NCBI GenBank assembly: GCA_021234155.1
Contig: JAJEKV010000013.1
Span: 18,386,482 to 18,450,481 of the forward strand
Reading direction: 5' to 3'
From: Isoetes taiwanensis
Lineage: Eukaryota > Streptophyta > Lycopodiopsida > Isoetales > Isoetaceae
DNA: 64,000 bases
Position numbers and translations under genes: made by a program. The notes beneath the pieces are model-generated. The model had not been told where the DNA came from. It saw only the letters and a program-made list of their open reading frames with translations, and made no database searches. Position 1 is the first letter of the stretch. Every line of letters begins with the position of its first letter. Below, piece after piece: positions 1 to 64,000 of this stretch.

Positions 1-106
1 ATAGATAATGAAGACGAAGTGCAAATCGATACAAAATTCAGAATTGCAGACAAAATGCAAATTAGAATAAAATGCAAACAGACCCCTCGCAAAAGATGAA
101 AAACTA

Positions 107-310
107 GACGATTTTTTTGACGAAAATTATGACAATTTTTTTGACGAAAAGTGTGACGACTTGTCTGACGATTTTTCTGACGAAAATTCGGACGATTTTT
201 CTGACGATTTATTTGACGAAAATTGTGACGATTTTTCTGACGAAAATTCTGACGATTTTTCTGACGATTTTTCTGACACTCAATCGTCAGATAATATTCG
301 TCAGATAAAT
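107..310. repeat. Short-unit tandem repeat (GACGATTTTTCT-like)
   Basis: A block built from repeated GACGATTTTTCT and GACGAAAATTCT half-units, so that the plus strand reads as an Asp/Ser/Phe/Asn-rich peptide in one frame. The regular frame follows from units that are multiples of three and is no evidence of a gene. The right edge contains the complement of the motif (CGTCAG facing CTGACG), which makes a small inverted structure. Nothing recognisable lies in bases 1-106. Confidence 0.8.
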
Positions 311-389
311 CGTCGGCCGAGGATCCGGGCGGTTAATGCATTTTATGAAGACCATCTGACGATCTTTCTGACAAAAAACCCTCATTCTC

Positions 390-885
390 TTGTAGTGATA
401 AGCCTTCGGCAAGGGGCTTGGACAAACGTAAGGCATAGAAATCGCTCCCAAAAACCCCGCATGGAGAAGTCGGGCGGTGCCGCCGCCAACCCAACACCTG
501 CATCACCAACACAACCAACGAGACAACACAAACATACCGAGAATAGCATCACCCGGGGTGGAAAAAAAGCATCACCCAATGGTGGAAAAACATGATAAAA
601 CGAAACTTGTGCACAATAAATAAACAAAGAAGGGGGGAGGGTGGGTTCAAAGAGAAATAAGGTAATGGCGAGAAGAGGAAGCGTTGATGAGGCGTTGGAA
701 GCGAACCGCCTAAAATAGTGAAACCCTAACCGCAGAGGGCATGCACCGCGATGCATGCATGTAACATGCATGCTGGCCCCATCCTAGAATGTCGATCCGA
801 TGTCTCTCGATCGATCGATTCTAGAATGGGGCTCGCATGAAACCAACAAACCACCTCGAATACCGAGAACTTCCTTCTCATTGCC
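390..885 (+). mobile_element. Foldback-family repeat arm, copy 1
   Basis: This stretch runs parallel to bases 24,000-24,490. Shared blocks, in order, are AGTGATAAGCCTTCG, the GGGCTTGGACAAA block, a GGGGGGAGGGTGGGTTCAA block, CCGCCTAAAATAGTGAA, a cluster of ATGCATGC, then TTCTAGAATGGGGCTCGCAT followed by GAAACCAACAAACC. I call it a displaced arm of the same foldback-type element. No transposase is visible, so movement would depend on another element. Bases 886-1,270 hold no gene that I can support. Confidence 0.7.
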
Positions 886-1274
886 TCCATTCGCACAGTG
901 CCCACCATCTTCGCGATCGAGGCGGGCGGTGGATTGGGAGCCCCGCCAGACCGAACTCTGTCAGTCCGCCAAACGGGTGCCATTGAGGATGAGTCTCACA
1001 CTTTCCAGAAGTTGCCCGGTTGTTCGGTCGATCCGCCGATCGCCTCCCCTTAGTACGGCCGGACGCGTTCTTGCATTTTGCCGATGAACACACCACAAGA
1101 CGCGCCCCGGGGGTCATACATCCAGGGAGGTGCTTGGACCTGGCGAGGTCACATTTGCCCTTTGGTCCGTCCACGACTAGTACTTCACGGGGTGGTGCAT
1201 GATCAGTATATATTGGGATGTTTTACGCATTTTATATGATTAGCCGCGGTTTTGTCGGCCAGGCTGATTGTCTT

Positions 1275-2035
1275 TACGGTTTTCCCTCGAAAACCCTTCG
1301 GGATGTTTTTTAATCCGGCAGTAATCCGCTTCTTTGCGTTTTGTATTGGGTCCCATAGACCGATTGGTCTCCGTGGACGATAAAAGTACCTTCCTTCCTT
1401 CCTTCCTTCCTTATCAAACCAAAATCGAGGACGAAGGTCACAGGACGAAGGCTAAAGAAGAGCCGAGGCCGAGAAAGGGCATGCCACAGCATGACAGAAA
1501 CGCCAAATGGGCCAAACCAAGCAGGAAGAAGCCCCTCTCCTGCAGGGAAACAAATCAAAGAGAAATAAGGTAATCACTGAAAGAGCTAGGCTTTTCATTC
1601 ATCTCAGCAGTTTTTTCTACAATGGTATAGAGTGGGTAGTTGCACATCACAGGCTACCCAAAAAATGAAAAACAGAGGGAATATCCAGTTATAACACCTG
1701 GACCCCAAATAAAATTGTGTGCTGTGATGTTGGCTAGTGTACTGCCGAGAGTTTATCGCCGGGATTAAAAAACCCGCCTTTCGGTTTTCGAGGAAAAACC
1801 CTAGCGATAAAATCGGCAAAGGGTTTGACAACGCAGGCTGCTTCGCCGTTCCCACAAAAACCCACGCCCACAAAGAATACGAAGTCGCGCAACACCCCGG
1901 ACCTGCAAAACCACCAACAGAAAAACCAATAGAGAAAAACCGAAAAGCGAGGGGCTGGTCCGCCAGCGTGCCCAAAAAAAAACAATATTTACACCCTCAA
2001 AAGCGAGGGGCTGGTCACGCCGTGCCACGACAATT
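1275..2035. mobile_element. Foldback-family repeat, rearranged copy 2
   Basis: A mosaic of the blocks that form the palindrome at 23.1-24.5 kb. It has an inverted pair of the TTTTCGAGGAAAAACCCT block (about 1,278-1,300 reversed; 1,785-1,802 direct), the ATCGAGGACGAAGGTCA block at about 1,423, and the central CATTCATCTCAGCAG block near 1,598. Order and spacing differ from the 23-kb copy, so this copy looks rearranged. A (TTCC)n run lies at about 1,391-1,411. Confidence 0.65.
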
Positions 2036-2079
2036 ATAACAAAATGAACATATAAATAACAATTTTAAGGGGTGAAAGC

Positions 2080-2675
2080 CATGGATAGTCTTTGAGAGAT
2101 GAGAAAGTGCCGATGAACAAATATGAAGAACCCTGCAATAAATAGCGATACCCTAACCTGATGAACGGCCTAAAAATGCATGCGATGCATGCATGCGATG
2201 CATGCAATGCATGCATGCTCGTCTTGAGCAAGAATCTCGATCCGCTACGCGGATCGATGGCATTCTTGCTCTGCGACTCGCATGAAAACAACAACATCCC
2301 GATACCAGAGAACTTCAAATACTAGAACCGAGGAGGAAAGATGAAGAATTGTCCTATGCTGGACAAAGAGGCAAAGATAGAAGAGGTTAGAAAGGATAGG
2401 AATGGTCAAGAAAGAGTAGCTCATGCAAGAAGAAGCCCCTCCTCTGCATGAGATCAAACAATAGAAGCCATGGATACTGCTGAGAGATGAGAAAGTGCCG
2501 ATGAACAGTCGATGAAGAACTCTGCAATAAATAGCGATACCCTAACCTGATGAACGGCCTAAAAATGCATGCGATGCATGCATGTGATGCATGCATGCGA
2601 TGCATGCAATGCATGCATGCTCGTCTTGAGCAAGAATCCCGATCCGCTACGCGGATCGATGGCACTCTATTGTCA
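2080..2675. repeat. Two direct copies of an ATGCATGC-rich foldback segment
   Basis: Two segments (about 2,080-2,300 and 2,465-2,670, offset near 390 bp) share AATAGCGATACCCTAACC, TGATGAACGGCCTAAAAATG, a run of overlapping ATGCATGC and TGCTCGTCTTGAGCAAGAAT, followed by a short inverted pair around GATCCGCTACGCGGATC. This is a tandem duplication inside the foldback family. The CATGCA clusters match the plant RY motif bound by B3-domain regulators; that they act as such is inference. Confidence 0.75.
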
Positions 2676-5425
2676 CATTTATTGTCTTTTGGGTTTCACT
2701 ATTTTTGTCATTTTTATTGTCACTTTTTTATCAGTTTTTAGACATATTATTTTAGTGACAAAAAAGTGACAATAAATTGTTGTTCTCTTGTAGAGGAGCC
2801 ATGAGTTCCAAGATCCAGGTGATATGATCTCAGTAGAACCTCCAAGATGTTGAAGGTATTCCTGGCAAACTTTCAACCTCAATAGTTGAGAACCTCCAGG
2901 TTGCTTAAGGCAACCAATCTGTGGCTAAATCCCTGCATAAATCAGCTCAAATTTGCTTGTGAACAACCTATCCCTAAACAAAAAAAAATTGTTTGCCAAA
3001 CTTTGATTGCCAAATGAGATGAGAGGGTTGTTTTTTGATGGGAACAATTGCAATAGATCCTCAGGAGACTCTGGAAGGTCTTGCAAAAGTCAGAGGCAAA
3101 TGGCTGACAAGAACTAGGTGAAAAAATGCCTCGTGACTGGGTCAATTTTTGGTCAATGGCGCTGGCAGAGAGCTCAAATTTGCAGATGAGAAAATGTGAG
3201 GAATCTTTTCGAGTTTCTTTCTTTGACACCCTCTGTCTAATCTATAGGGCACATGCATCATGTTGAAACAACAGAAAGTTTGCTTTTGCGTGCATGAATG
3301 CTATTTTTTGCAGATTTTTTGTGATAGTCTGTAACAGAGCTAGAGAACAAGCTTGAAGTTAAGGCCTAACATAATTTTTTGACTTTTATGCAAAGAAAAT
3401 AGCTTGCTAGAGATGTGGGTAGGCTGTAGGTGAATAAAACCTAATACAAAATGCTGTTTGGCTATTTTTTTTGGATTTTAGAAGGAATTACCAGTAACTT
3501 AACAATGCAGTATTGAGTGTGCATTTTAGATTGAAATTTAAGCTAAGATAACTTATACAAACCATAGATACTTTTGTTGTTGAGACTCAAGCACTGCTAC
3601 AGCATAGATGGAGCCACCAACACTCGAACTTCAGATCAATACAACACACATTCTTCACCAACTTCGAATTTTCATTCAAAGGAGCTTCCAAGGTTTACAA
3701 TGAATGAATTTCCTAGTGATTTAACACAGGAAAACTCATGAAATGTACGAATCAAAGATAATACATAACTTCAAAGGATGATATAAGACTTTATTGCATC
3801 AGATCTTCAAGAAATCTGACACAAGGAGGCAGTGCAGGGCAAACAGAGGTCATTCCAATCAATAAGATGCTGGATTTGATCACTCAAGGCGCTGTGGTGC
3901 TCGAAGAATTCCTGAAGCCTGATTAATCCCTTAAACCCGACAATTTCTGGTCGGTTCTTGATGAAACGGATCGGATTTGGCCTTTTCTGCCTGCTAGAAT
4001 CTTTTCTTGACCTGTAAAATAGTCAGTTGAGGTGCTGTAGCCATGATTTCCTTTCAAATTGAAGTCCCCTTTTCGAATAAACCCCTTTTGCGTGGCTTTG
4101 CTCTTGTCTGACAGTAATAAACGAAGTTTTTACCGTTCTTAGTGAGATTCTTGGCACAAAAAAGGTTAAATCGGGCCGGTTTGGTCATGATTTGCCTGTT
4201 AGTTAGGCTGCATTTTCGGATCTTGCCATGAATTTAGGGTTCTTGACAAAAAACCAGGATGAATATCCCACAAGAGTTCAGCAAAAAATAGGCTCGGCGG
4301 ATTTTGCGGCGAAATGTGGGTGGCCAGAAAATGAAGTGGGCTTTGGGGGGGTAACCAAACTAATTTTTTTGCAAGAATGAAGTGTGGCGCGCATCCCGAT
4401 AACATCTAAATCAAGGGCTAGATGTGGTCAAAATGAGAAGTTTTGACCACTTTTTTGCATGTTTTTTTACAAGCTTTCAGGTGGAAAAAACAAATTTAGA
4501 AAATAACCAACTTCATTTTTTGGCCCTTTTTCATGGTGTACCAGGTGATGTGGCATGAGGGCGATGACTTGGCAATGGTGATGATGTGGCATGGTGATGT
4601 GGAAGGCAAGGTGTCAAGGAAAATTTCCCTAGGTCAAATCTTGATGAAGTGCATCAAAGTGTGAATGACACGTGTTAGGTGACTTGGTGATGATGTGGAT
4701 GAGGTGTGCATGTTTTTGATGGTGAGGTGGCACTAAATGGTGACTTTTCGACCTTGACCTAGCCTTTTTTCGAGGTAGTCAAGTTAGGCTCTTTGAGACT
4801 TGGTCTTTGACCATTACTTTGGTCTTGAACTAATGATGTGATGGATTTTTAGACCTTCTCTCCTCTTCTTTTTTCTTTTTTTAGAGAGAGAGTGATCTTT
4901 TTCAAACTTTTCATGTGCATGGTGATGGATTATGAAGTGTGTGTGTGATGTACATGGTGCATGAGTATGAAATATGTGGTGTGTGAGATTTGACCTAGGG
5001 AAAAGGACTTTGAGCTATGGAATGAGGTGTGAGTATAGATGTGAGCAATGCCTTCTTGAGCCAAGAACTCATAGTGCCAAAATCTCAAAAGGTGACAAGA
5101 TAACATACTCTTTGGGGGGTCTTCCAATCTTTGACTAGGGGTCTTCTCTCTTTGACTTCTCCTCTAACCTTTGACTCAAGTCTTACTTCCTTTTGCAAAC
5201 TTGAATGCTCCTTTGAATGTTCTCCATTGGTCTTCAGTTTGGTGCTAAGATTTGTCTTCATACCTAAACAATGAGCTCCAAATAGAAAGGTCTTGTACAT
5301 GTATCTTGATCTTCTTGTGATTTCTTGTGAAGTTGTTCTTACATGCTACCACAATGTGGCAGCACTGACCACCTTAGTGTGAGTGGAAGGCTGAGCTTAG
5401 AATCCAATAACCCTAAGATCGGGCA
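2676..5425. other. No gene recognised
   Basis: AT-rich DNA with frequent stops on both strands. Around 4,540-4,720 a loose GATGTGGCATG / GGTGATGTGG motif recurs, which looks like a decayed short repeat. I see no domain, RNA gene or element boundary that I can defend. Confidence 0.5.
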
Positions 5426-5429
5426 GTTT

Positions 5430-7030
5430 GATGATATCCATACACACGAACAGTGCGCGCTTTTATAGAGGGGGTTTGTGGGAAGCATGTTGGTTATGGT
5501 GGCGAAGTTGCTCATTTGGGGGGAGGGGGAAGAGGGGGAGGAGGGGTCGTGGTGGGGCAAGCGAACTTTGGTGTGCACCAAGAGAGGTTGAGCCCGTCAT
5601 CGGCGGTGACGCACGGTTCCTTGAAGGTGGGTAAAACATGGTGGTGGAATGGGGTCGGGAATGGATGTGAATGGAATGAGCCGCATGTCTGGGCAGGCCA
5701 TGGAAATGGGTGCACGAGAGGGAGAGGTGGCTCGAGGGCGGAAGGGTCGGAAGGAAATGGGTGAAGGAAAGTTGGAATGGAGGGAATGGAAGGGAAATGG
5801 AAGGAATGGAAGGAATAAAGGAAATGGTGGAAGGAAGGAAGGAAATGGAAGGGATCCGGCAGAGGGCAGCCGGGTCGGCATGTCGGGTGGTGGTGGCGAA
5901 ATGTATGCATTGAGAGGTCGAGATCCCGAGGGCTGGCAACCGGGCCGAGCCGCGGTTGGGAAGGCTGGGCGAAATGGGTGGCAATATCTCGAGAGGACTC
6001 CAGGCGATGAGGCTCCGGGCAAAGGTCAGCTGCCTGGGCAGCGGAAATTGGCGCAGCTTGTAGAGGCTGGACGAAGCCCAAGGGCAAATGGGCCGAAGGT
6101 GGTTCGGGCAGGGGCGAGGCCGGGCGCAAATGGAGAGGTTGAGGCGCCAGAGGGCGCGGCAATGGGCTTTAGCTGCACGGCAAGGTGAGTCGGGAGCACC
6201 CTGGAGAGGCAGAGGTGATCGAGGGCGTGCAAAATGGCCGTGAGGTAAGTCTGGGCAGGCTGGGCGAAATGGATCGCGAATCCGCCAGAGGTCGTGAGCC
6301 CTGAGGGCCGGGCGCATCAATGAGGTGTCTGGGCAAATTAAGCGTTCGGCTGCCACGGTGAGGGGTCGAAATCCCTTTGATATGGCAGCCGGTCGAAATG
6401 GTCTGGCAAAGGGCGAATAAGACCTGAGATGTGGAGGCTACCAGGGAAGGGGCGGCAAAGTATCGAGCCGCGGTCTGGGCAGGGCATGCAGGGCTGGTGC
6501 GTACCGAGATAGCTGAGTACCTTATGGCAAATGGGCTTCCAGGCCGCGTCTTGACAAAGCGATGAAATGGGCGCAAAACGGAGAGGTCGAGGAATGGCAG
6601 CCAGTCGAGCTGTCTGGGCAGCAAAATCGGCGAATGGAAATTTAAGAGGTCGAAGCTCCTCGAGGGTAAGGGGCTGGCCGAGATGGGTCGGGCAAAGGCG
6701 AGGGCGGGCAAATAACGAGTTTTGAGGGCGCTAGCCGGGCCGAAATGGGATGCGCGAGCTGGCGAGAGGCCGAGGTAACCGAGGATCGGGCAAATGGACG
6801 AAGCCGCAGTCTGGCAAAAGGGGCGAAATGGCGAAGAGACGGGGAGGTAACGAGGAGCCTGAGGGATGCGGGGCGGCCGAGCGCGGTTTCCGCGAAGGGA
6901 TGAAGTTACGCAGTTTCGGCAGAGGATTTATACCGCAGGGATGGGCAGCTGGCCGAAAGTGTGTGTCGTGGGCAGGCGGGCGAAGCTACGCAATGGAGAG
7001 AGAGGTCGAGGGAGTCTTAAATCTTTAAGG
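5430..7030. repeat. G-rich degenerate minisatellite
   Basis: The plus strand is strongly G-rich. Motifs such as GGGCAAATGG, GGTCGAGG, CTGGGCAGG and GGGCGAAATGG recur at irregular spacing across about 1.3 kb, as expected of an old degenerate minisatellite. Inside it, about 5,770-5,855 is a (GGAAT/GGAAG)n simple repeat. Long stop-free minus-strand frames across the block are Pro/Ser/Leu-rich and show no domain. I take them as a by-product of base composition. Confidence 0.65.
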
Positions 7031-7065
7031 GCTTATTAAAATCAGGAAGAGTCTGCCAATAGAAA

Positions 7066-7669
7066 TTAGTTAGTGAAAGGTGTAGTAGATGCACTAAGTG
7101 GCCAAAAGAACATGGAAGCATGGACTAGCTTATTGTGTTCTCCATTAATCTCTAGATAACGTAAATTGCTAAAGGTTTCAAAAAAAGAGGAAGGAAGTTG
7201 ATGTACTTGAATTTCTTCTATCTTGTCCTCGCTCTGCTCAACCCCTTCTTTAAAGAGAGAAGTTTGAAGGCCTCCAACTCTAATCGTTTGTAGCTTTGGA
7301 AAATACTGTTCCAGAGTTGAAGATAAGTTAGTTATTTTTATTTTACATGTGCCATGCTTTTGTCATAGGGATGTAAGCAATTCAAACCTGGAAAAGACTC
7401 AGATCGACATCTTGATGTAAACATAAAACTTTGAGATCATGTGTTTTGCCTTGTGAGATGTTACACGTACCAGAGGTGAGAACACTTTTACATGCTAAGT
7501 ACTTAATAGATAGGTAATCCCCCAAAATTTGAAATTCCAAAGTTTGTTGAGAGTCTATTGCACGAATTACTTCATGTGTCCTAAGGGATGCTGCCATGTG
7601 GCCTGACGTAAAGAGTTCTCCTTCTTCTTCTTCTTCTTCTACGATTTCTTCTTCTTCTGAAACTAGCAT
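7066..7669 (-). CDS. NLR leucine-rich-repeat exons
   Basis: LRR exon 1 (7,388-7,669) begins with an acidic Glu run encoded by GAA codons (a CTT repeat on the plus strand), then LEFQILGDYLSIKYLACKSV and DLKVLCLHQDVDLSLF. A short intron (about 7,306-7,387, CAG|GTTTGA to AACAG|TAT) leads to LRR exon 2, which carries YFPKLQTIRVGGLQ and FSNLRYLEING and stops at TAA (7,066-7,068). Only a few repeats are present, so the LRR is short for an NLR and may be truncated. The boundary at 7,305 is inferred from the AG and the open phase. Confidence 0.6.
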
Positions 7670-7745
7670 CTGCACTCAAGTAACAAAGTTGATTAGAAAG
7701 GTGAATAAATAAACTGAAGATATCTAAGAGAGCATAAGCACTTGC
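7670..7745 (-). other. 76-bp GC-AG intron in the NLR
   Basis: On the minus strand the boundary reads AAG|GCAAGT at the 5' side and TTGAGTGCAG|ATG at the 3' side. Reading the flanks in phase 0 joins the end of the NB-ARC/ARC2 region to an acidic linker (EEEEIVEEEEEEGE) and the LRR. GC donors are a known minor class and usually carry a strong surrounding consensus, as here. Confidence 0.7.
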
Positions 7746-8690
7746 CTTTGATGTAGACACATATTTCCAGCCTTTAAGGTTTGCACGCTTCTGAGCAATG
7801 GACCAAAAATGATCATGGCATTGTAGCGCGTCATCCTTGGAAGAAAAAATGGACTCATCTAGGAGGACTTTCAAAATGTCTTCATCTCCAACATACAGTG
7901 CACATCGAGCCATTTCCACTAGTTTTCCACGCCAAACAAGGGCAGCATCGATGAAAGCATCTTGCACAACAGCGGTTTGAGCATCGATACTAGGTTCTAA
8001 AGTTTGGAGCACCGTATCATCCGCATCTGCAGTGGACGGGGATTCAGTAGCTTTCTCAATGCGTTGTTTGACTTTCCTCCACTCGCTTTCTTTACGCCTT
8101 TCTAGCCTTCTAAAATAAGTGCCATATGTATTGATTGCCAAAGGAAGACCATCACATAGTGGGACTATTTCTTTAAGCAAATCTTTCTCCTTATCCTTAT
8201 CTTGAATTCTTGCACAGTGTATGAACAATTGCTCTGCTTCATGGATATCTAGTAAATTGGGCTCAAAAAGTTTGTATGCATTTGAACTTGCATTCGGTGG
8301 ACAAAAAATATCACGAAACTCCTTAGCTACTTCGCAGGATCGCGTGGATAGCATTATACAACTTGACTCTGGAAGGTATTCATCTACATCTTGTGGCAAT
8401 AAGTCTTTTAGATCTTTTACCTTCCAAACATTGTCTACGCATAGACACATGGAAAAGCCCTGTTCTTTTAAACGTTGCAAGCAATGGCTCAATGCATTTC
8501 TACCTTGATCAGGGCTTGTGAATGTCTCATTTTTATTTTCCAATTCCTGCAAGATCTTACTTTGAATTTCCTTTATATTGGCAGGGAGCCTGCCCACCTC
8601 TACAAAAGCTTTAACTTGCTTGGCTCCCTTTGGAAATTCTTGATCGATATAACGTGGTCAACAAAGTAGTCTTTCCAATGCCCCCATTCC
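7746..8690 (-). CDS. NB-ARC nucleotide-binding block of the NLR
   Basis: The block starts at the P-loop (8,664-8,690) and includes an open frame from 8,597 leftward. The P-loop reads as GMGGIGKTT only after allowing one missing base in the G run. Kinase-2 lies near 8,424-8,447, RNBS-B near 8,340-8,365, GLPL near 8,132-8,157 and the MHD-type CHDHF near 7,808-7,824. The GLPL-to-MHD segment has the winged-helix-like VWRGKLVEMARC region. The family binds and exchanges ADP/ATP to switch on immune signalling. The Asp of kinase-2 is present. The MHD Met is replaced by Cys, which may alter autoinhibition. The exon ends at 7,746 at a GC donor. Confidence 0.85.
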
Positions 8691-9188
8691 ACGCACGACA
8701 AAGGACTCGAATTCTCGACTTCCTTTATGAATGTCAAAGAATTCCCTCGTGGTGGCTTAAACTTGACGACAAAGATCACCAATTGGGGCATTGCCGGATG
8801 TAGGGATCTCATTTTTAATAATGGAGACTTCATTCGCAATAGCTTTACCAAGCTGCACATTTAATACTCCACACTGCAAAGTAAGTCTCTGGTTCATTTC
8901 ACTCAATCGGTTAGCAAGGTCATCAAGCCCCTTCGCCTTTGAATCGGGCACGATGAAACCACACGTGCACTTTGCCCAACTCGTTTCAAACCACAACCAT
9001 TTATTCTTTACTTTATTGTCTGAATAATGGCAGATCTACTAAACAACGAAACAACAAAAACCGAATAATAATGGCAGATCTACTAAACAACGAAACACAG
9101 ATCTGATTCATAAGACGGGCTTTATTTCTCTTTTCTATTTTGCTTAATCACACAAAGAAAGTAAATTTCTGATTACTTAGCTACGTAC

Positions 9189-9639
9189 CTGGAATTCTCA
9201 TTGTGAAATTCATAGGCCTCTGCACAGAGCAATGCCAGGCAATTTTCCTTCAAATATTCATCATCACCGCCTGCATCTGCGACTATTTTCATGGATTTTT
9301 CTAAGAATTGGGCATACTCTATTACTTTCTTTGCCTTGTCATCAATTTCTCAGATAAGTCGCTGCGGTTTGTATTATCATGCCAAGAGCTTGAGGCAAAT
9401 ACCGACTAAGGGTGCCCGGCGAACAACATCACAAATACTTTTTGTCACGCCCATGAGCATTGGGCCATTTTCATTCAAATTTTGTATTCCCTTCTCGCAA
9501 AAATGGTTTAGCAATTCAAGTGATTAAAAGCGTTGAGAATAAAAAAATGACAGGGATCCATCCGGTAACATACCTTGCCCGGATCCTTGAAAATCTGCAT
9601 AAATGCCGGTCCCTTTATAATTTCCTGCTTATTAGCCAT
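9189..9639 (-). CDS. NLR N-terminal exons 1 and 2
   Basis: Exon 1 starts at the ATG at 9,637-9,639 and encodes 22 residues beginning MANKQEIIKG. It ends at an AAG|GTATGT donor (9,574). Exon 2 opens after an AG acceptor at 9,494-9,495 and stays in phase 0. It encodes a helix-rich stretch that includes IEYAQFLEKSMKIVADAG and ends at AG|GTACGT (9,189). Two one-base slips (near the GCATGATAATAC and CTTATCTGAGAAATT segments) cancel each other. The profile is that of a coiled-coil or helical NLR N-terminus. I cannot assign it to a named N-terminal class. Confidence 0.6.
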
Positions 9640-9651
9640 AGCAGAAGACGT

Positions 9652-10036
9652 CTGAAGCGTACTGCAAAAAGACGAATGCTGAAGACGAATTGAAAGACTG
9701 CTTAAAAGACTAATGCTGAAAAGACGAATGCGTACTGCTTAAAAGACGAATGCTGAAGCATTTTAAAGAGATGAATCGTGGCATCGCATCGTTGATTTAA
9801 TAGTATCGTGATTTAAAATGCATCGTGATTTACTAGTATACAATGTGATTTAATAGTGCAAATCAAGTATGCCATGTGATTTAACAAAATGGCGGCAAGG
9901 AGAAGAAGAATGCAAAACATTTATTAAGATTGGTTCGTGGGTATCTCGATGAGAATGAAGCAAAAGTCAAGTATGCCATGTGATTTAACAAAATGACGGC
10001 AAGGAGAAGAAGAATGCAAAACATTTATTAAGATTG
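9652..10036. repeat. Direct repeats immediately upstream of the NLR
   Basis: First come several copies of an AAGACGAATGCTGAAG motif (about 9,652-9,765). Then comes a 70-bp unit present twice (9,863-9,932 and 9,967-10,036), nearly identical, beginning TCAAGTATGCCATGTGATTT. The gene is read leftward from 9,639, so these lie in its promoter-proximal region. A regulatory role is possible but unproved. Confidence 0.8.
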
Positions 10037-10039
10037 AAT

Positions 10040-11590
10040 ACTTATAGATTTGTTAAAGACATGAAGCTGTGGCCTTCTGTTTACTGATCGGATCTGCATG
10101 TTATCCTGCTTCAAATAAAAATGGTAAACAACCGTTTTTTCTCTATTTTTTGCATCTATACATGTTCTTGCCTCTTGCCTCCTCCAAAAAATTTGCCTCC
10201 TGCTGCTGCCTGTCGCATCTTCCGCTACGCCGACATTCCTCGCCCTACCATCATCCCCTCAAACTGTGGACAACAAATTTCCTGTCTGTCTATGAAGTAT
10301 GAAGGTTTCTCACATTTTCTCCACTCATTCTCTCGTTCTTTTTTCTTGAAACAATTTCTTTATTCATCCCTTTCAATCTTTTCATAGTTTGTTTTTCTTA
10401 GTGTTCATTTGCAGAGTATTATTATGCATGTGCTCAAGGCAAAATGACATAATTTTGTTCATAAAAATTATGCATCTATTGGATCCCCGACTAGATTTAT
10501 ACATGATGGTCATGTTATGCTTTGGGAGCAAGGACTTCAAAGTAAAAGTTCGGCCTTCTCATGTTTAACCTATAAAATTCAGATCCTATTGTTAGAAATG
10601 CAATACATGTCCATGAACAATGATTATAGGGATTTTTGTCTGAGAGGTATTTTTAAGGCATTTGCAGATCATGTTGATTAAAAGGGTTATTTCCACCGTA
10701 TTGAAGATCGTAGTGGCAAATACAGTTGGTGCATGCATTCTATTTATGCTCAGCGCAGGATGTTTAATGAGTTGGATGTTTAGATCAACTGTATTAACTC
10801 ATCTAATCATCTATTTTGCATCTTTATGGGTTTTATTCTTGGTTTCTTTTAGAACCATTGATTTGTCGGATATTCTTGGTATTGTGCCAGATTGAGGGCC
10901 ACAAATATTTTCAATAAAAAGCAAAATGCAAGAGTGAACAGGGCTCTCCCAAATCTAGCAATCCAGCATCCGTAGTAGGATACGTTGTAGGATCAAGAGA
11001 AGCTTTGCAATGAATCCACAAGGATGCACAAGAAATAATACGCCACAAATAACCACACAGAATATGAGATTCTGCGACATGGCTTCTTCAATAACGCAAC
11101 TTCGAAATTTTTCCAGCTTCTCTAACCGGCTTAGCAAAACCGATCGCCTAGAGTTGGCATCCTCTGTAATGAAGTCGGGCAATCCACCAATTCTATTTGA
11201 CCTCTCAAATCGGCACTTGAATCCTCTTGCTTTAATCAGCTCCTCTTCCTTTACACACTGTCACCTATGTCTCCAGGCAAGAATCGGATTGAGCACGAAT
11301 CCGAGGGGTGCGATGTGGCCTCTGGCCCACATCCAATTCCTTCAAGCTGTCTGCCGCACGAAACTTGCCTACAAAAAGGGTGGTGGGCTTCCAAATCTGG
11401 ACCTTTGGGAAACTTACAAAAACCACAAACAACACCTATAATAGCAACAATCAATTAAGCTCCTCTCACATGGCAAAAACTACTATTTTAATACATTACG
11501 ATGCGGCAATCATAGCGTTAACCACTGCCAAAACACCCTCCCACTATAGGAAACGAATTGGGCAAAGTATATAACTCACAATGTTTATAA
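10040..11590. other. No supported gene
   Basis: AT-rich DNA. Short frames at about 10,660-10,895 and, on the minus strand, 10,955-11,450 contain scraps that could be remnants of repeat proteins (a phrase like SLKELDVG recalls an LRR), but each is too short and broken to name. Confidence 0.45.
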
Positions 11591-11594
11591 ATTA

Positions 11595-13001
11595 TCCTAT
11601 TTATATATAAATGCTTTTGAAGAAAAAAAAAGAATTCACGTATTAAGAATCCAATCACTAAGAGCAATGTTAATGATCAAATGTCAGTTATTGGCACACA
11701 ACATTACTACGTTGAGGAATTAATATCATGACATTGATCATAATGTAACTACTTGCATACAAATTAAAGGATTAGATAAAAAAAGAAAAGAAAAGAAAGG
11801 GTAATTCTCTTTATATCCGTAGGCGGTACCAAACCTCAGAGCGTGTGCCTTACCCTAAGATAATTCCTCTATGATCTATAGGGTACCAACTCTATAGGTC
11901 ACTCTTACACCAAAGGCCCGTATAAGGACATGGCTCTACTTATTTTTACATAGCACGTGGTCTTCTGAAACGATAAAAATCAATTCAATTTATGAGCGGC
12001 AACACCAGACATACGTTTACTAGCATTTGAATGTTACAGTAAAGAGAAATCCACACGTTGTTGGGTGAACCCATCGCTTGAATCCATCGCATGTACAATG
12101 GAGAAATATTTTATATCCTTAATTATACACATCCTCTGCTTCACAAAAATACTTGAAGATTGATACATGCTAACCATCTGATGGGAACTTTAAAATTGGA
12201 ATATTGAGCGTATAAAATATGTTTGAAATACTTAATTTAGATATTGGATATGTAATGGTCTTTTTTCCCTCACCATAAACCTACAAATAAATTGCTCCTT
12301 GGGATTTGAGCCTGAGCATTTTCATTGAGTATGAAGAAGCAAAAATCATATAGCAAGACATGTGCAAGCTCAGAATTTTGAATAATCTCTCTGTTTCATT
12401 CGCATAAAATCATTCTGAAGCAGAAGAACTCAAAATTTTGAATAACATCTCTGCTTGATTCACACAAAACCATTCTAGCAAGTTCTAATCCAATAAATAA
12501 TCCTAAGATAACTCGATACATAACCCTTGCATGATCCTGTAAATAACCTGCAGGTTATGACAATTGCTAAGCTGGATCGGCCAGAAGCAACTCCAACTTT
12601 GTCCGGCACTGCCACTGCCTCTGTCCGCCCTTGAAGTACAAAGTATGTATACAAAGGGCCAGATATGATCAATGTGAACTTTGACGCCGTCAATGATGGT
12701 GCATCGACTAACAGGGCATCCACTGTAAACCATGATGGGGTTGAACAATTCTTGAATGCACGCTACTTCTTAGCTTCTAAGGCATCATGGAGAATTCTCT
12801 CATATGAAATACAACAACAGTTTTCCGGCGTGGCGAGTGATGACAAATTTGAATAAGAAAAATAATCACAAAAGCAAATAATGTCTATTTTTGCCAATAT
12901 CAACATGCGCTAGTGCCGAAGTTGCATCTTGGATGTTAAAGGGTGAGTAAAAAACACATGCCAAGACATTAGCCCGGCAATGCCGGGCACACGTTAACTA
13001 G
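11595..13001 (+). mobile_element. Helitron with clear 3' terminus; 5' end tentative
   Basis: The 3' end is textbook. A perfect hairpin GCCCGGCAATGCCGGGC (about 12,972-12,988) is followed by ACACGTTAA and CTAG (12,998-13,001), then a target T (13,002). The 5' end is placed at A|TCCTATTTATATATAAA (11,595) only because it begins TC after an A and is AT-rich. It matches the other 5' ends weakly. No Rep/helicase is seen, so the element would be non-autonomous. Confidence 0.55.
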
Positions 13002-13309
13002 TTAAGATTAAATACTTATAGATTGGTTCGTAAACGAGTTCAATATTCAATTTACAAAATTTTTAGGCACCATTTTTAATCTCTGTACAAATACAATACA
13101 ATACATATATTAAGATTAAAGATCTAAAGGATGACATGTGAAGTGTTTGTACTTTGTCAAACTTGATAAATTTAATCAATATTGTGGGACATCTTAGCTC
13201 GATTCACAAGACGTATATTGAATTCGTGAGCATCGGGGCTCATCAAGAGCTCAAAACTTTAAAGAATAATCAATACAGGGTGGTCTACAAATACAAATAT
13301 CTTAATCTA

Positions 13310-13338
13310 CTAGTTATGGTGCCCAGCATTGTTGGGTA
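13310..13338 (-). mobile_element. Helitron 3' terminus, minus strand
   Basis: The plus strand reads A-C-TAGTTATGGT followed by a GCCCAGCATTGTTGGGT hairpin (about 13,321-13,337). On the minus strand this is hairpin then CTAG. The body should extend rightward. I found no convincing 5' TC end; a weak candidate is near 16,515. Confidence 0.6.
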
Positions 13339-13795
13339 TAAGCTATGAACCTGTAAATAATGAACCGGCAATGAAATAAATGATCCAAAAATTATAGAAA
13401 AAAAAAAGTATTTGAATCATGTCCCTTTCAATCTGGCTGCCGAGAATAAATATTTGGGAGTGTATTGGTATATTTGCACAAACATAATTACATTGACAAT
13501 TTTTTTTTAAACGCAGTACAAACATATCGCATTTCATTGGGCATGCACACCATGAACGTAATTTTTTCATGTCTAGTTTCACATTGTTTTCCAATGTAGA
13601 ACATATAAGCTCCATACTCTATAGAAGGGAAATAAAATTACAAATATCAAAACCATGGCATTAATCTAACCTCTTATTAAGACCATGAATGAGAGGCTTA
13701 TTTGCACGTCAAACTTCTGCATATAATACAAAGTTGCTTGTTGTGCAACCACATCAATAAAATAGGGCACCGCTACTCTAAAATGTGCAAAAATA

Positions 13796-14185
13796 GTGAT
13801 TTTATAGTCTTTCAATCTTCTAGAGACTGATCCCGTGTGAAATTGTATCTGTGCAAAAGCAATGATATTATAGTCTTTCGATCTTCTAGAGACTGATCCC
13901 TTATGAAATTGTATCTGATGGATATGTTAATTTACTGATGTGGTTTTTTGTTGGTTTTCACCACTTTATTGTTTTTGTATTTGGTGATGTGAAACATATC
14001 GAAATGTATGTGAAGTATTTCAATATGAGATTTGTTGTATAATAGACACTAATATTAATGAGGCCATAAAAAATGTACAAAATATTATGAGACATCAAAA
14101 TGTGTGTGATGCATTTCAATATGAGAATTGTTGCATAATGAACACTAATATGTTATATGTTTAATGATGCCATAAAAAATGTAAA
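13796..14185. repeat. Two local tandem duplications
   Basis: A unit containing TATAGTCTTTC and CTTCTAGAGACTGATCCC occurs twice, about 72 bp apart (about 13,800 and 13,870). A second unit, with ATTTCAATATGAGA, a TTGTTG(T/C)ATAAT core and GCCATAAAAAATGTA, occurs twice about 105 bp apart (about 14,010 and 14,115). Confidence 0.7.
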
Positions 14186-14574
14186 CAAGGTGTTGTGCAC
14201 GAGGGGTTGCCCTTCGATGCCCGAGAATTATATTTTCATGGTTTCTGTTTTGCTGTTTCGTGCTAGGTGTTTTTTGTTTTGTGTGAATCCCTGTAAATAT
14301 TATGAACATAGGGGGGCGTTTTCTTAACGCTAGATGTGATATGTGGCCGGATTTGAACAGATTCATCGTATACGAAGCCCTCGCCTATGCCAAGTGTATC
14401 TCTGCATGAATCACAATGAAAAAGGTGCTCCAATACCCTATAAAATACCCCGCAAAAATGCCTATAAACTCCTCCTTTTCCGTCGAAGAATAAGGGATAA
14501 AATGTATTTTTCGAATCGGGGTATTTGGCCACAATCCCCCTTTTTCTCATTTGTATGATAATACCCCATTATGC

Positions 14575-14945
14575 TGGTGTCGCAATCCCCCAGTCAAAGA
14601 ATGTGAACTCATACCCTGTTATAATCTGTAAGATAATACCCTATTCAGGTAATACCTTATTTTAAATCATACCCTATTATCATTTGCAAAATAATACCCC
14701 GTTTTAAATAATACCCCATTCCAAATAATTCCCTGTTTTAAATAATACCCCATTCCAAATAATTCCCTGTTTTAAATAGTACCCCATTCCAAATAATTCC
14801 CTGTTTCAAATAATACCCCATTCCAAATAACATACCCTGTTTCAAATAATACCCCATTCCAAATAACATACCCTGTTTCAAATAACATACCCTATTATCA
14901 TTCGTAAGATAATACCCTATGACATCATTCATAAAAAAATACCCT
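14575..14945. repeat. Minisatellite of TACCCC/TTCCCTG units
   Basis: An array of about 33-35-bp units built from ATACCCCATTCCAAATAA and TTCCCTGTTTTAAATA, most regular from 14,690 to 14,890. One minus-strand frame passes through it as a repetitive Gly/Tyr/Leu-rich peptide, which I regard as spurious. Confidence 0.85.
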
Positions 14946-14949
14946 GTTA

Positions 14950-17584
14950 TTATTTGTAAGTTTAATATATTTCAAAAATAAGTTGATAAGTAACAACTTG
15001 AGTAGAGTTAATCAATAACAAATTGACTTCGGCTTCGGCTTGAAACTTAAGCTGCTACCATGGCTGGGCCATCCGAGCTGCCATACCTCTCATATTTCTG
15101 GTCTCATCTGGCATTACAGTGTTCCTGTCCTCTGTTTTCTATGCTTTCCTTCACTAAATTCTGCTCATCCCTGCTTGTTCCTGTCCTCTGTTGTCTATGC
15201 ACCTGACGTAGATTCTTGAGGAAGCCAACAAACTAAGCAAACTGACCAACACGTCCACAGGACCCAGCGAATGCACTACTTCAAATGCTTCATTAATGCT
15301 CTTGCAATCTGCACAGTCTATTCGTATAGCAACAACTGTGCTTTAGACTCTTTCTCTACAATCTCTTCAGCCAATTTCATCAGCTTATCTGTGAAAAATA
15401 AGTAAGGTTACTTCTGTTACAAAAGCACTGTAAGAGAATCATATGCAAAAACAAAACAAGGTTACTTCTGTTACAAAAGCACTTACAAAAGCACTGTAAG
15501 AGAATCATATGCAAAAACAAAACAAACGGTCCTTTTCTGGCCCATTTGGTCTGACAATGCTTGTTATTGAAGACATGTAAAATGAGTCTGACTTCTTATA
15601 TCCATGACAGCCCAGAAGTTTCTAGAGTAGGCTGATAAACGGTCATAGCGCATGAAGAGATAGTGGACAAGTTGTTAGCACCATTTAGTGGAAGAAAAGC
15701 AGGGCACAACAACTTGATTTAGATATTTCGAGAGTCTAAATGTATGCATATGTCAATTTGTAAATGTAGCTAACTGTCTTGATACTTCTTTCATACTGCT
15801 ATGCATTAGGCGTGAAAAAATAAAGTTTAAATCAGGCATCAAGAGGAAGATCTCAGAGAAACTTGCTAATAGTTCTTGTTACATACTAAAGAAGCTACTT
15901 GTAAATGAGGAAATGAAAGAGAAAAAAACTTGGGGAGAAGAAGAAATGACATACCAGGATTTCGAGCAAGGATAGCTGTTTTTACTTGTTTTTTTTAAAA
16001 CAACACCATATATAAACCTGTTTTTTAATATTTTAAATGGTCATTCCCTGTATTATACCAGTTAGCAACGACTTCTGATTCTACTATACGTTTTTGAAGT
16101 TTGGCTACTTCAACAAACCTGAGCACCCATAATAGGTTGTCGCTGATCTAATTGACTCCTCCCAAATCAAGGCCCGTCGACGCCTAAGCTTTGTCCGCCA
16201 GCTTCGAGACCATGGTCATTTTTCTCTCTTTTTCTTGTTTTATTGTTTTGACACAATATGCTATGCAACAGTATTCTCTATCACACGGCTGCATAAAAAC
16301 ACCAGTGCATTTTCCTCATATATTACTAAATACAAATGCCATTGCTCCTAACCATGCTATCCTGGAAATCTCAAATAGCCATTTCATTTAAATTTTATTT
16401 TATTATAAGGAGTAGTAATTTAGTTTTTTTTATCAGATGATGCGATCTCCAGTGTAATTTCTAGAGAACAGAGAGTTTGACCATGCATTTGAACTGTGCA
16501 TTGGCCAGAAGAATATAAATAAGATAATCTTTTATTTAAAAAAATGATGGCAAGTATTCCTCTTACATTCCAGGTGCAGATGGTAGAGGTAGGTCAGAAG
16601 GAATAGTGCCACCATTAAAATCCTTCAAATCCATTGTGGCCGCACCGTAGCCTTCTTCTTAGACATATTGAACGACGATAACAAATATTATATGCCCCAA
16701 AACCTAATTACATGCACAGAAAAAAGTAAGCATAAAGCATAAAATGCAAAACGCAAAGGGATAGCATTTTGTGAGGAAAGCAAATAAAGCCCCCTGACAC
16801 ATACAAACTACTGAAGTTCAAAAGAACCGAGAAGCGTAATAACCGATACCAAACCAAAGCTCTTATAAGGCCGAGGTCTAGGTAAAAAGTTATGCCATCG
16901 TAGCGATAAGCGTGTGAAATAGTGAATCATAAAGGGTTTGAGGGAAAAGGTATTAGAAACTACGGCTTAATATTTACAAGGATAAAAGAGAGAAAGAGAA
17001 GTTGCGGATCCAAAGAAGGCGGATATGATCAACGAACAATCTTTGAAACAAAAATTGGCGTAACTAGATAATCGATTCTTCCTCGATAATAAACCACCCT
17101 AACAACCGAGGATCTATATAAGCCTCCCCTCCTTCCCAAGGCCCGGCCGATGGCGCTCTCCTCCCTCTAAGGACCGGGGCAGGCCAGGCCAAGCAAAACA
17201 ACACAGTTCTAAAACGAAGTTGCCGCCGTGTCCTACACGGTCCGATCCGCTTTCTGTGCCAATCTGAATTTAATTTTAATAAACACCGTCTCGTTGTCAC
17301 TGTGGCGAACGGCTCCGATCTGGCCTACATCTGCTAGAGTTGGTCCTATCCGTTGGTTGGCCTCGGGCTGTGGACCGTCCGTAGCTTGCACAAAAAATCG
17401 AGGCCGTTTCCGACACGCCACGTCCGGGATTCGAACACCAAATGTAGGTCAGTGAAGTGTGAAAGGCCATTATCGGATTTGCTCAAAACAAAGGAGCAAA
17501 GAAAAAGACAAAGGTGCCCACGGACATGGGATTCAAGCTCAAAGATAAGGATGCTCCTTGTTTTGTAATTTAGGGACATTACTA
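14950..17584. other. Mostly unassigned; one tandem duplication at 15,404-15,525
   Basis: A unit with GGTTACTTCTGTTACAAAAG and AGAGAATCATATGCAAAA occurs twice in tandem (about 15,404-15,459 and 15,460-15,525). The second copy carries a short internal triplication of the ACAAAAGCACT segment. Otherwise I see no gene or element boundary. Confidence 0.55.
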
Positions 17585-17934
17585 TCTTATATTATAAAAA
17601 TATAGCGTGTGTCTTCCATGGAGACCTAGATCGAACGGTTACAGGATTTGATCGACCGACGGTGAAGATGACATGTGCGTGATTTCAACCAAAATTTCAT
17701 CTTGACTGTTGCTTCAATATATAGCACAATAACAGGGGGTTACTTTTTAGATTTTTATACGTTTTTCACATGATTTTTTCTATGATTTCGTTGTTGTATT
17801 AGGTTGAGGTGTACTAAATAGTATTTCTAAAATTTTTTTACCCTTTGGCGGGCCGTTGATTTTCGTTGGTTGGAATAATCCGAGGGGTTGTTGTCTTTCT
17901 CTGCATGTGTTTGTGCATGACACCTTTGCGCGTA

Positions 17935-18055
17935 ATGTATCATGTGCATGTGCATGTATATGCATGTGCATGTGTATGTGCATGTGTAAGTGCAAGTGCA
18001 AGTGCATGTGCATGTGTGCATGTGTGTGTGCATGTGTGCATATGCATGTACTTGC
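17935..18055. repeat. (TGCATG)n microsatellite inside the Helitron
   Basis: About 120 bp of alternating GTGCATGTGCATGTA-type hexamers with minor interruptions. It reads open in several frames as Cys/Met/His-rich peptides for compositional reasons only. Confidence 0.9.
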
Positions 18056-19265
18056 ACTCTTGGATTCTTATTTTGGATGGATTTTACTACCACGAGATAG
18101 ATTTTTGTCTCACACTTACAAAAGGTATTTGTTTTTAATGTTTCTTCCCGATTAAGCGTAATGTTTTTTTACAAGAAATTGGTTTTCCATTCTACAATGT
18201 AGTGCTTTAAAAACTCCCCTTTTGTTTCCTTCCTAAGATTTTTCGCAGATTCAAGTTTAGGCCCTCTGTTTGCTTCCAACTCTTGTTCCTCAGCGCCGGA
18301 TTGTTCATAGCAGCCAGCCTTTAGTTTCAATCAACAAACAGATTCTTATGCACACAACAGGCGGATTATTCCACGCCCTTTTCCATGTCACGCAGATCAG
18401 TCAAACAATGGCCACAAGAATGCATTTATATTATAGGTTTGGAACTTTAATCGAACCATAAGGTGAATCATGCATTACCTTTAAGCTAGAGATGAAGCAT
18501 CCAAAATCATATGGATTGATAAACAATGGTGTCATTGTGAAAGAGAAATAGTTGTAGCGGAAGTAACAATATGTAGCATAATAACATGGGGTTTTCTTTG
18601 TGTTGCAAACTTTATGACTTTCAGAATAATGGGATCAATCTGCTCTATCTTTATGGTAATTTTTACTTATGTTCTATTTGTTTTATTGTGATCAAATTCA
18701 AAAGCTACAAAGATGAAAGCCTCAAATGAATTTTAGTTTTTTTTTTTCAGTTTGAATTCTAAAATTTTTATCACACCGGGTGATGTCCCTAAGGCCCCGG
18801 CCAAAAAATTTTTTTTGCAACACAAACCATTAATATCCAACATATAAAAATTAAATCCCCCAACACATAACAACCATTGACATTAACAACCAACACATAA
18901 CTATCATTGACATTAATTAACACAACCATTGGGTCCAACACATTTAAATTAAAATCCCCCTTAAACCCCCTTTGGTTTGGGTGCATATTCACACGGGGTG
19001 ACGGTAGCAAGCGAGAGCCCCTCATAATTGTATTTTGCACGTCTGAAATCAACACCATATAGTATTCCGCTTGAAATCTTATAGTATTTTGGCGAATCTT
19101 GTTATACAAAGATAGCAAATTTTGTAATTTGCATACCCCAAAAAAATGAGGAACTTTACGCATCGGCAGATAGATTAAAGAATAAGGGGTGAATATGCCT
19201 ATCCAACTCCTCACACGGAGTCACCCCCCATGTGAATATGTCAAATAAGATTCACTCAATCCGAC

Positions 19266-20850
19266 AGTGAAGGGGTAAAAGGGAAAAGGGAAACGAGAGG
19301 AAAAATGAAGAAAAAAGGAAAAGGGAGGGGAAAAGGACAAAAAAAAAAAGGGGAAATAGAAAAAAATAAATAAAATGATAGATAGATAGATAGGACGAAA
19401 AAATAGAAAAAAGGAAAGGAAAAGTGGGAAAAAGAAAAAAAAAAGTGGGGAAGTGAAAAAGGAAAAGGAAGAAGAAAATGGAAAAAGGGAGGGCAAAGGG
19501 CCGAAGGAAAAAGAAGAAAGTGAAAGGGAAGGAGAAAAGGAAAGGAAAAAAAAAAGAAGAGAAAAAGGGATAGGAAAAAGGAAATAGAAAAGGGAAAGGG
19601 AAAAGGGAAAAGGGAAAAGGAAAAAGAAAACTACGAGGGAGGTGGGAAATGATAAGGGAAAAAAAGGAAGAGAGAAAGTTGGGAGAGAGGAGGAAAATAG
19701 AATGGAAAAAGGGCCATCCAGGAAAAGGAAATGGAAATGGAAGGGAAGGGGAAGGGAAGGAAAAGGAAAAGGTTGAAAGGCACGGGAAAAAAGGGAAGAG
19801 GAAAAGGGTGAATAAAAGGAAAAGGAGGAAAAGGGTATGAAAAAATGGAAGGAAAAAAAAAAGGAGAAAAGAGGGAAGGATGAGGAAAGAAGAAAGGGAA
19901 GAGAAAATGGCATGGGATAAGGGTAACCAAAAAAGGGGAAAAGGGAAAGGTTGAGAAAAATAAGGAAAAGGGAAGGAAAAGGGGAACAAAAAAGGATGGG
20001 GGAGAAAGGAAGGGAAAAAGGGCATGGATAAAGAGAAAGAGAAATGAAAAAAAAAAAGAAAAAGAAAGGGGGAAGCTAAAAAAGGGAAGAGGGAGATGGA
20101 GGGGGGAAATAAAGATAAAGGAAGAGGGATAAGGAAAGGCAAAAAGGCATGGAAAAAGGGAACGAAAGAAAAAAAGGGAAAGGGAAAGAAAAAAAAAAAG
20201 GAAGAGGTAAATGGGAAAAGGGGAAGGGGAAGGGCATGAAAAGGGGTGAAGAAAGGAAGGAAAAGGGAGGCAAAAAGAGCATGCAAAAATGGAAGCAAAA
20301 AAGGGCATGGGAAAGAAAAAGAGAAGGGGGGAAAAAGGGAAAAGAAAAGGGAAAAAAGGAAAGCGAAAGGAAAGAAAATAGAAAAAGACAGGGGGAAAAG
20401 GGAACCAGGGAAGGGGAAAGGGGGGCAAGATAAAGAGAAAGAGGAAAAGGGTGAAGAAAAGGGAAAAAAGGAAGCGGAAAAATGCATAAAAAAGGAAAAG
20501 GAAAAAGAAAAGGGGGAAGAGAAAAAGGTGGGAAAAAGAGGAAAATAGGGATAGAAAAAAAGGGAAGAGAAAAAATGTGGAGAAAAGGGCATGGAAAAAG
20601 GGAAATGGAAAAAGAAAGGAAGAGGAAAGGAAAAAAAGGCACAAAGAAAGGGGAAGAAGGAAGGGGTTGAGAAAAGAGAAAAAATGGAAAGGAAGAAGTC
20701 CATCAGGAAAATGTAGATGGGAAAGGGAATAGGGAAGGAAAGCGGAGGGGAAAAGGGGGGGAAAAGAAGAAAAGGAAGCATGTAAGGAAAACGAGAAAAA
20801 AAGTAAAAAAACAAATGGAAGTGTGTAGGGAAAAGAAAAAAGGATAAAAA
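19266..20850. repeat. 1.6-kb homopurine/homopyrimidine tract
   Basis: The plus strand is nearly pure A/G for about 1.6 kb. A few interruptions recur as GGGCATGGAAAAAGGG, spaced roughly 100 bp apart, so the tract is an expanded degenerate minisatellite. On the minus strand it produces very long Phe/Pro/Leu/Ser-only frames; I reject these as genes. It lies wholly within the Helitron. Confidence 0.9.
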
Positions 20851-20994
20851 CGAGATAGAGCAAATGTCATAAGGGACGAGAAACGACGTCGAATGCTTTA
20901 ATAGTGGAGCTCTTTTAGGTTATTCTCTTATTGCTACAATATGTCATTTATAGATTCTCAGCTTATGCCCAGCAACGCTGGGCACCGTTCCTAG

Positions 20995-22099
20995 TCTTTG
21001 TAGTTAATCCTGGATAGTAATTAGATATTATCCGGGTAGATAGTATTTTGAAATTACTTTTAACTGGAAATACCCTGGCATTTATTGCAATCCTCTGTTT
21101 ATTTGGTAATTCCCCTTTCACTCAATCCTCCTTTATTTAGAAATGCTCTAATCCATCTGCAAATTTGCTTTTGAACTAGTCCCCTTTCTTTAAAAATACC
21201 ACAATCCCTTCAAGAAATTCCCTTTTGAACCAAATCCCCTTTGTTGAAATTACCCCAAATCATTGGCAAATTCCCTTTGACCCACCCCCCTCTCTTCAAA
21301 AATACCCCAATGTGCATTTGTAATCCCCTATTTCTATTAATTCCCCCATTCGGATATGCCCTTTTTGTTCAACAATCCCCATTTTTATTGATCTCCCCCG
21401 CATAATATATACTCTTTCGCTCAAGAATTCTCCGTTGTAAAGAAAATTACCCATTGCTCTCGAAGTTCCCCTTTCCTCAATGGGGAATTTCCGGGATGTG
21501 AGCCCTTTTCGTTAGAATATCCTCGTGTCGCAAAAAGAATGGAACCGTTATGGACATATACCTATCTCACGATTGTCACACACACCTCACACCATAGAGC
21601 TTAAATGTTGGGCTCTTATATATTTTATACAATTGTGAATAGTTGGTCGTTTATGCATTAAAAAAAGAGGCCACCCGTTAAATGTCTCAAGAGAGACTTG
21701 AAGACAATACCCTTCTATGTACAGCACTTTAAAAATAATTAAGCAACTCATTCATCACCAGATATTGCCTCCTTGCCTCTAATATAATCGCATCTCATTG
21801 ACAAATCTTTGCCATAATGCTTTGAACTCCTTTGCAGTTTAGATCCACCTCTTCTTCAGTTATATCTTGAAAGATCAAGAGTTTAGGGTTCAAGTGCTAT
21901 ACCTAAAACAGGGCCAGATCAAGTTTTACAAGCTTATCCAAAGTATGTTGATCATCTTGGGTATGTCATCTTCATGGATTCGGGCTGCAAAGGTATCATA
22001 ATTGAAAACGTTTTCATAAGGCAAATGAATCCCATCCTGTATTTGAGCGAACTTTATTGGGTTAAAATTTTTATGTCGTGTCAAAAAGTTCTTGAAATA
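20995..22099. other. C-run-rich intergenic DNA, no gene
   Basis: From 21,070 to 21,480 the plus strand repeatedly shows short CCCC runs separated by AT-rich spacers (AATACCCCAAT, ATTCCCC and similar), which recalls the 14.6-kb minisatellite in decayed form. Nothing else is recognised. Confidence 0.5.
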
Positions 22100-22128
22100 C
22101 TAGTAATGGTGCCCATTGTTGCTGGCCA
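22100..22128 (-). mobile_element. Decayed Helitron 3' terminus, minus strand
   Basis: The plus strand reads CTAGTAATGGTGCCCATTGTTGC and on into GGCC. This matches the terminus at 36,375 (CTAGTAATGATGCCCAGCG) but the hairpin is mutated. The element would extend rightward. No 5' end was found before the foldback repeat at 22.7 kb. Confidence 0.5.
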
Positions 22129-22712
22129 TAAGTTGAGAACATGTAAATGTTCTTGGGCTGCAGTAAGAAAAGTGTGCAGTAATAATTCAATCTTTGTAAC
22201 TTTTTATTCCCAAAGGTTTAACAATGTTTAAAAGAAACCTAGCTCCTTCATGTTAGATACTATTACATGGACTCTGAGAGCTTTGAGTGGAATAACATTG
22301 TCTCCACAACCTCTGAAGGACCACATTGTTGATCTTTATCATGTCTTCACTCTTTCGTGTCAAGATGGTCTTGTCGTACAACAAGTGCACATCTGTCTCC
22401 ATTATTTCGTTGCTCAAAATCGTCAATCAAGTCATCTTCCACGATGCATTCTTCGGGTATTTCAACCATCCTGATTGAAACCCAGATGCTGGCCCTGCAT
22501 ATGTTGGTTCTCGCTTCACTTGTTTTGTGTTCGTCACTCTTCAGTCTCCAGTTGCTTGTCTTCTTCAAGCTTGCTCAACCTATCAGCCTCAAGCTTCTTT
22601 AGGGCAAAAGTTGGAACCTGTCAATACTCCACAATATTGTCAACAGTGGGCTGCAAGGGATTTGTTTATATATTGACAAAAGCTTAGATTGAAAAGATAG
22701 TGAATATTGTAT

Positions 22713-22786
22713 ATTCTAGAATGGGGCTCGCATGAAACCAACAAACTGCGGTTTTTGTTGGTTTTATGCGAACCCCATTCTAGAAT
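22713..22786. repeat. Short hairpin at the left edge of the foldback element
   Basis: ATTCTAGAATGGGGCTCGCA with GAAACCAACAAA on the left pairs with TTTGTTGGTTTTATGCGAAC and CCCATTCTAGAAT on the right, with a loop of a few bases. The arms are about 32 bp with few mismatches. Confidence 0.85.
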
Positions 22787-23074
22787 CCCATCGATCCGAG
22801 ACATCGGATCGCCATTCTAGAATGGGACGAGTATGCATGTCTTGCATGCATGCATGCGGCGCATGCCATCTCTGGTTGGGAGTTCGCTATTTTAGGCGCA
22901 GTTCTGCATCAACGCCTCATCGGGCGCTTCCTCTTCTCTCGCCAGCACCTTATTCTCTTTCTTTGAATCCAAGCGGGGGAGGGTTTCTCCCCTTTGGTTT
23001 GGCCAATTTACGTTTTTTTTCATCTTTGTGGCATGCCCTTTCTTGGCCTTGGCTCTTCTTTAGCCTTCATCCTG

Positions 23075-24505
23075 TGACCTTTGTCCTCGATCCCAGTTTT
23101 GTTAAGGAAGTCCTTTGGTATTCGGACGGTTTTTGTTGGTTTCATACGAGCCCCATTCTAGAATCCCATCGATCCGAGACATCGGATGCCATTCTAGAAT
23201 GGGGCGTATGTCTTGTATACATGTATCGCGGCGCATGCCTTTTCTGGTTCGAGTTAAGCTATTTTGGGCGTGGTTCGCATCAACGTCTCATCGCGCTTCC
23301 GCTTCTCTAGCAAGTACCTTATTCTCTTTTCTTTGAACCCACCCTCCCCCTTCTTTGTTTATTGTATTTGTCACCTAGCACGCGTGACCAGCCCCTCTAT
23401 TTGAAGAGGTTTTTGTTTTATTGTCGCGTGGCACGCGAGATCAGCCCCTCCACTCTGGGAGGTTTGTTTTGTCACATTTTTTTTTGTGTTGGTGATGTGA
23501 GGTTGGAGAGTGGCATCTGTTTCGACTTCTCCATTCGTGGGTTTTGGGAGCGATTTCTCTGCCTTACGTTTGTCCAAGCCCCTTGATGAAGGCTTATCAC
23601 TAGGGTTTTTCCTCGAAAACCCGAAAGGGCGGGGTTTTTTAATCCCAGTGATAAGCTTTCTGCAGGTACATCAGCCAAACATCTATTAGCATTGTATTTT
23701 ATGGGGTCCAAATTATATAATTGGATATTCCCTTTATTTTTCATGGGTAGTTCGCATGTGTGTGGCTACCCACTATCCAGACTAGACTAGGCTTCTCATT
23801 CATCTCAGCAGATTTTCTACAATGGTGGGTAGTGGGTAGCTGCACACATGCGAACTACCCAAAAAATAAAGGGAATATCCAATTATATAATTTGGACCCC
23901 ATAAAATACAAGCTAATAGATGTGTGGTTGAAAAATACTGCCGAAAACTTATCACCGATTAAAAAAACCTCCCTTTCGGTTTTCGAGGAAAAACCCTAGT
24001 GATAAGCCTTCGCAAGGGGGCTTGGACAAATATAAGGCATAGAAATCGCCCCAAAACCCACGAATGGAGAAGTCAAAAGATGCCGCCGCCAAAAACCGAC
24101 TCCGCACATCACCAACACAAAAACGCGGACAAAACAAACCTCCCAGAGTGGGGGGGTTGATCCGCGTGCACGCCGACAATAAAACAAAACCTCTTCAAAT
24201 AGAGGGGCTGATCATGCGTGCCAGGCGACAAATACAATAAACAAAGAAGGGGGGAGGGTGGGTTCAAAGAAAAGAGAATAAGATACTGCTGAGAGAGAAG
24301 AGGACAGAACCGCGCCTAAAATAGTGAACTTCTAACCAGAAAGGGCATGCAATGCATGCAAGACATGCATGCTCGCCCCATTCTAGAATGGCGATCCGAT
24401 GTCTCGGATCGATGGGATTCTAGAATGGGGCTCGCATGAAACTAACAAACCGCCCGAATACCAAAGGACTTCCTTAACAAAACTGGGATCGAGGACGAAG
24501 GTCAG
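23075..24505. mobile_element. Foldback element: 1.4-kb near-palindrome
   Basis: The left arm (23,075 to about 23,778) and right arm (about 23,824 to 24,505) are inverted copies separated by only about 45 bp. Matching blocks appear in mirrored order: the terminal GAGGACGAAGGTCA, CCATTCTAGAATGG pairs, ATGCATGC cluster, CCTAAAATAG, GGGGGGAGGGTGGG, the TTTTCGAGGAAAAACCCT block, AATATCCAATTATATAAT and GCACACATGCGAACTACCC. No protein is encoded. A further left-arm copy occupies 22,713-23,075. Related pieces lie at 0.4-0.9, 1.3-2.7, 29.4 and 30.6 kb. This resembles Foldback-type or long-TIR MITE elements in form. I cannot name the superfamily. Confidence 0.8.
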
Positions 24506-24946
24506 CACTGTAAATTTCACTATGCGCGGGTGGTGGGGCTGCAATGTTCCAACCCTATGTGCAGCAGTGACAACAACTGGTGTTGTGAAGTCCAATTTAG
24601 CTAACACCAAAGTCTGTACCTTCTGTTGCAAGTCCTCTGATGCTTCTTCTGGCATGCCACGGATTACCAGATTACACTGACGGTTGTGCCTATCAATGTA
24701 TTCTCTACGCCTCTGAGCAGATGTAGATGCAGATGTAGATGCAAAACCTGTTACATGAGAGTTTTGAAATTGGGGGGAGGATGAACTAGGCATGGATCTC
24801 ACATAAGGATCATGATGCTGTGAAGAAGAAGTTGGAGGTGCCTTAGTTGCATGAGAATAGGAACGTTCCAAGGCAGCAACTCGACTAGATGTGTCCTTAG
24901 CAAGCTCAGTCACTTGGCAGGTCATGCTTTCTTCTAATGTTCGCAT
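24503..24946 (-). pseudogene. LINE ORF1-like protein remnant
   Basis: The minus-strand frame from 24,946 encodes a Ser/Gln/His-rich linker after a short helix (MRTLEES...VAALERS), then NLVIRGMPEEASEDLQQKV and VTAAHRVGTLQ...RIVKFT. The pattern NLVI-G-PE ... A-RVG ... R-I-V-F is typical of the RRM-like region of L1-type ORF1 proteins, which bind element RNA. The frame then runs directly into the foldback element at about 24,503, so ORF1 is interrupted. Upstream (24,950-25,340, minus) there are decayed coding scraps with stops and shifts. Calling it a LINE ORF1 is inference from the pattern. Confidence 0.6.
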
Positions 24947-25352
24947 GCGAGTATTACAACTTCGCAGACACCTCGTGAGACATGGCGGAGTAAATCTTGT
25001 CTTTGCTTGCCAATATCAACCATTAGGTGCTCCACAAATCATATGACAAGCAAAGAAACTCCAACTTTGCCCTCAATTGCTTCCCAAAGCTTTGCATGTT
25101 CAACATGAATTTTGCCAATGAGCGTTGTAAGGTCAATTCATTTACACTTTGCCAATTCAGACCTCAATGCACATTGAAATTGTGTCATCTCTTGTTGCCG
25201 CATGTGCAAAGTAGTGAAGAATGTCAAGCTTGTTCTCTAGATCTTTTTGAAACAAATTGACATAGAGAGGAAGACGTCCGGACGAGGAACTTTGGAGAAA
25301 TCATCCGGGGTCAATGCCTCAAAGAGCCCGCTCCCTTTCATCATCCCGAGTT

Positions 25353-25571
25353 GAACCTCCAACGATATGTTGGAGGTGTGGCTGAGCGATATGCACTTCC
25401 AACACCAGATAGCGGTGCAATCGCCCCCATCAACATCAGCACCATGTGGTGAACCTCCAACGCGTGTTGGAGGTTCGTCTGCAGAAACGATTACTCACCG
25501 CCAACACAATAGAACGGATGCAATACGCTCTCCCATCATCATCGTTGAACCTCCAACGATGTTGGAGGTTC
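25353..25571. repeat. Three evenly spaced hairpins in a ~97-bp tandem repeat
   Basis: GAACCTCCAAC...GTTGGAGGTTC hairpins start at 25,353, 25,451 and 25,547 (98 and 96 bp apart). The second and third have perfect 11-bp arms with loops of 4 and 3 bases. The first has a slightly damaged right arm. Spacers share CCAACAC and CATCA words but otherwise diverge. Confidence 0.85.
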
Positions 25572-25689
25572 GTCTAGGCCATTTGCTCCACCAACACCGT
25601 GGAATTTATGATGGACAACGCTTTATCCCGCTTGAGAGTAAAGATGCAATGCCCTATTTAATGTCTGGCTGTTTAAGATGAGCATCTTT

Positions 25690-26590
25690 ATTGAGAGATC
25701 GAAGTCACATCACCTTTGTAACCGCTATCTTTGTTCGTGGATCCGAGAGACTTCAAGGGGTGACGAGCAGGCCCTCGACAATTTGGCTGATCAAAGGGAT
25801 TAATACCCACCATAGAAAAGTCCCCTAGCTGCTGCAGAGGAATTGAAGGAGCCATTACTTCCTGAGGGCCGAAATGGGCTGGTCTATAATAAAAAGCAGT
25901 CCCGAAATCAAAAAGTCCAAAAAGCTGAAATCTATAAGGATGCAAATGGTCCAAATCATATATCATTGGAAAGATCCAGGCATAAGCTTTCCAACGAGCC
26001 CGAAATCACCTGATTCTGGTGTCTCTAGCTCAAGTTATGAGCTCGAGAAGTTTTGCCGTCGGGCACCAAAAAGGGGAAGAGAAATCCACAAAGCAAGGAC
26101 TAAATTAAATGGACTAAATGGACCATTGGTAATTAAAGGGGTCGATGAGATATTGTTGCTCTAGAGATATGGTTCTAACTCTATTTAGATATAAAGATTA
26201 AAGATAGAATGAAAACATGCGGTCCAATACTTTGGACCAAGACTCATTTGAAATAAAGGTTCAGGAGATCGGCGAGGTATGCAGAGATCGATTCGGCATT
26301 GTTGCCGAATTGTGCAAATAATTTTAAGATGAATGAAATTATTGTATATCCAGTGTGTGTAGTTGATCTGTAGGAGATCAAGACGAAGCTTGGGCTCTGG
26401 GGGAAATTTGGTCCGCACTGCTATAGCACTGGGTCAATCCCTCAGGAACAAAATTTTTATTGTAGTAAATATATCGTTCATATTATATATTGACTGGAGA
26501 AACATTGCCTAACTATTTGTCTTTGCATAATTGTCTAGTGTAATTGTGCTTGATTAAATTTATTTTCAAAATTATCTAGTTAAATTCTAC
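25690..26590. other. Unassigned; right part probably a Copia 5' LTR
   Basis: The sequence just left of the primer-binding site ends ATTCTACA (26,591), a suitable LTR end (CA). The LTR start could not be fixed because no second LTR copy was found in the window. Confidence 0.4.
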
Positions 26591-26592
26591 AA

Positions 26593-26604
26593 TGGTATCA
26601 GAGC
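26593..26604 (+). promoter_or_regulatory. Retrotransposon primer-binding site (initiator-Met tRNA)
   Basis: TGGTATCAGAGC, the standard plant LTR-retrotransposon primer site, lies directly after a likely LTR end and before Copia gag. It is a perfect 12-base match to the usual motif. Confidence 0.85.
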
Positions 26605-26608
26605 TCAG

Positions 26609-28075
26609 GTGATCATGTTTTCCAGATTTAGTGCAAATTTTTTAAATGCCATACATGTATTTAAAGGTGACGGAGGCTTTCAAAATTTGAAGCAAGGCAT
26701 TAGACAAGTTCTAGAATTTGAGAACTTATGGTTTTTAATTGATGAAAATGCTACGAAACACCCAGATTACTGTAGTTGTAGGAACATCTAACTCATGGGA
26801 AATAAGCTCGAGTTCTACCTCTGAAGACTTTGCTGTTGGAGGGAGGTCAACAACTTCTACAGTAAGTTTGGAAAGTGACAAAGGCCTTAGTATTATGGAA
26901 GCTCAAGCCATAATTACTTGCAAGATTGGTTTATCAAATTGAAACTTAAAGATATATCATCAAAGAATGTGTGGGTTTAAATGATAAAACATTATGAGGC
27001 AAAATCATCCTCCCAGATAGATGTTCTAGAGAAATAATTGAAGAGACTCAAGTTGCATGACAAAGCCAATCTAACATAATTCTTTGAGAAGTTTGATGCA
27101 ATTGTTGCAGAACTTGAAGGTGCAGGAGTTGTTCTTAATGAACAGTATCAATTTTTGGCCATTGCAAGGTTGTGTCAGTTAGCTACATTACTGAGGAATG
27201 TAGCAAGATCCAACAAACATGCTATCCAAATGGCGAGGACTGAACTGAAGCAGGGTATTGATGATGATGATCAGTCAACCAAGGTGATTTATACAGGGAA
27301 GTAGAAAGGTAAAGAAAGAAATAACCCAAATAATAGAAGCAAAGTTGGTCCCTATTATAATTGTGATATGTTTCGATATCTTAAAAAAGATTGTCAAAAA
27401 CTTGGAAGGGAAGTTGTATGCTACAACTATGAAGGCGAGGGGCATATGTCTGCAAATTCTTCTAGCCTAGAGGGGGCCCTGCTAAAGGCAGGGGCGGAGG
27501 TATGCTACCGTGGATAGGATGTCTTTGAGGAAATTTCACAGTAAACCTTACTCAAGAAGCCAAGGATGAAGAAGATGAGCAAAAGGAAGATGATGAGGTA
27601 TGTAAATCTGAGTTATTTTTTCTAACATACAGGAAAAATGGTTCCAAGCTCATGGTTATAGATTCAAGAGATGAGAGGACAGTATAAAAAAGGCTTAAGG
27701 AATGTAAAGGAAGAGGAGATGGACATGTTCAGCTTGGAAATGGGGAACTGCAGGAGATTCAAGATACTAGAATGCTTGAGTTGTTTGACCTACAAGGAAG
27801 AGTAGTTAAGCTAAGGGATGTGCTTTTGTATGCCAGGATATGATCTCTGTATCTCAACTAGTGGACCTTGGATACAAGGTTGTTTTTGAAAGATTGCAAT
27901 GTAAAGTGTTCATGCATAGTAAAATTGTGTTAACTGGAAAACGTGTTAGAAACGTTTTTGGTTTAAAGACAGATCACTATTTTCCAAGTGTAAACCTTGT
28001 TACATGCCCATCCTTGAAAACATGGCATGAAAGATTATGCCATGTAAGCTGCAACCTTTAATGCACATCCTTTAA
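26609..28075 (+). pseudogene. Decayed Ty1/Copia polyprotein: gag to pre-integrase
   Basis: Reading through several stops and shifts gives the gag start (IRQVLEFENLWFLID), a UBN2-type gag region, two damaged zinc knuckles (one keeps Cys and KKDC near 27,361-27,396; the other keeps GEGHMS near 27,419-27,460 but lacks its distal Cys), and then the pre-integrase region with DMISVSQLVDLGYKVVF and TWHERLCH (about 28,020-28,043). No integrase core, reverse transcriptase or RNase H follows, so the element is truncated at about 28,070. Clearly non-functional. Confidence 0.75.
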
Positions 28076-28634
28076 TGGGCAAGTATGTTCTTATGCGGAT
28101 CATTCGTTCTTTTCAAAAGATGCTGCAGTTATTGACAGAATCTAATGCATACCTAATTCACAGATTACTGAGTTGAAGTTGTTGTTGGACAGCCTGGAAA
28201 AGGAAAGGGGCTTATATTTTGCCAAGTTTTGTGATAGTGAAATTTTGTGCCAAACTTCGACTATTGAGAAGACACCAATCTGTGTTGTGAATGCTGGACT
28301 ATTGCCCTACATTCAAACTAAGTATGTTATCTAGGTTCAAACTAATTACCTAATTGTTCTTTTTTTGCAAGTTGTTTAACTAATGCATACCATTTGGAAA
28401 TTATAACATTAGTCGGAGTAGAGTAGATATGATTTACTTCTTGCCACCCATCAACTCTTAGAGTTGGTGTGAGTCAAGCACATCCATGCTTGGTCATAAG
28501 CTTTTAGAAGACAAAATCAAGCTTAGGGGAGACAAAATCAAGCTTAGGGGTCCGACACGCGCCCCAAAAGGCTTTGCCCTACCACAGATGCGGCATCGGC
28601 TCGAGTCTTAAGAAATTATGGAGTCTTAAGAAGC

Positions 28635-28810
28635 AACATATAATACATAGCCCATCGCGGTGGTGGTCTAGTGGTAAGGCCTTGGATTGGGGTGATCCCC
28701 ACCAGGGTTCAAAACCCACTGGCTACCACTGGGTGGGATACGTGGGTGGGTGCAAGTCCCACCAACCATGCCTTCAATAAAAAAAAAAAAAAAAAAACAT
28801 ATAATACATA
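28635..28810 (+). repeat. 15-bp target-site duplication flanking a SINE
   Basis: AACATATAATACATA occurs at 28,635-28,649 and again at 28,796-28,810, directly before and after the SINE. Both copies are identical, which indicates a recent, undisturbed insertion. Confidence 0.9.
28650..28795 (+). mobile_element. Intact tRNA-derived SINE
   Basis: A 146-bp element starting GCCCATCGCGG. It has an A box TGGTCTAGTGG (28,664-28,674) and a B box GGTTCAAAACC (28,706-28,716) spaced as in a tRNA-type pol III promoter. A tRNA-unrelated GGGTGGG-rich tail follows, then a poly(A) run reaching the duplication. It is non-coding and moves with LINE machinery. The whole structure is intact, with perfect 15-bp duplications. 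Confidence 0.9.
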
Positions 28811-29395
28811 CATGAAATTGTCAAATGGTAGACCCTCGGGTCCATATGACAAAAAATATATTAAATGAGTCACATAAGGCCTTCATATCATTCAAAAGTA
28901 CGCTCACATCCAATGTATCTAATTTGTATTTTCTTCATTCATGGAAATAAATAACCTAATTGAGCAAGCAACATTTCTAAAAAGTTCAAAGTAAGAAGAA
29001 ATGATATTTTGTAAATCTATATCAACAAACCATGAAAAATTGATCGATAACATTGGCCAAACAAATTTCTTTGGTGGTGAGACAAGTTGCTTTGGTATAA
29101 CATGTCATAATATATGCAAGGTTTTAGTATAAGGCACATTCTCAATATTTGATATGTCATAATATATATCAATTCCATGGGCAATTTTCTTAGAGCATAT
29201 TTACAAGCTCCCAATGTAAGGCCTGCAATTTAACATATAATACAATATTCACTACGTTTTCAACCTAAGTTTTTGTGTGGCATTATCATATTTGCTACAA
29301 TTGTCATATGCAAACATACATATGTGTGATAGAATAGAATAGAATAGAATATGATTTTATCGTCCAAAGAGAGAGCAGCAGGTGTATTACTACCA
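28811..29395. other. No gene; short (ATAGA)n at 29,330-29,350
   Basis: AT-rich spacer DNA with a GATAGAATAGAATAGAATAG pentamer run. Nothing else is supported. Confidence 0.5.
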
Positions 29396-29450
29396 GGATT
29401 AAAAAACCCCCGCCCCGAAGGGTTTTCGGGGGAAAAACCTTAGTAGCAAT
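29396..29450. mobile_element. Small foldback-family fragment
   Basis: AGGATTAAAAAACCC followed by a CGAAGGGTTTTCG block and GGAAAAACCTTAGTAG matches the inner block of the foldback arms at 1.76, 23.63 and 23.96 kb. Confidence 0.6.
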
Positions 29451-29509
29451 AAGGATGCCGACATACCGCACGCTTATATACATAATCACAAGCACACCGA
29501 GGTTAATGC

Positions 29510-30456
29510 CTCGGACGTGGGGGACATAACCAGTCCGCGTATCCATTACCTCCCTGAGGTAATGATCCCAACAAGCCTACGAGGTCGTGGCTCAAGAGCT
29601 CATGCGGGGCCGGATGGGGCACAACTAACCGAGCATACCGAGCCCGGATATGCTCGTGACCGGACAGGGCCCGGAGGGCATGACTTTCATCCTCAACGGC
29701 GCTCGCTGACAAAGACTGACAGACTCTGTCCTCACGCTGCCCCAATCCATCTCCCCTCGCTTCACGCGGAGGTGGTGTGCACCGCGAATGGAAGCAATCA
29801 CCCCGCATTTTTTCATGAGTAGATGGGTGCGCAGTAGTGGTGTGGGCATCTCGTGGAGCATGGGATTAACTCGCTGTCGATAATTTGCCACCTTGACATG
29901 TGACAGTGGCCTCGTGATCCCAAAGCTTGGCCATGAAGCAAGCATCCAAGTACTGCTTCAAGGCACCGCTTCCTTCTGCATTATGCACCGGTCCACATCT
30001 ATGTGCCCGCACATTCCATCGCGAACCACCGGGCTTGCTTGTCTTTCCAAAGAGGCTTTGAGTCGCCGCGAGCCCATCGCCACCGCCAAAGCAAGGTTGG
30101 GCAGCCGGGCTTCATCCATAGCCACCACCTTCCTCGAAGTAAATAATGTGACGCTCCAGCTCAGCCCTCCAGAATGGAAGGAAGCCCGCCTCCGGAGCAA
30201 GATCTGATATGGGACCGTGGATTTCACTCCCAAAGCCCCGGCCAAGAAGGCCTTCTCGGCATCTGCTCTAGATCGCTCCAAGTGGTGAGGGATATCACCG
30301 GGCGCCACACTTCGCCCCCATAGAGGAGGACCGGTTCAACCAAAGTCCTGAACAAGTGTGCCTGGTGACCCCATGCATACAGCTCTGCCTTGTGACTGTT
30401 GTTTTGCATTGCATACAGGGCTCTCCAGCCTGCAGTGACCCGTAACCTGATGGATA
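29510..30456 (-). pseudogene. LINE reverse-transcriptase C-terminal remnant
   Basis: The minus strand encodes RVTAGWRALYAMQ, then HLFRTLVEPVLLYGGEVW, then (one frame over) AFLAGALGVKSTVPYQILL and MDEARLPNLALAVAMGSRR. The LF-TLV-PVLLYG-EVW pattern is the conserved tail just after the RT domain of plant LINE-type elements. It is shifted at about 30,250 and again near 29,950. The rest down to about 29,510 carries only scraps. It may belong with the ORF1-like piece at 24.5 kb (same strand), but they are 5 kb apart with other elements between them. Confidence 0.7.
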
Positions 30457-30562
30457 GAGAAGCTTACTTTGCAAAACAAACCATAAACAATCACAAAAAT
30501 AAGGATTACTGAGCAAGCATATTTAAAAGCTCATAATGCAAGCCCCGCAATGTAATATATAA

Positions 30563-30860
30563 TCCCATCGATCTGAGACATCGGATCGCCATTCTAGAAT
30601 GGGGCGAGCATGCATGTCTTGCATGCATGCATGCGGCGCATGCCCTTTCTGGTTGGGAGTTCGCTATTTTAGGCGCGGTTCTGCATCAACGTCTCATCGG
30701 CGCTTCCTCTTCTCTCTCAGCAGTACCTTATTCTCTTTTCTTTGAATCCAGGCAGGGGAGAGGCTTCTCCCTGCTTGGTTTGGCCAATTTGGTGTTTCTT
30801 TCATGCTGTGACATGTCCTTTCTCGGCCTTGGCTCTTCTTTAGCCTTCATGGATATCCTC
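30563..30860. mobile_element. Foldback-family arm, isolated copy
   Basis: The order CCATTCTAGAATGGGGCGAG, ATGCATGC cluster, GGTTGGGAGTTCGCTATTTT, CTTATTCTCTTTTCTTTGAA, CTCGGCCTTGGCTCTTCTTT is the same as the left arm at 22.8-23.1 kb. Only one arm is present. Confidence 0.75.
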
Positions 30861-31811
30861 AAGCAGGCCAAGCAATTGAAAGGAACATCTCTCTATCTGG
30901 ATTTTGATCTTACTAAGTCCCAACAAGTAGCCGCACGCCCGGAATTTGCAAAAGGTCCGTGACATTCAAAAGAATGGTGGTAAAGCCGCGACCGATTCGT
31001 GGAAAACTAATGATTTTACACCATCACATGCAACCTTTTGCTGATGCCTTTCACCATGCTAAGGCCACTTATACCGCTGGGTGTTGAAGTCCATTCTCCC
31101 ATTTCCCATGCACATACCAATCGCCGCAAATGCGCCTACGGTTGTTCCATCTTTGTGACGCCCCCCAATATATAAGACCCCCGGCGTATACATATGGGGG
31201 ACTTTCCCCTCCCATGGCGACCATCTCGCCATGAGCGGTTCCCTCCGGTCTATCCCGCCATCTATAGAGAGATGCCCGTGAAGGACACGAGAGGTGTCAT
31301 TCGCCCACGCCTTCAATGGGACTCCTACGTCGCTGAAGCGTGAATACATGTTAGCACACAAAGATAAATCATATATAAATAACCACTCAAGGGTGGAACA
31401 TCCATCCAAATACCAACGGCAAAGAATATGCATCTAATCCTAAGGAAAGCACCCCAAACCCATGGTTCTACCCCTTCCGGACTCGCGGAGGATAGACCGA
31501 CGGCTCGGTCTCAAGAGATCAGCGCATTTAAGTATAACATGGCGCTGGCTGGCATAGAACATCGGCTAGGGTTGTCCACTCCATCCGCCCCTCATGTGCA
31601 CACTTTGCGGATGAGTCGAATCATGCTATGGCTTCGCTTATAGCCTTCCCGGAGACGCGGCTCGGGTATCACCCTACGAGCCTACTCCAGGTTCATGACG
31701 CCGGTCCGATGAGGCAGGGTCGTGGAAGTCCCCTTCCGGGATCACAAAGTGGTTCCATGGGTGAGCTAGAGAATACGCGTCGCATCGGCGACCCCGCATC
31801 CGCATTCCCCG
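30861..31811. other. Unassigned; possible other LTR near 31,153
   Basis: TGTGACGCCCCCC at about 31,151 is a frequent start of Ty3/Gypsy-type LTRs, but I find no partner copy or matching end. No gene can be supported. Confidence 0.35.
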
Positions 31812-33622
31812 CGACACACCTAGGGGTTGGCGCACAAGTTAACATTTGAGTTTTTAACCATAGGTTAGAGATAATTAACTTTGAAAGAGATTATGAAAAT
31901 ACGATAAATACGGTATTCAGATCATGCTAGATATCTGATGGAATATCGATATGAATAGTGAAGCTAAGTTTAGGAAGATTTTATTGTTAGTTTGGGGAAA
32001 AGGGAAGATATTTTCCTTAACCTTAGGAGTAAGGGTATTTTAAAGAGGAAACGTCTTTTTGTTTGGAAAATTTCGAGAGCTTAGCTGCGCCGCCGAGCTT
32101 AGTTACGTATGAGAACAATCCAAGCAGGTGGGTTAACCGAGCCAAATCCTTGAAAAATCCGCGGATGGCCCGGGCCGATTTGCTTATTTGCTAGTTTTAG
32201 TTGCGGAAGAATGCCGGCTCGCTTTAAGTTTCCCATCTAGCTAATCTGCTATCTACTTAGGAATCATGTTTAATCACAAAGAATAAGGTTAAGAACTCTA
32301 TGGCTATTGCTGACCCCAGCCCAACAAAAGGTTGTCCGGTATCTTCCTCAGATTCCAAATCGCAGCCCATAACGATGAGCCCGCAGACCCTAATCTTTTG
32401 TGCGATCTACCCAGGTTTGAGATGTGATAAAGATCGTGGAAAAGCTTGTGTTTAACTAAACCCGACCTGAGATCTGCTCATTTCGGCCTGTTCCGCCCTT
32501 CCTTGTTGAGTTCCCGGCCATCTCTCGCCAAGTCCGCCCAAGGGGATTCCACCGTAAGTGCCATACAATGTGCCCGAAAGTGACTTGTAGGGGGTTTTTT
32601 CGACCCATTTCCATAATGATAATGCAAGAGGTAGGGGGTTTTTGCCACTACTTGGGGTAAACTTTGTAATTAAGGGGTCGAATTTGCCTTTCAAGAAATC
32701 GTATACGGGGGTGTTTTTGATCACCCTATGCACGCGGCATACCCCCTTACTATAAGTGAACCCCCGAGTCCGCCTCAAGCAAGCCTAAAAGGCTTCGCTT
32801 AATCCTTTGAAACCTATTTGTATCGCTCATAATTTATATTTCACGACATGTTTTAAAACCCATTGATGGATTAGTTGGTTAAGGGTTTAACTTGTTGCCC
32901 CATAGATCCAGCCACGAATTGAAAACCCAAGTTTTGCCTAGTTTTCCTTTTTAACCTCTGTTATGCTTTATTGTCCCAAACATGCTTATCGAAAGTGTTT
33001 TACAAAGGAATTCTTGTTTGTAGTTAATGTTTGTTGAAGCATTGCTCTTTATTTATGGTTTTGCCGATTAATATGATTGTCAACGGAATGTTAATAAGAT
33101 ATGGAATAATTGTGTGAATGAACCCGCTCCCCTTCGCCGATGCCGAGGGCTGAACGGTTGAGCATCGCGTTACACCCGTGATTGGTGTGTGAACGCAGCA
33201 TCCGTGGTCGCTAACGGTGTAATGGAGAGCCCTGGGCGGGGGACTGATCATCCCCGATAACATTAATAATTGATGATGTTGTGTGTTGTGATGTTGTGTT
33301 TCTTTTTTTCATGAAGTTGTGTTGCCATGTTGCGTTTTTCCAGATTGTCTAGACCAGGTAACGGTTGCCCACTTAGTCCTTGTCCCGACTAATCCCCATC
33401 ATTTCATTCTCTTTTCTTACAGATTATTCTAGTAGTTACGCGGACCGCTGAGCAAGGGGAGCATGAGCCATAGAAGAGATGCTATTTTGTGTTGAATTCC
33501 TATGTAGTTCCAATTGTAACCTTGAGTTATGAATATTATTAATGAAAGATATTTATTATCCGGGTCCTTTATTCTCTCTCTCGTGTTTGATCTCATGTGT
33601 TTAACGCCTAGGAGCCGCTTCA
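31812..33622 (+). repeat. 5' LTR of the gag-only retrotransposon
   Basis: 1,811 bp. It differs from the 3' LTR mainly by one segment of about 235 bp (about 32,540-32,775) flanked on both sides by AGTCCGCC. It preserves the uninterrupted site ATTAATAATTGATGATG (about 33,263-33,280), where the other LTR has a Helitron. Long minus-strand frames in the extra segment are not thought real. Confidence 0.85.
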
Positions 33623-33626
33623 TTTT

Positions 33627-33640
33627 TGGTATCGTGAGCC
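33627..33640 (+). promoter_or_regulatory. Primer-binding site of the gag-only element
   Basis: TGGTATCGTGAGCC lies four bases after the LTR end. It resembles the initiator-Met tRNA site TGGTATCAGAGCC but with one change and one extra base, so priming may be weakened or the read imperfect. Confidence 0.7.
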
Positions 33641-34038
33641 TAGGTTCCCATCATTAACCATTGTTTGGTTATTGGGCCAGGGCCAATGGGAGTCATTAAC
33701 ATTAGAGTTATGGGAGCCAAGAAGGAAAACTTCTTGGGAAAGCTATCTAGTCGAGATATTAAGCATGGTCAGAGGGGGCAAGGGAGAGCCTACCTGAAGC
33801 TTCGAAATGGGAGAACTAGGAAAACCCGAAACCAAGGCCACACGATAGATCCTATGAACCTCCTGAAAGGATAGATGTCTGCGTGATTAGATCACGTGTG
33901 TATTCTCTTGAGAATGAATTAAAATATGTTTTACTTGTGTCAACCATTCCCGGCTAGCACTAACCTTATGTTAAGGATTGGACTTAGATTGTCTTGCTAG
34001 AACTCTAACAAACTTGCTAAGGTGGATTATAGATTAAC

Positions 34039-35063
34039 ATGGAGGGAGGTGATGACAACGCGGCAGTACAAATGCTAGGTCAAATACTGCAAGGAGTGCA
34101 GCAGCAGTTGGGTTTGCTCCAGAACCAGATGCCTGTTGCAAAAGATCCGGTAGCGGACGAGATTAACAAGATCCTTCGCAATGTCAAGCAAGAACGATTT
34201 ACGGGAAAGGATACCACAGGCGATGATGCAGACGCATGGCTCCGTGGCATAGAATTCTATTTTAGCGTAAAGAAGACGCCTGAAAAGCAGAAAGCTGTTA
34301 TTGCGGATTTGTTACTCACCAGCTATGCTAAGATTTGGTGGGACGATTATAAGAAGATCCATAAGCTTACCTTTGGAGATATTGACTGATGTGTTCCAGT
34401 GAAAGCTTTTTTGGGTTACATTACCTACCTGTGGGATATAGATTGGCGAAGATGCATGATTTCTTGAATTTGCTCCAAACAAATTCAGTTGAAGATTATA
34501 CAGTTAAGTTCCAGCAATTGCAGCCTTATGGACCTCCGTTCGAGCCAGAACAGTTAGCTGATAAGTATATTAAAGGTTTGAAGCCAGAATTGTCTGTTTT
34601 AATTGGAGGTGTTACATATCCTAGCTTGGGTGAAGCGATTAGAGCTGCTAAATATAAGGAAGTAGTATTGGAGACAACACGGAAGAAGCGTACAAATGAT
34701 GATGATGTAGGTTGGAATCAGTTTGACAATCGCCGACAACGAGTTGAGGATATTTTGACATTGAAAAGTATCAATAATGGACAATGCCAATCTGAAGCAG
34801 AAAAGTTAAGGGAGAAGTTATTTCGAGAACGTAAGTGTTTTTATTGCCACCAAGTGGGTCATCAAATGAGAGATTGTCCCCAGAAGTTACAGGAACATCG
34901 GATTGCTTATGGCATATCCAATCCGCGGGGTGGAGGTACTCCGGAGGATAACCGGGGTAAACAGCCCATGCATGCTCGAGCAATTACCATTGAAGATGCA
35001 GTCCAAGAGTCTGTGCGTGCATGTGCAGCTACTGATGGGAATCCACCTGTAGGCCCAAGCTAG
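34039..35063 (+). CDS. Retrotransposon Gag (capsid plus zinc knuckle), one frameshift
   Basis: The ATG at 34,039 opens a 116-residue frame (MEGGDDNAAVQML ...) with WLRGIEFYF and IWWDDYKK, typical of the retrotransposon gag capsid domain. It stops at TGA (34,387-34,389) right after FGDID. The next frame takes over at about 34,390 and continues with YLPVGYRLAKMHDFLNL, YTVKFQQL and a complete CCHC knuckle CFYCHQVGHQMRDC (about 34,836-34,877), ending at TAG (35,061-35,063). The two frames together make one normal gag. Gag packages element RNA. With no pol following, copying would need enzymes in trans. The slip may be real or a base error. Confidence 0.85.
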
Positions 35064-35138
35064 TATGATTTGTGTTCCACGTAAGTTTGAGAATCTTTCC
35101 ATGAGGACATGGGTAAATTTTTAGTGTGGGAGAAATTG

Positions 35139-36374
35139 TGACACACCTAGGGGGTTGGCAGACAAGTTAACATTTGAGTTTTTAACCATAGGTTAGAAAT
35201 AATTAACTTTGAAAGAGATTATGAAAATAATGCATAAATACTGTGATTCAGATTATGCTAGATATCCGATGGAATATCGATATGAATAGTGAAGCTAAGT
35301 TTAGGAAGATTTTATTGTTAGTTTGGGAAAAGGGAAGATATTTTCCTTTAACCTTAGGAGTAAGGGTATTTTAAAGGCTTAAACGCCTTTTGTTTGGAAA
35401 ATTTCCAGAGAGCTTAGCCAGCGCCATCGAGGTCTTAGTTACAGAAGGAGAACAATCCAAGCAGGTGGGTTAACCGGAGCCAAATCCTTGAAAAATCCGT
35501 GATGGCTTGGCCGCGTATTTGCTTATTTACTAGTTTTAGTTGCGAAGAATGCGGTTCTCGCTTTTAAGTTTCCCATCTAGCTAATCTTTATCTACTTAGG
35601 AATCATGTTTAATCATAGCAATAAGGTTAAGAACTCTATGGCTATTGCTGAGCCCAGCCTGAATTGGTTGTTGTCCCGGTACCTTCCTCACAGATTCCAA
35701 ATCGCAGCCCATAACTGATGAGCCCGCAGACCCTAATCTTTGTGCGGGATCTACCCAGTTTGAGATGTGATAAAGATCATGAAAAGCTTGTGTTTAACTA
35801 AACCCGACCTGAGATCCGCCATTCCGCCTGTTCCGGCCTTCCTTGTTGAGTTCGCCATCTCTCGCCAAGTCCGCCCGCTTTAAGCAGCTAAAAGGCTTCG
35901 CTTAATCCTTTGAAACCTATTTGTATCGTTCATAATTTATATTTCACGACGTGTTTTTAAAAATCCATTGATGGATTAGTTGGTTAAGGGTTTAACTTGT
36001 TGCCCCATAGATCCAGGTTCAATTTCGTTGAAACCCAAGTTTTGCCTAGTTTTCCTTTTTAACCTCTGTTATGCTTTATTGTCCCAAACATACTTACCGA
36101 GTGTTTTACAAAGGAATTCTTGTTTGTAGTTAATGTTTGTTGAAGCATTGCTCTTTATTTATGGTTTTGCTGATTAATATGATTGTCAACGGAATGTTAA
36201 TAAGATATGGAATAATTGTGTGAATGAACCCGCTCCCTTCGTCGATGCCGGAGGGCTGGAACGGTTGAGCATCGTGCACACCAGGTGATTGGTGTGTGAA
36301 CGTGCATCCGTGTCGCGAACGGTGTACGTGAGAGCCTGGGCGAGGGACTGATCATCCCTGGATAACATTAATAA
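35139..36374 (+). repeat. 3' LTR, left part
   Basis: It begins TGACACACCTAGGGGG and follows the 5' LTR to GATAACATTAATAA, where it is cut by the Helitron. A purine-rich GTGTGGGAGAAATTG just before it (35,124-35,138) is a plausible polypurine primer. Confidence 0.85.
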
Positions 36375-39300
36375 CTAGTAATGATGCCCAGCGTTGCTGG
36401 GCATATGTTTGGTACATGTAGATGATCCGAGAGAAGAAAAGAGCCAGACATAGACTAACTGACTTTGTAATAATGAGATGGGCTTCACTTGTAATATATA
36501 AACTTCGAAGCCTTTCGTTAAAACTAACTTTGTAATCTTGGGAGAAGCTTCACTTGAATTATAATATAAACTTCGGAACTTCCTTGTTCTAATATGAAAA
36601 TTTATGGGCAAAGTTGGAGACATGTCGTTATATATAATAGTCACTAATTTTGCACTTTGTATATTGGAGGAAGAGATAATAGGCACTTATTTTGCACTTT
36701 TTTTGGTATATTAGAGGAAGAGGTTTTAGTATGAAGGATTTTAAAGTTTGTTTATTTTGTTGCATTTATACACCCACTTTATAGATATTGGTTTGAAATG
36801 TATAAGTATCTTCTTTTAATGGACACCCAAATGGGACAATATAAACCTTGAGAAATTATATTTTTGTGAAATTTGTATTCAAACTTGCACAACATGTCAA
36901 GGCGAGAAACTGGCCATGCAACACCATGGCTGCATTTGATTTCAGTAGTCTAATTCTACCAATATATTAGTCAAAGTTGGTAACTCGATTATGTGAGTGG
37001 TGCCGCTACTATTTGTATTACCTGAAAATGATGTAGTAATCAGTTTACATGAGGATGGTTGTTGCCATAAAGAACATGCTTTTAATCACATGATAGGCAC
37101 TATGCCATGAAACATTTTCCTTTCAAATTTTTCTAGCCTACTTGTCCACAAAAGCGGGCAAAAAAAAAGCAGGTTTTGTTTTTGGTGTAAAGCATGTTAT
37201 GTTTGAGGATTTTAGTTTGAGCAAGTGAGCTGTTTAAAACAGAGTACCCATCATAATATTTTCCCCTTAAAAGGCTCTTGCTCTTGGCTCTAGTATTATC
37301 AATACCTGGAAATTGTAACATCATTAGAAAATATTTAATGGGTTGACAAAAAGCAAGAACAGACCTTTTCTTTGATCTTGGCATGATATGCTATTTTGCA
37401 TAGCAATAATAACAACCCTACCAATAATAACAACCCGTGAGCTAATAATAACAATCAGAGATGACTAAGAGTACAAACTTTTTTGAAAACAAAATTAAGA
37501 CCGTAAGCCCCTTCAACCCTCAAAACATGTTTCCATAAGTACCGGTTTGAAAGAGGCATTGTATGATCAATCTCAAGTTGTTATCCAGGGCATAATGTCA
37601 CCAACCACACAATGCAAAAAAGTGCTACAGATTGACTTGTATTTTAATTCTGTGCCGGGAAAAGCCATGCATAAAGTGTTTCATTTAGATAAGTCGTATC
37701 CTTAATTATATTGTTTCTTGATGATGTAATATATGTTTCATCAATTTGAGTGTGCTGATCCCGGATATACAACCAGATCTTGAAAGACATTAATATCAAC
37801 ATGCACTAATCCATCAAACATGCCAACCTAGGCATAAAGCGAGAACAATGAAGAAATTTGTAGTAAAAATAGCTCCTCCCTATTGATCCTCCCCATGAAA
37901 AGTCCCAAAAACAGACAAAGATAATCACCTAGGAGCAAAACCAAAAGTGCATTAACCCCTCTATTAAGCGTTTTTCTTTTTTTTTTGCCATTGCATGATG
38001 CTCTCATAAAAACTTTGAGTACATATGTGTCTTGTAAAAACAATGCCACAGAAAAACATACAGTCCCAATAAATGCCAAAAGCAATTTTCTGATTCAACT
38101 TTCAATTGGGTTGATAGGGCCAATATGAACTTATTTGCAGATTGGCATGAAAAGTATAATGTGGGCGGTTTTATGATGCTAACTTGATTCATTTCTATAC
38201 TAGATTCCCTTGATTTACTATAAAATGTCAAAATTCACTTTCATAAGTCGCATAATTCCTCCATGAGGACATGCAATCACAAATTTAGTAAGACAAACTC
38301 TTTAACATGACATAAATTGATCAAGGAGTAGAAATGGCGGCCTTTAAACATGCTCCACATCCTCATATATATCTTCTTTATGCATGTAATAAATGAAGAA
38401 AGTACAAAATGATTGGTCTGAAAACATACCGCTAGAATATAGAAGCTTTCCCCGGATTAGAAAATCTTTTGTCTTCCCTCGGTCAGAGAACCAATATATA
38501 CTCTATCTGTTTCACATCTTTGCACTCTCTAGCTAATCTAGGTTTGTCTCGTGAGTGGTGTTTGCAAACCATAGGTTCCAAATTGTACACACCTTTTTGA
38601 TATCTATAAGAAGGTGGTAATATTTATGTTTAGACCGTAAGACCCAAAACATGCTTTGAAAAAACTTGGCCAGACCAAATCTTACTTAACATCACCATCA
38701 CTTTGAAAAATAGACTCATCCGTTGATTGAGTCTTGTTGATTTGTCTTGTTCGTCACAAGGCAAGAGCGATATCTTCAAGTGATCCACATTAAAGTAAGA
38801 TCTAAAGAATCTACAATGCATACCTCAAGATTTTAGCAATCTCCTCCTTCCTAATCATACCACTTTTACCTAGCTTCAAAACCTTGTTGCCGCACCAAAG
38901 TGTCATTCTCATCCATCTGCCGTAAATATCATGCAAATGATGATATGTTGAAACGCCCTCGAGGTATATTGTATCCGCCGCAAAATGCCCTTTCGTGCGA
39001 GATTAACAACAAAGTCCATAGTTCCGCACACCAAAAAGTCTATGGCAATCTTGACAGAAAACTATTTAAACCTTCTTCCATCGCATCCTTATTTATATTT
39101 TGCCATTTTGTCTTTAAAAGAATGGCTAGATTACCCATTATGGTTTAATCCGCCTCCCATAGACCAATTTCAAATGATGAAACACCAACAAAGCCTAGTT
39201 TATAGTTTTTTAACCTCCATCTAGTAGAGTAGGATCCCAAACATACTTTTGAAAGACGTTTAGGAAAATGAATTCGAACTTTGCAGTTAAATCATCCAAG

Positions 39301-39565
39301 CATTGCACGCTTATTTATGGAAAACCTATGATTAAGGGCAAAGTCAACTAAGAGTGTCCCTAAATCGCAAGCTATGGAATACACAGTGAAAAGCAGAGAA
39401 CCCGCTTGTTAAAAGCCGCTGCTAGTCCAAGGTGGAAAAACCTGCCCTAAATCGATACAGCGAGAAGAAGTGAAACCCGTAGGCATCCGACCGTCGCTTT
39501 GCTCAAAATCCGGTGCCTATTTTAGGGCCCGGTCCATTACTTGCATCAACCCCGGTAATATAAGA
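36375..39565 (-). mobile_element. Complete non-autonomous Helitron inserted in the 3' LTR
   Basis: The element lies on the minus strand. The plus strand begins CTAGTAATGATGCCCAGCG (CTAG at 36,375-36,378, hairpin GCCCAGCGTTGCTGGGC) and ends AATATAAGA at 39,565, which on the minus strand is the 5' terminus TCTTATATTACCGGGG. It is 3,191 bp long. Host bases are A before and T after, and the flanks join to exactly the empty site in the other LTR, with no duplicated or lost base. No Rep/helicase is encoded. I recognise no captured gene in its interior. Confidence 0.93.
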
Positions 39566-39906
39566 TTGATGATGTTGTGTTTGTGATGTTGTGTTTCTTT
39601 TCTGCCGAAGTTGTGCGCGCGCTGGGCGCTTCCATTGTCTAGACCAGTAACTGGTTGCCCACTTAGTCCTTGTCCCGGACTAATCCCCATCATTTCATTC
39701 TCTTTCATGCATTATTCTAGTAGTTACGCGGACCGCTGAGCTTAGGGGAGCATGAGCCATAGAAGAGATGCTATTTTGTGTTGAATTCCTATGTAGTTCC
39801 AATTGTAAACCTTGTTATGAATATTATTAATGAAAGATATTTGCCATCCGGGTCCTTTATTCTCTCTCATGTTTGATCTCGTGTTTAACGCCTAGGAGCC
39901 GCTTCA
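39566..39906 (+). repeat. 3' LTR, right part
   Basis: It resumes TTGATGATGTTGTG and continues parallel to 33,275-33,622 of the 5' LTR, ending CCGCTTCA at 39,906. Confidence 0.9.
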
Positions 39907-42900
39907 CAAATGAAATTCATGACATGCTTAACTAAGGTCGCTGGAGGTACGTTGTATGCTAGAGAAAGAATTCCCAACAAGTTTTCCTACAACATACTAA
40001 ACTCAAACTCACTACTAGTGCATTTAGTGGACGGCAGAGCTTGCAGCAATAACAAATCCTAGATGGATGTTTTTTATAGAACGCTTCGGTCCTCAAGGAC
40101 TTCTCAGACGCCGGAAGGCAAGGCCTTTAGGGTTGCATGGCCGAGGGTTGGTTAGCAACACGAGAGTCATTATTCTATTGTCACCGAAGTTCTTGGTCAG
40201 ACGACACCCCAATGCTCCACGATTATGGACCGATGAAGACACCAACTATAATTGAGAAGTTCTCTAAGGAAGACCACGTAAGAAATTGTTCACACTAGAA
40301 GAACAAAGTAAAAAGTCAATAAGTTTCTATCTACAACCCACTCCATGGAGAAAAATGGATAAAAAATACGCAGGAAGAAAAAATAAAGAGAGATGAGGAG
40401 AGAAGACGCCATCGACAAAAGAATCTGAAAACAACCACTTCCGATCATCTAGGTCCCGCCAAGGAGAAACAACAAATGGCTGCTCTAACAACTAGAGATG
40501 GCAAGGCAACGTGGATAACATGTTTCTAGCTTAAGAATTTGCACATGCTAAAGCATGGTCACTATTTGTAAGTGCAACTTAATAGCATATAATTCACGAA
40601 GTTTCGCTCGCTATTTTGAACATTTGTTCCTTTACTTTGTAGTATAATTCATATGCAATCAATATGGTTCTCCTCGGGTGCCTCACTTCTCTCGACAAAG
40701 TGTGGATCATGGCAAATTCCATCTCTATGATTGTGGTATATCAGCAAAGTTTATACAGCTTGGCCGTGACCGGTAGTGCAGACCCAAACCCAACTCCAGG
40801 CAATGTTGAAATGGAACCGTACTATAAAGACTATCATGGAGGTTGATGTCGGGTAGTGCATTCAAAACAATGTTGTTTGATGCCTAATGGTTTGATCTTG
40901 TGTGTACCGGAAGCTCATGCCACGACAAAAGATCCGGAAAGGGCTCAGATTCACTAGATCTCAACTCGCCGCATTCGTGGTCAAGAATACACCTGAGGGT
41001 TGAGCAAATGTGAACAAGTATGTTTACTTGGATGCAATAAAATTTATATATGTCAACAAAGGAACTAATGTAATAGAGGTTTTGTAGGTCACCTTCGCCC
41101 GCATCCTTTGCAAGACCAAGTGGTTCAGAAGTTCCATGTAAGGCTCGCTTCCCCCCACAGATATTTGAAGGTGAAGAAGAGATGGCGGCCTAATAGGAGG
41201 TTGGGGGAGACTATTGTCAAGATAGAAGACTACCATCGGATTGAACCTTCATTACTTTATTATGATTTTATATTTTTCTTCCCGTTTACATAATGAAGAA
41301 AAAATACTTTGGCATGAATTTGTGTATACTACATCCATTAGGGCAACATTAGCATTGCAACTGAAGTTATCATATACATTTATGCCAAGCATCTGCATCC
41401 TAGTATAGACCTATGGCTTGCAAGTCGACCGGATGGCAGTTCTACATACGCTTGAGTACACGCTTTATGTTTAATTAATCATAAAATGTGAAGATTCCCC
41501 TTTCAAAATGCAAGATTCATATACAAAAATCATATATGTATTCCCTTCAAAATACAAAATCTTACATAAAAAACCCATACAATTCAAATACACAAACAAA
41601 CGTGGATGCACATCTAGTAGTGATATATCAAAGATCCAGCAGGATCCACCAGTTCGAAGGTGCTTCACGGTGGATTTCTCCCCCCACCGTAACAAGCCTC
41701 CCGGCATGGAATCCAAGCCCCTCCCTGCAGGGGCTGTCCCTGCTTTCCCCTTGGAATTCATGTAATGAAAGCACTTCCCCGTATGCCCCCGCTTGGTCCT
41801 CGGGTAACTTTGAAAGTAGGGCTTCAAAGAAATGTTTCCTCCCAAAGCAGCCCCTATCCTCTAGCATACCGCCAAGCAATAACGAGCTCAATTATGCATT
41901 TCTTCGTGCACTGAGCCTGTATTGAGGGAAGGTTCCGGCCCCAAAGACGCGAAATGCAGGGTCTTTCTTGCCCCCTATCACGCCAGCCTTTGTCATGGCT
42001 TGCTTGAATCCGCCTTTCGTTAGGTTCGCTCTAGCCACTCGGGGACCGGAGGCTCCAAGAATACCGCGACCGCACCGGTGCGGCATCAAGCGGCATGCAT
42101 CGTGAGAATCGCCATGGCAGATGTAGGTGAGGAGTCTGACTTAAGGAGGAGGAGGAGGAAGCCGGAGGGCGCAGGAGCGTGAGGGACTGAGGGCGTGGAG
42201 AAGCCGAGGACCACAGGGCAATATATATGGCATCTCTCAAAGATAATAAAAACAAAACAAATTTTGCGTTATAGCCAGAACGTTAAATAGACGCCGTTAA
42301 CCTATCTTTAACCGCCGCTAAACGACGCCTATACGCCTTAAAACGACGCTCGCTTCTTTAAAAAGTCAATGGGCCGCCATTTTTCCCATTTCTTTTTATG
42401 ATTTGAGTATTTTAATCCATCCTGATCCTAGTTTTTCATTGCGTTATTGCAGAGTTTTTTCTTTATTGCTTTTGGGATACATGGCCATGGAAGGTATGCT
42501 TCACGCTTTGAACCGTGATTCGAGGAGATGAGGATTCAAGAGCAGAGAGATGAACCCGGCTCTTCACAAGGCTACACCCTTTTAGTTTATACACTTTTAT
42601 TGTATTTTATCTATTTTCAATCTATAGCTGGTGTAGGAGCCGCCGAGGGCATGAGAAGAAGGGAACCCTCCGAAACCCCTCCCTCCACTAAGATGAGGAC
42701 TATGAAACAACCATCCATCGGATGAAAGTGTTAAAGAAGTATGTGATTGGTGAGAAGGCATCGACTAAAATTGTTAGAACCGCTTGAGTGAGCTGCCTAG
42801 CATGATGAGGGTGCTTCTTGAAAAGATGGTCGTCGGGTTTGGAAGCACCACAAAAAAAAAGATTAACATGATACTAGCGCCGACATATGCATGGGTCGAC

Positions 42901-43430
42901 GCTGCATATACTTGACATGGAGCTATGGTTCAAAGGGATGGACAAGTGGGAGGACTTCACGATAGAAACCATGCCAAGCTCGGGAGGAGTATGGTCAATT
43001 GTTCAAGGATCTTTGTTCAATAAACCTATGTTTTGTACATTGTTATATTTTCTGGGTACAATCTAGCATTGATACATGCATGAACATGATCCTCAAGGAT
43101 TCTTTGAAGATATTTTGCATTCTTCCGTTGGATATCGCCTTCTTCACTGGATTTGCCATTTCTCGAGCCCTCGGGAGGTTTCTATGCATATTTCGACTTG
43201 ACGTAGAACCCAAATCGAGATTATTTGTGGTTTGGACTCTCCAGAGCTCTTACAAAATGGGACACTTCCATCTAAATCTTTCAAATGCACATTCTAGAAG
43301 TTTGTGATGGATACCGCTTGGATTTTTTCTCCAACCCGACCGATAGAAAGCAGCCACTAAATTTATGTTTTTCAGGGTTGAAGTCAACTGCGATCTTCCA
43401 AATCTTTCCAAATCACCTGTTGCCTCGCGA
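39907..43430. other. No supported gene
   Basis: A mix of AT-rich and moderately GC-rich DNA with only short frames. A cluster of ACGCC/GACGC words (about 42,288-42,350) resembles the one at 56,045-56,150, which hints at a shared dispersed repeat. Overlapping frames on both strands at 41,490-41,930 show no domain. Confidence 0.45.
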
Positions 43431-43432
43431 AT

Positions 43433-46400
43433 CGGCTGCCCCACGGTTCTAATGCTAACCCTTTGACCTAAAATTCGACCTTTCCAAAAATTAGGATCCA
43501 AATGGCAAAATTGGGTCGTATTTCGCAATGGTATTAATATGAATTTAATCGATCCAGCTGGCAAAAAAATCCAAATTTATTTGCTCGTGGCAATGCATTA
43601 ATTAATGAATTTAAAACGTGTTGCCACTGTGGTTTACGCTCGAGGCCCTTCTAATTCGGTCCACATCGAGGGAGGACAGGTCCAAACGCGGACCCTGGGG
43701 CCTCCGGAGGCTGCTTTCTCAAATTTCTGGCCAAGAACGCAACCTCCCAACCACTGGCTCTCGCCAATGGACTCCAACGTTGACAGAAACTAAGTTCCGT
43801 GGGCTAAAAGATCACAGACTCGCCTCAAAACGTAAACCCTTCTAGAGCCCTGCAACCCACGTGTTTACGCTTCGGAGGCCCTCCTTGTCGTGATTTGGGT
43901 CGACCTAGCGCCATGTCTTGAAGTGGAGTTGGGGTGTTGACGCCGTGAGCTGACACCTAAAATCCTCCGAGGTCGCTGCTGTCCCAAATTTCCTCTCCTA
44001 AGGCCCTGAAGGAACGCAACCTCCCATCTCCCGAATCACGGGATGGCTCGCTAATGGACTCGTAACGTCGACATTGCCCCGAAACCAAGTTCCGGGCCGT
44101 AAGACCAGATTCCTCGCCCCGCAAAACGTAAACCCTTCTAGAGCGCCCGCAACCCACATGATTACCGGGAGGCCCTCCTTGTCGATTCGGGCCGGGACTT
44201 TGGCGCCATGTCTTGAAGTGGAGTTGGGGTGTTGACGCCTGCATTCTGCGGACACTTTTTGGATCCTCCTAAGCCGCTTGCCCCCGAATTTCCTCCCCCG
44301 CAGGCCCCGCCGGGAAGGATTGCGCAACCCCCTCACCGAACCGCTGATTTGGCTCTGCCAATGGACTTTATTTTCGCGGTAATGCCGACATTGCCCTTGG
44401 GATCCCAACTTCCCGGGCTGGGAAGACCAGATTCGCCCCAAAAATGCGAAAACCCCTTCTAGAGCCCGGGCAAAACTGTGGTTTACGCTGAGGCCCTCTC
44501 CTCGTCGATTCGCCGACCTTTGCGCGCGGTCTTGAAGTGGAGTTGGGGTGTTGACGCCGAGCTGGACCCTAAAATCCTCCCGAGGTCGCTGTCCCAAATT
44601 TCCTCTCCCTGGCCCCCGGGGACGGACGGGCACCTCCCTCTCCGAATCGGGCGATTCCACTCGCTTAATGGACTTTTAACGCCGACATTGCCTCGGGGAC
44701 CAAGTTCCGTAACTTGCTCACCCAAACTCCAAGAAGCCCAAAGTAGCTCACTTCCATCACACTCCGAGTCAATTGGCCTAGGATGTGCATGCTGATACCG
44801 CCGTGGAGGGCGTGGAGTGTTTCCTTCTTTCGAAAACCGACCGTAACTTGCTCCCTAGGGTAATTTCGCCATTCCTGACGATTTGGTAGGGTCTATTTGC
44901 CATTCCCAGCATCCCTGCGTTAACGACAAAACAAGCATGGGGCTTACAAGGCCGACATCGACGCCGCTGCTTGACAAGTTCTCCCTGACCGATCTGGAAT
45001 CTTTGGACCTTCCCAAGAGGGGCCCCCTAACGGAGGATCCAACGGTCGGATAGGGGAACCGGGTCCGGAGGGTGGTCATTAGCGCGCAGCCCCGGGAGCG
45101 CCAGAAGGGCTGCCTCGAAACTTTTTGATCCCGGCCCCGGTCCCACTCTCCCCTTTGTGAGGGATCCCCTAGCTGTCCCGCCTCGCTTGACTTGGGAAGG
45201 GTGCCACTGTTGCCCCGCAACGGCTGCCCCGACCGCTCTAATGCTAACCCTTTGACCTAGACCTTCTCCTAAAAAATTCAAAAATTGGGCCGTGGTGGAG
45301 ATGAATTAGGGATCCAGCTGCAAAAAGCCGGAATTTATTTTCGCAATGCATTAATTGCGAATTTACGAATGTCTTGCCATCTGCAGAAAGCGACTTCTAC
45401 TTGCCACATCGGGAGGAGGAAAGGCCCCAAACTCCGCCCGCCGGCCTCTTGTTCGTATTCCTGGCCGCCGCTCAGGTCCTGCGCAAATGCACTGTGACTC
45501 GCCCCCAAAACGTAAACCCTTCTAGAGCCTCGCAAACCCATGGTTTTATAAGCTGAGGCCCCCTCCTGTCGATTCGGCCGGACCTTGCGCCGTGTCTTGA
45601 AGTGGAGTTGGGGTGTTGGACGCCGAGCTGACTTAAAATTCCTCCCAGAGGCTGCTTTGCCCCAAATTTCTCTCCCTGCTGGCCCCGGGATCTGACGGGC
45701 GACCTCCTCCCAATCGGGCGATTCGACTCGCCAATGGACTCGAACGCCGACATTGCCCCGGGGACCAAGTTCCGCGGGCCGTAAGACCACCAACTCCAAG
45801 AAGCCCAAAGTAGCTCACTTCCATCACACTCGTAGTCAATTGGCCTAGGATGTGCATGCGGATACCGGCCGTGGAGGGCGGAGTGTTTCCTTTCTTTCGC
45901 AAAACCGACCGTAACTTGCTCCCTAGGGTAATTTCGCCATTCCTGACGCATTTGGCAGGTCTATTTGCCATTCCCGTGAGCATCCCTGCGTCTCTAACGA
46001 CAAAACAAAGGCGGTTTCTACAAGGCCGACATCAGGACGCCCCCGCTTGACAAGTTCTCCCGACCGATCTGAATCTTTTTGACCTTCCCGGCGAGGGGCC
46101 CCCGAACGGAGGATCCAACTGGCCGGATAGGGGAACCGCCCCGGAGGGTGGTCATTAGCTGCAGCCCCTGGGAGCGCCGCCAGAAGGGCTGCCTCGAACT
46201 TTTTTGATCCCGCCTCCCCGGGTCCTGACTCTCCCTCTGTGAGGGATCCCCGCAAGGTCCCCGCCTCGCTTGACTTGGGAAGGGTGCCAGCTCCGCTGTT
46301 CCCCGAACGGCTGCCCCACCGCTCTAATGCTAACCCTTGACCTAGACCTTTCTCCTAAAAATTCAAAATTGGGCCGCAGTGCCGGAGATGAATTAGGGAT

Positions 46401-49400
46401 CCAGCCGCAAAACCGAATTTATTTTTTTCGCAATGCATTAATTGCGAATTTAATAATGTCTTGCCATCAGCAAAAGCTCGGATTTCTACTTGCCACATCG
46501 GGAGGAGGAAAGGCCCAAACTCCGCCCGCCGGGCCTCTTGCTCCGTGATTCTCGGCCGCCGCCGCCGGTCCCAAGTGCAATGTACATCAGACTCGCCCCC
46601 AAAACGTAAACCCTTCTAGAGCCCTGGCAACCCACAGGGTTTACGCCGAGGCCCTCCCTTGTCGTGATTCGCCGACCTTGCGCCGCCGTTCTTGAAGTGG
46701 AGTTGGGGTGTTGACGCCAGAGCGCTGGACCCTAAAATCCTCCGAGGTCGCTGTCCCCAAATTTCCTCCCCCTGCCCCTCGGGACGGGACGGGCGCCCTC
46801 TCTCCGAATCGCGATCTGATCCGACCGCCAATGGACTCGTAACGCCGACATTGCCCTCGGGACCAAGTTCCGCGGGCCGTAAGACCACCAACTCCAAGAA
46901 GCCAAAAGTAGCTCACTTCCATCACACTCGTAGTCAATTGGCCTAGATGTGCATGCGGGATACCGCCGTGGGAGGGCGGAGTGTTTCCTTTCTTTCGCAA
47001 AACCGACCGCGGTAACTTGCTCCCTAGGGTAATTTCGCCATTCCTGACGATTTGGCAGGGTCTATTTGCCATTCCTGAGCATCCCTGCGTCTCGAACGAC
47101 AAAACAAAGGCGGTTTCTACAAGGTCGACATCGACGCTTCCTGGTTTGACAAGTTCTCCCGACCGATCTGAATCTTTTGACCTTCCCCGGAAGAGGGGCC
47201 CCCGAACGGAGGATCCAACGGCCGGATAGGGGAACCGGCCCGGAGGGTGGTCATTAGCGCAGCCCCGGGGAGCGCCGCCAGAAGGGCTGCCTCTGAACTT
47301 TTTGATCCCGCCCCCGGGTCCTGGACTCTCCCCTCTTGTGAGGGATCCCCGCAAGGTCCCGGCCTCGCTTGACTTGGGAAGGGTGCCACCGCTGCTGTTC
47401 CCGCAACCCGCTGCCCCGACCGCTCTAATGCTAACCCTTTGACCTAGACCTTCTCCTAAAATTCAAAAATTGGGCCGCAGGCCGGAGATGAATTAGGGAT
47501 CCAAATGGCAAAAACCGAATTTATTTTCGCGGCAATGCATTAATTGCGAATTTATTTAATGTCTTGCCATCAAAAAAAGCCTCACTTCTACTTGCCACAT
47601 CGGGAGGAGGAAAGGCCCAAACTCCGCCCCGCCGGCCTCCTTGTTCAGATTTCTGGCCGCCGCTTCTGCCAGTCCTGCGTGCAACAGACAGACTCGCCCC
47701 CCAAAACGTAAACCCCTTCTAGAGCCCGGCAACCCACCGTGGTTTACGCTTCGAGGCCCTCTCCTTGTCGATTCGCCGACCTTATACCGCGGTCTTGAAG
47801 TGGAGTTGGGGTGTTGACGCCGTGAGCTGACCCTAAAATCCTCCTCCTGAGGTCGCTAGTTCCCCAAATTTCTCTCCCCAAGGCCCCCTGGGACCTGACG
47901 GGCGACCTCCCCTCTCCTGGACCGCGATCTGACTCGCCAATGGACTCGTAACGCCGACATTGCCCCTGGGACCAAGTTCCGGGGCCAAGACCACCAACTC
48001 CAAGAAGCGCCAAAGTAGCTCACTTCCATCACACTCGTAGTCAATTGGCCTAGGATGCATGATGGATACCGCCGTGGAGGGCGGAGTGTTTCCTTCTTCG
48101 CAAAACCGACCGTAATAACTTGCTCCCCTAGGGTAATTTCGCCATTCCTTCGATTTGGTGTGGTCTATTTGCCATTCCCGAGCATCCCTGCGTCCGAACG
48201 ACAAAAACAAAGGCGGTTTCTACAAGGCCGACATCGACGCTCCGCGGGTTTGACAAGTTCTCCTGACCGATCTGAATCTTTTGACCTTCCCCAAGAGGGC
48301 TCCCGAACGGAGGATCCAACGGCCGGATAGGGGAACCGGCCCGGAGGGTGGTCATTAGCGCAGCAGCCCCGGGAGCGCCAGAAGGGCTGCCTCGAACTTT
48401 TTTTGATCCCGCCTCCCCGGGTCCCGACTCTCCCTCTTGTGAGGGATCCCCGCAAGGTCCCCGCCTCGCTTTGACTTGGGGAGGGTGCCACCTGCTCCCC
48501 GAACGCTGCCCCGACCGCTCTAATGCTAACCCTTTGACCTAGACCTTCTCCTAAAATTCAAAATTGGGCCGTAGGCCGAGATGAATTAGGGATCCACCGC
48601 AAAAACCGAATTTATTTTCGCAATGCATTAATTGCGAATTTACTTAATGTCTTGCCACGCAAAAGCTCGGACTTCTACTTGCCACATCGAGGAGGAGGAA
48701 AGGCCCAAACTCCGCCCCGCCGGGCCCTTGTTCCATATTCTCTGCACCGCTTCTCGCCAGTCCTGCGCAACACTGTGACTCGCCCCCAAAACGTAAACCC
48801 TTCTAGAGCCCCGCAACCCACGTGGTTTACGCTTCGAGGCCCTCTCCTTGTCGATTCGCCGGACCTTGCGCCGTCTTGAAGTGGAGTTAGGGGTGTTGAC
48901 GCCAGAGGACTTAAAATCCTCCGAGGTCGCTGCCCCAAATTTCCTCTCCCCAAGGCCCCTGGGACGACGGGCGCACCTCCCCTCTCCGAATCGCGACCGA
49001 CTCGCCAATGGACTCGTAACGCCGACATTGCCCTGGGACTAAGTTCCGTGGGCCGAAGACCACCCGAACTCCAAGAAGCGCAAAGTAGCTCACTTCCATC
49101 ACACTCGTAGTCAATTGGCCTAGGATGTGCATGCGGGATACCGCCGTGGAGGGCGGAGTGTTTCTTCTTTCGCAAAACCGACCGTAACTTGCTCCCTAGG
49201 GTAATTTCGCCATTCCCACGATTTGGCAGGTCTATTTGCCATTCCCGAGCATCCCCTCGCGTCCCGAACGACAAAACAAGGCGGTTTCTACAAGGTCGAC
49301 ATCGACGCCCCGCGGTTTGACAAGTTCTCCCTGACCGATCTGGAATCTTTTGACCTTCCCCGAAGAGGGGCCCCCGAACGGAGGATCCAACTGGCCGGAT

Positions 49401-52400
49401 AGGGGAACCGCCCCCGAGGGTGGTCATTAGCGCAGCCCCGGGAGCGCCGCCAGAAGGGCTGCCTTGAACTTTTTGATCCCGCCTCCGGGTCCCGGGACTC
49501 TCCCCTCTTGTGAGGGATCCCCGCAAGGTCCCGCCTCGCTTGACTTGGGGGAAGGGTGCCACCGCTGTTCCCCCGCAACAACGCTGCCCCCGACCGCTCT
49601 AATGCTAACCCTTTGACCTAGACCTTTCTCCAAAAATTCAAAATTGGGCCGCGGGCTGAGATGAATTAGGGATCCACCGGCAAAACCGAATTTATTTTCG
49701 CAGCAATGCATTAATTGTGAATTTATTTAATGTCTTGCCACTCGCAAAAGCCTCCCCACTTCTACTTGCTACATCGGGAGGAGGGAAAGGCCCAAACTCC
49801 GCCCGCCGGGCCTCCCTTGCTCCATATTCCCTGGCCGCCGCTTCGCCGTGTCCTTATGCGTGCAACAGACAGAGACCTCGCCCCCAAAACGAAACCCTTC
49901 TAGAGCCCGGCAACCCACTGTGGTTTACGCTTCGAGGCCCTCTCCTTTGTCAGATTCGGCCGACCTTGCGCTCGCGGTCTTGAAGTGGAGTTGGTGTTGA
50001 CGCCAGAAAGCGCTGACCCTAAAATCCCTCCCAGGCTGCTTGCCCCAAATTTCTCTCCCCAAGGCCCCGGGACTGACGGGCGGGCACTTCCCCTCCTCCT
50101 GAATCGCGACCGACTCGCCAATGGACTCCGAACGCCGACATTGCCCTGGGACTAAAGTTCCGCGGGCCAGAAGACCACCAACTCCAAGAAGTATGCAAAG
50201 TAGCTCACTTCCATCACACTCGTAGTCAATTGGCCTAGGATGTGCATGGATACCGCCGCGGAGGGCGTGGAGTGTTTCCTTCTTTCGCAAAACCGACCGT
50301 GTAACTTGCTCCCTAGGGTAATTTCGCCATTCCTGACGATTTGGCAGGGTCTATTTGCCATTCCTGAGCATCCCCGCGTCCGAACGACAAAACAAAGGCG
50401 GTTTCTACAAGGTCGACATCGACGACCTCTGGTTTGACAAGTTCTCCCGACCGATCTGAATCTTTGACCTTCCCCGAAGAGGGGCCCCGAACGGAGGATC
50501 CAACTGGCCGGATAGGGGAACCGCCCCGGAGGGTGGTCATTAGCGCAGCCCCGGGAGCGCCGCAGAAGGGTCACCGAACTTTTTTTTGGATCCCGGGCCC
50601 CGGGTCCTGGACTCTCCCCTCTTGTGAGGGATCCCCGCAAGGTCCCGCCTCGCTTGACTTGGGGAAGGGTGCCGCCGTTGCCCCGCAAACGCGCTGCCCC
50701 GACCGCTCTAATGCTAACCCTTTGACCTAGACCTTCTCCGAAAATTCAAAATTGGGCCGCAGTGCCGGAGATGAATTAGGGATCCACCCGGCAAAACCGA
50801 ATTTATTTTCGCAATGCATTAATTGGCGAATTTATTTAATGTCTTGCCATCGCAAAAAGCTCGACTTCTACTTCTGCCACATCGAGGAGGAAAGGCCCAA
50901 ACTCCGCCCGCCGGGCCTCCCTTGTTCGTGATTCTCTGGCTGCCGCCGCTGCCAGTCCCAGTGCAACATCAGATATCGCCCCCAAAACGTAAAACCCTTC
51001 TAGAGCCCGGCAACCCACATGGTTTACGCTTTCGAGGCCCCTCTCCTTGTCGATTCGGCCGACCTTGGCGCCGTCTTGAAGTGGAGTTGGGGTGTTGACG
51101 CCGTGAGCTGACCCTAAAATCCTCCCGAGGCTGCTTGCCCCAAATTTCCTCTCCCTAAGGCCCCTCGGGACTGACGGGCGACCTCCCTCTCCTGGACCTG
51201 GACTCGACCGCCAATGGACTCCAAACGCCGACATTGCCCCTGGGACCAAGTTCCGCGGGCCGAAGACCACCCTAACTCCAAGAAGCCAAAGTAGCTCACT
51301 TCCATCACACTCCGTAGTCAATTGGCCTAGATGATGCATGCGATACCGCCGGGAGGGCGGAGTGTTTCCTTCTTTCGCAAAACCGACCGCGTAACTTGCT
51401 CCCTAGGGTAATTTCGCCATTCCTGACGATTTGGCAGGTCTATTTGCCATTCCTGAGCATCCCGGCGTCTCAACGACAAAAACAAGGCGCTTCTACAAGG
51501 TCGACATCGACGCTTCCAAGGTTTGACAAGTTCTCCCTGACCGATCTGAATCTTTTGACCTTCCCCAAGAGGGGCCCCCCCGAACCAGGGATCCAACTGG
51601 CCGGATAGGGGAACCTGCCCGGAGGGTGGTCATTAGCTAGCGCAGCCCCGGGAGCCCGCCAGAAGGGCTGCCTCGAACTTTTTTGATCCCGCCCCCGGGT
51701 CCTGACTCTCCCCTCTTGTGAGGGATCCCCGCAAGGTCCCGGCCTCGCTTGACTTGGGAAGGGTGCCACCGGCTGTTCTGCAACGGGCTGCCCCGACCGC
51801 TCTAATGCTAACCCTTTGACCTAGACCTTCTCCTCGGGGTATTCAAAAATTGGGCCGTAGGCCGAGATGAATTAGGGATCCAACCGGCAAAAACCGAATT
51901 TATTTTCGTGGCAATGCATTAATTGCGAATTTACTTTAATGTCTTGCCATCGCAAAAGCTCGACTTCTACTTGCCACATCGGGAGGAGGAAAGGCCCAAA
52001 CTCCGCCCACGCCTCCCTTGTCTCAGATTCTCTACCGCCGCTTCTACCAGTCCCAGTGCAACAGATTCAGGACTCGCCCCCCAAAACGTAAACCCTTCTA
52101 GAGCCCGGCAACCCATGGGTTTACGCCGGGAGGCCCTCTCCTTGTCGATTCGGCCGGACCTTGCGCCGTCTTGAAGTGGAGTTAGGGTGTTGACGCCAGA
52201 GCGCTGACCCTAAAATCTCTCCTGAGGCCGCTTGCCCCAAATTTCTCTCCCAAGGCCCCGGGACGGGACGCAACCTCCCTCTCCTGAATCGCGATCCGAC
52301 CGCCAATGGACTCTTTAACGCCGACATTGCCCCTGGGGACCAAGTTCCGTGGGCAAAGACCACCAACTCCAAGAAGCGCCAAAGTAGCTCACTTCCATCA

Positions 52401-54526
52401 CACTCGTAGTAATTGGCCTAGGATGTGCATGCTGATACCGTCGCGGGAGGGCGCGAGTGTTTCCTTCTTTCGCGAAAACCGACCGCGGTAACTTGCTCCC
52501 TAGGGTAATTTCGCCATTCCCGACGATTTGGCGGTGGTCTATTTGCCATTCCGAGCATCCCTGCGTCCGAACGACAAAACAAAGGCGGTTTCTACAAGGT
52601 CGACATCGACGCCGGGGTTTGACAAGTTCTCCTGACCGATCTGGAATCTTTTTGACCTTCCCCCAAGAGGGGCCCCTCGAACGGAGGATCCAACTGGCCG
52701 GATAGGGGAACCGGCCCTGAGGGTGGTCATTAGCTGCACCCTCGGGAGCGCCGCCAGAAGGGTCTGCCTCGAACTTTTTGGATCCCCGGCCCTCGGGTCC
52801 CGACTCTCCCCTCTTGTGAGGGATCCCCGCAAGGTCCCGCCTCGCTTGACTTGGGAAGGGTGCCACCTGATGCTCCGCAACCGCTGCCCCGGGACCGCTC
52901 TAATGCTAACCCTTTGACCTAGACCTTCTCCTAAAATTCAAAAATTGGGCCGGTAGCCGGAGATGAATTAGGGATCCACCGCAAAACCGAATTTATTTTC
53001 GCAATGCATTAATTCGCGAATTTATTTAATGTCTTGCCACCGCAAAAAGCGCCCCCACTTCTACTTGCCACACGGGAGGAGGAAAGGCCCAAACTCCGGG
53101 CCCGCCGGGCCTCCCCTTGTCCGTATTCTGGCTGGCGCTTCTGCCAGTCCCAGTGCAACAGACAGACTCGCCCCCAAAACGTAAACCCTTCTAGAGCCCG
53201 CAAACCCACGTGGTTTACGCCGGAGGCCCTCTCCTTGTCGATTCGCCGACCTTGCGCCAGGTCTTGAAGTGGAGTTGGGGTGTTGACGCCAGAAGGCGCT
53301 GACCCTAAAATTCCTCGAGGTCGCTTGCCCCAAATTTCTCTCCCTAAGGCCCCGGGACCTTACGGACGCGACCTCCCTCTCCTAATTATGATCCGGACTC
53401 GCCAATGGACTCGTAACGCCGACATTGCCCCGGGACAAGTTCCGTGGGCCAGAAGACCACCCGAACCCAAGAAGCCAAAGTAGCTCACTTCCATCACACT
53501 CGTAGTCAATTGGCCTAGGATGTGCATGCGATATAATCGTCGTGGAGGGCGTGAGGTTTCCTTCTTCGCAAAACCGACCGTAACTTGCTCCCTAGGGTAA
53601 TTTCGCCATTCCTGACGATTTGGCAGTGGTCTATTTGCCATTCCCGAAAGCATCCCCTGCGTGCCCGAACGACAAAACAAAGGCGTTTCTACAAGGCCGA
53701 CATCAGACGCTTCCGCTGGTTTGACAAGTTCTCCCGACCGATCTGGAATCTTTTGGACCTTCCCCAAGAGGGGCCCCCGAATCCGAGGATCCAACTGGCC
53801 GGATAGGGGAACCGCCCCTGGAGGGTGGGTCATTAGCGCAGGCCGGGAGCTGCCAGAAGGGCTGCCTCTCTGAACTTTTTGGATCCCGGCCTCCGGGTCC
53901 TGGACTCTCCCTCTTGTGAGGGATCCCCCAAAAGGTCCCGCCTCGCTTTGACTTGGGAAGGGTGCCCTCCTGCTGTTGCCCCGCAATCCGGCCTGCCCGA
54001 CCGCTCTAATGCTAACCCTTTGACCTAGACCTTCTCCTAAAAATTCAAAATTGGGCCGCAGGCCGAGATGAATTAGGGATCCACCGGCAAAACCGAATTT
54101 ATTTTCATGCAATGCATTAATTGACGATTTACTAATGTCTTGCCATCGCAAAAGCTCTCGACTTCTACTTGCCACAACGGGAGGAGGAAAGGCCCAAACT
54201 CCGGCCCGGCCGGGCCTCTTGCTCCAGATTCTCGGCCGCCGCCGCCAGGTCCCAAGTGCAAATGCATCCAGACTTCCCCCTCAAAACGTAAACCCTTCTA
54301 GAGCCCGGCAACCCACAGGTTTACGCTTAAAGGCCCTCTCCTGTCGATTCGGGCGGACCTTTGCGTAGCCCCTCTTGAAGTGGAGTTGGGGTGTTGACGC
54401 CAGAGCGCCGGGACCCTAAAATCCTCCCGAGGTCGCTTGCCCCAAATTTCCTCTCCCCTAAGGCCCTGACCTGGACGGGACTTAATTCCTAATCGCGATC
54501 GATTTATCCCATGGACTTTAACGCCG
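43433..54526. repeat. Satellite array, ~1.09-kb unit, nine periods
   Basis: The landmark TCTTGAAGTGGAGTTGGGG recurs at about 43,915, 44,210, 44,529, 45,594, 46,689, 47,792, 48,873, 49,977, 51,073, 52,168, 53,261 and 54,372. From 44,529 on the spacing is 1,065-1,111 bp (mean about 1,094). Units are head-to-tail. Some segments are nearly identical in all copies (TCTAATGCTAACCCTTTGAC; TTGCTCCCTAGGGTAATTTC; TAGTCAATTGGCCTAG). Others, all C/G-rich, differ in every copy by small indels. Many long minus-strand frames cross the array, but they break at different places in each unit and show no domain. No rRNA or tRNA gene is present. The array ends abruptly at about 54,526. Confidence 0.93.
43620..44529. 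repeat. Short (~0.3-kb) derivative satellite units at the array edge
   Basis: The first three landmark intervals are only about 295-319 bp. In these units the segment after GACCAAGTTCCG...AAGACCA joins directly to the segment before AACGTAAACCCTTCTAGAG, which skips about 0.79 kb of the full unit. The short form is itself repeated, so the deletion came before its amplification. Confidence 0.8.
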
Positions 54527-55620
54527 ATCAAGTGGTCGGCAAGCTTGATTTAGTATGAAAGTATGCAAGTGAAGCTCAATGGTGCACAAGTCCGGGTTTA
54601 TTAAAGTGGATAGATAAACAAGGATGGAGAGAAATCTAAGTGGGATACATAAACAAGAATAGATAAAATACATAAGTAATGAAACAAATCTAAGTTGCTA
54701 ATAATATTAACTTAAAAAAAGGACACGCCGATATAAAACCAAAAAGTCACAAATGAAAGCATAGGGCGGCTCTAGAATAGGTATAGCTTAACCGCCCAAA
54801 TCCTGCATCGATAACAAATTAATTGCCGTGGCCCAAATCACATTCATATGGACTCATTATGGAGTGTACGAAATTGAATATCTCGAACTCAAATTCAAGG
54901 TGAGACGCCGTTGAACCCCGGTCGTGGTCCAAAACCCTTAGCGCAATCTATGAAGAGGCCGCAACCATATATGAAGTTGTATGTGATCATGCACGAGAGA
55001 ATATGGCAAATCAAAGAAGCTCTTCTTGCGCCTTTGCATGGACCAGAGTCGGGCATGCCTTGTGTAGATTGTATGCGTAAGAGCAACCCGGTGAGCCATA
55101 TGTTTGCAATCGCTACGCCATGATCAAGTGATTGGCAAGCTTGATTTAGTATGAAAGTATGCAAGTGAAGCTCAATGGTGCACAAGTCCGGTTTATTAAA
55201 GTGGATAGATAAACAAGGATGGAGAGAAATCTAAGTGGATAGATAAAGAAGGATAGATAAAATACATAAGTAATGAAACAAATCTAAGTTGCTAATAATA
55301 TTAACTTAAAAAAGGACACGCTCGCTTGGAACCGAAACATCGCTATAAACGCCGCTCAAATTAAAATTACGTACGCCGAAAAAAAAAAAGATTGCTAATA
55401 ATAATAACTTAATTAAAAAAGACACGCCGTTATAAACCAAAACGTCACAAATGAAAGCATAGGGCGGGCTCTAGAATAGGTATAGCTTAACCGGCCCAAA
55501 TCCGTGGATCGACAACAAATTAATTGTTGTATATACATTCGTATGGACTCATTATGGAGTGTACGAAATTGAATATCTCGAACTCGAATTCAAGGTGAGT
55601 AGGATATGTTATATTAAGGT
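54527..55620. repeat. 0.6-0.7-kb direct duplication next to the satellite
   Basis: GATCAAGTGGTCGGCAAGCT (54,527) and GATCAAGTGATTGGCAAGCT (about 55,122) start two parallel copies that share the block GAAAGTATGCAAGTGAAGCT, the block GGATAGATAAACAAGGATGG and a GGCTCTAGAATAGGTATAGC block (54,769; about 55,466). The second copy carries about 100 bp extra around 55,320-55,420. A frame at 54,911-55,123 has no recognisable domain. Confidence 0.8.
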
Positions 55621-55889
55621 GAAGGGTCTATCTTGTGCCACCACAATATAGATAAAAACATAAGTAATAAAACAAATAGATCTAAGTTGGTAACTTAATA
55701 AAAAAAAAGACACGCCCAGATACACATTGGCGCCATTCCCGCAAATACGCCCACCTCTTTTCTCTCTCGCCTCGCTTATGCAGATCGAATATTGCAGCCC
55801 GATCCATCTAAGAAAAGTCGCTTTTAATCATCTAAGTTCGTCGAAAGATAAAAAATTTGAGTTTGATTTCTACATTTTCTATCACAAAA

Positions 55890-55982
55890 ATGTCTGGAGG
55901 TGGAGGCAAACCGGACTTTCAACATCCTGTTCAAGAGCAGCTTCCTGAGTTAGATTACTGCATAAATGACAGCCTCCACCGG
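55890..55982 (+). CDS. First coding exon resembling a nucleobase-ascorbate transporter (NAT)
   Basis: The ATG at 55,890 encodes 31 residues with MSGGGGKPDFQHPVQEQLP and LDYCIND before a G|GTAACA donor at 55,982. Plant NAT proteins (purine/ascorbate family, multi-pass membrane permeases) begin with a Gly-rich stretch, a Pro-rich HP-QEQLP motif, then YCI-SPPPWPEA. Here the last codons read SLHR, but a one-base slip would give SPPP, which strengthens the match and suggests a missing base. The next exon (LGFQHYL region) was not seen in the remaining 8 kb. Either the intron is long, or this is a detached exon. The family is likely; an intact gene is unproven. Confidence 0.55.
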
Positions 55983-57120
55983 GTAACAATCCTTCTTTGT
56001 ATAATAATTATAATTATAATAATAACTTATAATTATAACTTAATAAAAAGGGCACGCTGCTTAACACAAAGACGCCGCTATAGACGCCGGCCAACGATTA
56101 TAATAGACGCCGCTCAACGACGCCACGACGCCGCTCAACGACGCCCCTCAAACTTTTATCGAAAACAGAGCTTTTCCGCCTAGTTTTTTTGGTTCTAAGC
56201 GGCCCGGAGGAGCGCTTTTTTGTATTTTTGGCGCGGATCATCCTTGCGGTCCTTTCCAAGCTTCAAGCAAGCATCCAAAGGTATTTCAATGGATCAATCA
56301 ACTCTATTTTTGAATTAGGCTTGTTGTTTGATAGATTTAGGGCTTCTTGTTTTTTCTTGTTTGTTTTCAATCCATCCCATTTCTATCCTCCTCTTCTTTC
56401 CATCCTTGTTTTTCTTCAATCCATTTCGATTCTTATTAGTATGAATCGAATCCTCCTCCTTCTTCTTCCAATCATCTTCCAATCATTGGTTTCTTCCTTC
56501 TAATCTTCCGCTCTTCCAATCTTCTATTCATTTTCTTCTTCTTTTCTTCACCACTTTCTCATTCTATTCAATCTTTCCTTTTCCTCCTTCTTCTTCTTCT
56601 TCTTCTTCTTCTTCTTCTTCTTCTCTTCTTCTTCTTCTTCCTTCTTCTTCTTCTTCTTCTTCTTCTTCTTCTTCTTCTTCTTCTTCTTCTTCTTCTTCTT
56701 CTTCTTCTTCTTTTTTTTTTCCATGGAAGAAGGACGTCGTTGAAAGACGAGGCCCATTCTTCCTCTATTTTTATTACAAGAAGGGACGCTGAAAGATTTG
56801 AGGCCCCTTCTTTTTATGTTCTTCCTTTTTTTTTTTTTTTTTTTTTTACATGTCAATATATAGTTCTTTTAATTAACAATGTAAATAGTTTTAATGTCAA
56901 TGATCTTTTCAACGTGAATGGTCTTTTTTTTTTTTTTTTTTTTTTTTTTTTATTTCTTTATTTATGTAAGTTTTCTAATTATTGAATGCCTTTATTTTTT
57001 TGCATGTACACTAATAACAAAATGCGTCGCTTTGGAAATCGATTTTCGCAAATAAGACATTCTAGGTAAGAATTTGAGTTTGAGTAGGAGAATAAAATTT
57101 TAATGTTTTATTTAGGTTAA
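55983..57120. repeat. ACGCCGC minisatellite and (CTT)n / poly(T) microsatellites
   Basis: At 56,045-56,150 a GACGCCGCTCAAC-type unit repeats. At 56,583-56,712 there is a nearly pure (TTC)n run of about 130 bp. Poly(T) runs lie at 56,826-56,848 and 56,923-56,951. If the NAT exon is live, these lie in its first intron. Confidence 0.85.
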
Positions 57121-57122
57121 AA

Positions 57123-57475
57123 AAAAACTTGGGGAGACTTGGACAGGCATGGTCGGGTTCTCCTTTGAGTGGAGAAGACTAGGTGTTCCGGTCCAAGCTC
57201 ACCGCTTACTCTTGTAATTTTATTGATTAATGTATTTAGTTTAGGAAAAATTGGGGAGACTTGGACAGGGGGCATGGTCGGCCCGCCTTTGAGTGGAGAA
57301 GACTAGGTGTTCCGGGTCCAAGCTCACCGCTTACTCTTGTAATTTTATTGATTAATGTATTTAGTTTAGAAAAATTTGGGGAGACTTGGACAGGGGCATG
57401 GTCGGCTCCGCCTTTGAGTGGAGAAGACTAGGTGTTCCGGTCCAAGCTCACCGCCACTTTGTTTATTTTTTTTTT
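57123..57475. repeat. Three tandem copies of a 122-126-bp unit
   Basis: TTGGGGAGACTTGGACAGG starts copies near 57,129, 57,251 and 57,377. Each also contains GTGGAGAAGACTAGGTGTTC and TCCAAGCTCACCGC, and the first two run on through TTACTCTTGTAATTTTATTG. Copies are very similar, which implies recent duplication. Confidence 0.9.
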
Positions 57476-57919
57476 ATTAATATATCAATAAATAGAAATC
57501 TTTACTGATTGGACAAGGGCGTGGTTTTTGAAAAAATTGCATTATTGATTTTCGGTTTCTAGTTAAGAATGTTGTTTTTAAAGATGTTAGGATGTCAAAG
57601 AAACACCGATGTGGAGTGGTTAAGAGCAAGAAAAAATTTAAATAGTTGGTTTTAAAAAAAAAAATTAAAAGGGAAACTAACTCTTAAGAAAGTAGGTAAA
57701 GATTCATAATGAAGGTTTGAAAAAGTCACAAAGCAAGATTAATGAATCTAAATTGGTTTGTAGGTATGGCCCCGACCGTGAAGACACTAATGATTAGTGA
57801 GATTAGACGATGGTCATAAATGAGATATGTGCTAACGAAAAGTCCCGACCGGGAGAGATGCAAATCGTCAACGGTTTCACCATTTTGTCGACATGTGAAA
57901 AGGAAGTGCCAATTTGAGT

Positions 57920-59321
57920 TAGCACAAAATGGCCAGGTCAAGAAGAAATGTTGACTTCTCTCCTTGACACACATGTAAAGCCAATGATTGGAAACCCCAT
58001 GGATGAACTCAAGACATGTTTGAAGCATTCAAGCAAAATTTAAAAGTCCCAATGCCGAGGCTCGTGGTCAAGGAATGGGTAGCTTCATGGAATTCCTCAA
58101 AGAAAGCGACGCTTGATCACAAGAACATCATTGCGGATCTCAATGCACGCCGCTTGAGGTAATTAAAAATGCTTTGCATCGTGGGGAAGCTCTAGTGGAG
58201 CAGGCCTAGCAAGGCCCACTTTTCTTTGGAGAATCACATGAACACATCAATCTTTGTTGATCCCATGCCCGTGAGAGGCCGGGATGATAATACCTTATTG
58301 AGGAGAAACCAACACATCGCACGACAAATCAAGATCAACTAACACAACACTTCCAAGATGATGAGCTATACAAAGGATGGGTTTTCAAGGGCAAAGATAG
58401 GGGCGTAGACGTATGAGATGGCTCAAAGATACATACGCTTCAAGAGCCCGCATCCCGCTTTGGCTACATCCATTGGACTTGCATATGAAGTTGCTAGCTC
58501 TAGTGGGGATACCATAGGGCCAATGGTGATTCTACCTTTCATGAATGGAGAGACACTTGCACACTTGTTTGACTATTTACCTAATAACTTGTCACGCTTT
58601 AGAAGATGGTCAAATGCAATTGCTAGAGCGCCAAGAAGAACCGACAAAAACACATAGGCGCTTGAACTTAGAGCAAAAATGCGAGTTGTATATCAAGATG
58701 TTCCGTAGATAGCTCTTTTGCCCTAGCGTATAGGTGTCGCTGAGATCCACAAAGGCCACTTCACTCACACAAAGCTTAATTGCAAGAGAGTCAAATTACA
58801 TTTTGATGATGAGTACCAAAATGTGTGGGTGGCCATTGGTGATTGGGACAATGCACCATTTTACGCCAAAGAGCCGTCCCTTGTTGAAGTGTTCCGGTGA
58901 CTTACTTTCTGATGGACAAGCAAAATATCCATGGTTAGAGGAAACCGTGTTTGAGAAATCAAAGGATGATGATCGTATGGGGACACGAAATTCATGATGT
59001 CTATGCATTGGGATATATTTATGAGATGCTTCCGGATTTCGTGCAAAGCTATGCGACGAATGGAGTGGTTTAATAATAACAACAATGCCCAATGGATTAA
59101 TCCAACCCATATGTACCAACGACGCCTTGACAAGTTGGAGGAGCAAAACAAGAATGATGTGCCTACGTGAAGACGATTCTCATCACGACCCAAAGCTTCG
59201 GGTTGTTGAAGCCTTTACAAAGTGTTGGAATATCTTCTACCATGGTTGTGAGACAAAGACGACACATGAAGTGCATGGATGCCTTGAGATGTCAAAATTG
59301 TTGTTGTCACAACTCAAATAA
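57920..59321 (+). pseudogene. Protein-kinase-like gene, multiply broken
   Basis: Kinase landmarks appear in order on the plus strand across changing frames. They are a glycine-rich/beta-3 region (YKGWVFKGKDRGVDV, about 58,365-58,411), an HPALATSIGLAYE segment, then the hinge GPMVILPFMNGETLAHLFDYL (about 58,518-58,580). Next come a catalytic-loop-like HFTHTKLNCKRVKL (58,758-58,800), GDWDN in place of DFG (about 58,838-58,853), a DVYALGYIYEM-like helix with slips, and a C-lobe CWNIF before the TAA at 59,319-59,321. HRD is not intact as read, and the magnesium motif reads DWD. A pre-domain stretch (QDMFEAFKQNLKVPM ...) lies upstream. At least four stops or shifts block translation. The fold assignment rests on motif order, not on a search. 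No neighbouring gene helps. Confidence 0.6.
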
Positions 59322-61267
59322 TGAATACAATATTGTATATCTTGCCATGTTTAAGAGTATTAAATTTTTTAATTGTCTAATAACCAAATATATAAAGACA
59401 CTTTTAATTATTCAAATCCCAATGTTTTGTAATGAACTTCCCATGTTGCTAACATTTGTTGCTTTCCTACTATGTTATTCATCGCGACTCCATATAAATA
59501 ACTTGCAAGTTTTTGCACATGTCCAAAGAACCATGGATGCGCACGATGGCATATCTATTGTTCACAACTTTACTTCAAGGGGTTTGGTAGCCTTATTGAC
59601 AAACTAAACCCGCAAAAGGCCTTTTAAGAGGCTTAAGTTGGTCGTCGGTTTAGCTCTCACCACCGCCACCTCCACCATTGTGTGGATTTGGTATGGATTT
59701 TTTCTAGGATAAAATGTAAGTTAACCATTTATTTTTAACGCTCTAATGTTTTAAATGTAGGGTGTAAATGCGGTTTTCGGCCCTTCTTTTCCTATGCATA
59801 ATGTTCGCCGTCGGGTTATGGGCGATCTTCTCTCACCACCAAGAGATCTTAAAGGACCCCGTGATCCAAGCAGAAGACTAAGAGCAGTGGAACTCCGAAG
59901 ATATCAACAAGGCGATAACCCTCAAGATAGGTGGAATGCCTTGCACCGGATGTCGCCCGCAAATGGAGATTGCGCGCCAGTCGTTGAACAAAGTAGGCGG
60001 AGTTCTTAAGCCCATGACCTCCACGCCATAGCTCATACACTCCTTCGCAATTCAATCTTTGGGCCCGCTCCTGTTACGCAGGAGAATGAACCCCAAGGAG
60101 CGCCGACCGTCCGCTTACGCCTGAGTGGACGCACCTCTTCAAGCTCGTTAAAGATCGCGCACCACCGCACTACCTCCACGAAGGCATCTCTTTCAATATG
60201 AGTGAGTTCATCTTGAATTATGCCCTTTTTGTTCACTAACACATATTCATATGTTAGTCGAGATGTTGAGTGTAGTAGCAAGAAAGTTGCCGCCGCCACA
60301 AAGACCGCAGATGGCTTACAATTTTTGGAAGATGGCTAATAGTGTCACAAATAGCTTCGCCATAACGCCCACAAGGGTGAATGGAACCTTTGGAGCCTAT
60401 GATGAGGAAAAAGAGAGGATCAAGGAGCTTTTAGAAGGTAATATCCCGAGCTCAAGTCGAGAGATCTCATGGAGGGAGGTTTGTTCAAAGTGGTAAACAT
60501 GTTAAAGCCACTGTGCATTAGGGTTCTTTTGCTCTTCATTATAACCTCATTGTACTCATTTTTATTTATATTTTGCAGAGGTAATCGTAAGAAGCACCTG
60601 AAAGCTCTGCCAAAGCTACAGAGTCTCGATAGAGGGAAGGGGTATGTTCTATCCGGTTGACTAATGAGGCATTTCTAAGTACATCATCTTCCCATGAGTC
60701 GATAATTAGATGATGCCATGTGGACTAAGTCCCCTTGTATTGCATTGTAGTGTTTGAAGGCCAACATATTATCAAAGAAAGGGGAAGCTAGAACAAAGGC
60801 AAATACTGACGCGAGGTACGACGAAGCAAGTGGCAGCCATAGTGCCAATAAGACTTGGTCCGGGCGGTTATGGCTGGATAAGCTATTTGTAGGCATAAAT
60901 TTGGTTTATAATGTAGAATCTCGAGTTGAACACTAACATTAGTTTTGGTGCTCATTCTCACCAGCGCCATTTGTTGGTCAGCCCTCGACCGCTAAAGATG
61001 AACGAAAGGGCCTTCAAACAAGGCTCATGCGCCATCGCAGACGCATCACAAGGTGAAAGGGGGGATGAAGTGTGTATCATTCATTAGATAATTATTTGTG
61101 ACTACAATGAACTAATTGTTGCGATACAATATAATGCGTAAATGAAGACGGGCTTCAATGAAGAAGAAGAAGAAGAGAGCAATAACTAAAGACTTTGTGA
61201 ATGCAAATTACATTGTGAAATAATATATTAATTGAATTCAATTTAAATTTTTTATGCTTTATTCTTA
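59322..61267. other. Unassigned; possible decayed coding scraps at 59.8-60.5 kb
   Basis: The plus strand shows three broken open stretches: 59,794-60,009 (Arg-rich), about 60,130-60,230 (with APPHYLHEGISF) and 60,251-60,496 (with ITPTRVNGTFGAYDEEKERI). They could be exons of one unknown gene or a decayed element. I recognise no domain, and no coherent splice pattern was found. Confidence 0.35.
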
Positions 61268-64000
61268 TCCTATATTATAAAAATTATAGTGTATGTCCGT
61301 CGAATGGCTACCAGATTGGGCGGCCGATTTCGCCAGCCACGCGGCATCATCCGTGATCGCTACCTAATTAATACCCTTTAGGCTTTTGGTTTGGCGCCGC
61401 TTGGCCATGGTATTTAAATGTTTTCCTTAAAATTCGACTTCGATTTTGCATCTATCTCCTCCTGGGTGATGGTTTCAAGGCTTAACGCTTGAGCATCTCA
61501 TCTTCGCCGATGATGGCTATATGGCACCCGAAGGTTTTATGTATGGATGCCCATGACGCCCCGGCCAGATAGATGAATTCAAGGATCTGGCCGTGCTTCT
61601 GTACCTCGTGATCAATCCGCACCGCAGCATGTGTCAAGCTTGCAAGGCATGCAATGTTAACCGCATTGGCCGGATGTAAGGTGATAGGCTCGATATGGGA
61701 GGTGGAATCACAAAGGGTCGACAGCTAAATTTGTTTACATCTAAGGGTTTCACGTATAGCTTGAAGCCATCCAAAACCATGGCAAAGGCAACTCAGGTCG
61801 GCCAGCGAGGCACGCCTGTGATTTGAGTCGAGGGGCAGCTTGCATGCAAACAAATCACTTTGCATCTTCGATCCGCAGACCGCAACCGCAGAGTTAGATG
61901 TCACAGCGCATAGGGTTCCAAGTATACCGATCATGCCCTCAGAATGTCGCTGAGGTGCTCATCTATTCACTTTTCTCAGATTTTTCAGATGCTCAATGTT
62001 TTTGTATGTTTGCAGTTCCAATTTTCACGATAGCCTTGGCACAATACGCATAATTTATAATGTCAAGCAAATAAGTGCATAGATTTATTTCTACCGGTTT
62101 GCTTGCTTTTTGTACAAGAGCAGAGGAACATCTATCTAATACTCTTCGCTAAGCCGGAGTGTGAGGTGTTACCAAATTTCTATCCTTGCATGTTCGCCTT
62201 AATTCATGCTCATTAACTGCGAATGTGCCCCTCGCTTTAAACATGGCATATTGTGGTTTTAATGTTGTCTATCTATCTATCTATATCTTTGCATGGCTAG
62301 GTTGATCGATTTGTCCACACAAACATCTTAAATAGAGAAGCAGTAAATGTTTAAAGCCTGTGAGTATGTAGCAGATGGCGATCCTAACACCAAGGTTGTA
62401 TGGAATTACCGCTTAGGTGTCTATTCCCTCTCTTTGTTCCCCATGGATTCTAATTTTGGCACAAAAACGCTGCTTAATAAGACAAAGAACCCTCCGCTTG
62501 AAGGTATAGTTTTGTACTTTAAATTTCGCGCAGGTTGTGTTGTTAATTTGGAGCACCCTTGACATCAAACCCTTTGTTAGATGAAAAGATTTCAATCTAA
62601 CTGCCGGTTACTAGAATGTTGAGGAGCCCTTTATCGAGCTCGTGGTTCTCTTCGTGTCCCCGGGAGGGAAGACACATATCATGTGCTACAGATTTATATA
62701 GATTGGCTATTACTTGTCAAGCAGAATTCCATGCTTTTTCCCCAACTCTATCAAATTTAGGCGTTGTTATATCCCCGCTCGCTCCTGACGAAATGGTTTG
62801 ACATGCTAAAAGCCCAAGTAGATTGATGATTCAAATTGCTGTAAAGCCCAATATATATTCTGCTCTCAAGAAAAGCCGAACAAAAAGAAAAAAGGATGTG
62901 GGATTTCCACTTCTCTGAAGCACTGGTCTGCATGTAGCTGGTGATGGAGACATAACCCCAAAATAACCCATGGGTTATTAGGTCAAGTTATTGTGCAAAT
63001 AGATTAAGTGTTTCGACCACCATTCTATGTTCAGATTGGGTAAAACCCGCATCAAGGAAAACAAAATGCTCTATTTCAAACCAATATGCTGAAGCCAAAA
63101 CAGATGGCACTTAGCAAGAGAATATGTTATTATGGAAGGATTTTGATAAGGAGAAAAAGAAAATCAAAAGAAGAGGGAAAGGGCAAACGGCCACTTTGGT
63201 GTGACAATGGCAATATAAAGTATGCAAAAAGAATATCCGCTATGTTCGTGGCTATGGTATAAGCAGAAAACCTGATAAATTCTAAGATCTGAAAGCCCAA
63301 TTCGTTAACCTCTCTTAGATGCTAAGTGGCTACTTAAAGGGTATGGAAATGTTGGGAGTTGGAAGCCTCCACCACTAAGGCTCATGTTGTTCTGCAAGAT
63401 TTTTGTTTCCAATAAATCTTTACGTACTTTATGCAATCAAGATAACAAATTTTGCCCATGGATCCAGACTGGCCGCAAGTGATGACTACGCTTAGCTTTG
63501 CTACGAAGAGACCACCTCAAGAAAGCTGGGATTTATAATGCTTAAGTTTATATGCTAGATTGTGTGAACCATGAACGATGCTTGAAAATTGGTGTGACTC
63601 ATGAGTGACTATTGTGTGTGAGATCAGGCAATATATATGGGTTGCCTCACATAAACACAACTAGGCTTGGTTTTTAAAATCTTTACAAAACAAATAAAGG
63701 AAGGTTGAACAGGACAAGAAGAACGTGCACACTCCCAAGATTTGTTGAATAGGACAACAACGCTGACCTCATGAAATATAGTTGGAATCATAATTATAAG
63801 GGCAAAATTGGCATTCATTTCACATTTGATATTTTTGATGAGACCATTGCATCTTCGATATAAGATTTATAGAGATTTCTATTGTCTCCCGCCATTATGA
63901 TAATACAATTAATGCTAGTATATGCAAAATGTTAAAGTCAATGTCAATATGTTTCAACCTCAATATAGCAATACGTAACTGAACGAAGTACAAATTGAAA
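61268..64000 (+). mobile_element. Helitron 5' terminus; element runs out of the window
   Basis: A|TCCTATATTATAAAAATTAT at 61,267-61,287 followed by AGTGTATGTCCGTCG matches the 5' end at 17,585 (TCTTATATTATAAAAATATA then GCGTGTGTC). No hairpin plus CTAG end occurs before base 64,000, so the 3' end lies beyond the window or is lost. A (CTAT)n run sits at 62,267-62,285. No gene is recognised inside. Confidence 0.65.

Follow-up and report, generated by a model that had tools for sequence, protein, structure and literature searches.

Introduction

Helitrons with well-described ends are available from maize and wheat. In the parts of these reports that deal with element structure, the Helitrons of maize (PMC2267711) and the Xuan-Feng Helitrons of wheat (PMC13286980) have features in common with the element described here, namely a 5′ terminal TC, a 3′ terminal CTAG, a hairpin near the 3′ end and insertion at AT without duplication. 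Head-to-tail joints between Helitrons are known in maize (PMC2267711) and in bats (PMC5876387); in the relevant section of the bat report they count in favour of rolling-circle transposition, and that of the maize report also offers the insertion of one Helitron beside another.

In our study, we analysed a stretch of 64,000 nucleotides from Isoetes taiwanensis (the window). The window was found to contain a Helitron of the plant type, inserted cleanly between an A and a T in the 3′ LTR of a retrotransposon. The 5′ LTR of the same retrotransposon is uninterrupted and provides an internal empty site, so the locus is a clean and self-controlled example of Helitron insertion.

Results

Host retrotransposon

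The retrotransposon and the insert comprise the following features.

31810–33621, plus strand: 5′ LTR, uninterrupted (alignment with the 3′ LTR)
33622–35136, plus strand: short internal part, between the LTR ends
34386–35060, plus strand: gag-type frame with a CCHC zinc knuckle (Pfam Retrotrans_gag 1.4e-5, zf-CCHC 5.4e-5; the sole interior frame scanned)
35137–36374, plus strand: 3′ LTR, left part (LTR-LTR alignment)
36375–39565, minus strand: presumed non-autonomous Helitron (3,191 bp) that runs from its 5′ end at 39565 to its 3′ end at 36375
39566–39906, plus strand: 3′ LTR, right part (LTR-LTR alignment)

The 5′ LTR contained an extra segment of about 240 bp (about 32540–32780) that was missing from the 3′ LTR. 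The LTR-to-LTR spacing was 3,106 bp; among the sampled LTR match rows, eight other row pairs were spaced by 3.0–3.1 kb and one pair by 1.8 kb. A complete pol would not fit into the interior of 1.5 kb. We take the element to be similar to TR-GAG, the gag-only LTR elements of plants, in its gag and its spacing (LTRs about 3.1 kb apart and a short gag-coding interior). A matching 5-bp duplication was not seen at the outer edges of the retrotransposon (TTCCC on the left, CAAAT on the right), which could be due to consensus errors or to a later rearrangement.

Insertion joint and empty sites

The 3′ LTR was found to be broken after nucleotide 36374, and removal of nucleotides 36375–39565, with the two flanks joined by script, restored the match to the 5′ LTR. 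The joint in the split 3′ LTR reads ATTAATAA/TTGATGATG (a slash marks a joint throughout), and the unbroken ATTAATAATTGATGATG is present at 33262–33278 in the 5′ LTR, with 0 host bases gained or lost. Because the alignment passes the joint without an extra or a missing base, 36375–39565 is an insertion. The sequence-only reading had proposed an exact A/T joint with no duplication and no deletion, and an insert of 3,191 bp; both were borne out when the 5′ LTR was aligned with the rejoined 3′ LTR. The order of events that it gave, retrotransposon first and Helitron second, also holds. The Helitron signals that it had named (5′ TC, hairpin and CTAG) are present, but their orientation had to be corrected, since the plus strand of the insert starts with CTAG and ends with GA and the Helitron therefore lies on the minus strand.

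External empty sites were sampled by a genome search (query 33000–33621), which gave 41 match rows with 40 of 217 candidates scored; three of the rows were the window itself. The joint was uninterrupted in all 29 fetched LTR copies (L032–L060) by alignment, with base changes at the joint in some, and five further copies crossed it in one unbroken match row. Thus 34 of the 36 other sampled LTR copies (29 at base level and 5 by row) were uninterrupted at the joint, and the two split copies were those on contigs C985 and C974.

Ends and genome copies of the Helitron

The terminal features of the Helitron were as follows.

39564–39565, minus strand: 5′ terminal TC, preceded by a host A; the same end occurs in other copies
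36375–36378, minus strand: 3′ terminal CTAG, followed on the minus strand by a host T
36384–36404, minus strand: subterminal hairpin with a 9-bp stem and a 3-nt loop, 5 nt before CTAG

The hairpin had a folding energy of -10.3 kcal/mol (z -5.3), and none of 200 shuffles was equally good; it was found to be damaged in copy L004. The sequence-only reading had pointed to a search for other copies with the same ends, and in the genome (1.66 Gb, 1110 contigs) at least five more copies with both ends were found (L002–L006) at 74–90% BLAST identity, with 40 of 475 candidates scored. Copy L006 had both ends and an internal stretch without a match. The six copies, including that of the window (L001), were present in six different flanks, i.e., the same ends in unrelated surroundings, which marks the element as mobile. 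Read on the TC...CTRR strand, all six showed A/TC...CTRR/T; the 3′ end was CTAG in five copies and CTAA in L004.

Searching the genome with 35 letters from the 5′ end gave 477 matches with up to 3 mismatches, whereas the reversed control gave 0. Twelve further 5′ ends were read. The search pattern contained the C of the terminal TC and not the T, and the T was seen before the pattern in 12/12, so that all of them carried TC; the TC was preceded by a host A in 11/12 and by the CTAG of another Helitron in 1/12.

Other features of the window

Four more 3′ ends of the Helitron type (hairpin followed by CTAG/T) were present in the window at 12998 (plus), 13310 (minus), 20991 (plus) and 22100 (minus). 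The one at 12998 was detected by the hairpin scan only, and the other three were similar by BLAST to the 3′ end of the window Helitron (E 0.004, 2.6e-5 and 5e-8). Their 5′ ends were not found. The window also contained a tandem array from 44428 to 54527 that repeats about every 1.09 kb, with copies mostly 82–87% alike by self-BLAST (TRF, whose maximum period is 500, gave no rows for it), and a long imperfect palindrome at 23075–24504, where about 1.4 kb matched its own reverse complement at 82%. A frame on the minus strand (7584–8657) contained an NB-ARC domain (Pfam E 1.2e-15), a domain that occurs in plant resistance genes.

Coding content

Helitrons are known to capture gene fragments. A minus-strand frame of copy L002 was found to match the aconitase / 3-isopropylmalate dehydratase large-subunit family (NCBIfam NF001614, E 7e-7; PDB 4nqy and 4kp1, E 0.003; Pfam Aconitase, E 0.007). 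The Pfam and NCBIfam scores were under the curated whole-protein cut-offs, as expected for a fragment. In the window copy the corresponding feature is as follows.

38437–38564, minus strand: captured exon-like piece of a 3-isopropylmalate dehydratase large-subunit gene (aconitase family), from the L002 protein matches, placed by BLAST of the L002 piece

The dehydratase motif was unreadable in the window copy at this position; besides L002 it was readable, with variable damage, in 15 other fetched loci. Pattern matches to the motif in L037 and L061 look like chance. The sequence after the captured piece looks like an intron. A literature search linking Helitrons with isopropylmalate gave nothing apparently relevant.

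A RepHel protein is expected in autonomous Helitrons, and its absence fits a non-autonomous copy. Pfam gave no RepHel match in the 6 frames scanned of the 13 L002 frames of at least 60 amino acids, and the element was therefore taken as non-autonomous, which the window Helitron probably is.

Blended stretch at the 5′ side of the Helitron

39064–39565, no strand: stretch mixing Helitron and LTR letters (tested over 39040–39565, left edge set by eye), a probable consensus artefact

In 39040–39565, copy L002 accounted for 424 of the 526 letters. The 5′ LTR accounted for 88 and the 3′ LTR for 85 of the remaining 102, and 200 shuffles of the 3′ LTR explained a mean of 59% (sd 4.5, maximum 70%). Helitron-only and LTR-only letters formed 77 runs over 258 informative sites; full random mixing would give 117 (sd 7). 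The blended letters thus lie in short patches, and the longest LTR-only run, read off the printed string, was 5 informative letters. The same region of four other full-length copies scored 67–91 against the 3′ LTR, where the shuffle means were 62–70; these scores were at most about 2.3 sd above the means, and all four copies stayed below every shuffle maximum. A first interpretation, in which the 5′ end of the Helitron was derived from an LTR, was dropped, as these four copies had no LTR likeness beyond shuffles.

Because LTR letters are blended into the right ~500 bp of the insert, the right joint rests partly on the other Helitron copies, which share the right-side end ...TATAAGA/T. The sequence-only reading had cautioned that raw reads might disagree with the assembly, and for this part of the insert the caution was justified. 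The length of the stretch, about 500 bp, would match the window that a widely used polishing program applies by default.

Private differences and the LTR comparison

The left 500 bp of the insert was clean, with 1 private difference site in 431 bases where L002–L004 agree. In 36875–39039, comparison with L002–L004 gave 191 private difference sites in the window copy, of which 108 (57%) lay at most one base from a C-N-G triplet, where 16% would be expected. In copy L005, 82 of 117 private sites (70%) were near C-N-G, again against 16%. These triplets include the CHG sites of both strands, and CHG sites are often methylated in plant transposons. When grouped, the private sites of the window copy in 36875–39039 formed 111 events, of which 7 were C>T or G>A and 58 were indels or complex changes. 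With so few C>T or G>A changes and so many indels or complex changes, base-calling errors at methylated sites fit better than decay, and such errors in nanopore data, on which the assembly is presumably based, suit the private changes. A review of plant nanopore sequencing, in the part concerned, states that modified bases hamper base-calling (PMC7501810).

The two window LTRs were 91.2% identical over 601 compared sites (33000–33621 and its partner), and for each of them several other genome copies were more similar than the partner LTR (best values 93.3% and 92.7%). In 538 agreed bases they had 48 and 56 private difference sites, respectively. Six reference LTR copies, each compared with the other five, had 0, 7, 2, 4, 26 and 39, and two more copies had 13 and 23. 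The C-N-G excess was weaker in the window LTRs (27% and 20% against 12%). Much of the divergence between the two LTRs looks like consensus error. Such noise would inflate dates based on LTR divergence, and dating is therefore unsafe here: the assembly consensus is unreliable inside repeats, and the age of a retrotransposon taken from LTR differences would come out too great.

A second Helitron in the same part of the LTR

The LTR copy on contig C985 (L074, G000:C985:4909500-4911800) belongs to the same family and contained an oppositely oriented, distinct Helitron of 1,863 bp, with the joint GGATAACATTAA/TC...CTAG/TAATTGATGATG. Its insertion site is an A/T located 3 bp to the left of the site of the window Helitron. 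It had 43 bp of its 3′ end and about 50 bp of its 5′ end in common with the window Helitron or L002; the interior showed no match to either at E 0.001. A target-site duplication was absent in both the window and the C985 Helitrons, as compared with the empty site. On contig C974 (L075), about 287 bp replaced about 28 bp at the same spot of the LTR, and no Helitron ends were seen in this insert. All three sampled LTR copies that were split into separate rows (window, C985 and C974) had their break at this spot, and no split fell at another place of the 622-bp query.

The probability that two Helitrons fall within 3 bp is 0.009 if A/T sites of the 5′ LTR are chosen at random. In ease of melting among 148 A/T sites, the spot ranked 16th with a 12-bp window, 18th with a 20-bp window and 71st with a 40-bp window. 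We tentatively suggest, with more doubt than confidence, that the AT-rich spot of this LTR family is a hot target for Helitrons, from the two opposite-facing Helitrons 3 bp apart and the C974 insertion; as there are two Helitron events, the case is suggestive only. A literature search on Helitron hotspots gave nothing apparently on point. If the hot spot is true, the repeated LTR would provide many natural target sites at which the target choice of Helitrons could be measured.

Discussion

The observations fit an account in which the LTR retrotransposon, whose short interior codes for gag, inserted first. A Helitron later entered an AT-rich spot of the 3′ LTR between A and T, in the minus orientation and with no target-site duplication. 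The Helitron, probably non-autonomous, would have been moved by a Rep-helicase supplied from elsewhere by an autonomous helper, through the rolling-circle chemistry of Helitron insertion, and the blended ~500 bp would be an assembly consensus of reads with and without the Helitron. The exact joint, both ends of the element, its recurrence elsewhere and the A/T rule were observed directly, and we have very little doubt about the account as a whole.

The right end of the insert might instead not be Helitron at all, if 39012–39906 were one diverged LTR, and if the split had arisen when LTR copies recombined or underwent gene conversion. Indeed, 39012–39565 is in register with the LTR up to the joint and scored 247, where the maximum in 300 shuffles was 122, and 39075–39274 and 39175–39374 were 8–9 sd above 60 shuffles each. 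Nine other segments of the insert were scored in the same way: 38775–39340, which overlaps the blend, scored 210 and the best of the other eight, 36375–36940, scored 143, which is above the shuffle maximum of 122, so that the LTR score alone is not clean. However, five other copies, each in its own flanks, have the same terminal base, the four copies tested there lack LTR likeness beyond shuffles, and the LTR letters of the window copy are interleaved every few bases instead of forming long tracts, all of which makes a diverged LTR highly improbable. A consensus error, in which Helitron-bearing reads were mixed with reads lacking the Helitron, is most likely the source of the blend, as judged from the letters of the assembly.

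The mixed reads could come from a heterozygous locus with one empty and one filled allele, in which case the insertion would be young and polymorphic. The blended letters fit the LTR up to the joint and private changes are almost absent from the left 500 bp of the insert, as such a locus would have it. However, when eight LTR sequences were compared for the 102 letters, the 5′ LTR (88), L032 (86), and the 3′ LTR and L033 (85 each) fitted about equally; the source LTR is thus not distinguishable, and since the letters point to no single locus, reads from other LTR copies could be the cause. Heterozygosity is therefore unlikely, though it deserves more weight than the diverged LTR. The private differences could also be true mutations in an old methylated element, given that they cluster at C-N-G triplets, including CHG sites. 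Decay by methylation is expected to give mostly C>T, whereas the small share of C>T or G>A and the many indel or complex events in 36875–39039 leave this reading only a slim chance, and base-calling error is preferred for these changes.

Comparison with known Helitrons

Head-to-tail joints were also found in the family of the window Helitron. A 31-letter pattern, in which CTAG is joined to the 5′ end, gave 8 exact matches in the genome; with up to 3 mismatches it gave 272 matches, with ordinary insertions mixed in, and 0 with the reversed control. On contig C1039, two exact CTAG/TC joints of like orientation were separated by 3,181 bp, a distance near one element length, and direct CTAG/TC head-to-tail joints were present at L073 (contig C66) and at C128:52262. 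We considered whether contig C128 contains a long Helitron array and rejected this reading, as the unit there repeats at about 14.6 kb and holds other coding frames (CACTA-transposase-like by eye); one head-to-tail Helitron joint remains on C128 in the part read.

These direct joints, with G/T replacing A/T, are like those between adjacent Helitrons in the section of the maize report on such elements (PMC2267711) and in bats; the difference is that in our study they were found at related loci of the family and not at the window insertion. In the portion of the wheat report that describes it, Xuan1 is without a transposase (PMC13286980), as none was seen in the window copy, and the summary of that report gives 10–15 bp from the hairpin to the 3′ end, whereas the distance in the window Helitron is 9 nt. 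The element described here thus differs in family and host from the maize and wheat Helitrons with which it was compared; it is of a kind already known, and its insertion is a real but ordinary event.
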